A stretch of DNA of 64,000 nucleotides from Todiramphus chloris collaris (lineage: Eukaryota > Chordata > Aves > Coraciiformes > Alcedinidae): assembly GCA_025345505.1 (NCBI GenBank), contig JANVCC010000076.1:5443577-5507576 (forward strand). The letters run 5' to 3'. Positions 1 through 64,000 of the stretch are shown piece after piece. Position numbers and translations under genes: made by a program. Each line of letters starts with the position of its first letter. Position 1 is the first letter of the stretch. The notes beneath the pieces are model-generated. The model ran no database searches, was not told the DNA's origin, and was given only the letters and a program-made list of their open reading frames with translations.

Positions 1-637
1 TAAGTTATCCATGGGACAGCAGTGTGCCCTTGTGGCCAAGAAGGCCAATGGCATCCTGGGATGCTTTGCCAGCAGGTCAAGGGAGGTCATCCTCCCCCTC
101 TAATCTGCCCTCTTGAGACCACATCTGGAGTATTGTGTCCAGTTCTGGGCTCCCCAGTTCAAAAGAGACAGGGAACTACTGAAGAAAGACCAGCAGAGTC
201 TACGAGGATGATTAAGAGACTGGAACCTCTTTCTTACGAGGAAAAGCTGAGAGACCTGGGGCTGTTTAGTCTGGAGAAAAAGAAGACTGAAAGGGGATCT
301 TATTAATGTTTACAAATATCTGAAGGGTGGGTGTCAAGAAGAAGAAGCCAGTCTCTTTCCAGTGGTGCCCTGTGACGGGACGAGGGGCAACAGTTACAAA
401 CTGGAACACCTCAACATGGGGAAAAACTTCTTTTCTGTGAGGGTGATGTAGCCCTGGAATAAGCTGCCCAGAAAGGTTGTGGAGTCTCCTCTGGAGATTT
501 TCAAAACCTGCCTGGATCTGTTCCTGTGTGGCCTGCCCTGGGTGATCTGGCTCTGGCAGATCCGGCTCTGGCAGGGGGATTGGACTCAGTGATCTCCAGA
601 GGTGCCTTCCAACCCTACTATTCTATGATTCCATGAG
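1..637 (+). mobile_element. CR1 LINE, 3' fragment
   Basis: The fragment reads into the typical end of CR1 ORF2 and its 3' UTR: KANGIL-, [15 protein letters not shown]- and LEPLSYEEKLRDLGLFSLE-like frames. The tail TTCTATGATTCCATGA ends at about 637. The copy is cut by the window edge and has stops and frameshifts. It lies antisense to SLC1A2. Confidence 0.92.
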
Positions 638-2104
638 AATCCAGGTGGCCAAAACGGGTTTCCTTCAGTCTGCACTTAGCTACGTATACTCTTCCTTTGT
701 ATTTCACAAAACCCTTAACTGGTAGTGGTAGTAACACCTCATTGCTAAATGTTATTGAGGGAAAAAATGCCTTGCCAAAAGTAGCCAAGTATGATAAATA
801 TCAACCAACATATTAGGATTTTACTCTCTGCACTACAATTTTGTGTCTGCTGCCAGGTTACCTAACAAAATGGGGCTAAAACAACCACAACATCCTCATG
901 GATTTTATCTGTTTCCTGCTGCCCACTAAGTCTTCACTAACTTCAAGCCACACACAATCAGGGGATCAACATTAGAAAGACATTCAAGCCTCAGTTACTG
1001 AGTGAGAGTGAAGACCCCTAGACCTCCTTGAAAGAGGTTGCAGTGGGAGTTGAGCTTTATTTGGTTTAAGGGTGCCACCATGTGACACAAATATGTTTCC
1101 AGAAAAGGGAGACAGGAATGTCCTCCTCAAGGCACTCAAGCAACTAGCTTGAAGAGATGGTGACCGCTATGGTGCCCTTCTGCCCTTAATTCCAAGCAGC
1201 ATCCCATGACCTTCAGAGGGTACTCCAGATTCCCTTTGGAAAGGGCTGCTGAGAACGCCCTTCAGCAGACCATCAGGGAACCTTTGTAGGCCTGCAAACG
1301 GAACAGGAGAGAAAGCAAGAAAGGAAGACAACAGCTAATCCTGGAAGCAGCAGCAGGCTTCCTACTGAGATGCTTTGGTGTTACAGTGTGGCAGGTTTTG
1401 TAATGCTTTTGGCCTCCCCAGCTGTGAAGTTTCCTCCAGCGCTTTTTATACCAACAGAAATAATACTTCCTGGCAGTTTCCAGCGTGGGAAGTTGCCATC
1501 TGCATGTTCTAAGTCGCCCTAAAATGTCAGGTGAGGGAATCTCATCTGTTTTTCGCTTCCTGTCCTAGATTGCTGTGATATAAATAGCAGCCAGGTGTTA
1601 ATTAAGTCCCATATGCGTGCTTGTGGGAGGATGCCATGTGTTTATATACATGTGCGTTTTTAAGGACAAATCTCAGTTACTAGAGCAAGAGTGGTTCTTA
1701 CACAGATAAAGACCAGAAGCTCAGTTAATGATATAGTTTTCTGCCTCAAAATAAAAGTCTACTACAACTGTACATACTCAGTATGATGCTTCTGCCACTG
1801 TATGGGGCCAAGAGCCCTCCGCGTGTTCAGTGTGAATTTGCAACAGAAGCCTCCACGTTCTGTATCTCTGGAGACTATGGTTGAACTCCAGCCGTGCTCT
1901 GCCCCTCTCTGTGCTCCTCCAGGAGGGTAGGTCAAGTACTGCTCACTAGCAGCTTGCGTACACAAATGTCTCTACAGGCCATGGCAGCATCTCAGCTTCT
2001 CCCACAGAAGGGGTTGTGCTGCTGCCACGCACGTGAGTATCCAGAATATGACAAGAGCCTGCCAGGAACCTGCCCAGTGAGGAGTATCAGGTGTCACAGT
2101 TTAG
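638..2104. other. Unique intronic sequence, nothing recognised
   Basis: AT-rich sequence with short spurious frames on both strands. No repeat family, exon or RNA gene could be supported. Confidence 0.6.
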
Positions 2105-2700
2105 GGTCAGGGCCATCCACTACACCTACAACAGAAGCTCTCTGCTAATCCCTCTCCATCCCCAAAGGGGAAGAGAAAAGGAATAAGGGAGAGAGACTTA
2201 GCAATTAGAAAACTAAAACCGCTTTAATGAAAATAATAGTGTTAAAATGGGACATATACAAATATATACAAAACCATTACTGAACCCAAGCCCCCGATGG
2301 CAATTATGTCACCGTCACCACTGATGCTGTGGAGCAGGCACTGGAGAACTCTCAGACCAGACTCAGCGGCAGACAGGAACCAGATTCAGGATCTGGATTC
2401 TGGTACTGGATTCAGGAACACTCAGATCGGGATTGAAGGCAGAACAGACAGAGTCCTCCTCAGACATCAGCCACTGAAGAAGAGGCTTGACCTTTGTGAC
2501 CCCTCAGCTTTATACTGAATATGACGTATATGGACCAAATACCCTAAAATCACCGAATGGAATTGTTCTGTTCTAACTCAAACCAGGACACCAACTAAGG
2601 GTAAACTTAAACCAGCAATTTAGTCCAAATCTGAAGCGATTTCTTACACATACATTGGCATTTTTTTAGATTAAGGAATAATCTGATAATAGGATGGTCC
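2105..2700 (-). mobile_element. Likely endogenous retrovirus LTR remnant (avian ERVL-like)
   Basis: On the minus strand a TATAAAG lies at 2508-2514 and an ATTAAA signal at 2223-2228, about 285 bases downstream: the spacing of a promoter and polyadenylation signal in an LTR. The sequence between them resembles LTRs common in bird genomes as I remember them, but I cannot name the family. No retroviral gene is attached. Ends are approximate and decayed. It lies in the sense direction of SLC1A2. Confidence 0.45.
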
Positions 2701-4332
2701 TAGGCAGTTGGTGGTTAGTAAAAATCACAAATGCTGGACGTAATTTTCATACTCTAGAAGAAATAACATTGGTCTTCTTCTTCCTTGGAGTGAGAGAGTT
2801 GTTGAGAAACAGGCTTTCAGGCTCTGTATGGGCCTGACCTGGGACATAATAGGTACTCATGTCTGCCTCTGTGCCAGCCCGAGACATCCCCACTACTGCT
2901 CTCCTGTGCTCAAGCTAATTAGACTGGCTAACAGGCACTCATTAGTCTGGATACAATGCTAAGCTAATATAGTTACACCACTTTCAGGATGTGAACTCCT
3001 CCCTAATCATGTTGGTCCTTCATGTCGGAAAGCTGTCCCAGAGGTTTCCGCTAACCCCTCTAAAAGGATGCCCAAAGGAACAGGAACGGACAGGTTTGCC
3101 CAAAGCACCTGCCGGAAAGCCCTTGTGAGTGATGTGCAGGGTGTCAGAAGCTTAGAAGCTGTGCACGTGGCTTGGGAATTGCTGATCTCTGTCACTGTCC
3201 CAGTGAGAGAGCAAATCTCCAAGATCCAAACTTAACTCAGCCGCTGGGGTTAGCACAGTAAATGACAGGAGGAAAGTACAATGCATAGTTGGAAAGGCAA
3301 GCACCACACCAGGGGTTGCTGCCTGGGGGAGATGAAGTCTACCACCTGGAAACCACACGATATGGCTTGAGGAGACCACAAGTAAATCAGAGGTGCTGTC
3401 ACCCTCAGCTCTGAAGCCCAAATTGGGCAGTTGTGGCTAAGTGAGACTAACTTGATTCACACAGAAATGTGAACTAGCAAGTGATATAATTAAAGCTCCC
3501 CTTAGACTTGCCTACTGGTCTTCCCTGGGGCAGGTGTAGAGGGGTAGTACATTTACACTTTGGCAAGTATCAGTTTGAATGCAGGTTTTACTGCTACCCT
3601 CTCTAAGCTTTCTAGTACTGAACTGACCATCTTCGCACTCACACGGATTTTACACTTGGACGCATCACTGATTATTCTGGGTATGTTGAAGGGATTACTG
3701 ATTAAACTTGCCCCAAAATGTACTTCAGCGGTGCTGTCCACTATTCTCTTATTGGGGACGCAGTTGATAATGACCTATCACAGAATAAGAGAAAGCTCAG
3801 TTCCTGGACGAAGCTCAAGGACCTTGACTTTGGTAATGTCAGTGGCATCCTTCCCACAAAAAAAGAGATAGCTTGACAGCCCCTACAGATATATATGGTT
3901 ACCGGTATTAAAACCCAATGCTGCCAACCTGCCATTGTGAAAATCAACACCACAAAGTACACTAACGGGTTTTGAGATTGATGGTGAAAAGGCTCAGAAC
4001 TTCCTGGCAACTTTGGAAGCAGTGAACTAGCTGAAGACAGAACCAGATAGGCCTCTGTATGCAGCCAGGGAAGAAGAAACATTTTACTCCAAACCAAACA
4101 AAATAGTACTGAAGCATAGAGAGGGCAAAGCCTCTTCTCAGCTGGCTGTCTTAGAGAGACCCTAGGTGAATCCTTGGTGTCCGGTGACCAGACAAGACAG
4201 AAGCCACGAAGGACTAGAAATAAAAGAATGACAACAGAGATGACTGAAAGTGCAGGAAGCAGACCAATGGTGAAAGAGAAAGCCAAAAGCTGCTGTGGAA
4301 ATATATGACAAGTAGAATTAAAATGCACTGGT
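2701..4332. other. Unassigned intronic sequence
   Basis: No clear feature. The part from about 3.55 kb may be an old 5' extension of the CR1 copy that becomes recognisable at about 4.49 kb, but I could not confirm this. A 195-codon minus-strand frame (3741-4328) shows no domain I know. Confidence 0.4.
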
Positions 4333-4401
4333 AGAACAGAAACAGCAGCAAAGTCAGAACAGAAACAGCAGCAAAGTCAGAACAGAAACAGCAGCAAAGT
4401 C
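4333..4401. repeat. Minisatellite, three perfect copies of 23 bp
   Basis: Units at 4333-4355, 4356-4378 and 4379-4401 are identical (each begins AGAACAGAAACAGC). The perfect identity suggests a recent expansion. It lies just before the recognisable CR1 ORF1 part. Confidence 0.95.
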
Positions 4402-4492
4402 TAATATAAAACAGTTGAAGAATGGAGACAGTATCTGAAACGGAGCAATCAAGCATGCATGTATATGCATACACACACAGGCATACATCATG

Positions 4493-5044
4493 TGTATTAT
4501 AGCTGCAGGTGACTCCTTTCTGAGGGGAACAGAAGGTTGAATATGCTGGACAGACTCTCCTCTGAAGGAAGTCTGCTGCCTCCCTGGGGCCTGAGTTAAG
4601 GAAACTTCCTTGCTTGGTATGTCCCTCAGACTATTACCTGTTACTGCTCTTCCATGTGCATGGTGATGAAGCCACAATGTGTAGTCCAAGAGTAATCAAA
4701 AGAAACTTCTGGGCCTTGGGACGATTGGTGAGGGAATCTGCAGCACAGGTTATTTTTGATTCTATCCTTTCAACTGAGGGCAGCAACACTGGAACAGACA
4801 GACTTGGTCTATGGTTCCGTGGCTGGTGTCACCACCACAATTTTGGGTTTTTTGATAATGGGATGGCCTACATGGCACCAGGCCTGCTGGCATCAGATAG
4901 GCTTCATGTGTCTCAAAGTGGGAAAAGTCTTTGCAAACAAGATTGTGGGGTTCATTGACAGAGCTTTAAGTTAGACTTGAAAGGGGAGGGGGCTAATATC
5001 AGGCTTGCCTGTGACAAGCTGTGCGATGACACATCAAGGTCAGA
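4493..5044 (+). mobile_element. CR1 LINE, ORF1 part (degenerate)
   Basis: The translation shows GDSFLRGTEG-like and KEVCCLPGA-like stretches with stops, corresponding to the GDSL-esterase-like region of CR1 ORF1. The same region is better preserved on the minus strand at 48562-48993. It appears to be the 5' piece of the element that continues at 5349. Confidence 0.75.
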
Positions 5045-5348
5045 CGGACAGGAAAGCTGGAGAGGGACTTTCTATAAAGACATGTGGTGATAGGACAAGC
5101 TGCAGTGGTTTTAAACTAGAGTAGGGTAGATTTAGATTAGACATTAGGAAGAAGTTCTTTACTATGAGGGTGGTGAGACGCTGGAAGGGATTGCCCAGAG
5201 GAAGTTGTGGATACCTCATCGCTGGATGTGTTTAAGACCAGGCTGGATGGGGCTCTGAGCAACCTGGTCTAGTGGGAGGTGTCCCTGCCCATGGCAGGAG
5301 GTTTGGAACTAGGTCCCTTCCAACTCAAGCCGTTCTATGATTCCATGA
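5045..5348 (+). mobile_element. CR1 LINE, short 3' fragment nested in another CR1
   Basis: About 300 bases of CR1 3' end: ATTAGGAAGAAGTTCTTTAC, then the GGTGGTGAGACGCTGGAA motif and a tail TTCTATGATTCCATGA ending at 5348. It sits between an ORF1 piece and an ORF2 start of the same orientation, so it looks like a 5'-truncated copy that inserted into an older one. Confidence 0.8.
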
Positions 5349-8197
5349 ATTAAGGGGTGTTCCTCTTAAGAAGCTGACATGGCCAACAGCCCAGCTGAAG
5401 TGCTTCTACACCAAAGCATGCAGCATGGGTAACAAACAGGAGTTGGAAGCCACCATATGCTGCTAGAAAGCTATGACCTAGTTGCCATTATTGAAACTTG
5501 ATGGGACAAATTCCATGACTGCAGTGCAGCTATTGATGGCTACAGGCTGTTCAGAAGGCACAGAAAAGGAAGAAGGGGTGGAGGCATTGCACTCTACATC
5601 AAAAAATGGATAGTGTGTGAAGAGCTGTCCCTGAAGAATTGCCATGAGCAGGTTGAAAGCTTATGGGTAAGAATTAGAGATCAGGGCAACAAAGGGAACC
5701 TTGTGGCCAGTGTCTACTACAAGCCACCTGATCAAAGGGAGCCTATTACTGAAGCCTTCTTACTCCAGCTGCAGAAGGCTTCATGATCACAGGCTCTTGT
5801 CCTGCTGAGGGATTTCAACCACCCCAACTTCTGATGGAAAAGTAGTACTGTGAGCTGCAGGAAATCCAGGACACTCCTGCAACGTACTGAGGATAACTTC
5901 TTAAGCCAGGTAATGGACAAGAGGGGACGTGACACTAGACCTGAAGGTCTAGACACAAGTGAGCTAATCGGTAACATCAAGACTGGAGGCAGCCTGGGCT
6001 GCAGTGATCATGGGAGGAGGTGAGGGATATGGGTCAGACAACGGGTAAGGTCAGGACCCTGAATTTTAGGAAAGGAAATTTCCATCTCTTCAAAGAATTA
6101 GTCAATAGGACCCCCTGAGAAACTTCCCTCAGGAACAAGGGAGCAGAAGAGAGCTGGCAGATCTTTAAGGACACTTTCCATAGAGCACACAATCTCTTGA
6201 TCCCCAGGGGTAAGAAATCAAGCAAGTAAAAGGAAGAGACCAACATGGATGAGTCAAGACCTGGAGCTGAAACTAAAGGGTACAAAAGAAATGCACAGGC
6301 AGTGGAAGCAAGGACAAGTATCCTGGGAAGAGTAGAGGGACACTGCGTGGTTGTGTTGGGATAAAGTCAGAAAGGCCAAGGTGCAGCTGGAGCTGAATTT
6401 GGCAAGGGATGCAAAGAATAATAAGGGCTGCTACAGGTATGTCAGCCAGAAAAGGAAGGTCAAAGAAAGCATTCCCCCTGTGAGGAACAAGACTGGCAAG
6501 CTGGTAACAACAGATGAGGAGAAGGCCGAGGTACTCAACAACCTTTTTTGCTTCAGTCTTCACTGGCAACTTCTCTTCCCATACCTCCCAAGTCAATGGA
6601 CCTCGTGGTAGGGACTAGGTGAGCAAAGTCCCTCCTGGTTTAAGAGAAGATCATGTTTGTCACCACCTGAGGAACCTGAACATATGTAAGTTTATGGGAA
6701 CTGATGAGATGCATCCCAGAGTCCTGGGGGAATTGACTGATGTAGTTGCCAGGCCATTCTCCATGATATTTGAAAAGTCCTGTCAGTCAGGTGAAGTTCC
6801 TGGTGACTGGAACAAAGGGAAACATTGCATCCATTTTTAAAAAGAGTAGAAAGGAGGACCGAGGGAACTACTGACCTGTCAGCTTCACCTCTGTGCCTGG
6901 AAAGATCATGGAGCAGATCCTCCTAGAAGCTATGCTAAGGCACATGGAGGACAGGTAGGTGATTGGAGACAGCCAGCATGGCTTCACCAAGGGCAAGTCC
7001 TGCCTGACCAACCTAGTGGCCTTCTATGATGGAGTGACTACATCAGTGGACAAGAGAAAAGCTATGGATGTTGTCTGTCTGGACTTCTGTAAAGCCTTTG
7101 ACACAGTCCCCCACACCATCCTTCTCTCTAAACTGGAAAGACATGGATTTGTTAGGTGGACTGCTTGGCGCATGAGGCATTGGTTGGATGGTCATGTCCA
7201 GAGGTAGTGGTACCCAGATGCGTATCAGTGACAAGTGGTGTCCCTCACGGGTCCGTACTGGGACCAGTACTGTTTAATATCTCCATCAGTAATATAGACA
7301 GTGGGATCAAGTGCACCCTCAGCAAATTTGGAGACAACACCAAGCTGAGTAGTGTAGCTGATACATTAAAGGGATGAGATGCCATCCAGAGAGACCTGGA
7401 CAAGCTTGAGAGGTGGGCCCATGTGAACCTCATAAGGTTCAACAAGGCCAAGTGCAAGGTCCTGCACCTGGGTACGGGCAACCCCTGGTATCAATACAGG
7501 CTGGGGGATGATGGGATTGAGAGCAGCCCTGTGGAGAAGAACATGGAGGTACTGGCTGATGAAAAACTGGACATGAGCTGGCAATGTGCACTTGCAGCCC
7601 AGAAGGCAAATTGTATCCTGGGCTGCATCCCCAGCAGTATGGGCAGCGAGTTTAGGAGGTGATTCTTCCCCTCTATGCCGCTCCAGTGAGACCTCACTAG
7701 CTCTGGGGTCCTCAGCACAGGAGAGACATGGATCTGTTTGAGCAGAGCCAGAGGAGTCCATGGAAATGATCCAAGGGCTGGAACCCCTCTCCAGTGACGC
7801 CAGGCTGAGAGATTTGGGGTTGTTCAACCTGGAGAAAAGAAGGCTCAGGGGAGACCTTATTGCAGCTTTTCAGTACTTAAAAGGGGCCTTTAAGAAAGAT
7901 GGGGACAATCTTTCTAGCAGCAGCTATAGCACCAGGATGAGGGGTAATGGTTTAAACTAAAAGAGGGGACACTTAGACTGGAGATAAGGAAGAAATGTTT
8001 TACACTCAGGGTGGTGAAACACTGGCCCAGGTTGCCCAGAGAGATGGTCAATGCCCCATCCCTGGAAACATTCCAGGTCAGGTTGCACAAGGCTCTGAAC
8101 AACCTGCTCTAGTTACAGATGTCCCTGCTCATTGCAGGGGAGTTGGACTAGATGACCTTTAAAAGCCCCTTCCAGCCCAAAACATTCTATGATTCTA
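5349..8197 (+). mobile_element. CR1 LINE, ORF2 (endonuclease and reverse transcriptase) and 3' end, dead
   Basis: It starts at the usual ORF2 opening (CCCAGCTGAAGTGCTTCTAC), passes through the endonuclease region and then the reverse transcriptase ([33 protein letters not shown]), and ends in a 3' UTR with ATTCTATGATTCTA. Many stops and frameshifts break it. The catalytic FADD motif reads FGDN, so it could not encode an active enzyme. It is the longest mobile element in the window apart from its interruption. Confidence 0.93.
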
Positions 8198-9612
8198 CAT
8201 AAATTTAAATGCCTAATGGAATAGCCCAGGGTTTAACTTATCTACTGAGTAAATAATAAAAAAGGCTACAGAGCAGAAAACAACCTGGAAAATTACTGAT
8301 TTTTGACTTGGTATTTGTATTTTTAAAATTCAAGACACAGATCAGTCACACTCACACTAAAAAAGAAATGTTTTGAGTTTGTCAGAAAACCTTAAAAAAA
8401 AATACACACACATACACAAAAAAAAAAAAATCACAAAAAAAAAGATACTGTTTTGGTCAACCCCAAATGTTTCCTTAATACACAGCGTTTCCCTTTGTAT
8501 TGGAGCCTCTACCATTTCAGTTTAGTCTCCCTTTTTTTCATTGACCTTTCTTTCAATTGAAAAATAGGTTTGCAATGAAATTATCTGGGCTGAAAATAAA
8601 CATTTATTTTTGAAAAGTAAAAATTACATGTTTTTCATTTTTAAATTCCCCTTCTACCTTTTTTTCTTTAAAACACTTCAGTAACTTTGATTTCTCAGAC
8701 ATGCCAGTGACTGTGAAATACTGCATTTTTTCTGAATTTCACAATGGTCTCCTAAAGATGCCTGTAATTAGCAGGAGTGTTCATTAATTATTTTATGCCT
8801 TGGTTCTTTTTTCTTCTTCCTTGTAAGGATCCCCAATGTGGAATTGCTTATAAAGGATCAAATATGTTCTAGATAAAAATTTGAAAATAGGATGATCACT
8901 GAACCTAGTCTTGTACCTTCCCAAGCACTGAGACGTGTATTGTAGCTAACTGTCTTAAAGCTTTAAGTACACTGAGAGGCCTTGAAATTAATATAGAAGA
9001 AGGATTAAAAATATAAAAGCACACTTATTTTTATTGCTTCTATGCCTCTGGGAATAGCATTTTAAACTAACGAGCTGGAGCCTAAAAGTGTGAACTATTG
9101 TACTGACTTGGCAAGAGAGGCGTTTTCATTAGCAGATGGACAATGACAGGGACGATGGATTTGACACATCCAGACAGTCTTTTCAAGAAACCACACAATC
9201 AATTGTTCTAAATACCAGGTATTGCAACACATTGGGCTGGGGAATGGAATTAAATCATAAAGAAAACTAAAAGGTATTAAATGAGAAGGTACTGAAGATG
9301 ATGACCCACTTGCTAGCACTGTGCCTTCTCTCTTGGGCACACAGCTTGGTCCTGCATGAAGACAACTCTGCAGACAGGTCCTTGCAGGTGAGGGTTAGGG
9401 TGGGCTCTGCATCCACCTATATATGGCCCCAGTGCTCCCGTTCTTATGTGCACCAGTAAGAAATCCACGTGCCAACCACACTGCAATGGAGGTGAAGTGG
9501 GACAGAGACTTAATGACAGCCTTTCTGAACTGAAAAGTGATGACCCTTTAAACACAGCTCACAAATTTACAGTTGGGCTAGTCTGTAGATCAAGGGGAAA
9601 CAGAAATCATGC
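8198..9612. other. Intronic sequence, A-rich tracts only
   Basis: AT-rich. A-rich low-complexity sequence lies at about 8390-8442. No exon or known repeat was recognised. Confidence 0.6.
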
Positions 9613-9657
9613 CCTGGGTTGGATGGACCTCCAAAGGTCATCTAGTCCAACCCCAGG
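9613..9657 (-). mobile_element. CR1 LINE, tiny 3' fragment
   Basis: About 45 bases reading TTGGATGGACCTCCAAAGGT and on to CATCTAGTCCAACCCC, the reverse complement of the CR1 3' UTR end. Too short to place in a subfamily. Confidence 0.55.
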
Positions 9658-12600
9658 AAGATGAAGAAGAAAAATTAAGTGCAGTAATTTGCTAGTATAG
9701 AAATACAGTATTGCTTTGTACATTGAATTCTTAGTGCATTTGTACATATAAATCTGCATGTATGTTCATGGAGGAGGGTTGACATATGTGTTTATTTATC
9801 TCATGGAGAGCTACAGTAAAGCAAGATTTTTGAAAACTGAAGCCAGTTTTAAGTACTAGCTCCCTTTAACGTTTGTACATACAATCCAATACTATAACCT
9901 GCTTTTCCCAAAAAGTTCAGAATAGATAAACCTTCTAGACTTTATAAGAAGTATTGAAATCCTTGTGCGTCTATATAAAGATCCAGATATGTAGAAACAT
10001 GGAGTTAATGTCTAAGTGACAAATTCTTTTTGAAAGAGTAGCTGAGGGCCAAACTGAAGGTCTGGGCCATGGGAACTATCGTGTCATCAAATTAGTTTTT
10101 AGCACTATTGGTTACTTCTGTAGAGCCCAATTCTGTTTTACTGAAACCGATGAGAGAGATTTGCAATTGACAACAGCGAAACAAGGTCAGAGCCACAGCT
10201 GAGATGTCTAATGAATAGGCTACATCCACTCCATCTGTCCCACAAAATCTCTGAGAACGAGCATAGGGTAAAACAACTCCATCCTGAGTCAGTGCTGTTC
10301 AAATCCTGCATAAAAATAACAGCGAGAGCACTTGGAGAATTTCATCCACCAAAGTATCTAAACATTTGTGCCAGCATATTTCATCGGGTTTCCATTTAAA
10401 GGAATTTTGTGGGTAAATTACAGAGTGAAAACTCAGTTGACAAGAAACCTGTAGGTGTGCTCTTTGTACATTAAAGTGGCAGATCCTGAAAACCCACTTG
10501 CCTATGTAGGTGCCTGAACCCGACCATAAAATCCAAATCTAGTTTTTCTGACTCATCTGGGTCTGTCTCGTTGTCTCTGGGCTACACGTAGTATATGAGT
10601 TAGCAATCTCCCTTTAAGGCTTTGTCTTGACAACACAGCAAATGGCTTTAGGACTCCTACTCCAAGATCCAAAACCACTACAGACACATGACTAAAACAC
10701 TAATCCTGGATAATAAATTAATTCTTAAGGTTCAAATTCGCTCAGAAAATGTTGACAGGTTAACTTGCACCCACGGGGCTTGATGCCATGTAAGGTATTT
10801 ATTATTTGTGCCTCCTGTGTTAACTTTATGTTGAGACAACTAATCATCATCTTTCTACAGCTAGTATAAAACCTGTGTAAGTTCCACGCTATATGCTGTG
10901 GTTAATTTTAGAGACATCAAATCCTACACTCCCTGATCTGCACCAAATTCATATTCTTTGGTGATCAGGTAGTACAGGCAAATGGTATTTCTACCTGTGG
11001 AACTGTAGCTTCAGAGACAGGGAAATTTAGAACGAAGATAGAGAGCATCTACAGAAGAAAAACATAGGAACAATAAGGTTTGGAGAGGAGGAGCAGATCA
11101 CAGCTCGGGTCTGGGTTTTTTGGTTGTTTTTCCTGTTAAGTGAGATATTGAAAAAGGCAAATATCAAGATGGGGATCTCTGTAGCTTGCATGCAGTAGGT
11201 CTGCCACTCTGAACATAATGGGAGCTCTTCATCTGTGCCATTTCATATTACATAAACACCATTTATATTAAGTGTACATAAAATTGTGAAGCACTTAGAA
11301 CTATTTCACTGATCAAATCATGATGCTAAGCAATTACCCAGATTTCTGTATTTTCAAATATAATAAGGTTTCAGCGTACTATTCCACTTCATTAGATTTA
11401 CTTTGTAGCAGGGTACATACACGCACGCACACACAAACATGCCTGTTAACCATGTACCTTGTACCTGTAAGGGTAACATCTCTGTTCTTCCCATAAACCT
11501 GCTCTGGGACTGTTCCTCTAGCACTGAGACCAGTGGAAATGGAAGAGCCCACAGCAGCATTATTAGACTCCAAAATACGGTGATCACATCCAAACTGCCC
11601 ACCGGGAAGGGCCACTGGCCCACGCTGACTGTGAACAGGGAGAGGGCTGCCCGGCCAAAGCCATGATGGGACTGCTCCAAGGCTGACCTGCACACAGCCA
11701 GTTTTGCTGCTGGCTCTGACACCTGCTCTGCCTCTGTTTAATTTACCACTATAGATGCAGTGCTACTGTCTCCTAGTGGCTATATTCTTGAGGGAACAGA
11801 CCCGAATCCAAGCTTCACACGTGAAACTCCCACTCTTCAAAGGTATACAAAATGCAAACACATCTCTTAGATTTTTAGGGTGTCTAAACCAGCATCACTC
11901 AAATAGATGAAATTAAATGCATAATTTAAACACGCAGGGTTTAATAACTGAGTTATAAAGTCGCACACTGATTTCACATCTAAAACTTATCTCTAGGTTA
12001 TACAAACGTGTTTTTAAAAAAATCAAAAAGTTTAAATAAATAAATAAGAAAAAGAAACACAAACAAACAGCAGCAAGGTCTTGCATTCTTCCCCTTTGAA
12101 ACAGTAACACTATAGAGAGGTGAGAACCATGACAAAACCATGTGAGGCAAGGCGTTCAGGACTTTGCTCAAAGGTCTGAAGGCAAGCATGGGAATCAACC
12201 AGATCAGAGTCAATCTCATTTAACTGTTAGGTGCTCTCAGACTCTGTAAAAGCAAAGGAAATGCTTAAATGTTCTGTGACGCTAAGTCTCCATAGGTTCA
12301 ACCTACCACATACTGAGCCCTATGCCAGACACCTCTAATCTACGAATATGAACTTATGCCACAGATCTTTGAACCACACCGAGGACTCATGAAAAGCGAT
12401 GCTGGTATAGATCAGAGGGCCACTTCTCCCAGCAGCACCCTGTCTGTAGTCATGGTCAACAAAAACGTTTAAACAGAGAACATAAAAACAAGCAACCCCA
12501 AACAGTAACAGTACTTGGTTCTAGCCCTTCCTCCTGGAACTAGCAACTTCCCAGTTTCAGCACCAGCTAAACACCAAAAATCCACCTTGGCAATGAGATC

Positions 12601-15004
12601 TGTATCAGGGGATTTCACGAAGTAAGGACTGAACAGTCAAGATACAGACAGTGTATTCAACAGTAAGTCAAAGCCCTGCTAGCTGGAGCTACATCAAGGT
12701 AGACCCCAGAGGACACACGAGTCTGACTTTGCTATGTTGGGGACATTTCCTGTCTCGTTTTCAATAGATTGAAGTTTCCCATTGTCCACCATCCTCAGAA
12801 AGATTCGAGCACCACATTTCCATACATGGATAAGTTTATCCAAGTAAGACTTTGAAAGAAAAAAATAATGACACAGGGAAGGAAATCTCTCCTAGCAAAT
12901 CCTGTCTCTAAGTGACTACTAATTCTTAACACTGGAATACAGATTTGCCTTCATCTGTGTATATAATGGGGCTTTCTGTGGTTCACCGAGTATCCTGACA
13001 TACTCCTGATGTCCCCACTTGGGGTATTTTATGTAAATTCCCCTACCAAAGGAAAAATAACACACTGCAAATATGACTGTGATTGGAGTAGGTCTATCAC
13101 AACAAAATAAAGCCTTTATATACTTCAATTCGACTCACATGTCTATCCGAACATCCCAAGAGCCATCAGACATGAACCTAGAATGCATACAGTTGTCCCC
13201 ATCTTCAGCAGGTCTTTCTCCGCATACCTGTGAGTACCAGAGATACCCTGCTCTGCTTGCAGCAACGAGTACTTTCTGCTACCAGTTTCCCACTGGTGGC
13301 AGTGCTGGTGGCAAGTCTTTCTTGAACAAGGTCTGGTCAGTACTCACTTTCCCTGTTGATCCTTATGTTGCCTGAGTTTGCTGACCTTTAGGCTAGAGTG
13401 TAAAGCTTATAAGTAAAGTGCTAGAGTGTAAGCGTGTGTAGAGTGCTAGAATGTAAAGCTATCCTCAGCTTTTTACCTGAGGGGAGGGAAAGATGACAAC
13501 TCAGTTTTGTAAGAGGTTCTCACTGGTAAAAAGAGACTGAGAAGCTAAATGCTTCCCACTCAACTTGTTTTCCACACCTCCCTCAGCTATCACGGAGAGC
13601 TAGTTGAATCACACCAAACAGTTTCAGCTTGTCTTAGTCTAGGTAAGTTTCCTAAAAAGTTTGAACGCAAAGCTTCAACTTTTTCTTTTCTCACCCTGAC
13701 AACTTAGCTCTGTCCTTTAAGGAATGCAGAAGTATGCACCTATCGAAGCCTTTCTGTGTCTGGCACTCTGATCTTTTTTAGCCCACCTGTTCAGACAAGT
13801 TCTTCTAAAAGCATCTCTCTTTCTACAGACATTTAAAACCTCCTTTCATACAAAGTTGACAAATCACTCCAACACAGCCACCTCTTGTCATGTTTCCTCT
13901 TATTAAACTGCCCCACAACAGACCCCACATTCCCCTACTGGTCCACAGCAAGTGTAGACCTCTACAGCCACCTTATATGTGAATGGAAACAGCAGGTGAC
14001 TGGAGCACCTAAAGGGAAGCAAAAGTTGGGGTAGTCCAAGGATACGGAAGGGTCAGTGAAGACAGAGCTGCAACCCTACAGACGTAGGCTGATTCTAAAA
14101 TCTCTGAGCTTCTTCCTTGTGGCTGCAATTATTTGTTGACAGTATCTAATTAAGTGATTTCATTTTCAGAGGAAATGCTACAGGGCATTGGAAAACTGCT
14201 GGGCTGCTACCACAACTGGAATGTACAAATTTGGAGCAGAAATTCCCTACGAAGACAAGGCCATAGATAAATACTAAGTTAGTTACCTCTGTCACAGTCC
14301 CGTGAATAGCCAGAAGAGCCCCACAGATTTGCCCGCTGTCAGAGCTGGGTGACTGTGATTTTTTCTAATGCAGCCAAAGCTAATACTTTCTAACCTTCCA
14401 CTCCTCCCAGTCCAGCTGGTCAGGGGGCACTCCGCAGAGAGCCAGTTCCTTCCCCTGTCCAGGTAACGGGACACTTGCATGCACACCCTCTCAGACATGT
14501 GTCGGGTAATTTAAAGCACCTCAGTAAGTCTTTCAGCCTGAGAGACACAAAAGCAATATAAACAGAGCTTCCTTTTGCACTCTGTCCTCAAAGAGTCCTA
14601 TCCAGAGCAGATCATGCTGATACAACCTGACAACATCCAGGGATAAAGGGAAGGCTCACACCAGACACAGTCTAATACTAGCTCGTATTATAAGAGGGCA
14701 GCCAGAGATCAAAGAAACATTTTCTTTTCCTTCCTAGTAGCAGTTACTCTGTAAACCAAACAAGCCCCCAGCCCCATCAGAGTGACAAAGAGGCTGATCC
14801 TCACAATCCTGTTACGGGTAGGGGGAAAGGTTTCCTCCTGAAGGACACTACCAGGGCTGAACTGTGTTTGCTTTTCTTTCAAGCCTCTTGTATAACCCTT
14901 CACCCTTCCCAGTATTTCTCTTGCTAGCGCTGTAATGCATTTGGCACAAAACTGCAAAATTGCAAAACTCCTCAAGAAGTTGGATTTGTTTCTTGCCTTT
15001 TTAA
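9658..15004. other. Long unique stretch of SLC1A2 intron 1
   Basis: No exon, RNA gene or clear repeat was recognised, apart from the tandem repeat at 13392-13460. Short open frames here show no domain. Regulatory elements of SLC1A2 could lie here but cannot be seen without comparison to other species. Confidence 0.5.
13392..13460. repeat. Imperfect tandem repeat, about 25-28 bp, three copies
   Basis: GCTAGAGTGTAA-type units start at 13392, 13420 and 13445 with small differences in sequence and spacing. Confidence 0.7.
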
Positions 15005-15023
15005 GGGGGGGGGGGGGGGGGGG
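15005..15023 (+). repeat. Homopolymer of 19 G
   Basis: An unbroken run of 19 G, about 410 bases inside SLC1A2 intron 1 from the donor. Length may be inexact because such runs are hard to sequence. Confidence 0.85.
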
Positions 15024-15433
15024 AACACGCCAGTTCTTCAATTCCTTTTGAGCTATTTTATTATCATTATTATTATTATATATAGGATGCTACTCCCCCC
15101 TCTACGTCTGAGTTAACCATTCACTTGGAAGTCTTTCAGGTAGGTGGCTTAAGCTTGATCTGCCCTCCAGGGGTTAAATAAAGAAGTGATGGGAGGAAAA
15201 CCAAAACCTTTCCAGTGGCTCATATTTGAAATTCTTTTTTTCCCTCTCTCTCTCCCGCTCCTAAATGGAGCTCGTCTGCTTCTCGTTTCCTCTTGCTCCC
15301 TAATTATTCCGTTAGGGAATGGCGAGGGGCAAGGATTAACAATGAAGAAGATGACAGGATACTGTTACCAGAAGCACAATGCCGGACCCCCCCATCCTCC
15401 CGTTCCTCCCTCCCAAGAGATGGTCCTCCTCAC

Positions 15434-15450
15434 CCTTCTGTCGATGCCAT
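15434..15450 (-). CDS. SLC1A2: SLC1A2 first coding exon (six-residue start, partial gene)
   Basis: On the minus strand an ATG with a good Kozak context (A at -3, G at +4) opens MASTEG. After 17 coding bases the sequence runs into GTGAGG, a good donor, leaving two bases of a Gly codon. Mammalian EAAT2/GLT-1 begins MASTEGANNMPKQ, and the MASTEG part comes from a separate first exon. The next gene downstream of PAMR1 in human is SLC1A2, in the same orientation, and here the exon lies in a CpG island at the expected place. SLC1A2 is the main astrocyte sodium-dependent glutamate transporter. Six residues alone are weak evidence; together with the donor site, phase, island and synteny the call is good. 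All other exons lie outside the window at lower coordinates. Confidence 0.78.
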
Positions 15451-15786
15451 GCTCTCGAAAGCCCCCTGTCTTCTCAAGAGTCCAAGGGATTATTTCGGAC
15501 AGCGGGGCGTGAAGGAGGCTGTCTCTTTGCGATAACCCTCGCTCGCGTCTGGGAAGGAGCACGCAATTCCTTGTAATCCTGGGGACTCCGCAGGGCGAGG
15601 ATCCGGCAGCTCCGCTCCTCGCCTCTCCCCCACCCCGCCGCCGCCGCCCCAGCGAGGGCTCTCCGTGCCCCGGGGACCGGCGCTGCTGCCCCGCGGCCAC
15701 CCAGCAGTGCCCGGCGCGGCGAGGAGGCGCTGGCACCTGGGCTGTGATCCCCGGCGCCCTCCCCTCGCCGCGGGGGGGGAGCGAGC

Positions 15787-15821
15787 GTGTCTCTGTGTGT
15801 GTGTCTGTGTGTGTGTGTGTG
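15787..15821. repeat. (TG)n microsatellite in the CpG island
   Basis: This is an alternating GT tract interrupted by CT twice. It lies about 340-370 bases upstream of the SLC1A2 start codon, in the leader or core promoter. Confidence 0.9.
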
Positions 15822-15994
15822 AGCGAGAGGTGGGGGGGACTTCACATCGGCGCGGTGTTGGCTGAAGCTGGATTGGAAGGTTTTAGCCCTCGAGCCGTGG
15901 ATTTGCAGTCTATCCCTCTCTATTTTAGGCACGGGCTGACATCACGAGCCGTTGTTACTCCTATAAATCCCCCCAACCGCTCCTTGACAGGAGC

Positions 15995-16047
15995 CGGGGG
16001 GGGAGGGGTGGAGGAGGGGGCGGTGGAAGGTGGGGGTGGGCGGGCGG
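15995..16047 (+). repeat. G-rich tract with many G runs
   Basis: The plus strand has at least six runs of three or more G within about 50 bases, giving strong G-quadruplex potential. This is the template strand for SLC1A2. Confidence 0.7.
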
Positions 16048-17130
16048 CGAGCCCCTCGCAGGGGGAGGGCCGAGCGCTGCCGGCTCCGACCTGTCCCGCT
16101 CGCCGCGGACGGACACCGCCTCCCCGGGGCGGGCCCGGCCCTTCGCACGGAGCGGACCCGGCGGAACTCGGGGATACCGGCCGGGAGCGACGGGACTCCC
16201 GCAAACACCCACCCCGTGGGTGTCTGCCTGCCACCTCATTGCTCCTGGAAAGCGGGCTGGCACTCCGGCAGGAGAAGAGCTCCATAGCCCGCCAGGCCGA
16301 GGGGCACGCCGCGCCCCCTTCAGCCGAGGCACCTGCTTCTGCACGCCGCGGTGGCGGCCTCCCGCGGCTGCACGGCCCCGCACGGCGCTGGGCGGCGGCC
16401 CCGCACCGGGATCGGTCCATTCAGCCCTTCGTGAGAGCTGTCCTGGCTCGCCGAGGCAGCCCGGAGCGGCTGCCGGCCGCAGCAGGACCGAAAGGCCGTG
16501 GCGGGCGCCGAGCGGGGCGAGCCGGCCGACCCCAGGGACGAGTAGGGCGCGGTGCAGCTGCCCCCGGTGCTCGGAGCCCCGGCCCGGCCCGGCCCGGCGG
16601 CGACGCGGGGCGGTGCTGCCCCCTGCCGGGGAGGCGACGCCGCGGCGGAGGCCCCACCTGCCGGCGCGGAGGGACCCGGCAGCGGCGTTCCCGCGGGCTC
16701 AGCACAGTCTGCGGAGCAGAGCCCGGACGCACCGGGCACACCTGGCCCGGCTCCGGGGAGAGGCCGCCGTCCCACTGACAGCCGCAGCGCCTGCCCACTC
16801 CCTCCGCTCGCTCGCACCGCCCTCGACCGCGCCCGGGCCCACCCCGCGCCACGCTGCGCCGCATCCTTACCTGCGCCGCCCGCCACCGCCGCGCCCCTCT
16901 GCGCTGTCCCGCCCCCGCTTGGTGGGCCGGGAGGCCGGGGAAGTCTGAGGCGGGGGCGGGGCCGGGCCCCCGCCGGCGGGGCTGTAGGGCGGTGCTCACG
17001 GCAGCTGCTGGGGCGCTGTCGAGGTCCGCTGCGGTCGACCCCGGCCGTACCGGAACCGGGGCCGGAGCAAGAGCAGGGGCCGAGGCCGGGGCCGTCGGGA
17101 AGGTGGGCGGTAGGGAAGAGCCAGGGCCAC

Positions 17131-17945
17131 GGCCGCACTTGCAGCTCCTTCTCTGGAGGTGGGAAGATTGGACTGAAGAGCATCTTGGCTAACAGGGGAG
17201 GGAGCCCAGGGATGTGCTGGTGCGACCCTCCTTCTCACCTCATCGCTCTCGGGAACTGCAGCATGGCTTGTGCTGGAGTTTTCCAGATGCTGCTACCAGC
17301 CCCAGGCTGGCCTGCAAACTGCAGCCAGGCCGTGTTTGCAGCGTCGGGCAGGGAGTTCTCGTCCTGTTCGGTAATGTGCCCTTGTGCTGGGAGACGGGAC
17401 ACTCGTGCTGTGTCAAGACACTGCCATGCACCTTTGCTTTCGTTTCCCCCAGCTGAGGCTCTGCCTGCCAACCTCGGTGCTGTCTTTCCATCCAAACCTG
17501 ACCAACCTCATGTCCAGTTTCCCAGGGAACAAACGTTTCTGCCACAGACTGTTTCCTCTGCACCAAGAGACAGCACAGAAAGCCACGTAGGAAGCTCCCT
17601 GAGACAATAAGGAGCTGCAAGGCTGCTGGGGATGCACAGCCAAGCAAAGACTGCCTGACCCTGCCCACTGCTCTTGGTTCCCCATGACACCTGACCTACA
17701 ACCGAAACAATTCCAGTAACAGTCCTTAATCACAGCATGCAGCTTAGTATGGATTTTCTAGCACTAATCAAATGCACACGTTTTGTTGTCATCTCACTAT
17801 GGATTTAGTTTTTCAAGTGAAACAAGTTACCAAGGCAATTCCTTTAGAGTCACTGATGGTCTGCCTGAGGAGATCATGAACTTCAGAACATCCATTTCCT
17901 TACACTGCTACCTTGCAGCTAAGCACCCTGGCTATCGGAAGTAAT
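17131..17945. other. Intergenic sequence next to the CpG island
   Basis: Moderate GC, falling away from the island. Spurious frames extend from the island into this stretch on both strands. No gene supported. Confidence 0.5.
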
Positions 17946-18515
17946 TTAGAACCATAGAATCATTAAGGTTGGAAAAGGCCTGTAAGATCATCAGGTCCAA
18001 CTATCAATCCAACACTTCCATGACCACTAAACCATGTCCCAAAGTGCCACATCAACACTTTTTTTTAACACCTCCAGGGATGGTGAATCCATCACCTCCC
18101 TGGGCAGTCTGTTGCAATGCCTCACCACTCTTTCAGTAAATAAATTTTTCCTGATGTCCAATCTAAATGTCCCTGGTGCAACCTAACCCCATCTCCTTTA
18201 GTCATATCACTAGTTGCTTGGGAAAAGAGACCAAGACCCAGCTTGCTACAACCTCCTTTCAGGTAGTTGTAGAAAGCAATAAGGTCTCCCCTCAGCCTCC
18301 TCCAGACTAAATAACCCCAGCTCCCTCTGCCACTCCTCATAAGACTTGCTCTCCAGACCCCTCAACAGCTTCACTGCCCTTCTCTGGACACTCTCCAGCA
18401 CCTCAATGTCTTTCTTATACTGCAATGCCCAAAACTGAGCACAGTACTCAAGCTGTGGTCTCACCAGTGCTGAGTACAGGGGCACAATCAATTCCATACT
18501 CCTGCTGGACACACT
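17946..18515 (-). mobile_element. CR1 LINE, 3' part
   Basis: The plus strand starts with the complement of the CR1 tail (CATAGAATCATTAAGGTTGG). Read on the minus strand it gives [32 protein letters not shown] and [10 protein letters not shown], the end of ORF2, then the 3' UTR. It has stops and frameshifts and is 5'-truncated. Confidence 0.92.
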
Positions 18516-21252
18516 AACACCAGGGCACCCCCAGCCCCAAAAACATACAAAGGGAGAAGTATAAATCCATTGGAGTGAGCAAGAATGAAGAGACTGTTTT
18601 GCTCTCTTTTTCATAGCAGTATCTTTATGGCCTTTCCAGAATGCACAGCTCTTTTCCTCAGAGGGAAGATGTGTTGCTATCCATGTGCTATTTCACACCC
18701 TTTCTCCAACAGATGGCATAGATCCTCACCTGTTTAGAAAGAGATGTTTGAAATAGTTTCGCATCTTAAAATTAGATCCTGGCTATGAAAGGGATTAGTG
18801 ATTCCAGCTCACAGGTTGGTTTTTTGGCAAAGATTCACTCCCTGTTTTTCCTCTTTATTGGTGTCAGATGTTAACCCCTGTTCTGCTCAGGCTGTAAGTA
18901 TGGAACTACAGTGAGTCAGCCTGCCAGACAAGATGGACAAGCCGATTTGTAATTTCTATTAGTAGTAGGCATGGCACAGGTGCTTGGATATGCTGATATT
19001 ACTGCCCACCCATAGATGAGAATACATATGTCACAGAACAGTAGAAATAAAGAATATGTTCATATTTAGAGGTAAGCCTGAATTTAATCTAGGATTCAAA
19101 CATCACTGAGGTCCAGAAGTAGAACCAAATGCTACAGATAATTTCTCTTTCTGTAAAGGACTATTCTAAAATCTGAATCCTGTGGCTGAGGGAAGCCTCG
19201 CCATTTTCTGTCTTCTGTTTTCTTTGAAGAGCATCACAACTGTAAAAAGAAGAGGGGGTTGAATTCTGCAGTGCATGTAGCAGCCTCCTCCTGTGATTTT
19301 CACTCCATTAATTCCTTCAAGTTTCTGTTCCAGAATATACTTTTGTGTGATATACAGACAGTGAACAGCTATACTGTTGCTGTCCAAGCTCAGAAACTTG
19401 TAGCTACTCATTGCCAGATCTGTGCGTCCTTTGAAGCCAAATGGGGATGGGTTCAACAGTGAGGAGTTGGAGGAGCGGTAAATACTAGGTGTGCCTGATA
19501 TTTAGTAAACGAGTGAGGGCTAAAGCTGGAATTAACGCAGACTTTCAGATCTGTGTGGACTGACTAGTGCTCTACTGGACAAATCCTAGAGGACAAAAAA
19601 AACCAAACTGTAGGGCCTCCTCGCAGTTGTAGCAGTGAATAACAATAATCCTATGGAGAGCAACGTAGTCATGGTGTCATAACTGAGAAAAGAACCAGTT
19701 CATAGACCTTTATGATTGCTGGTTTAGAAGATAATTTCTTTTACCCATAGAGACTCTCATTTCATATAATCATGGAAAAGCTCTGTCTGGGCAAGTCAGG
19801 CTCCAAGAAACAATTCTACTCCTTTCTCATTTCATTCTTTGTTGGTAGTGTTATGAAAGAACACGTGTTGACTTTCTGCAACTTTGTCCTTCTCCAGAAC
19901 TGTCGCCTAACTTCCTCTAGCCCCCTCTGTCAGAGGGGGTGTACCACATGTTCACTGACACATGTTCCTCCCAGCAGAGGAATGAAACACATCTTGTTTT
20001 TCACATTTAATTCAGAATTTTTGTTGCAGTTGTTGCCATGCAGTTTGTCAGCCAAGCATAATCTCCTGTCAGGAGAAGACAGACAAACAAGATAAAGAGA
20101 AGCAATATACTTTGGTTGTAGCCCTTAAACTTTTTGATTCAAGCAATATCACCTGGTCCTATTGCTATCAAAAATAAGGAAAGAAGCACAACACATTAAG
20201 TCTTTCTGCCCAGGAAAGCAAAAAATAAATTACATGGAATGACCTCCAATACTGGTTGCCCTTTTAGTAGTAATTTCAGATCCAAAAGTAGGTGGAAAGT
20301 ACTGAAAGAAGGAGAAACTCTGCTAAGAAGCTCTTAACAAGATTCACAACATCAGAAAATCAGACCAGAAATCAGACTTGTTAGCTTACAATTGGCATAG
20401 TCGTGCAATAGGCTAAGCAGAACATGACTTCAGGATCTGAGTCCCTCTTGGTGACTAATATATCCTTCCGTCAGACCTCCAGCCTTCACATCCAACTACT
20501 GCTGTGAGCTGGTTTGGGCACTGTAATAATCCTGAGGTCCTACAAATTCCACAGTGTCGTAGATGGCTTATCCAGGAACCATTATTGATGAGAGACGTTC
20601 CCCTGTGCCTTCTCCCCAGCTTTTTCTAGGGCTTCTCTCTAGTCTTCAGCCACAAATGAATAGAGAATGATTTAGTGAAAAAGCAATGATTAAGGATGAG
20701 GAGTCCAAAGTCTCTCCACTGGACAACATGCCCAATGGGAGAATCTTACAGCAATCTCACACAGTCCAGTCAAGAAAAGCCTCTGTGAAGTGTGAGACCT
20801 GGACATTATTCTTCACTCTGAAGAGCTACAGAAAAGTTGGTTTGCCACAAAAGTATGTGATCTGATGGAAACCAGAAGTCCTCCTGAGGTTTTCATAAGT
20901 CTTCTCTCAAATAATACACATGGAAAAATGTTTTTAGAAGTATGCTTGAGGCTTTCATCTGTTCAGAATACAAGGTGGGAGAGAACTTCCCTGTATGTTT
21001 CATTGCCATGGTTCAGGTACAGTAGCAGCAGCAGCACTGGATGTATTAAGAAAATAAAAATTCTTGATATTTACATAATAATTGAATGTTGTGTAAATTC
21101 TGCCTTTCAGTGTGCCTGAAGATTCCCAAGTTAGAGTCACATGCAAGCAGATAAGGGCAGTAGAGTGTCCCTAGAGTGCAACATGGATAAAGCAACAAGG
21201 AATCTAAATAATGTCACACATGGGTATGTAGGTTAAAAAAAACAAACCATGG
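18516..21252. other. Intergenic sequence between SLC1A2 and PAMR1
   Basis: No exon, RNA gene or repeat recognised. About 2.7 kb lies between the CR1 copy and the predicted PAMR1 polyadenylation signal. Confidence 0.6.
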
Positions 21253-21258
21253 TTTATT
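21253..21258 (-). terminator. Candidate polyadenylation signal of PAMR1
   Basis: AATAAA on the minus strand (TTTATT on plus), about 490 nt past the stop codon. Another AATAAA overlaps the stop codon itself and is too early to be the likely signal. Confidence 0.45.
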
Positions 21259-21743
21259 TAAATGTTTAAAGTACTTGGGAGGGAAAAAGATTACATTGTA
21301 CTATGGCAATACAGACAGCACATACTGTAACAAGCTCACCCATTGTAATAATTCAGGCTACTCTTTCCAGACTCCTAATCCACTCAGTCACACACATCTT
21401 TGGGAGAGGCTCGCCGTCGATTTCTCTAGGGGACTCCACACTACAGATTAATTTTAGTCAGAATTTGCTGTCCTGTTTCTGTATGTCAGACTCAGGAGCA
21501 GAGCATCAGCCTCCCACCAGGGGAGGCAGGTGAAATATGGCACAACTTCTCATGCACTAAGACCCTCTGTCACAGGTTAAGTAAAAGTAGCCCGATGGAA
21601 CATCTGATCCTAGGACAAATTACCGGGCTATCTGCCTTAACCTTATCCCAGATGTGGCTCATCACTGGGATGAAAAGCCTAAAGCTGCAGAGACTGAGAG
21701 AGATAGTAGATAGTTATAAAATGCCATTTCCAGACACAGCTTT
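21253..21743 (-). other. PAMR1: PAMR1 3' untranslated region (predicted)
   Basis: These are the roughly 490 bases after the PAMR1 stop. The far end is set by the first clear AATAAA on the minus strand beyond the stop codon itself. The extent is inferred, and a longer UTR is possible. Confidence 0.5.
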
Positions 21744-22280
21744 TTATTTTAGATTCTTCTCAATCCAGTCTTTGAAGGGAAGAGCTTTGGTGTAGCCACT
21801 GTAGAGTTCTAGGCTGCAAGTTTTATCATAACCCCAGCTCACTAATCCCATCAGGTGCCACCTTAGCTCAGGAGATGCTTTTCCTGGCAAAGTTATGGCT
21901 GCAATCCCACCAGTCTCAGCAGGGCAGATGTTAGAAAAGGCTGTGTGGTCTTGTTTGGCACAGAACATGCTGTCAGTGATGCTGACTTGTATCCCATTAT
22001 CCTCATACTGTTGCTCACACAACAGTGAATCCACCATCCGAACAGCTCCCATGCGGATCGTGTCATTCTTGTATCCGGGATCTTTAATGTCAGCCAGTAC
22101 CTTCCAGCCAGTAACCATTATTCTTAAGTCCTCTGTGGATGAAGTCAAGTCATGAGAAGATGACAAGCAAATGGGTTGAACACGACTGCTGATTCTGGCT
22201 TTGTCCAAGAGTTTTATGACAGCTATATCAGAATCAAGTAATATAGGGTCATAGTTGGGGTGCACTATGATGGCAGAAAT
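21744..22280 (-). CDS. PAMR1: PAMR1 terminal coding exon: second half of trypsin-like domain
   Basis: This exon follows a CCTCCCCAG acceptor and has 537 coding nt ending in TAA. It begins [20 protein letters not shown], where the Asp of the triad sits in DSDIA. Later come [19 protein letters not shown], with Thr-Gly-Gly at the place of the catalytic Ser motif, [15 protein letters not shown], and the end [11 protein letters not shown]. The frame is fully open. Confidence 0.97.
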
Positions 22281-25200
22281 CTGGGGAGGAAACAGAGTAG
22301 GAAGAATTGTAGAGTTAAAAGCAATGACAAGTCATCAGCAGTCTTTCCATGATACTATAATAGTTATTAGTTTATTTTGCATACTTCTCTACCCTCCACT
22401 CCCAAACTGTCCTTTTCACCATGGTGCTCACTGAAGTGAGAAGCATGCAAGGATATCAAGCATCTTCTGACTTTTTTATTTTGGCTTGGGTTTCAGGACA
22501 GTTTTTATTGCATGAACTCTTCCTAATGAAAAGCAGTCAAGGACATTTTCATCAAAATGGGGAGTTAATGTGCAGTTCAAGATTTTCCACTGTTTTCTAA
22601 AAAAATTTTACCCACCATGTCATCTTCAGTCTGTAGAATTTGATTGGGGGGGCAGGCTTGGAATTAAAATGTTCTTATTAAAATTCAACCATCTTCCCAC
22701 CAAAAAAGAATACTAGCAATATATTACATAATGATGGGGACAAACCTTTACTCATAGTTACCTTGATGAAAAACTACAAGGATGGATAGGAATCCTATAA
22801 TGAAATATCAAAAAAAATATTTCCTTACAAGAAAAGTCTGAAAAAGCTGGAATTAGAGAAAGAAACTAAAAATACAGGGAAAAGAATTATATTAACTATG
22901 ATTTCTTGGATAAAATCCGTTAATTAACTCACATACCCCTCCACTCCAGAAAAAGAGAGACACACAGACAAAACTGCTGTATTTATCCTCATTTTGAGGT
23001 CTATCTAGTTCTACTTGAAAAAAACAAACAACTCTGGTGAGCCTGAGGTGCTATTTTTGGAACTGGAGTCAGACACAAACTTTTTGAGTTTAGAGATGTA
23101 CGGCCTTGGGGCTGAGATGTGAAATGCACTCATGGCATCAAACTGGGATCTAGCGTACAAGTGTTTCCCTCATAAATTATGCTAATCCCTTTTGACAGTA
23201 GCTGGCACCTCTTCTACTTTTTATTTTATTTTTTTTCTGGCAACATCATTCAAGACATTATAGTCCATAGAACCTAAGCTATTTTCTTAGTGATCTTTGT
23301 CAGGGCATGAACATATGAGTTGGACAATGTCAGGGGGATTTAATACACTACAGTGTGTTCCCTCCGTGTGCTATGACAGTTCTGTCAGTTGAGTCTCTAG
23401 ATATGCATTTCAAAGAACAGTGTGTAAAACAATATACAGCTCAAAGGATAACCTTCTTCTCCCCATACAAGAGAGATGTGATCAGCATCTATCTATGCTC
23501 ACCATTTTCCACTCCCAGCAGACTTACCCGCAGGTTCTGGATGGTTTTTTCATCTCTGTCATCATCCCTGTAGAATTTCCCCAGAACCACCTTGAGCTCT
23601 GCTGTCTTGAGCACAATGGTCTTGCCCAGGTCAGTGACACAGTGAGCTGCCACCACCACAGTACGCTCATTCACCAGGGCCCCACTGCAGATAAGGATCC
23701 AGGCCCCTTTCCGGAGACTATTCTCCTTCACCCCGTTGGCTGTCCGATAGATTGCTGCTTGCCAGGGCCACCTGGTAGAAGTCACTGTCTTCTGAAGGGT
23801 GATGTTTTCTGCTTTTCCACAGACTGAGGAAATGTGAACCAAGAATGAGGTAACGACTTTTCCCCACCAATAAATATGAATATCTCTCCTGAATCTTGCT
23901 TATGATGTGTCAAAAAAAATCAAACTGCAATGGTTAGAATAACGGACAGCTTTCTAATTAACCTTTGCCTTCAACCTTCAAAATTATAATATAAGAGTAT
24001 TTTATGTAGATTTTTAAATAAAAAAAAAAAAAACCCAAACAATTTTTTCATTATTATCTGAATTCCTGGCTGAATAGGAGTGTGGATTTAGCACTTCATC
24101 AGGTGAATTTTCATGACAACGTTATCAGGCTGCACTATAATTAGATGACTGCATAAAGAAACTGAAAGAACAACCCTGACTCTTGCTTATAATAAAACAC
24201 CATAAACCCAGCAATGCACTAAAAGTCACCCTAGGCAGTCATAGAGTAATTGTGAGGTCCTCTCTCAGAACTGACCTTAGCACAGATAATTTCAGGCGCA
24301 CGACAACAGACTTGTCTTACAACACGAACCTTGAAGCAAGTGCATCTAAATCAACAGCCATTCTGGGGAAAATAAAAAGCTCTGCCTTGTTCTAGGAATA
24401 CATTACCTGGGATAAGACCTGGGGTAAAATCTCTTGTATTAGGAAGGGTTTACTTCAGTTGAGTTACATTATGGAGTCACAAAAGTCTCTTCCCCCCCCC
24501 TGCCTTGGATGTATTGTGAAAAGGATTGGATGAAATATTTTTCAATGCATGAGATGATCTCAAAGCAAAACTGTAAACAAGGACTCTAGAAGTTTGCTTG
24601 TGGTTAGGATCTACTTTTCACAGTTTGCCTGACATCAGTAGTGAGTTGTACCAAATCTTGTGGTGTTCCTACTCTGACTTGCTGGTCACTAGTTCTGGAT
24701 AAGGTTTTACCTGGACTTTCAGTTTGCAATATGAACCATTCCTTAGCAGGGTATATTAAAGGAAGACTCTTTAAAATGCAGACTCTCGATTCTAGTGCTT
24801 AAACTTTGGTGTTTTAGTCAGCTGTGTGCCAAAGTATAGAGATGAAAGAAAAATCACACTTGCAGTAAATAATACAGGAAAACATGAACTGATAGCAGGA
24901 GAAAAAATCACTACCCATTTTGCTCGGTGAAGAAGTAGAAAAAATTATGGCAAATTATCATGCTGAAAGCTTGATCCCTTTACCATCAGCTGCACAAGTT
25001 CTACTGGTCAATGAAAAGAGCCATATATCTTCCAATTTTTATTGCTCCCATTTCCCAGCTGGAAGCATAGGCAGCCTACACCACTGGGCCTCCCTAATTA
25101 TCTAAGATGAATACACATCCTCTTCCAGCATCCACCCAGTGATGTGTGCGGTTTTTTCCCTTGGAGACTCACTTGGAATACACACAGGGGCTCTCCCACT

Positions 25201-28200
25201 CCATTTTCCTGTCTTCAGACAAGTCCTCCTGCTGCTACCCAGGCGGCGGTAGAAAGGAGAAATGCACTCATACTGGAGCTGAGTGTGCAAATGCTGGTAC
25301 CCTGGGGGCAGGTCTCCAAATGGCAGTGCTGGCTTTTTGGTTGGATAGATTTCAAGCTTTTGCTTGCTGAATGCAGATGAGTAAAGTTGATGCAAAGGTG
25401 TTTCCCTGTTTCAAGGCACAAAGAACACAAGGTAATAATAATAATAATAGTAATAATAATAATAATAATAATAATGCCATAGCTTCATCAGTAAAATCAA
25501 TAAAATCATTACCACAGCTTTATCACCAGCTGTGTTAAGTATCATTTAAAAGCGTACGAAGTTTGTGAAAGAATAAGGCAAAATATCATTCCAACATAGT
25601 TTAGCAATACTCCCATTTATATTCCATCTATTTTATTTACATATATATGCACACCTATATAAATACACATGTTTATAAATTTTCTATTTGTGTCTCTCTT
25701 TTTTTTTTTATTTTCATTTTACAATTTCTGGATTGCAACCAATTACCTTTGAATGTGGAACAGGTTTTGCCAAAGGACAGAGATACTGTGTTTTTAAATA
25801 AAGAAATTACATGGGAAGTTGGCATTGCCGTAATTAATTCTCACTAGAGAGGAGTTAGGCACATCTTTTCTCTAGTGAACAGTTTAGTAGGCAGTATTAG
25901 GAATCAATTCAGATTAAATCATGTTGATAAAGTTGCTTGATTTAGCAATTAACAGAGATAATTGCCTCACCACAGAGATTTCATAATTGCAATAATCACT
26001 AAGCTTCCATTTAGAAATTGTACTGATTAGCTGAAACATGGCACATAATTAAAAAAATAAATATATACATCAGCCTAGATATGGACCATAAGCTTGAGTA
26101 CAATCATACTTAAATCTTCATTGCTTAGAACGCGTCCCTTGCTCTAATGCTTAAAAGCACATATCTACAGAATAAAACTATTTATGTCTGAGAAATTCAG
26201 CAGGAAGTTAATTTCCACTGAGATTTCTTGTACTGCCTGCATCCAGAAAATCCATAAGAATGTGGGGGTTTTTTCACATGGTAATTCCATTTTTGATCAC
26301 AGAGAGACACAGACTGCCTCTGTCATATAGAATTTGTGAGGTGATATAAAACAGCACTTAAGGAAAGTAAAGTTATTAAGAACAAGAGCAGTGACAAGTT
26401 TCTTGTCTTTTGGAAGAAGGATGAGAGCTGCTGTGGTTATACTTAGACTGCCAGGGTCCCATTCCCTATTCACGTGTGACCTTGCAGTACTGCATAAGCC
26501 ACCCCTTGCCTCACTGTTAATCTACAAAATGCAGATCCTGCTTCAAGGGATAAAACCAGTCCACGAACATGAGATGCCATCATGATGCTATGGAGGTGTG
26601 CTTTCCTACAGCTGGTGCTAATATCTGAGTGTTTAGCATAAAGAGACCTGTGTTCAAAAGTGAATTGAGAATTTTCAGCAAGAACAATCCACTGATGGCT
26701 ACTGAAGCCTCCTCGTGGCTTCTCAAGGACGTCTCTACAATCATACATCACAGAGATGGAGAGTGGGAGAGTATTTGAGAAGTATGTGCTTGCCTCGTTC
26801 CTAAAGTCTTCTCTAGGCATGTGATACTGGCCGTTGCCAGAGAGGGGATATGGCCTGAGCTGGACTTTATTGGACCTGGTATTGCTGTTCTTAAGACCAA
26901 AGATGACGACAGTTCTTGCACTGCATCTAAAAATGAATGAATCATGTATTGCAAAAAAACCCCAACCCTGAAATGACAAATTACTACTTGGACAAAAATG
27001 AATCTGAACATTACAGCATAACTAATTCAGATTGGGTTTATTTCAAGAAATCAGCAGAAGGTTAAGCCCAGATGGGGTCCAATGTTTCATTCCTTCCTCC
27101 CCTCCTACCCTACTTCCTCCTCTGCCCCATGCTCACCCCAAACCCATCAATTTTGCAATATTGCTTAGGATGATGAAATTCAATGGGAGCAGATTACATT
27201 GCTATACCCCCTTCTCTCCTTCTGCTCTCCCCACTCATTTCTTCACTGAGACAGAACATATTCCTATTTTAAGACACATCATTAGCCCCAAGGAACTGTT
27301 CTCAGACTGTTCTCACAGCCTGTCACAAGCTTGCAAGCCTCATTCCAGCATCATCCAGTAGTTTGCACATCTCTAACTATGCATTTCTTCTTGCCTGCAT
27401 CCAGCAGCTTGCAAACCCATACTGAGTCAGACCTCCCCTCCCAGCAGCTCTCATTGCTTGGTTACCAGTGGTGCTGTAGGAATGGCTGCTCAGGCAGGCT
27501 AAACACACAGGGTGGAAAGGAGAGGAGGGGAAGAACAATTACAGTTTTTCTGTAAACTGTAGTTGAGATATTGCATTCTCACCTTGACTGAACCTGCATT
27601 GGAAGCACTTTCTGTCTCACCAGGTCAGAGATCTTTGGCTCTCTGCAGGCTAGAAAAAATACAACATTGCACAGTACTTTTCCACATTCACAGCTCAAGT
27701 GTTATGGTTCATACACATTTCCACTCTGTCCTCTCACTAGCTACAATGGACTGGATTAAGAGAAGAAGCAGTAAGTTATGTGTATTAAAATAAAGATATG
27801 TCTTGAAACATAAAGCCTTGGAAAAACACTTCCCAACAGATGACCAGGTCTATTCCCATCTACAACGGTGGAAGCAACTGAGTGTCTTCTGCACTGGTGC
27901 TTTCAACCATGGGGGAGGATTTGTCCATCATTGAGTCTGAATGCCAGATTTACACCACTACAGCTGATGGATTGGAGTGTGAGCAAACTTTTTGCAATAA
28001 TGGAATTATATAAAAAATACTTAATTTCTATCTGTGTAGCCATACACAGCTAATCCCAGTGACTTGGCATGCAGAGTGGCTGCAATATGTTACAGACTTC
28101 CAAGTCTGTTTGCTTGTGCACCCAATGGAAGGAGATGGAGACTCTGATTCAAAGGAACACCTCAGAGTTATCTGAATATGTGCAAAATAACAGAGGGTAG

Positions 28201-31200
28201 ATCCAGGATTTCTAATTTTGCATATTTGGTTTATTTACTTTAAGAGCAGGATAAAATATTCAGGTTTATCAGTTCAAATAACTCTGCCAGGATCTCCTTC
28301 CTGCTGCACACAGTGAAAGAAAGGAATCTTGCAGGATGGATTTTATCTGTACACCCGAGCACTTATGTTCTGTCAGATTTAACAATATCTAGCTCTTGGT
28401 GATTACTGTATATGTTAACCTTTATGTCACCATCAAAGTTAATATCAATAAAGATGCTTTCCACAAATTATTATCATCAATAAAGACACTTTCCACAGAT
28501 GATTATATACTCCATGGAGACAGTATTTCCATCTAAAATAACAGAATAAAGCAAATTGCCCAGGGGACAGACATTTTTTTTTTTTTTATATTAACATTAC
28601 TTCGGTTTAAAAAGAAATCCATTAAAATATGTGTCAAACAATTGCTTTGGGAAAATCAATTTGGCAATTCCCCAGCCCAAATTCATTCATCCATTCAGGG
28701 TTTCAGACACACTTAGAGTAGCTCCAGGTAAACAGTATAATTCCCTTTCTAGCGAAGTATTTAAAGATGTGTTTCAGTGTTTTGATGAGTACAGATAGCT
28801 TAAGCATGTTCTGAAGTGGTTTTCTGAGACAAATCTTCAAGCTTGCCACCTGCAGGCTTGGCTTTTTACACTCATGACTGGTCCCATTGACTTAACTGGT
28901 CCCTGTGACAGCAACTCTGATGAGACAATTATTTCTTTCTATTTCAGTTACCTGAAGTTAAATTTATTTCAGTTACCTCCTGATCTTCTTCGATTTTGTT
29001 CTTATGCAGGTCTAATCCTAGAATGAGTGTAATAAGGGTCTTAGGGAACATTCATTTCCATGTTTAAAGATGGAAACACCTTCTGGAATCACTGGCATCT
29101 TCTCTGTCTGAGTGTAGCAGCCAGCAGAGCTGGCAAACTATCAATCTCAGTATCAGGTGTCAGTCAGATGGTTTAATTCTTGTCAAAAAAAAATTATTGT
29201 TTGGCAAGTGGACATTATATAAAACAAATACGAGTAAAACCATAGCAGCTTTTGTAAGTTGTGGTAGAAAAAGACTGTACACTACCTTTTATGCAGATTG
29301 GCTGCTTCCCTGACCATTCTCCATCATCTTGGCAGGTCCTCTGTTCATTCCCACTAAGAACATACGAGTTGTTACAAAAGAAAGCAATGACTGTGCCAAT
29401 TTTTGCATAGCGTCCATTCAAAAGCCCAGTGTCTTCTACTACTCTTCTGTAGCCATTGAGTGGGCCACCAGGATCTGAGCAGGTTTTTTCATCTAGAACT
29501 AATGAGAGGGGAAAAAATAGTAACCATTTTATCAGGTTCACAGCATTACTTTCACCTATCAGATTGCTTGGCATTTCATTCAGATGTTACTACACAATCT
29601 ACACTTGATTAAGGATGCCTTTTCAAGACACATCTGGGATCTCTGTCTTCAAAAATATAAAATATTAAAGAAGAAATTACAATATACAGATATCTGTTCA
29701 TAAGACAGACTTTAGTCTCCACTGAAAGCGTTCGATTCTCAAATTGTTAAAAAGACCTTAAAATGTTATTAACAATCCTGAAAAAGAACCTTGACTTTAC
29801 ATGATGTCAGTGTCCCATTATCATTAAGAGAGCTATTTCAAGAGAATAAAAGGATGCACTTAAACTATTTGCAGGAAACAGGCCCTTGGCATTCTTCTCC
29901 TTTTTCTGTACTTTGAATACTTCACTGGACTTGGATAATAAAACAAGACTATTTAATTTTACTTTTTATGTTCAATTGCATTTCAGTGTCTTAGCACTGA
30001 GAGATCTCAATAATCCAAAGAAATATGGGAATTTAAAGAGAACACATATATATTTATTTACTGACACTAAAAATTTAATATGGAAAGATTACTCATGCCT
30101 ATAAAACCTCTTCTACTTTCTCCTTCCCAAAATATTCCCCTTCTTTTTATTTGTTGTTGTGTTTTTTCTGTCAATAATCTTACATTTTTTTGCCTAAATC
30201 TGGATGACAGTGTTCCCTATGTTATGCTAATAAATGCTTATCCCTGTATTTTTCACTCCTCTGCTCTTTTTATGTAGGAGCTGAAAAGGTACTTTTTTTT
30301 TTTCTCTTTGGATTTCATCTCAGTTTTCTTGTCATGTTGACAGTAATAAGCAATTCTGTTTAATTCCTCTGTCTGATGTCTCATTGCACAATAACCAGGG
30401 AACACCTAGTTTAGACAGCTAGTGTTGATCTGCTTCTGGAGGCCTGAGAAGACTGAAACATATCAATTGACCAGAAACGACCTCTTCAAGCCATCATTTC
30501 AGACTCGGCCACCTGCTGAGCCTCTTCACTTCAACAAAGCACTAACATATAACAAAGCATTTAAACTGTTACAAAATTCCTGTGAAATCAGCATGGTAAC
30601 AGTGCATAGGTAGGACCCTGTCCTGTCCCCATATCCTCACGTCACCAGACAGTGCCTAGCTCAGCAAAGCATATAAGCACATAGCTGACTGTAATAGTAC
30701 CAGTTCAGTGAAGAGCATATGCCCTTAGCACTGGCTATCTAAATGCCCTTATCATTGAGCATATCGTTCAAGCTAAGCATATATGTCAGTGCTTTCTTTA
30801 ACAACAACGGATTTTAGCATATGCTGAAGGTTATGTATGTACTTAAATATGTATTCCACGAGCCATATTCAGTAAACAAAGAGGACATCTGAACTTGTTC
30901 TCAACTGTGAGAAAGGGAAACTTGTTCTCAACTGTGAGAAAGGGAGAAGCAGAGCCCCGTGTCCTTTTAATTTGGCTCCATTTTTCTTCTCTGTACATCA
31001 CACACTCTCTCACTCGTGAACCACAAGTAACTGAGAACTTGATAGCAGCTAAAGACTACATGGAATCACCCATAGTACAATGCTTTACTTGCAAGTTACT
31101 CTCTGCACTGATATCTAGCCTAGAGGCATCATCCGATGAGCAGAGTGCATGTTTCCAAATGTACTCAAGCTTGACCAAATAAGTCAGTGAAGGCCTTCTT

Positions 31201-34200
31201 TTATTTCTTCTTATGCCTAACAGGAATTTGAACAGTAATTCTCTTCTTTGCTTAAACTCAGGGTTATGACTTCTTTTGATGGATTAAAACCAAAGAGAAA
31301 ACATGTGGGAAGGAGAGACCCAAGTTACACCACTTAGTACTTCAGTAACAGTCAAGTCTAGAGACAGATATTTCAGTGGACCTTTAGCCAGGAACATCAT
31401 GTAGCAGAGAATTTAGCACAATCCTGATACTACATTTACTGCAACTGGAGACATTTTCTCTAGACAGAAGAATGTCTATTGCGTTCTCTTTCAGAAGAAT
31501 TTACATACAGCTCTTTCACAACACTCCCCAAAAAACCTTACATTGTTTGCAACAACAGACTTGTAAAAGCACTCTTCCAATTGACACAAATTATTTTGGA
31601 ATATGGAAATTAAACTGTGCAATGCAAAACAACTAAAGAAAAATTAAGTCTCTTTGGATGAGAAAAAGGGGCTTTGAATTTCATAGCTGAATCAATGTGA
31701 ATGGTAGGCATGCCAACTTGCATAGCCATGAAGAAAGGAAGTTTCTATTTTATCAGTTTTTCTCTAGGATGGGAATTCTATTGAAATAAGAGTCTACTCT
31801 TATGCAGTAAGCCCCTGATGACCTCCACAGAGTGCACCAGACTTCTGCAGAGAAGGTGCCATAAGTACATTGTAATGGAAATAGCTATTCATTGTTGCAT
31901 GATGCCACTCATTTGGTTTTGGTCCTAGACATTTCAGTCTCTGTGTAAGAAGGATGTATGCCTAAAGTCTTTGAGGAAATTATTTTTCAGTCATTTGATG
32001 TTTCAGTCAGACCTTTATATAAGCAGGCCATGAAGCCTTAAGCTCCAGCAAAGGAAAATAAGAATCCCTACAATCCCTACTGTTTCTTGAATACAGGAAG
32101 ACAAAAGAACATCATGTTAAGTCATGGATCTACAAAATTTCAGAGATTTGGATATTCTAGTTTCATCGGAATACATTGGCCAAAACATTTGAGAAGAATC
32201 AAAACTTAAAGTGACCTTACCACATTCAGGATGATGTGTTGACCAAATCCCATCAAGCTGACAGTAGGCAACACGGCTGCCTTTTAAGCTGTAACCTGCG
32301 TTGCACTTGAAGAAAACCTGGGCCCCGTATTTAAAGTCATCTCCTTCCACAATACCATGAGCGGGAGCACCTGGAGTCCTACACATCACCACTGACAGTT
32401 CAGATATTTCAAAAAAATCCACTTTATTACAAAAACAGGACTGTGTTAAGATGATTCTTTATTTAGAACACTGAAAAAACAGTTAAAATGGGCACAGGAG
32501 TCAAAATTACAAGACAGGTATTTGCCAATCTTTAGAAAGTTGTTTAGATGTCAGCTCTACACACACTTACATATACACTGCTTTTCAAAACATCTAGACC
32601 CATTCAAGTTCAATGGGATTACTCAGAAATGCGAAGTGATCATATGTGTAAATGTTTGTATCATTAGGGCTTATTTGGTCGTAATTTGAATTTGAAGCAC
32701 TTTCCTTCTTAACGGGAGTTATGAATGAACTACCATGCTTGGGCAAGGAAAAAATTTAGACCCTTAAAAGTCTTATATTAAAATTCCTTCAAATTGTTCC
32801 TTCCACTTTTATATAGTTTTTCAGGAAACCTCACTGAAATACTAAAGCATAATTATTTGTATAGATCAAACATCATCATAATGACATTAAAAAGGAACCT
32901 TGATATTTACCCTTTCCATGGGTTTTTTTTTCTCTATTGGGAAAATACTTACAATGGTCTATTTAAATACTGCAAGTAGTAAGTATTAGATTAAACATCA
33001 TAAGCAAGATTTCTCTGAGAGCATCAAACCAGCCACACTAAATCAGAACAAATGTCCATCCAGTAGAGAAAACTGTCCTCAATGGTAGTAAACAGTGGAT
33101 TTGACGGAAGGAATATAAAAACAGAACAAGTGTTATCAAATACTTTCATGGCATATTCTGGCAGCACTCTGCAATCTGGGGCTCAAGGACTACCTCAACT
33201 ACAGTGGTATTTTTGGTATAACATCTCCTGGTGATTTTTATTTTTTTAAACATTATTTGTCAGTATTTTCTAAACTCAGCTACATACTTGGTGTTCACAA
33301 TATACTGTGACTATGAGTTCTACAGACTAAGTTTTGTGTGAAAAATACACTGCCTTCTTTGGTTTGGCTTCTATCCTGCCACCTGATAATTTCATTTGAT
33401 GCTCCATTATAAGAGACAGAGAACGTCCATGCCCTACTCACCTTCTCCAAGTCTCTTTTTAAGACACATTTTCTGTATGTAGAAATCATACATATGTATT
33501 TCTATATGTAGAAATGACAATAATACAGGAAACACAAGTTTTAGTATTTACAGAGTTATCCATCTTCCTGTGTGTCTCTGGCTTTACCTGTCCATTCATT
33601 GTGGAAAACTGCATAGGAAAGGATTCAGTGAGAGATTTGATACGTATACGTTTTGTTTTGTTTTGTTTTTTTGTCTGGGAGCTATCATACTCCGCTGAAG
33701 ACAGATAGATGAATGCTAAAGAGAATATCCTTACTTTATGCTTTTAGAATTTGATTTTTTTCTTGTTTGCCTCATAGGTAGTTGCTTACCAGCCTACAGC
33801 CAAATTTTTTTCAAGAGGAATAAACCATTCTAAGTCCTCAGCTGTGTAATCCTTACACAGAACACACATGAATGCATCTATTTATGTGGATTGTGGACCA
33901 TCCAATTATTCACATAAGGAAGAGATTCTTGAGTAGCAGTCCTAAAGCAGCAGCATTCACAAGAACAAGTCTCCACAGAAATTCCCCTCAATTTACAGAT
34001 TACTACAAACAGGGCCTAGACTCACTACTCCAAATCAAAACACATCCAGTTAGGGGAGCTCAACATTTCCTCTTGGCTGCAAGTGTTGTGCATCAGTGTC
34101 ATCTTTGGTGAAGAAATAATGATAAAAATTCATTCCTAGACATTGATATTTCTCATGTGAAATATAGGCACACATACATATACATGCATATATAGGTGCA

Positions 34201-37200
34201 TATGTGTATACACAAGCACATACATAAATGAAAGGTAAATAATGGAAGCATAACTTTTCTAGGTATTTTAAATCCTTTGAACACTTGTCTTCCCAGTCAT
34301 GATCTTTGTATTCCCAGTCACTCCCTCCATATTTTTTTCTGAACACCAGTTCATATCACTACATTTATATTTCTCTCTTTCAATGTAAAGTCACACTCCA
34401 CTTGTCAAATGAGAAAAGAGGATGATTAGAAACATCTGTACTCAGAGGTCTCCTTTTTATCATAAATACAGGTTTTCTCGTTTCCTTGTGGTCCACTTCA
34501 GCTCTGCAGAGCAAATGTTTTGGAGCTTTTGAGTTCTAGGTCCACCCTGGAAAAAATGGCACCAAGCTACACTTACTTATTTTCCCCCCACAAACTATAA
34601 GTATTTGTTCTTGTTCAGTCTCCTAAGTGATTAAGATATTTAGTTTATAGAGCTTTTGATTTGCTCTAACTGACAGATTTTCTTCAGATTCTCTGTGCCA
34701 GTGTGACCCAGCTGGAACAACTCTGGTTTTATTTATGATGTAAATTCAGCATTTTGTGCACAAATTAATTTAGTACTGGAACTATGGCCTAGAGTAGAGG
34801 ATATGGAGGCAGAAGGTCATGAGATCTAATCATAGCTATAAAACTGTGGCCACAGGTAAGTTGCTTCATCTGCTATATCTAACAAATCCCCTTTCCTTAT
34901 AGGGATAAACATTAGCTCATACACACTTGTGTCACAGAGGCACCGTGGAGTTTCTCTGATGTCAAAACAGCTATGTATTATTAATAGACATGTCCTTTTT
35001 GTTACCCATGCCTTTATCTACTGATTGTCTGTTCTCCTGTAATACAGGATCTTCCCTCATGGTCTGTCTTGTTCTTTAAACTTCACCACTGGAGGCACAA
35101 CCACTCATTCCATTTTTTTCTTTGGATCATTTTGTAAGTTCATTCTTTCTCTCTGAAAACTAAATGTGGGTTTGAATCTTGAGATATTCTCTGCATCTCA
35201 GTACCACAGCTAAGCTCCCTGTTTTCAGCTGTATTATCTACCCTGAAAGTCACAGCTACTCTAGTACCTACCTCTACTGCTTTCGTTTAGTTTTTTTTTC
35301 CCACTTCAGTTGGATTTGCCTTTATCCCTTTCACCTAGTATGTTTACTCCGCTCTGCGTGAAATAAATGATTCATACTGTCCTGTGACTTTGGCTTCCTG
35401 CATTTAAGTTGTCTTAGATATTACAGAATCACAGAACCATTTTGGTTGGAAAGGTCCTTTAAGATCATCAAGTTCAACCATTAACCTAACACTGCCAATC
35501 CCACCACTAATCCGTGTCTCTTAGCACCTCATCCGCATGTCTTTTAAATCCATCCAGGGATGGGGACTCCACCACCTCCCTGGGCAGCTATTTGTGCTGT
35601 GTTTGTCTATAGCATTACTTGTCCACAGCAAAAGGAGAGAGGGAGGAGTAGGAAAATTTGCCTTGATAACCCCTGGGAGGACTTTCTTACTGACACGGAA
35701 GTGGTTAATGAAAGAACTGGATCTTATCCAACATAAAGGCCTTATCAAAATTTCCCTAGTGTTAGTGCAGTCCCTCTGAATAGCAGTCCCTGCCCAGCTT
35801 TTCACAAGATGAATACCTTAGTATTCTCTCAGTGCACTTTGCAAAGCAAAAGACAAGGTAGAGAGCTTCAGACAGAATTATCTATAAAATATACTATGAA
35901 GTCAGCAGTACTCACTCCAAACTGTAATGTTTGAGACAACTCAAAAACTGAGATGAAACTATTGTTAGGGAAATATAATCTTGAGGATGACTAAGAGATA
36001 AGAATGACCACCCTGGTCATGCCAAAGCTAAACACTATAAAATCTGAGAGGATACAGTAAAATCTTTAAAGGAAGACAAAGAGGCATGTACAGGCAGATA
36101 AAATTAAGAACAGGAGAATTCTCAGTCCAGAAAAACTCTAGAAAAGTCTCCTTGACAAATGTTTGAAAGGCACAGTAGGATGTAAGTGGAAATTTTATGA
36201 GTCTTGTCATTTGAAAATTGAAACTCCAACTGAAAAAAAAACCAACAAACTGGAACAGACTTTGAAGAGAATGGGACAGCACTAGCAAGTCCATTATGAA
36301 CTGAGATTTTTTTTTTTTTCTTTTTTCTTTTTTGTTCATATTTTGCTACACAACATTGTTCCTGGAGAGTTCCACAATTAATCTATACAGACATATAGGT
36401 AACCCTTGTCACTTTAGGGTCTCAGGTGACTTTAGGCCTGGTATAGCTCTTTACAGCTCATAAGACAGCAAAGTAGGAAGGTTTAAGACAAGGTGGCTAC
36501 AGGTACCTCTGGCAGAAATGCTCAGTTGTGACAGGCCAGTTGTTAGAGAGTAAAAACCAGAGCTGTCTCAAGTGTCTGTATAACAAACTCACTGATTCCC
36601 AATAAAACTCAGTACCCACCTTGCCTCTTACTTTGGTGTCTTGGAAAAATGATTCTGTCCCATATGAAACATTAAAATGGCTCCACATCCCAGAGATAAC
36701 TTTCTTCAATATGAGAAAAACTAGTCTAGAGGAACAGTACGTTCCTGAATTTCTAAGTAAAATGTTCCATTATTAATAATAACAGTGCAAATTCCTCTCC
36801 CTTTTAAATTATATGTAAAAGACATTCCTCAGATCTGAATTATCTGCCATTTATAAATAGTTTTCATGTTCATTTTATCTCCAGTGAGATAAATTAGATG
36901 ATCTCTTGAGCTATACTTCTCTATCTTCAATGTCCTTCAAATTCTGCCCGATGGAATTATCATTTGCTTTTGTCCCAGGGTCCCTTCATTAAATGAACAC
37001 CATTTTTTCCTGCTGCCTTCCTTTCACCCGCTTCCTTGCTAAATAATATATACCCCCTCACACATATCATACATTATCTCTAAATTCTGCACAACCTTTC
37101 AATAATAAATTGCATGCCTGAAATAAATCTCATTTCTCATTGCTGGTACTAATAAAAGGTTTACATTTCCACTTTTGTCTCCCCCTGAAATATTAGGTGC

Positions 37201-40200
37201 CAGAGCTTGTATTTGTATGGAGTTTTGGTCTTAATTTGCTTACAGGATTCTTTAATACTGTTACTGCTAAAGAAATGTATCTTGTTGCGTATTCTCAAGT
37301 CACAGTTTGGCTTTCAGGTGACCCATGCTAATGTTTATAGCACATTTTGACTGTCGAGTAGTGGCTCTGGGAAACATTTTTCTATGTACTTGTAATATTG
37401 CTTTCACATAATGTGTGCTGGCAGGCTCAGCAGAGGCCAAACGCTGAAAATGGCCACAGAAACTGCACTTGGTAACAAGAAGGGGAGCAGAGCAGCTTCT
37501 GCTGTTATGAATCCTATGTTTTCTGCAGAAAAAGAGAGAGCTATGGACTTGCTTTGGGACCCCAGGTGCCACCATCTAGGCAAAACAGTCTAAGGACTGT
37601 CAGAAAAAGCCTGATAGAGACTGATACTGAAGAAATTGAAATAACTATGCTCAGGAAGAAGACATTTTGTCAGGAGAAAGTCTAAATTACATTCTTTTCT
37701 CGAGTGAGAGATGACCCAGCATGCTGCTAAAAGCCACAGTAGTCCCTGAGCCATAGAAATGCTGCTCAGGAAACTTCAGCATTAGGATTTTGGATCCTAT
37801 GCTCAGGGGTTTCGTGGCTCCATGGCAATGGCTGCCAAGTGCTCTGGAGCCAGAGAGCCCAGAAGCCCCAGAAATCACAGCTCCAACATGCTGTTGCTGT
37901 AGGAAGCATAACATGCAGAGTATATGGAAGTGATTTTTTTTTTCCTGCTCTGATTAAGAAAATAATAATTTAGAAAAATATCAAAAGGAAAATACAAATT
38001 AATTTGAAAATTTACTGCTATGAAGCCATTTTCACAGAAATCCCCCAGCCAGCTCTACCTACATGCCCTTCATGCAGCTCACTGATATTTGCAGTTGCTG
38101 CCTATGGCCAAGCCTGCTGAAGTCAATACTGGTAAATCCCATCAGGTTTGACTTTTGGCCTGCAAGCCTCTGATTCCATCAAATTCTTTTTCTTGGTTTA
38201 ACTTCTGTTTTGAGAGCAAGTCTGACTACATGACTACCTGAGCATCATTTTATAACAGTTCTTAAAGCCTATAATCTCTGTATTTCAAAGGTTTTTTTAA
38301 TAGAATTAGTGTGTGTCTGCATTTTACTGTTGGGGAAGCTATTAGCACAGAGATATCAAGTGATTTACCTGAAGGCAAACAGTGAGTGAGTGGCAGAGCT
38401 ACAAACAGTTCTGTCATCTCCTGATATTCTTAGTGTGTTTACATTTAAACGTGTGCAGATATCAGCATTAAATAATGATACCATTACATAATCCACACAT
38501 TATTTTCAGCAGCAGTGTTTTGTACAAAGGAGGAGGAGCCATATAGGAGCAGACAGTTCAGCAGTGTGCCTTGAACACAAGGCACAGGAGTTAGAGGTGG
38601 GACTAGCCATGAATGGCTTAGCAATTACTTCTGGGTATTGTGATGCCCTTTGCAAAACCCAATGAGCAAAGAGCTTTTCTGAATTCAGACTTACAGAATT
38701 TGGTATATTCACTCCTAACAGCTTATTTCCTAATCTTGGCCCATGAGCTCTTACATCAATAGTACCATGATGTAAACCTCTGGTACTATTTATTCCTACA
38801 CTTATCCCTTCTCTCCCCAGTGTGCATTGACAAGGTGAGGACGCCCCAGGTTCTCGCAGGGTTTGCTGGCAGAAAAGAGCTGACGTGGGGGAGGACTCAG
38901 ATGGCTGTCCTGAGAAATCATCCCTCTGTAGCTTGGCATAGCAGCCCAGTTAATGCCTAACACATGAGCCCACGGAGACTAACTTTAGCCAAAAGCATGA
39001 AGACATTGGCTGTCAAAATGTTTTTGGAATGGTTGTGTCCTCGAGGAGGGAATGAGGTGAGGGATTTGTGGAGGCCATAGCTCAGAGTGATCAGGAGAAC
39101 TGCTTTTTTATTCGTTCTCATAAGCAGTGAGCAGGGCTTTCCAGCAAGCATGTAAGTTTGGCAATGGATTTGATGAAATGGCCCACCAGCATCAGGGGGC
39201 ATCAGGCCATCCTGCCACCCTGAGGCAGTGTGCTCTGCACTCTCCTCTGCACAGGGCTGCCAGGCCTTGATATATCAGGTCACACACACTATGAGGCAGG
39301 AGCCCTGACTCCAGAGTTATGCTTTAGGTGTCCCAGCATTATTGTCTTGCTCCTTTCTGCCTTCTAGGTTCTTGGCATGCTGGGATCATGGGCACATCAT
39401 AAGTCTGCTGATAGCAACATTGGATTCATGAGGTCCTGCAGCGCCTCATAGAGCAAGCTGCCTAAGTTCTGGTGGAATTGTTCTTCTCTCTGTGACACTG
39501 CTGACACCCTCGCTGAGCCTGCAATTGTTTCAGCACAGGCTTGTTCCTGCAAGGAGCATAATTCACAGTGATAGTACTTACATTCAGGAAAGAGCCTGGC
39601 ATCTTCTGATGCCACTCACAAGATCAACTCTCAACTCAAGCTCTTCTGAATACATGGTAGCAAACACTGCAGGATCCACCATAAAGACATAAACCACTAA
39701 CTGCTAAACCACTAAACTGCTAAAACACTATCTATTATATTCCAAAAGTCAGGTAGTCTGGTGAAGTCCCCACTGACTGTAAAAAGGGAAATATAGCCCC
39801 CATGTTCAAAAAGGGAAAGGTGGATGAACCTGGAAACTATAGGGCAGTCAGTCTCACTTCTGTGCCTGATAAGATCATGGAGCAGATCCTCCTGAAGGCA
39901 CTACTGAGGCAGAAGAATAACAATGAAGTGATTGGCTACAACCCACATGGCTTCACCAAAGGCAAATCATGCCTCACCTAACCTGGTAGCATTCTATGAG
40001 AAAGTCACAGCATCAATAGATGGGGGAAGAGCAACCAACATAATTTATCTGGACCTGAGCAAAGCCTTTGACACTGTCCCACATGATATTCTGGTCTCCA
40101 AGCTTGTGAAATATGGGTTTGATGATAATTCAGTGGGTAAAGAACTTGCTCGATGGCCGCGCCCAAAGAGTGGTTGTCAATAAGTCCATATCCGAGTGGA

Positions 40201-43200
40201 GGCCAGTGACAAGTGGAGTCCCTCAAGGATCAGTACTGGGACCAGTCTTGTTTAACATCTTCGTCAGCGACATGGACAGTGGCACTGAGTGCACCCTCAG
40301 CAAGTTTGCCTATGACACCAAGCTGTGTGGGGCGGCTGACACGCTGGAGGGAAGGGATCCATCCAGAGGGACCTCGACAGGCTGGAGAGGTGAGCCCATG
40401 CCAACCTCATGAAGTTCAACAGGGCCAAACGCAAGGTCCTCCATCTGGGTCGGAGCAATCCCAAGCACCAATATAGGCTGGGCAGTGACTGGCTTGAGAG
40501 CAGCCCTGAAGACAAGGACTTGGGAGTGCTGGTGGATGAGAAGCTCAACATGAGCCATCAGTGTGCACTTGCAGTCCAGAAAGCCAATCATATCCTGGGC
40601 TGCATCAAGAAACGTGTGGCCAGCAGGTTGAGGGAGGTGATTCTCCCCCTCTACTCCACCCTTGTGAGACCTCACCTGCAGTAATGCATCCAGTTCTGGA
40701 GCTCCTGTTACAGGAAAGATGGATGTGCTGGAACGTGTCCAGAGAAGGGCCATGAGGATGATCAGAGGGCTGGAGCACCTCTCCTGTGAGGACAGACTGA
40801 GAGAGTTGGGGTTGTTCAGTCTGGAGAAGAGAAAGCCTGGGGAGACCTTATTGTGGCTTTCCAGTATCTGAAGGGGGCCTGCAAGAAAGCTGGGGAGGGA
40901 CTTTTTAGGCTGTCAGGCAGTGATAGGACTAGAGGGAATGGATTAAAGCTAGAGATAGGTCGATTCAGGTTAGACATTAGGAAGAATTTCTTTACCATGA
41001 GGGTGGTGAGACACTGGAACAGGTTGCCCAGAAAGGTGGTGGAAGCCACATCCTTGGAAGTTTTTAAGACCAGTCTGGATGGGGCTCTGAGCAACCTGAT
41101 CTAGTGGGAGGTGTCCCTACCATTGGCAGGGGGGTTGGAACTAGATGATCTTTAAGGTCCTTTCCAACCCTGACAATTCTATGATACTATAATTCTATGA
41201 TTCTATGACATTAACCTTCTTGCTGCCACCTCCCTGAACATCCCATCTCTCCTGTGCTGGAGAGGGCTGCTGACTAGGAAGCCACACACTGACAAGCAGC
41301 CCAGCTGTTTTCCACCAGACCCTGGCAAGAGCTGCATGTGAATGAGAACAAGAGAAGCTTAATGGCATTAGCTTTGCTATGTGATCATCATTTTTCCCCG
41401 CAGTAGGAACAGACTGCTGGAAACTGGACCACTTTGGAGGACAGGTGGTCTTAGTCAGGACCTTCTGAAAGAAATGCTTTCCAGGGTTGGTGTGTGTTTC
41501 CAAAGGCCATGTCTGAAGGGGCTGATGATGTCTAGCATGCTTACTTGTCTTCCTTGTTGCCCCTCAGAACTTTTACTCTTTGGAGCTACCAGGCTCTGCA
41601 TTGTAGGTGGTTACAACTTTTTTAACCAGAAATTAGAAGGAGGTCAACAAGGAGAGCCAGGAGTGCTAAGGTTTGGGTTGAAAATTACTTACTTCAAAGC
41701 AAGAGTATCAAAGCAGAGAACAAATACATGCAAACACTGCAGCAGACCCTATACAGGACAGGGCAAGGAAACCGCTGTGATAAAAAAGTATTCACAGTGA
41801 TGACTGTTTTCTGGAATAAAGAGACTCTTGGACCTCAAAGAACAAGGACGCTCTGAGCAGCTGCAGTAGCACTGCTCTGCTTGGTCATTTCTGTTGCTGC
41901 AGACTCAGCAGCGAGTGGGTGAGGCTTTAGGTGGGAATCTCAGATGTACCTCCAACCTCTACATTATCACAGGTGCTTCAGCAGGCAAGTCTGATACTAA
42001 CAGCCAGCTCCACCAAGGTGCACACATTAGTAGCTAAAAGGTGCCTAAATAGGTGCTAAATAGGTGCCTAATTGTCATTTAGGAAATGGCCTTCAGTATC
42101 AAATAGAAGTCCTGGAAGTGTAACAAGGATTATTCCCCAAAAGCATCACCCTGCAATGCAGTAGATTCCATTCAGGTTTCTAGCATGAGAGGATTTGGAT
42201 AAACTGCCCTCGCTCCCTGTGTTTCAAAAGTGAGAAAACTCTCCACCCTTTTTTGTGCCTCTTGTGATGACCCAGAACACAGCCTCCCACCTCCATGCCC
42301 AGCTCCATCCACAGCTCATGGAGAAATGCTGAGGCAGACAATTCACCACAAAGAATTTTTGCCTTAATTTATCCCCCATGAAAGAGTCCTGGAAGTTCAA
42401 ATCTCCTCTCATTGTTGCATTTTGCTAGTGCTCATATTAATTCTGGAAATGTCAAAGGAAATCATAACAAGAGTAGCTGATCAGCCAACCCCAAGTACTA
42501 GAGATGGTGGATTTCCACTCCTGATCTCTGGGCCTCTTCGCTTTTGCAGTGGTTCCACCAGCTAGGAATAATTACACAAAACTATGATGTAATCCCTACT
42601 GAAATCCAATTCTTTTCATTCCCTTCCAGCCAATTGGAGCTCACCCCTGATGTTTTCCAGCTCCCTGCTTCTGTGAATGAGACCGTATCCATGTGAAAAT
42701 ATGCTTGGATCACCCACTGTGGTTTATTCATCCGGAGGCAATTTGGAGGTTGTTGCTTACAATTAGACACTTGATCTTTATCAGTATTGTTCTAAGCCCT
42801 TAGAAAGCTGTGTCTCTGGATACAACCTTTCCGGTACTTGGATGGCCTATTTAATTACACAACTGAACCTATTTGTGCATGGGATGCCGGAGTGAGTGAA
42901 ATCCTTAACGATCCCCAACATTCACTTTCTCTCTATCAAAGGCAAGAACTAATATTTAGAATGAGTTCCCCAATGGGTCCCTTGGAAAACAGTATCACAC
43001 TGCAGAGGAGAGCACTCTCTGCTCAAGGGTGACATTGTAGGGCAACATGGAAGCTGATATGCTCATTATTGTACCAAATGACAAAGGAGAGTAAATCATC
43101 TTGAGGTGTTTCATTTTGGAGATGTCAGTTTTCCAGCTAAACAGGGACAATGCCGAAGCAATGCCGGATGCGAAAGACACTCTAAAGAATTGCATAATGC

Positions 43201-46200
43201 TTTGATTATGAACGTGCTGGAATGCAAATGTTTATGAATGTGCATTAACCATAACAGGAAAACAGCATTTAATGATACAGATGCACTCTAGTGTAGCCAA
43301 CAGAACAGTTTATTCAGCCTTTTGCAAGGATCTGAGCTGGTTTTCTGACAGAAAGAAAGATCCGGCATTGCCTGTTTAAGAAACAAGAGATGGAAATTAC
43401 CAAGTGTTGAGAGTGTAGGGAAAAAGAAAATGAAGGGAACTGAAAAGCAGGAGACTACTAAGGAAGTAGCTGGGCAATTTGTCTGTGAAATGCAGTTCCT
43501 CAGCTCTTGAAGAAATCAAAGAGGAGTATGGAAGCCATAAGAAAGACCAAGCAGGATACTGCCTGGTTGTTTGTGTCATTCCTACCGCCTGGGGCCATTC
43601 TGCCTTGGCAGTGTGTCCTATCAGCTGCAAACAGCATGCAAGAGTGAAATCATGCCCATGAGTGCAGCAAAGGGAAGTGTGTAAGGTGACTTGCCTCAGA
43701 GATGTTTCAGTGTAAAACTCTCAAGGAGAAAAGAAGCCTTTGAATGAACTTTGAGGAAGAAAGAATGAAACTGTCAGCATTTAAGCATGCTGGCTATTCC
43801 AGCAAATGTTCAAAGTAATTTTAAGGTTGCCCCAAAGCACTGCAAGAATGTGCAGTCAGTATGCTTGCACCCGAGAAGATACGAACAGTGGTATCAGTAG
43901 TCGTCAGAGAGAACAAGGAGTGGTTAGAGGCAGAGGCCCCAAATCTCTGCTGTACTCCAGGCCCTTCTCTCATTTCTTCTAGCTCTGAAGTAACTAAAAA
44001 AATACATTCCCTGCCACTTCAGCTAGAAGGCAGAAAACATCTCCATCAGCAACTTAAAACTGTATACCAGACCCCTGTCATTTGTGACCTTTGCAAAAGA
44101 TGGGGGGGACCCTAAAGTGTTCCAGAGGTGCTGACTGGTTTCTTTTGGTCTGCATGCAGTTAATCTGTGCTGAAGAGCTGATTTATGCCATACACTAGAG
44201 CAGACCTGGCAGGAAAACACAGTCTCCAGAGTGATTCAGTGATGAAATGACAGGGAAAAGTATCTTTATCCTATCCAGCGTGGCAAGAATACCTGGAATG
44301 TAACTTGGTCCAAACTGCCCTCCTGCAACACTGATCTGTTCTTCAACACTGCACATCATACCAGGGGGAGTCTTGTGGATGATTTTATCTCTAAGGCATG
44401 TCAGAAGACTGAGGAAAAAGCTCAGGATGGTTTTGGGGTGCGGCAACTGGAGATTCCCTCTGAATCTATTTAATGTGGTTTAGAAATATACCTCTTTTCC
44501 CATTTACAAAGAGATAATTTCTGGTTTATTTAGATTGTAGCAACGCCTGGGGCTATGCTCTGCGCAGAATACCATGGGTTTTTACACGTTTCACTTTCTG
44601 AAAAACAAAAAGGCTGGATAGTTAATAGACACTGAGAAAATAACAAAGGGACAAGAGGAGGTGTCAATAAAGCACATGCCCTGTCTCTTTTGGCCGTGCT
44701 GTCAGTTACGTTTACTCACTGGAGTTTCAAAACACTGTAAAAATGTTATGAGATCAAACACTGCTAAATGGTATGAGCAACTTCCTCCCAGAGACTGCAT
44801 GACTTGCCCAATTCAACAGTCATATGTATTGACAGAGCTCAAGGAAAGAACAGTCCTAGGGACCAGTTTTCTGCAGGCTGATTCAAGAGCAGCTGTTGTT
44901 TAGTGATTGCTTCAGATGTTTGTAACAATTTCCATCAGCCTAGTTTTTCTCTCCGGTGTTTCTGTCCTCCTATGGGGCACCTTGGCTGTTTGTGTAACAG
45001 GAGCCGAACAGCTTTACTTTATTGCTCAGTGAATTAAGACAACCCAAAATTGATGTTAGGTTACCTTAAAGCACCAGGCATAATGTTTGGTGGTTTGGCA
45101 CTTGCTGTGTGAACAGTTCCAGCATCCTTCTAACCAAGGGAGAAAATTCCAGGAAATATACTGAAGTGAAAACTGGGAGCAGAAACCTCTACCTCCATCT
45201 CAAGCCAAGCCCTTTGAATTCACCCACTAGGCACTAAGCAACACAGACCTTGCCTTGTAAACACATGATTCTCCTGGAAAGGAGTATGCTGTGGGGAGGT
45301 GAAGGCAGCAAGGATAACATTCTAGGAAGCATCTAGCCAGCATCGCAGTATACTTCTGATCAGCTCAGGAGAACAAAAGAAGGCATTATCCCACCAGAAC
45401 TGAACTCTGAAGGTAACTTATTAAAAATCTCTCTGATGACTGCAGTACTGTTATCTTACCTGGCTTTGCAGAGACATGTGGACCAATGGAGCTTCCTGTA
45501 TGACTGCACTGGCCCATATCTTCACTGCAGGATTATCTCACCCTGTCTGAACTAACTGTCCTTTTGAACAGTCTTGCCCATAAAGAGTAGTTTAACCCAG
45601 TAATAGTGCTGAAGGCACACACAGCAATACTACGTTGCCTCTCAGAGGGAATCCCAGGAAGGTTCTGGAGAACAAGCCACCTCTGAGAGTATTCTGCCAG
45701 TGATCACACTACAGCATTGCTGTATGACAGGCTAAAGGGTGCTGCTGGTTTAAGCTTTAGTTTGTAACCTCTAATAGGTCTGCAAAACCTGAGAACTGAC
45801 ACATTCCAGTTAAAGGATTTTGATAGTGTGTGGGTCTCAAAGCAGGGGATTGTGATAGTGAAAAAAGGCCACTAGCCTTTACTACTTATCAGCTCCAGGT
45901 ATATATTTGCTTTGTCAGCAGGAGGAGCTTGGTTCTTATTTGCCACCCTATACATGCAAGTTTATAGGGAGAACAGTAGAAATGCGATGGAGGACAAGTG
46001 GCATTAATCTCATCTCTGACATAGCCACCAAAAAAAGCCACCTTGACACAAGTAGAGAATCCTGTCCCTTTAAAAAAGCTGTAATAAGTTATTTTCCACT
46101 GGAAAAAATAAGCAAAAGGCAACAAACAAAAAGAAAACAACAACAACAAAAAAAACCAACAAAAAAAAACAATGACAGGGATAGGATTAGAGAAATTAAG

Positions 46201-49200
46201 ACTTCTGTTTCTTTTTGGAACACTTCCCCTAACTGGAATAGGACTGATTTCCAGGACAGAGTGGCAAGAAAGGGCTCAGGGGCATTTGGTTATAGCTGAA
46301 GTACACATGTGGGCTGCAAAAGGCACATGTATCAGTGATTCCAGACAGTGATTATGGCACTCCTTGAAACCTATCACTAAGAATCTTTCTGACAAAATTA
46401 AAAAAACCCCTCCAAGCATTCCCTTAGAAGACTCTGCATGACATGTCCATCGTTAGGTAAGAAAATTAGGTTTAATGTCCAGAAGCTTTCCCCAGTGCCT
46501 CATCCTAGACTAATGGGATTAAAACTCTGTCTAGCCTATGCCAAGCTCTGACAGCTGGGCTTATTATAGTATCATGGAATTGTTCTGGTTGGAAGAGACC
46601 TTTAAGATCATCAAGTTCAAAGGCTAACCCAGCACTGCAAGGTCACCACTAAACCATGTCCCGCAGCACCATGTCTACACATCTTTTAAATCCCTCCAGA
46701 GATGGGGACTCCACCACTGCTCTGGGCATCCTGGGACAGGGCTTGACAACCCTTTCAGGGAAAACAATTTTCCTCCTGTGCAACCTAAACCTCCCCTGGC
46801 ACAACTTGAGGGCATTTCAATGCTCTCAAGCTTGTTCCTTGGTGAATACTTCCACAGCTGCCCCAGTACCTTTGGATGGATCCCATCTGGCCCCGTAGAC
46901 TCGTGTTGTGTCTAAGTGGTGTATTAGGTCCCTGACCTCTTAGATTATGGGGGCTTCATTCTGATCCCCATCCCCATCTTCCAGCTCAGGGTCTGGGAAC
47001 TCAAGAGAACAAGTGGTCTGACTGTTAAAGACTGAGCCAAAGAAGGTGTTCAGTACCTCAGCCTTTTCCTTGTCCTCAGTCACTATGTTTCTCCCACATC
47101 CAAGAGAGGCTGGAGATTCTCTTTAATCCTCCTTTTGCTGCTGAAGTATTTTTAGACATATGTTTAATTGTCTCTTATGGCAGTAGCCAGATTAAATTCT
47201 AGCTGGGCTTTCGCCTTTCAAATTTTCTGCCTGCACAGCCTCACAGAATCTTTGCAGCCTTCCTGAGCTGCCTGCCACTTCTTCCATAGGCCGTGGACTT
47301 TCCTTTTCTTCCTGAGTTCTAGCCAAAGCTCTCTGTTCATCCAGTCCAGTCTCTTCCCTGCCAGCCCATCTTATGGCACATGGAGGTGGCTGCTCCTGTG
47401 CCTTAAAGATTTCACTGTTGAGTAATGTCAAGCACTCCCAGACTCCTTTGCCCTTCAGGATGGCCTCCCAAAGGACTCTGTCAACTAGTCTTCTAATCAG
47501 GTCAAAGTCTGCCCTCTAGAAGTCCAAGGTCACAGTCTGACTGACCCCCATCCTTCCTTCCCCAAGATCTGTAAACTCTATCACTTCATGATCACTATGC
47601 CCCAGATGGCCTCCAGCCTTCACATCACCCACAAGTCCTCTGTTCACAGGCAACGGGTCTAGCAGGGAGCCTTCCCCAGTTGGCTCTCTCACCAAGACAG
47701 GAAATTGTGTCAGGAAATTATCCTCCACATACTCAGGAACCTCCTGGGCTGTTTCCTCTCTGCTGTGCTGTATTTCCAGCAGAGATCTGCTCAACTGAAG
47801 CCCCCCCCATGAGAACAAGTGGTAGTGGTGGTGAAACTTCTCCCAGGTGCTCACAGAATATTTGATCTGTCTCCTCATCCTGGCTGGGTGTTCTATAACA
47901 GAGTCCCACTGTGGTATCTGTCTCATTGGCCTTCCCCCTGATTCTCACCCATCAGCACTCACCCCTGTCATCACCATCATTATGGGCAAGGCAACCAAAG
48001 CACCCCCTAACATGCAGGGCCTCTCCACTGCCTCTCCTTCCTGGCCTGTCCCTTCTGATGAGTTTAGAGCCATCCACTGCAGCACTCCAGTGCTGCAATT
48101 CATCCCACCATGGTTCTGTGATGGCAACTATGCCATCATTCTCCTGCTGCACGATGGCTTCCAGGTCCTCCAGTTCGTTGCCCATGCTGTGTGCATTGGT
48201 GTAGACGCACTTCAGCTGGGCTATTGATCCCAACACCTTTTTGGGGGCAGAAGGCCTGATTCCTACCTCATAATTCCCAGGCTCTTCCCATCCATATCCC
48301 TTCTGTCTTTGCTGTCACATGGCACTCGGTCCCCTACCTATACTGCGATAGCAGACTTAAGGATCTCACTAGACAACAAACATTGATGTGACACCCCCTG
48401 GCTCATCTCCAGGGAGCCTGGTTTTATCCCTTTTCCCCCTCAAGCAGAGTTTAAAGCTCTTTCAGTGAGCCAAGTCCTGCACAAAAATCCTTTTCTGCCT
48501 TTGATACAGGTGGACTCTGTCTATCTCTGGCAGGCCTGGTGTCATGTAAACCAACCCATGATCAAAAACCTGAAGTCCTGCTGGTGGCACCAGGCTTGGA
48601 GCCAGGTGCTGATCTGATGGGTCTTCCTGTTTCTTCCCTCAGTATTTCTTCCTTCCCTGCAACTGGAGGGATAGAGGAGAACACTACTTGTGCTCCTGAT
48701 CCCTTGACCAGTTGTTCCAAGGCCCCCAAGTCTCTCTTGATGGCCCTTGGATTTCTCACTGTGAGTTTATCATTGCCTACTTGAAAAGTCAATAGTGGAT
48801 AATATTCTGAGGGCCATATGAGGGTAGGAAGTTTTCTCAGCACATCTTTAACCCAGGCCCCAGGGAGGCAGCAGACTTCCCTAAGAAGTGGGTCTGGTCT
48901 GCATATCAGGCCTTCTGTTCCCTTCAGAAGGGAGTCACCTATGACAATCACCTGTATGTTTTTCTTTGTAGAAAGAAAATGCATTTCTCCCATAGCAGAA
49001 GAAGGCAGAGGGTGTGGGAGTGTTAATGCTTTCTCCCTATCTTAAATATCAGCCAGTCAGTCTGTTAAGGGTTAGGGCATCCTTGAGAACAAACCCAAGT
49101 CAGAGTTGTATCGGGCGAAGAAGAATGGCAGGGGATTATATCAGCAGTGGGGAAGGGCCTGAAAGCTATATTCAGAGCATAGGAACATAGGAAAGCCAGT

Positions 49201-52200
49201 CATAGAGACATTAAAGGCTACAGCAAAGAGTTTATACAGATTAGTCAGTTGGATTAGACCCTTCATTAGGATGCAGAACAAACCTCTTCTACTTGGCAGA
49301 CAGGAGCGAGAAGCAGAATAAAAATGGAAATCGGATCTGAGCCCTGAATTCCCCATTCAGCACAAGTTCCTCTTATTTGCGTAGGAACTCTAGTTTGCCT
49401 GGCTTTGTTTGAAATAAAGGTAACAGGAAATTTCAGGGCAGGATGAGGTTAAGGTCTCTTGCTTTGGGGCCAGCAAGCCCTGGGAGGACTCTTTCAGAAC
49501 ACCCCGTCCTAGGAGGAGGACAAGCAGAGGGGGAGAGCATTTGCCACGGAGTATCAGCAGTACCATCTCTCTACAGCTTCATCTTCAGCAGGCAAACTCA
49601 ACACTGAGACTTTGGAAAAGAATTAGTTTGAGCTGAACAAGTAGCTGTCACACTGTACAGAGTCATTGACAGTCTGATACTTGAGTGGATGCTTTTTAGC
49701 ATGCAGAGCACCAGGATGAGGCCACTAGTCAGTTCATTACTTTTTCTCTAACAAGCATCTTTTGAGGAAGTTGCATCTCAGTTTCAGGGTATTACAGGCT
49801 AAGAAAACAAGATGATCTGGATTTGTTGGGTTGGGTTTTTTTAATGCCTCTGATTGCTGCATTATTTGCATTAATTCAAAGAGGTCATACAGAAAAGCCT
49901 GAGTTTGGCCTGAATGATGTCGGCATCGCAAAGGGGTCACTGAGAGGGCTGTGCAGGTATTCAGTTTAAGATTAGAAAGAAGCCCAAGTATTTAAAACAG
50001 AATTTAGTTTCCTCTAACTAAAGAAAAGAGACTGGTAGTTATAAGCAGCCCGTGCCTTTAATTATTTTATTGATATTGCAAATTGTAATTGACAGAGCAA
50101 TTAGGGTTGAATATTACTCCAAGAAAGCAGCTTGGCCAATGTTGATCACCCTGTTAAATAGATGGAATTTCATTTAATAGTGGAAAAAATAGGTTCCTCG
50201 TGGTTTATCACATTAAGGTGATTCCCACATCTTTAAAACTAAACTATAGTAACAGACAAAACGACACAGCTGCATTGGGATGGTGAAGGATTTAGAAGAT
50301 TTCTGATTCTGACATGAAATGTCCATTGTTGAATTTGTTTAGTCTCACCTTAACTTATTCCTCAATAAGATAATCCCACAGTTTCCATTCCTCTGAAGCA
50401 TGTCCCCTGGATTTCTTTAAAACCCTTGTATCAATCTGGGTACCTTCTGTTGCACCACCTCAAATCTTCTACATGCACTTAACATTAAGGGGCTGTAACT
50501 CTCTTCTTTCTTATACCTATTTTTCATGAACATAAATCCATTTACTTTGATTGGATTGCACCCGACTTGCTCCACAAAAACTAAACTAAAAGAATCAGCC
50601 TCATAGTGTCCACAGTCTTATTCAATATCCCTAAAGTGACCATTTTATGATTGTTTTCTGCAGAAATTAATTGTTTTCCCTCAGCTTCACCTCACAAGAC
50701 AGTGCTGTTGCTAGAAGACCTAATAGATTTTGAGCAAGTCCCTTTAACATTTAAACTGTAATGCTGTTCAGGAAACTACATGACTAATTTTTAAAGAATT
50801 ACAGTCACAGATATATTTTCCAGTTCTTCCATTTGCTCTTAAAAAACAAATCAAACTTTAATATTCTGCCTGCCTTCCTTCCCCCCCCCCCCCCATGCCC
50901 TGGAAAATACTTAGGATACGTTTTGGCAAAACTGAAGGAAATATATTAAGAAAAAATTAATTTGAAGCCAGAGAGAACAGAGATTTGCCATGATCTTTTC
51001 CCACTGTGAGGTTTGCTATTTACATAAAAGATAAAAAAGTCAACCTTTATCTGTGTTACGGAAGATAGCAATATAGGTGCTGGAAAAAATATTTCCTAGC
51101 ATAAGTAAAAGACAATCATACAGCTGCAATCATCATAAAGTAACAGCATTTTACCCACCTAAACTGTTCTTTTACAAATCAAACTACAGGATTCCTGTCA
51201 AGTTAAAAATCCTACTGTGTATATTTTTAAGTGTCTCCTCCCTTTTATTGTTACTACCTATACCCTTCATTGTTTACAATAAGACAGAGTTCTTATCCTA
51301 TTGGTTTTTACTACCTCCTCTGTTGTCTGCTCTGTGTGTTGCACGGGTGAAGTTTCTACACTAAAATTACAAAAGAAAACTAGCACAAAAATGTGAGCTT
51401 CGTTTCTTGCCGTGACTGTAGCGCAGAGCCTGCCAAAACTAGGGTTGAGGTTTGCTGGAAATTTAATTAATTTGAAATTTATGTTGGTTCTGAACCAGGC
51501 ATGAATCTTTTTTTTTTTTTTTTTTAACTCTCTCCTAAAGACAGGAACAGAACTAATCTCACTGAGATTAGCAGTTGCAAAACTGCTCAGGAGTTTCTAG
51601 TCCCTAAAACCTACTGAACAACTACTCCCAGGAAAGAGGCTGTTAGCAAAAGAGGCAGCTGTGTTAGCCCTAAGGTCAAGAGCCCTTAATTTTCAGCAAA
51701 CCCTTCCCTATAGAAAACACCACAGGAATTTATGCAATTTGGCAGAATGGGGCATGTTGTTCAGAAAAAAAAACCTTTTACAAGCTTAGAGAAAATGTAA
51801 AACTACCTCTCCTCTGGTCTGCTGGTAGAAAAGTCAAGTCTTACAAGCTACTTCTGGATCTGTAGGAATAGACAGGTCTTTTATCTCAAAACAATCCATG
51901 TGAGGAGGTACTGTGTCACTATGATTTAACTCCCCTGATGAAGTAAAAGCAATTCCAGGAGAGAAATCCACTGCTGACCATGACACGTGTGGGGAAAAGA
52001 TTTTGAAGTAGTGAAGTTTGTGTATATTGGCTGCTCTGACATAGAATTTAAAACTCTGTAAGAAGGCATAGCATTGTGTGCCTTACGGCCAGAGCAATGC
52101 CACAGCAGGGCACAATAAGCCATGACTTCTGTCTTGGGCCAAATATGATCCCAAGTGGACTTCACTATTATCACTTAAATCATCCTCCAGGGTCAGCTGG

Positions 52201-55200
52201 AGCTCTAGCCCAGTGACTTTGAATATTGCACAATGCTCCTTTCAGCTAATAGGCATTATATAGCCATTATCACAGCATATATTGCACAATTTTTACTCCC
52301 ATCTCTTTCAAGCCCTGTTATATGAAGAAATTTGCTCAAGAGTGGAGAACTAAATCATTAGAACAGAAATTGATTTGATCTTATTTGAATTCAGCTATTT
52401 TACAATTCACTTGGCAGGGTAAAACCAGGTGTGTGAGTGCACACAGAGTGAGGACCACCAACAGAGATACGGACAGAATCTACCCTTTTTCTATTTTTTT
52501 GATCCCAAGTCTCTGTCATCTATGGTGCCAGAACTCTACCTTTGAGGTGGCTGTGAGGGAAGACAAACTTCCTATAATTGACTCTGGCTAGAGCACCAAG
52601 CACAGGGCTCAGCTTGGATATGTGCTTTTAGAAGAGAACAGTTGAGCCACAGAGTAGATAATAGCAGGCAAGTATATCTCTCTGTCTGATAAGGCTAGTT
52701 CTTTACAAGATTTCTTGTATGCTGTTTCCCAGCTCCAATTCTGTTTTACCCTTTTACACACAGATATAAAGCTCCAGATCTATTTAGTGGAAATCTGCAT
52801 AAACTGCAAGCAACTTGGCTTAAAAAATGCCACAGGAAGCTCAGTGCATTCTCTGGCACTGTGACTGACCTAACTTACATATATCAAAGACACTCCTAAG
52901 AAGTAGTGACCTGCAGCAGTGACAACCCTGGAGGCTGGTCATACACACAGTGCCTGTACTCACAGTTTTCACAGCGATTCCCTGTATAGCCAGCCAGACA
53001 GGCACACTTGTAGGTACCACTTTTGTCTAGAATGCACGTTCCATCATGAAGACACGGAGATGAAGAACAAGCTATAAAAGAAAAACAAGAACATTCATGG
53101 TCTCTCTTAGGATGGAGGTCCTATCTATTTTTCCTCGTGATGGTTATGTCTCAGAGTAAATTACATATTCTGGTTAAAAGTTAGGAAGACACAGTAAAGC
53201 ACCTAATGCATGTCAAAAAGCCTTCTGCTCTTCTTTCTTATTTAATGGAGATGGGATCTTACAGGGATGGGCAGTTCTTTTCCCAGCACTCATCTCTTAC
53301 TCTTACCATTTACCTTTAACTGTAGTCAAGCAGTGAGAAAGGTTTGTGGAATAAAAATAATTTACAGCAAGCTCCAACAGTGTTTAGAGCTTAGCCTAAA
53401 TTAAACAAGTTTAATATCAAACTACATTTCTCCTGCCATTCACCCCAGAGCTTAGGGATAAGTTCTGGGATCCATGGTTCCAGTGGGTTTTTAGGGTCTC
53501 GAATCTTGTCATCCCAGACTTTGGAGTTGCTTTGCCCCTGAGAAGCACTTCTTTGGTGTTGGGTTAAGGAAGCTCTGAATGGGTATGATAATGCTAAGTC
53601 TGCCAGGGAAGCTATAGCACACCACAAATCTAGCATCATTCTGTATATATTAGAATGAATTAATATCAGAATGTGTAATTGTGTCATTTAATATCAGAAA
53701 ATTCCAGTGTCCACTAACACATACACTTGGTTTTTTTGTGCTGGCTCTAAGGGGATATAAGTGACCAGAACATAATTTATTCTCAAAAAACCCAAATAAA
53801 CCATTTCCACTTAGATTATTTTCCAGACTGAGTGTGGGGTTTAGCAGACAGAAAATAGAGCCAAAATGTCAAGATATAGATCCACTTTAAGGTTCAAGTA
53901 TCTCTAAAACCTGAGTAGTTCAGGATCTGATGCTCTGTTTCAAGTTCATCTTAACAAAACAAGACTCTACAGCAAAATTCACATTTGGATCCATATCAGT
54001 TCAACTTCAGCTCACTTCGACTGCAAAACTTATTCCTTGCAATCTTAGAGAATTATCCAAGCATGCTTGATAACTTATAGGTTAAACCTTTAACCATAAT
54101 TGCTCAAAAGATCTGTATTCTAATTCATTTACAGATCATCTTTGTTCTTCACTGCTAAATACACTGATTACTTCAGCTATAAGAGAAATATGAATCTTTG
54201 TACCAGCCACTGAGTGTAGCAACCACGAGCAACCCACTGTGGGGACCTATGGTGAGGTTGTGTACTATTATACTTAAAGCATTCTCTGTGCCGCAGTCCA
54301 GAATGACAGAATCAGCAGTTTTCCTTGTGAATACTTCACTTGAAGCACAAACTTTGAGTTCCTTCTATCCAGATGGCAAGAGACAAGAAATTTATAGATG
54401 CCACATATGGATTTCTCTGGAGGTTTCATGTGTTGATGTAACAGCAATTTATACATGTCTGGGCAACGAATATCTTCCAAGTCTCACTGAAGACTAAGGT
54501 CTGACTAAGGACAGTAATTCATTTGTTAAAAGGAGTAAATATTTGGCAATTGTACTGTATCAAACTAATGTAAAGTGACACTGAGAAAGGGAAGGAGAAG
54601 CAGAAGAGCCTATACAGACCAATACTTTGTAGTCACTGGTTTGAAGCCAGTAAACTTGCAGCTTTGTCTTTGCCCCAGCTTTGTCTTATGGTTCTGTAAA
54701 AGTAATCAGGTCAAGTGAACAAGGGTAAGTGCCAGTTACTGTCCTTGAAACTGCCTGATACTCCAGAGCACAAAATATTTTTCTTTTTAAAGGAGTCTTG
54801 ATTTCCTGGCTTCAGTCAAACAACATGGCACAGTACTACAAAAGGTTAAAGCCCCTACGTTGTGTCAAAGATCACTAGCTTGTGGGTACCGAAAGTAAAA
54901 CTTTATTGGAATTCTGTAACAGGCTTTCATCTAACTAGATTCAGCATATGTCTAATCCCTAAGAGATCCTGATGCCTTTCCATCTGGTCCCCATCATTCT
55001 CATCTGAAGTCTGTTGAGTGAATTCTAGTCACTCGTGCCAATTGCTGACACTTGGCATGGGATGGGACCTACACCTGCTTCCAGACCAGACAGTGTAGCA
55101 GGTTCTGTGGTTTCATCCTTTAATAACTACAGTGACCTTCCCTAAAGGAGATTTAGGCTTCGCAGCTTTTTTTTTATCAATAAAACCTTTCTGGCAGTAG

Positions 55201-58200
55201 AGCCAGTGACCTCTGTGCAGTCAGTGCCACTGCTTCAGCAAGCTATGAGTTATTAAGCCAGCACAGAGCTCAGAGGAACGCAAGACAGAAAGGGAAGGAA
55301 TTCAGTTCTGACAGCAGAAGACACTTCTTCAGTCCTCTCCATTATACCACTACAGTGCTGGGGACATCAGATCACCTCCATGGCTTGGTCCACATCCTGT
55401 AAGCACAAGTGCTGCTGCTGCTGTCACCTGCAGCACAGGGAATTGCTCTAGCAATCCCTGTGCAATCTGTTCTGAGGACGTTGTCTTTTCCACAGTGCTG
55501 TGCACAGAGGGAAATTTCAGGAGAAATGATTCAGTTTGCAATGTGCTGCCAGAGCTTTCAATCCTGTGCTTTCCCCGCTTTCAATCCTACGCTGCCCCAT
55601 GCACACAGTATTCTTCTCCTAAGCTGTACTGCTGGCCAAGTTAATGCTTCACATAAAAAGACACTGGGAGTGTTTTAAACGCCCTTCACTGCAGCTACAC
55701 ATTAGACCAGAACAGCCCCATAATAAAGTGCAAAATAAGACCTCCTCACAAACTCTAAGGAGTCCCTTGCAATGTGCTCTGCGTGGATTACCACACTTGC
55801 ATCCACCCAGCCTCAGAATAATTACTGCGAAAAATGGGGTGGAAATAAAAGCGCTCAACAGTATTCGAATACCAAATGTTCCCTGCTGGGCAGAGAAAAC
55901 AGAATCAATGCAGCTTGCACCATATGGAAAATGTTAGTTCCCTGAGAGTAGGCAGCCCTTACACAACATAGCCCACACCACATTCATTTGTTCTATATCA
56001 CCTCTCCTGCTGTAAGCCCAGGCGAACTATCAAGAAATAGTTCACAGCTCCTGCTGTGTTACTGACAGGTACTAAAGGTAACATTTGAAGGATGGGGCAG
56101 GCTAAGAAATGGCATAGGCACTTCATCCAGCAGTGTGCACGTTTTGGATTGATAGCTGCACCCCTGATCATTGCTAACAGCTGATCCACTGTAGGTTTGT
56201 GTATTTATATAAGGATTGTATAACCTAACTAAACTTCCCGAGCCAGACATACCCTGGATGACCTCATGAAACGTGGGTCACCAGAGTGTGTGGAAGGCAA
56301 GCTATGGTGAGTCATAGATCCTGAAGGATTTATCTATGGCAAAGCAAGCACACTCAGATTATCCTTCTGTGCCAGGAGTACTGTGTGGGCAGATTTAACC
56401 GAAATTCCCTGCATAGCTGAACAAGGAAGATACACAAAAAGCACAGAGGCTGCTTCAAACACAATGGCAAAATGAGGAGCCAGCTACACTCTCAATAATA
56501 TTTTGCAGTGAGAAAGAAATGATGGCAAGCAGTGTGGGGGACTTAAGCACCAAGTACTACCAGAAACACGGGAATTCTGGAGCCCTGCTTCTGTCATTCA
56601 TAACACTGAATTCATCATGGAATGGGAAATGCCTTTTTTTTTTTTCCTTAAAGGAAATAATCTGTCCTTTGTACACACTTTTTTTTCAAAGCCAACACAA
56701 GAGTCATGTCAGGGCATTTTCACTGAACTAATTATGAGGCTTTGAATCAGGTTTTTTTTCTACTTGAGACAAGTGACTCTGCTCCTGCACACAGAATTGA
56801 GAAATTCTGCAATTGCAGATACACGCGCACCTTCCTCTATTTCCTTCTGTGCAGACTAGTTCTCAGATTCAAACAAAAAAGTCTCACAAAACAGCAGCTT
56901 TTCTGTTTCGGCTGATATTCTTGTTCTTCACGCAGGTAGAAGGAATTCAGTCTTTGTTAGAAGAGCCTCACATTCACATGCCATCTGATGGCTTTTGAAT
57001 CTTCCCTGCACTGAATTTGTGTAAGTTGCTGTTGGCAACACAGCATGAAAGTTTTTAATGAAGCAAAACAGGGAGAGAGATTAGAGAAATTGAATTAATG
57101 AGTGTTATGTTCCACTTCTGGATTATTTTACCTGTAATTTCTTCAAAGACAGCATGAAATCCATCAAAGTTCTTGGATCCATCGGACTGGAAGAGGACAT
57201 GGAGTGAAGACCCAGTGCTTCGGATGGGAGGCGGCCTCTCATTTCCACAGAATTTCTTAATTATTTGGCTGTCCAAATTGTCTCCATCACGGACCTCCAC
57301 ATAGTCATACTGGCACATGTAGTCGAACTCCAGGCTCAGCATAGAAAATCTTGGGGAACAAGGACAGACAGTCAGATTGCATAGTCTCACCTGTGCACCC
57401 TGACTCTGATTTATCTGGATGTTTAGATATGTTAGTGCCTCCCCCTGATCAATGAATCAACAATGAAGTCCTCCTTGCTTCAACTCAATTTTTGCATCAT
57501 GATCCTTGGAAGCTAGCTCAACTCTACACAGTTGCTCCATGAGAATATTTAAGTGGCAGAACAGTGAAGCCCAAATTGAAGTCAGAGTCTCTTCACATGC
57601 ATCAGTTCCCCAATTACATTGCTAGAACTTTCATCTAGGGTCAGACACCATAGGGGGCATATTTCTATTGTGACTGTTTGATAAAAATTGTGGGTTTTTT
57701 CAGTTTCTCCTAAATAAAATTCCAAGTACTGAAAGTAACAGTATCAAAGAGACCAAGGCTCAAAATCTATTTATACTGTGATGTTAAGTCAACAATCAGG
57801 GGTACAAGGAAAGCTTGGGGATGAAACAGAAGCAGAAACAGGAAGAGAAAAGGAATCCAAAACACTACAGCACATTTTGCATTAGAAAGCAAAATGGTAG
57901 TAAATCCCCAATGCCCGGCACTTGCCCTTCTTTTTGAGGGCAGAAATAAGTGACAGAAGTTAGTGCAAAAGGGAAATATTTGAAGCCCTTTCCCACAATG
58001 TCCTTTCCTAGCTTTGATCCAGCCACTGTGCGAGGCTCTTGTTCATTAACAGCAAAGATATATACTACTGTTTGAATTCAGTGGGGCATAAAGCCAAAGC
58101 ATCCCATGAGAATATGAATGAGAAACACCAAGTGCCTCTGGAGAAGGAGCAATGGCCAGGGGTGCTGGTCCCAGCCTTGGTACAGCAATTAATAATGAGA

Positions 58201-61200
58201 AGTTCTGGGCATGAGAGAGGCTGTGCTAACTGTTCAGCAGAATATTTTATAAATTAAACTTGTGCACTCAATCTTCCTGAGAACTCCTAATGCCACAGAC
58301 GTGTATTTAGGATTACACTAAATCTCCCACACTGCCTATTCCAGTGTGGGCCTAGTGATTTACAAAGACTGCATTTTCACACCTAAGAGATGAGACAAAT
58401 TTTGGATTTGCTGTTGGATCTCACAGTCTGAAGAGGCAAGAAAGTACTGGAGACTATTTTCTGCTCTTTGCTTCTTGGAAGTCAGGCCCCCATGTTAAGG
58501 AGGTCCCCATGTTATGTGAAATGGCCTTTCTTCGACAACTGATGAGCTGACTTCAGAGGTCTCTTCACTCAGTCACCTTTGTTCAAGTTGTATGGTTACA
58601 GAACACCAGAGAAATGAATGAGCAGTTGTAGGAAGATAAACCAATGGAGCAGATCCCTCGTTTTTAAAATCATTGGATGGAACGTAGAATAAGAAAAAAT
58701 GACATCTGCTTTAAATATGCATTATAGAGAGATTAATTCAACTGAGCTTTGCATAAAACGCATGAGCTGAATTCTAGTTCTGTCAGGTTTACCAGAGACA
58801 TCCTCATCATGGGCATCAGGTTATATACTACATCTTCAAAACACTCTTTCACTGGCCAATCATACCCCAGGGATCTACCCTTATGGAAGGTATAGAGCAA
58901 TAAAAATTAACCCATTCATCCTTATCACTCTTATGAGGTTACAGTTTATCCTGACTCAATCCTAAAAATACTCCCCAGTTCTCTGAACTGGTACATTTCT
59001 GATTAAAATTAAGTCTGTACATAGTACAGAAGGAAAGTTTCTGGGATGCCCACCCTTTAATGGGAGCAGTATTATTTATAGCTGTAAAGGTATGCTTTGT
59101 CTAGCACTGTGTTTCTGAACAAAGAATATCAAGAGATACGCAGACTGAAGGCACAGAATGAAAGAGCCATACACAGAATACTGCTTTAAATTGTTTGCTT
59201 TCTCTGCTCAAATAAAAAAAATTATGAAAACAGAGTGAAAGATGTGAAAGGCATAGGGAGTTCTGATTTGCATATCATTTAACTTAGCATAGAAGCAGAT
59301 ATACTGTACTGATGACAGGTGATCCCATAATTAAGACTCAGAACTGGCAGGTTAGGAAACCTGACAGAGCTTTTCAAAACCTCTTGGCTATGGCCCAGTT
59401 GATGGGACCCTTTACAGAGCACAAGGTCAATTGCTGTTTAAATCGTAGGTCCAGACAATGTAATGAACCTCAGTTCTCTCACCTGGGAAACTGTAATTAT
59501 ATCATAATTCTCTTGGATATTAGGGAACTAAGCTATGGTAATTTAGTGCGACAGGTCATCAGATACAAAATGGAATGCAAAGCATTGTCTTGATTTCATC
59601 AATGTCTGCAGCACTAACACATTCTCCAGCCCCTCTGAGGAAATCCTCTAGCCAAAGGAAAATATTTAAAAATGCATCTCTGCTGAGGCATTAAAGAAAA
59701 TGACTGAAAGTTGTAAGCTATTTCGACTGTGGCATGACATCCCTGACAGGGCTTGGGCTGAGTAAGACTATACATTACAAGCCAAATTAAAACAAGGCTG
59801 GAAAAAAGCAGAGAAAACAAACTACCACCACAGTCTGGACACCATTTATCAAAACAGCTCTGCTTTGCCAACCCCAAAGGACTCCATGGCATACAGGGAA
59901 GATTTATCTGTGCTCCTGAGAGTTTTACTCTTTCCGCATTATGTAAGCAGAGACAAACCGCTTGGTTCCCCTTCTGTATCACGCTGTCCCCATCCCTGCC
60001 CTCACAAGCCATCAGAGTGGCAGCAAACAGGATTTGTACACAGAGAGAATGAAGAAAGGAGTTATTTTGTTAGCAGTTGTGCTGATTCAGCACAATGCTG
60101 GGCTGTGTGTTACAGCTCTAAGCAGAGTTAACACCCACAGAGGGGATCAGCGCATTTAGATGAAAATGCAGGAAGGCACCAATTCAGCGTGGATGGCAGA
60201 GCCAGGATGAAAACTCTGGTGGCCTGCTTGTTTGTACCTGTCCTTTTGTGTAGGAATGGTCTAAAGGAGAAGCTTGAGGTGAAAGGTACCACAGTATCTG
60301 ACTGCTTTGAGGTGGTCCACATTGAAAACCTCAGCTGATTCACAACACATTCCAGGGTTACCTTATGTGAGGTAGCTATAGGGCCTCATGTTCTGTGTTT
60401 ATCCCAGAGGCTTCCTCCTATGCCTCCTGGCTTGCATGGTGGCAAGATTAAATGCAGACACTCAAGACAGTTCCTGATCTTTCCCTAGAAGTGCCATGTC
60501 ATCTGCTGGGATCCTTAGCCATCCAGACATCAAACTCCGCTCGGGCTTCTCCAACACAACCCAGCTCAGATAAATGTAGTTGCTGGCAGCAGAAAGTTGG
60601 TAGCTCAGGCTTCCCTCTTAGAGACTTTCACAGATGGGATGGAATGTAATGTTATGTCACATCAAGGAGACACCTAGTATTGTGCTTGTTTGACTGTAGG
60701 AAGGATGGACATAGGGAAAAAGAGAAGCAGGAGGCCCTTAGTGTTAAATTTTTGCATATTCTGGTAACAGTATAGGTAAATGGGTTGAACAGTACAGATC
60801 TCACACGACACTAAAATCTTCCTAGCATGCACGTGGATGGGTCTAGAACTGAGGTCTGACTTCTCCAAAGAGTTTAACTGTTACCTTACTTTCCAGCACT
60901 CCCCATTCCTCTGCCTTGAAAATGGCTGAGAGTCTCCTTAGCACAACCACAGCAAGAACGGCTGTTCAATCTGGTGTCCTTTGTTAAAATAGCCTTTCCT
61001 CCTTTCTTGTATCTTGTGCGTGGTGCCACCTGGCTGTCAACGCTTTACCCAGAGATGGGTGGATTCACTAGTCATATGCCTGAACAGGATTCATTTTTAC
61101 TTGCACAACTTCCCCCCCATAAAAGTGAAGACAGGGTGACATCTGTAGCCCCTGATGCACTTTTGAGCCTTACAATTGACAAAGCCTTGTTCAGAAACGT

Positions 61201-62534
61201 AAAAACACCAGGTCACCCCCTCGTGAGCTTGTGCTGTGCAAATCATCCACCTGGCACATCTTTTGAAAACAAGGTAGGTACAGTATCTACTGTATGCTCA
61301 GTATACCTGCTGAGACTGATGCAAAGTTGTGTCATGAGAACACAAAACTCCTCCACACAGCTTTGCTCTTCTGTGTCTCCTACACATTTCTCCAGTCAAG
61401 ATGCTCCAGTGCTATCCAGGAGGTAACTGCAGCTGCTCATAACTACACAACAGGCTTGCATTTGCAAGTCTGAAAAAAAGGGCATCAATGTGGGAATACC
61501 ATAAGCTCTTCTTTTCTGTTCAATTGGTTTCTCTTCCTCTTGTTAAAGTCTCCTTAAACATACGGAAAGAAATCTATTTTTGTATCTAGCGTAGTTCTTT
61601 TGCCTGGGCTCCCAAGCTGGCAAAATACTGATGTGAAGGCTTTAGCTACTGATTTTATTATCTTAGCTAGTGGGTTTTTAGCTAGAGGGACTTGCCCTGC
61701 CAAGTCTCCTGCTGCCTGTGTGAGCTGTCTGCTACATACATGTGAAAACAGTATTAATTCACACAACTAGGGGCTCTCATGCACTAGCCTGAATGCCAAA
61801 TTGAGAACTGTGAGCTTGAATCAGCAGGGGCAGGTTAACAGGTCTAAACATACACAGGTCAGAGGAGTGATACTGGCAGGAGAGCCAATCACATCCAGCA
61901 GACATAGGAATGGTAAGAGGAATAAGAAAGGCTGGTAGAGGACTGGGCTGGTAAGATGAGTGAAAGAAAAATAAAAGAGAGAAGATGTAGGCTAAATGCA
62001 AGGCAGATCCCATGGGCAAATTACTCCTGGCATAAGACATCATATCAAAATATTCCTACAGCTTTTCATCAAAGAATGTCTTAGTTCAGCCCGTTCCACT
62101 CTTCACAAAATATTGGGTGCTTTGGTGTCAAGGTCTTTAAGAGACCTCTAGAGAGATAAATTGTGTCCAATAACTGAGAAACTCTCCTTAGCATCCAGCT
62201 GTCCTAAATAGGAATTGAAGGCACAGTATTGATGATTTGTGAAGTGGCTACCCATCACAAACTAGACCAGGGGAAAGAGCTGAGGTACCAAATACACAAT
62301 GGTGGCAGTACCTTCACTGCTCCAAGGCTCCCAGCCATTAACCCTCATTGACTCTTGGTTATTCACACGCCCCAATGTCCACCAGAAACCAGTGCTGTCT
62401 AAAAGTCAGTATGACCTACCTTAATTCAATGTTAAATCCAGCTTGAACATGAATAGTCCATTCACATCGTGCATTCAGTGGGTAACCCTCCAGCAAGATC
62501 TGACCTCTAGAAGCCCGAAGAACCTGCCCACACC
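21744..62534 (-). CDS. PAMR1: PAMR1, inactive serine protease (3' nine coding exons of a spliced gene)
   Basis: This is a multi-exon gene read from high to low coordinates. Exons are 62420-62534, 57132-57349, 52964-53071, 32221-32391, 29286-29498, 27583-27649, 25173-25405, 23528-23823 and 21744-22280. The predicted domain order is CUB, EGF-like, sushi (extra), sushi, sushi, and a trypsin-like domain. Every exon has an AG acceptor and a GT donor, and all phases join without a frameshift or stop. About 594 codons are present without the extra sushi exon and about 651 with it; the first figure agrees with my memory of the human protein from its CUB domain to its end. In the protease-like domain the His (VAAHCV) and Asp (DSDIAV) regions remain, but the Ser motif reads AETGG instead of GDSGG. 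This is the known mark of PAMR1 as a pseudoprotease. The family is secreted and linked by name to muscle regeneration. The signal peptide and N-terminal Cys-rich exons are outside the window. Confidence 0.95.
22281..23527 (-). other. PAMR1: PAMR1 intron between the two protease-domain exons
   Basis: 1.25 kb, phase 0, AT-rich. Nothing else recognised. Confidence 0.9.
23528..23823 (-). CDS. PAMR1: PAMR1 exon: first half of trypsin-like domain
   Basis: This 296-nt exon runs from a TTTCCTCAG acceptor to a GGGTAAGT donor, leaving in phase 0. It starts ICGKAENI and has [29 protein letters not shown] and [20 protein letters not shown]. The catalytic-type His lies in AAHC. No activation cleavage motif of the IVGG type is present at the start of the domain; WPWQ follows a short unrelated stretch. 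This fits an inactive protease. Confidence 0.96.
23824..25172 (-). other. PAMR1: PAMR1 intron before the protease domain
   Basis: 1.35 kb, phase 1. It contains an A homopolymer at about 24020-24033 and no other feature. Confidence 0.9.
25173..25405 (-). CDS. PAMR1: PAMR1 exon: linker and rest of last sushi domain
   Basis: This 233-nt exon begins after a TTGAAACAG acceptor and ends at AAGTGAGT. It contains [61 protein letters not shown] and APVCIP. This is the PAMR1-specific insert followed by three sushi cysteines. A TAA/ATA microsatellite starts about 26 bases upstream of the acceptor, in the zone where the branch point and pyrimidine tract should be. Confidence 0.95.
25432..25475. repeat. 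(TAA/ATA)n microsatellite
   Basis: About 14 trinucleotide units with one interruption (TAATAG). It lies about 26 bases upstream of the acceptor of the PAMR1 exon 25173-25405 when read on the minus strand. Confidence 0.95.
26460..26535 (+). mobile_element. Faint MIR-like SINE fragment
   Basis: The order GTGTGACCTTGCAGTACTGC, CTTGCCTCACTG, then CTACAAAATGCAGAT follows the MIR core pattern (GTGACCTTGGGCAAGT, CCTCAGTTTC, TGTAAAATGGG). Many differences, as expected for an ancient copy. Judged by eye only. Confidence 0.4.
27583..27649 (-). CDS. PAMR1: PAMR1 exon: short linker starting the next sushi domain
   Basis: This 67-nt exon was found from the protein pattern, as it is too short for an ORF scan. 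It follows a TTTTTTCTAG acceptor and ends at AGGTGAGA. It reads [20 protein letters not shown] followed by Ser and two bases of Arg. It is entered in phase 1 and left in phase 2, so skipping it would shift the frame. The first cysteine of the last sushi domain lies here and the other three lie in the next exon. Confidence 0.94.
27650..29285 (-). other. PAMR1: PAMR1 intron before the 67-nt exon
   Basis: 1.6 kb, phase 1. It contains a 32-bp imperfect tandem duplication and a run of 14 T at 28574-28587. Confidence 0.88.
28444..28507. repeat. Imperfect tandem duplication of 32 bp
   Basis: ATCAATAAAGATGCTTTCCA at 28444 recurs as ATCAATAAAGACACTTTCCA at 28476, with a few differences. Confidence 0.85.
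29286..29498 (-). CDS. PAMR1: PAMR1 exon: sushi domain (first in the mammalian order)
   Basis: This 213-nt exon runs from a CTCATTAG acceptor to a GGTAGTG donor, phase 1 at both ends. It includes [33 protein letters not shown] and [12 protein letters not shown], giving the four cysteines and the Trp of a complete sushi module. It matches the human NCSDPGG-to-ICIK segment closely. Confidence 0.95.
29499..32220 (-). other. PAMR1: PAMR1 intron between the extra sushi exon and the next sushi exon
   Basis: 2.7 kb, phase 1. Apart from the 27-bp duplication at 30893-30946, no feature was recognised. Confidence 0.8.
30893..30946. repeat. Tandem duplication of 27 bp
   Basis: Two copies beginning ACTTGTTCTCAACTGTGAGA at 30893 and 30920 differ only at the last base. 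This implies a recent event. Confidence 0.95.
32221..32391 (-). CDS. PAMR1: Extra sushi (CCP) exon inside PAMR1
   Basis: This 171-nt exon has a CTGTCAG acceptor and a GGTAAGG donor. It encodes 57 residues with the sushi pattern of four cysteines ([29 protein letters not shown]) and the conserved Trp in GIWST. It is phase 1 at both ends, exactly what is needed between the EGF exon (ends phase 1) and the next sushi exon (starts phase 1). The reading frame is open and the strand agrees with the gene. I do not recall this module in mammalian PAMR1, which has two sushi domains, so it may be a lineage-specific or alternatively spliced cassette. What is seen is a coding-like exon with correct splice sites; that it is used in mRNA is inferred. 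Confidence 0.8.
33643..33672. repeat. (TTTTG)n-like simple repeat
   Basis: Repeated TTTTG pentamers followed by a T run. Confidence 0.8.
35422..35592 (-). mobile_element. CR1 LINE, 3' UTR fragment
   Basis: The plus strand starts at the complement of the CR1 end (CAGAATCACAGAACCATTTT), continues AAGGTCCTTTAAGATCATCA and stops after CCACCACCTCCCTGGGCAGC. It is a 170-base, strongly 5'-truncated copy. Confidence 0.92.
38322..38408 (-). mobile_element. MIR-like SINE fragment
   Basis: The plus strand runs TGGGGAAGCTATTAGCACAG, AGATATCAAGTGATTTACCT, GAAGGCAAACAGTGAGTGAG, TGGCAGAGCT. This is the order of the reverse-complement MIR/CORE-SINE consensus (GAAACTGAGGCACAGAGAG, AAGTGACTTGCC, CACAC, GTGGCAGAGCTGGG). 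It is the best of the MIR-like stretches here. Judged by eye. Confidence 0.55.
39742..41208 (+). mobile_element. CR1 LINE, reverse transcriptase part and 3' end, dead
   Basis: It starts inside the RT at [15 protein letters not shown]-like sequence. It continues through [51 protein letters not shown] and [15 protein letters not shown]. It ends in LVRPHLQ-, [11 protein letters not shown]-like frames and a 3' tail with three ATTCTATGAT-like units. Frameshifts and stops are present, and the FADD catalytic motif reads FAYD. It lies antisense to PAMR1. Confidence 0.94.
44785..44850 (-). mobile_element. Faint MIR-like SINE fragment
   Basis: The plus strand order GCATGACTTGCCCAATTCAA, CAGT, then GACAGAGCTC recalls the MIR reverse consensus (GTGACTTGCCCAAGGTCA, GGCAGAGCT). 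Weak and judged by eye. Confidence 0.3.
46117..46172. repeat. A-rich low-complexity tract
   Basis: Poly-A blocks broken by C (AAAACAACAACAACAAAAAA-type). Confidence 0.85.
46568..48993 (-). mobile_element. CR1 LINE, 5'-rich copy with ORF1, endonuclease and a large internal RT deletion
   Basis: Reading on the minus strand, the ORF1 esterase-like region (48993-48562) comes first. The ORF2 start and endonuclease follow ([20 protein letters not shown], then [10 protein letters not shown], 48236-47952), then the endonuclease-to-RT linker (about 47.5-46.9 kb). A jump at about 46.82 kb leads straight into the 3' UTR, which ends at 46568. Most of the RT and ORF2 end is missing. It lies in the sense direction of PAMR1. 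Copies keeping this much 5' sequence are unusual, since most CR1 copies are 5'-truncated. Confidence 0.9.
48562..48993 (-). pseudogene. CR1 ORF1 remnant, GDSL-esterase-like region (open for 143 codons)
   Basis: The frame is open throughout and reads [39 protein letters not shown], then [22 protein letters not shown]1 ORF1 proteins are known to carry an esterase-like domain; here the GDSL Ser motif (IGDSLL) and a later SSIPP block can be seen. The fragment lacks the N-terminal part of ORF1 and the end of the esterase, so it is a relic without a sign of function. Confidence 0.75.
50881..50894 (+). repeat. Homopolymer of 14 C
   Basis: An unbroken C run in the long PAMR1 intron. Confidence 0.85.
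51508..51525 (+). repeat. Homopolymer of 18 T
   Basis: An unbroken T run; on the gene's sense strand it is poly-A. No SINE body was seen next to it. Confidence 0.85.
52964..53071 (-). CDS. PAMR1: PAMR1 exon: EGF-like domain
   Basis: This 108-nt exon lies between a TTTTATAG acceptor and a GTGAGT donor. It encodes one complete EGF-like module with six cysteines: CSSSPC, HDGTC, YKCAC, and a final C in GNRCEN. It is phase 1 at both ends, like most EGF and sushi exons, so it could be skipped or joined to other phase-1 modules without a frameshift. The next PAMR1 exon I recognise is about 20.6 kb away, the longest intron in the window. Confidence 0.94.
53072..57131 (-). other. PAMR1: PAMR1 intron between CUB and EGF exons
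   Basis: 4.1 kb, phase 1. No repeat or exon recognised. Confidence 0.85.
57132..57349 (-). CDS. PAMR1: PAMR1 exon: second half of CUB domain
   Basis: This 218-nt exon follows a CCCCAAG acceptor and ends at a GGTAAAA donor. The reading includes [19 protein letters not shown], then [23 protein letters not shown] and [12 protein letters not shown]. The acidic LEFDY and [10 protein letters not shown] segments resemble the calcium-binding edge of CUB domains, and the two cysteines form the second pair. It ends with one base of an Ala codon completed by the EGF exon. Confidence 0.95.
57350..62419 (-). other. PAMR1: PAMR1 intron within the CUB domain
   Basis: 5.1 kb, phase 2. No repeat or exon recognised. 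Short open frames have no coding-like pattern. Confidence 0.85.
62420..62534 (-). CDS. PAMR1: PAMR1 exon: first half of CUB domain
   Basis: This 115-nt exon has a CTCAG acceptor just above 62534 and a GTAGGT donor below 62420. It is entered in phase 1 and left with two bases of an Arg codon. It translates as [20 protein letters not shown] and continues through a CEWTIH segment. The two cysteines are the first disulfide pair of a CUB domain. It is the most 5' PAMR1 exon I can find here. The upstream intron runs past base 64000. Confidence 0.93.
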
Positions 62535-64000
62535 CTGAGGAGAAAAAGAAGAAAAAACAAACACATAAACCTGTGTGAGGGATCTTCAAGAGGCATTTGA
62601 AGGAAATACATGTAGAAACAAGACTGGAATGAGAAGATAGGGTGGCTTAGGAAGATATATGCTTTCTTACAAGGCAGTGTGTAAAATAATGGGACAGCCA
62701 CACGATGGCTATAAAGAGTTATGACTCTATTGAAGTATTACCTAGGCTAAGAGCACCCCTAGAAAAGTTTTAGTTGATTGCTTCTCCCTGGTTTGCAACA
62801 AAGCACCATGAAACCATTTCTTAGAGCTTTTGCCCACTCTCGTTGAACCCACCCACTTGGCTGACACTCCAGCTCAGAACAGTTTTGACGGGTCTCATGC
62901 TGACCTGTATTATCACTGAAGCTGAGGAAGCTGGAGGGAAAGAGCCAAAGGTACAGTGAATACTTGAATTAGATCAAGTGAGCGAAACAGTGAGAGAAGG
63001 AGCTGTTGCACTCAACATCATCATTTTAAGTCCTTTGCAAGAAGACTCTTGGAGGGAAAACAGCCAATGTATTCCTAGAGGAGACATCTGTTTGTTCTCA
63101 GGATTCACCACATCATCCTCACATGTTAATCCCACTGTGCCAGTGGACATATATAAACATCACAGCTCCTCCATCACTAACTCAGTGTAACATACCTATA
63201 ATATACAGCCCTCATCCCTTCTCTCAGGTTCATTTCTATCCTTTCTCTCCTCCTGTCCCACTTTGTGTGTGTGTCAATCTCAGCATTTTTCCATACTATG
63301 AAATGTACTTCGGTGACCAGCATCAACAGAATAAGATGAAGTACTCTGGTCATTTGTGCCCAGCCTGAGAAAACCATCAGAGGACAATGACTTGAACAAA
63401 CAGCAGACAAGGGCACACACTGAGGAAACAGTATCTTTTCATGGTTGCCCTGCAGCTGTCCCGAGGCAGATGTCCAGGGATAGTTATCCTAATTCCTCAG
63501 CTTGGATGCTGAACATTTTTAGCCTAGAGAGTTTTCTCACCTTTGGTAACCTCTCCCTTTCCCCCAGCTATAAAATATGGCTAATGGCATTTTCCTCTGT
63601 GGAAAAAGGAAAGTTGTTTAGTGATTCTTGAAAGGCCTTCTGTGATCCATAAATGCAAGTGCTAGCAAAATTCACAGTTAAATCATTATGCACCAAATGG
63701 AGTTAATTTCTCAGTTTATACTTTCCTGACAACCTCTTTCCAAATAGAGTCTTGCAGATGGCTACGTTCCCTTGGTAAGCCTTCTATTGCTTTGCTGGGG
63801 GATGAGTCGGTATCTATAAGCAAGAAATTGCCATGAAGACTAACAACATCACTGAACCAGGGGGTACACCACAGATAATGAGGTAAAGTAAAAAGACAAA
63901 CGACCCAAAAGGCCTCCATGGCAATTCTCTTGATTCTTTTTACCTCTTTAGTCCAAGAGAAAGCCCTGCTCCTTCCACTGGTTTCCAAAGAAGAACCCTA
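62535..64000 (-). other. PAMR1: PAMR1 intron upstream of the CUB domain, cut by the window edge
   Basis: I looked for the preceding Cys-rich exon (GWYGGDC-like end) and did not find it, so the intron runs beyond the window. A weak MIR-like stretch may lie at about 63535-63600. Confidence 0.75.

Follow-up and report, generated by a model that had tools for sequence, protein, structure and literature searches.

Background

The MASP/C1r/C1s proteins, with the order CUB-EGF-CUB-sushi-sushi-protease, are built from a modular kit akin to that of PAMR1, likewise with a trypsin-like domain at the end, but they have two CUBs, an active protease and a role in complement; they are not known to contain a cassette sushi of the kind described here. 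Work on PAMR1 itself, which is secreted, has centred on the two-sushi protein of human and mouse (in muscle, cartilage and tumours). The human protein is 720 residues long, with two sushi modules and with its EGF module joined directly to the first of them. Optional sushi modules are described in an unrelated receptor: in the GABA-B receptor, the isoform-specific sushi modules that set GB1a apart from GB1b steer placement and partner binding (PMC12314290).

Here we analyse a 64,000-nucleotide stretch of DNA from Todiramphus chloris collaris (hereafter the window), in which an additional sushi exon (hereafter exon X, positions 32391–32221) lies within PAMR1. Taken together, the evidence makes it very probable that exon X is a true exon of PAMR1, used as a cassette through alternative splicing and ancestral to tetrapods.

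The PAMR1 gene and exon X

The minus strand of the window contains PAMR1 from the CUB domain through the stop codon (Table 1). The gene model was obtained by tblastn with a human PAMR1 sequence, after which splice sites were set by eye and by script. The search returned 11 alignments: the eight exons of the two-sushi form, exon X (a 35% sushi match) and two sushi cross-matches. The joined frame is open both with exon X (651 residues) and without it (594 residues), in each case plus the stop. The N-terminal residues, about 127 as judged from a 778-residue gull protein (P0005), were not found in the window by tblastn with the human sequence; together with the 651 residues they give a predicted full-length protein with exon X of about 778 residues.

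The assignment to PAMR1, already made in a sequence-only reading of the same DNA, is borne out by the Pfam domain order of the window protein (CUB-EGF-sushi-sushi-trypsin, as in PAMR1) and by its identity to Aquila PAMR1 at 639 of 651 positions. Without exon X, it is identical to the Theristicus and Calonectris proteins at 589 of 594 positions. Active trypsins carry a GDSGG motif; at this place the window protein has ETGG and is without the catalytic serine, and the records of the matched PAMR1 proteins bear the name 'inactive serine protease'. Judging from this motif, the protease domain is inactive.

Table 1. Positions of PAMR1 exons and of the optional exon X extension in the window
Feature	Positions	Strand	Evidence
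PAMR1 CUB exon a	62420..62534	-	tblastn, splice frame
PAMR1 CUB exon b	57132..57349	-	tblastn, splice frame
PAMR1 EGF-like exon, upstream of exon X, ends in phase 1	52964..53071	-	tblastn, splice frame, Pfam
30-nt 5' extension of exon X, optional, distal acceptor ..AATAAAG/TG	32392..32421	-	annotated isoforms
Exon X, cassette of 171 nt for an additional sushi (CCP) module, phase 1 at both ends	32221..32391	-	Pfam Sushi, protein matches, splice frame
PAMR1 sushi-1 exon (sushi nearest to EGF in the form without exon X), phase 1 at its start	29286..29498	-	tblastn, splice frame, Pfam
PAMR1 linker exon	27583..27649	-	tblastn, splice frame
PAMR1 linker and last sushi (sushi-2) exon	25173..25405	-	tblastn, splice frame
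PAMR1 trypsin-like exon 1	23528..23823	-	tblastn, splice frame, Pfam
PAMR1 trypsin-like exon 2, to stop	21744..22280	-	tblastn, splice frame, Pfam

Exon X is entered through the acceptor ...AACTGTCAG/TG at 32391 and left through the donor G/GTAAGG at 32221 (the slash marks the splice junction), in phase 1 at both ends. Read on from the final EGF-exon base, its 171 nt encode 57 residues with four cysteines and a tryptophan. The module covers the Pfam Sushi profile (PF00084) from position 1 to 56 of 56 with 49.9 bits (E 4.2e-13), against a curated cut-off of 20.7 bits. Its sequence relatives in the PDB (90 sequences at E 0.001) are sushi proteins, e.g. complement receptors 1 and 2 and factor H, which are named from the best 60 of the 90. 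The CCP fold is a beta-sandwich with disulfides C1-C3 and C2-C4; AlphaFold models of the 778-residue protein and of the 56-residue module were too poor to bear on it (mean pLDDT 38 and 44).

The sequence-only reading had placed a sushi exon with four cysteines and a tryptophan at exactly these coordinates, with a phase 1-1 fit to the EGF exon on one side and to the following sushi exon on the other, and all of this stands. Its description of the acceptor as good does not: the polypyrimidine tract is only 47% pyrimidine at -20 to -4, the lowest value among the ten acceptors tabulated (65–100% in the others). A symmetric exon with a weak acceptor has, on sequence grounds, the look of an optional exon, and because exon X combines both features we infer that its use is regulated.

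The 23.5 kb between the EGF and sushi-1 exons hold 211 open phase 1-1 AG..GT intervals of 120–260 nt. Five of them bear a sushi signature, and all five are overlapping versions of exon X, which argues against a chance frame. That the exon is real beyond chance is settled by orthology, i.e. by the protein matches across tetrapods.

Distribution and conservation among tetrapods

A 71-residue query consisting of exon X and short flanks matched 75 proteins out of 77 candidates. Over this region, identity is 92–97% in 46 of the 60 bird rows and 80–89% in the 14 that remain, of which nine have a 10-residue extension. Turtles reach 87–90% (three rows), crocodilians 74–86% (three rows), and lizards and geckos 77–82% (seven rows); the marsupial Petaurus has 70% and the salamander Pleurodeles 61%. 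The Petaurus and Pleurodeles records stand for clusters of 28 and 8 members, respectively, each judged from that one record.

We then compared exon X proper with the next sushi exon. Identity of exon X to the window is 95–98% in the six birds compared. It is 54/57 (95%) in Chelydra, 50/57 (88%) in Crocodylus, 49/57 (86%) in Zootoca, 41/57 (72%) in Petaurus and 35/57 (61%) in Pleurodeles, while the corresponding values for the next sushi are 61/69 (88%), 61/69 (88%), 51/69 (74%), 55/69 (80%) and 44/69 (64%). Seventy proteins supplied 32 distinct exon X sequences, none of which departs from the two inner cysteines or the tryptophan. The two outer cysteines formed part of the pattern used to select these sequences, and three of the 73 models with a full exon X (P0065 and P0066 among them) fall outside this four-cysteine selection. 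The frame and cysteines are thus kept in other birds; their loss there would, by the sequence-only reading, have refuted its proposal. A restriction to birds or sauropsids is not supported, as Petaurus and Pleurodeles have exon X too.

These data bear on the possibility that exon X is a decaying relic, included by splicing noise alone. The weak acceptor and the wide occurrence of forms without exon X among the proteins listed would agree with decay. So would a comparison of seven segments, in which exon X shows the lowest identity in both Petaurus (72% versus 77–92%) and Pleurodeles (61% versus 64–83%), a result that weakens any reading of strong constraint. However, beyond the inner cysteines and the tryptophan, the 32 sequences agree in at least 15 further columns, and in turtle, crocodile and lizard the identity of exon X keeps pace with that of the constitutive sushi. 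We therefore consider a relic very unlikely, and a functional cassette remains the preferred reading.

Origin and loss

In all groups, including Petaurus and Pleurodeles, exon X occupies the same place and begins with an identical LVMCRTPG, so a single origin, before the tetrapod ancestor, is favoured; exon X then predates amniotes. Independent origins in sauropsids, the marsupial and the salamander, e.g. from copies of the following sushi exon, could draw on the 34% identity (42 bits) that exon X shares with the sushi beside it. Yet the salamander exon X is far closer to that of the window than exon X is to its neighbour, and with the shared place and start this leaves separate gains with hardly any probability.

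Given a single origin, the presence of exon X in Pleurodeles and Petaurus implies that it was neither gained by sauropsids nor lost by mammals as a whole, and the two options offered by the sequence-only reading hold in neither case as worded. Any loss lies, to judge from these sequences, within mammals, and a loss on the way to placentals is likely, judging from the human protein, in which EGF joins the first sushi directly. A query with the salamander exon (10 candidates, five hits) missed even turtles that have exon X, and the lack of hits in frogs, fish, monotremes and placentals is therefore uninformative.

Forms with and without exon X

Isoforms were tallied over 152 proteins that comprise the exon-region matches and the best 120, mostly of birds, of 945 full-protein matches. 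Exon X is present in 61 of them, present with the 10-residue extension in 12, partial in two and absent from 77. By species label (115 listed), exon X occurs in 54, a form without it in 74 and both in 15. Because the records are mostly gene models and cover the best 120 of 945 matches, these counts are not frequencies, and species listed only without exon X may still have it. The proposal of a three-sushi PAMR1 of about 777 residues agrees with models of 777–778 residues in many species, which stand beside models of 720–721 residues without exon X.

One could argue that exon X is constitutive in birds and reptiles and that the models without it are annotation artefacts derived from mammals. 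Many of the records without exon X are predicted, and mammal-guided annotation could conceivably miss it; the named records that contain it are also mostly computer-predicted gene models. Against this, both forms occur in the 15 labels mentioned, several times as numbered isoforms of one species (e.g. Taeniopygia, Passer domesticus, Crocodylus and Agelaius), and the exon X acceptor is weak. Constitutive use is accordingly improbable, although it is the least improbable of the alternatives to an optional exon. On the evidence of these sequences, exon X is very probably an optional exon of PAMR1.

Chicken is counted among the 15 labels through our own assignment of P0024. This record (source 'lgn') comprises 61 contigs, the longest of 3,387 nt, and encodes 653 residues with exon X; without exon X it is identical to the chicken two-sushi protein P0121 at 596 of 596 positions. 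In the window, the corresponding PAMR1 exons are spread over about 40.8 kb. A contig of at most 3,387 nt must then derive from spliced RNA, unless it reflects a retrocopy, which we rate unlikely. Since we read the 'lgn' contigs as assemblies of RNA reads, P0024 appears to represent spliced RNA that contains exon X; it is the strongest, though indirect, sign that exon X is spliced in.

Several models with exon X are odd: P0065 and P0066 start inside it and are without its first cysteine, P0071 is without a stretch of it, and P0075 has the second half only. In P0066 (Patagioenas), the first CUB exon is joined into exon X, with loss of the first cysteine. In P0056 (ostrich), the EGF exon is skipped and exon X is kept in frame. 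Models of Aquila, Dromaius, Anolis and Camarhynchus that contain exon X have differing short N-termini just before the CUB exon (upstream of 62534, minus strand), hinting either at an internal promoter tied to exon X use or at model noise.

Alternative acceptors

A second AG, at 32421, lies 30 nt upstream of the exon X acceptor; it keeps the frame and lengthens the product by 10 residues. Annotated isoforms from eight passerines share these 10 residues, as do a partial tropicbird record and Crocodylus, and Alligator has a differing 10-residue version. Identity between birds and a crocodilian, in what is intron in the other forms, may reflect coding use or a shared splicing element.

Similar stretches were seen elsewhere in the gene. 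Upstream of the linker exon, the intron at 27650–27680 (minus strand) matches a longer isoform from the lizard Hemicordylus (KGLCNTVFFLAC; 83%, E 3.8e-4) and is a second candidate upstream acceptor in PAMR1, like that of exon X. At 29499–29580 (minus strand), the sushi exon after exon X starts further upstream in models of Morus, Aegotheles and Sylvia, and the 18 residues of the Morus stretch are matched by the intron reading of the window. Crocodylus and Alligator models (P0047, P0069, P0070 and P0076) contain a 26-residue insert between CUB and EGF, for which the window offers no convincing counterpart (lowest E 0.32).

Other features of the window

A cysteine-spacing pattern applied to all six frames, which misses the known last sushi exon, revealed no further sushi exons in the window. 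It matched exon X, the next sushi and two further stretches, 59860–59977 (plus strand) and 28222–28082 (minus strand), both judged by eye to be chance. Likewise, tblastn of the window with exon X of five species found nothing beyond exon X and the two known sushi exons with an E below 0.007 (42773–42850, plus strand).

A CpG island lies at 15500–17300 (74% GC, CpG observed/expected 0.84), and a minus-strand MASTEG start at 15450 runs immediately into a stop unless spliced. Both features fit the start of SLC1A2, the neighbour of PAMR1 in human. Two related long open frames at 7366–7869 and 40310–40912 (minus strand), without a Pfam match, are probably repeat copies. A further open frame at 48562–49041 (minus strand), inside the EGF-to-exon X intron and also without a Pfam match, resembles a bird retroelement fragment.

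Proposed role

If exon X use is regulated, splicing regulators would decide its inclusion by tissue or stage, and the outcome would be a PAMR1 of 721 or 778 residues, or of about 788 through the acceptor 30 nt upstream. Inclusion would insert one more sushi unit into the rod that separates EGF from the remainder of the protein, making it longer, and would place an added binding face beside the EGF module, which could tune partner binding or reach. Since the protease domain appears inactive, any effect should concern reach, folding or binding rather than catalysis. From its domain class, exon X may thus serve as a spacer and an extra binding face in some tissues or stages; the AlphaFold models lend this no support.

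A more specific scenario, which we regard as evenly balanced between true and false, is that PAMR1 of the tetrapod ancestor had a three-way regulated sushi cassette beside EGF (skipped, short or with 10 more residues) that was lost in placentals. If so, functional work on human and mouse PAMR1 has dealt with a shortened protein without an ancestral partner-binding module.

Comparison with known systems

Exon X and proteins of 777–788 residues are already in public annotation under PAMR1 (e.g. Chroicocephalus isoform X2 and Taeniopygia isoform X1, both 778 residues, and Chelydra, 777 residues). These annotated three-sushi proteins show the same gene and the same exon place, at the identities given above for the six birds and Chelydra, and the window differs from them in nothing of substance: it has the same exon in another bird. 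Exon X is an old tetrapod exon and no bird novelty; it is real, conserved and already annotated. Titles, abstract beginnings and passages of the literature on PAMR1, its old name and sushi exons yielded nothing about exon X, which suggests, though weakly, that no publication deals with it.

The mammalian two-sushi PAMR1, represented here by the human protein, shares with the window the order CUB-EGF-sushi-sushi-inactive trypsin, with 72–94% identity per shared segment, but has no exon X between EGF and its first sushi. If the two-sushi form is the sole placental form, the exon X module is beyond the reach of human and mouse models, and its optional inclusion in birds and reptiles offers a ready way to test its role.

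The GABA-B receptor provides a precedent for the proposed role. The sushi modules that distinguish GB1a and GB1b occur in one isoform only and serve partner binding and placement instead of core activity (PMC12314290). By contrast, the receptor is an unrelated protein, and the choice between its isoforms is made by promoter use together with splicing.
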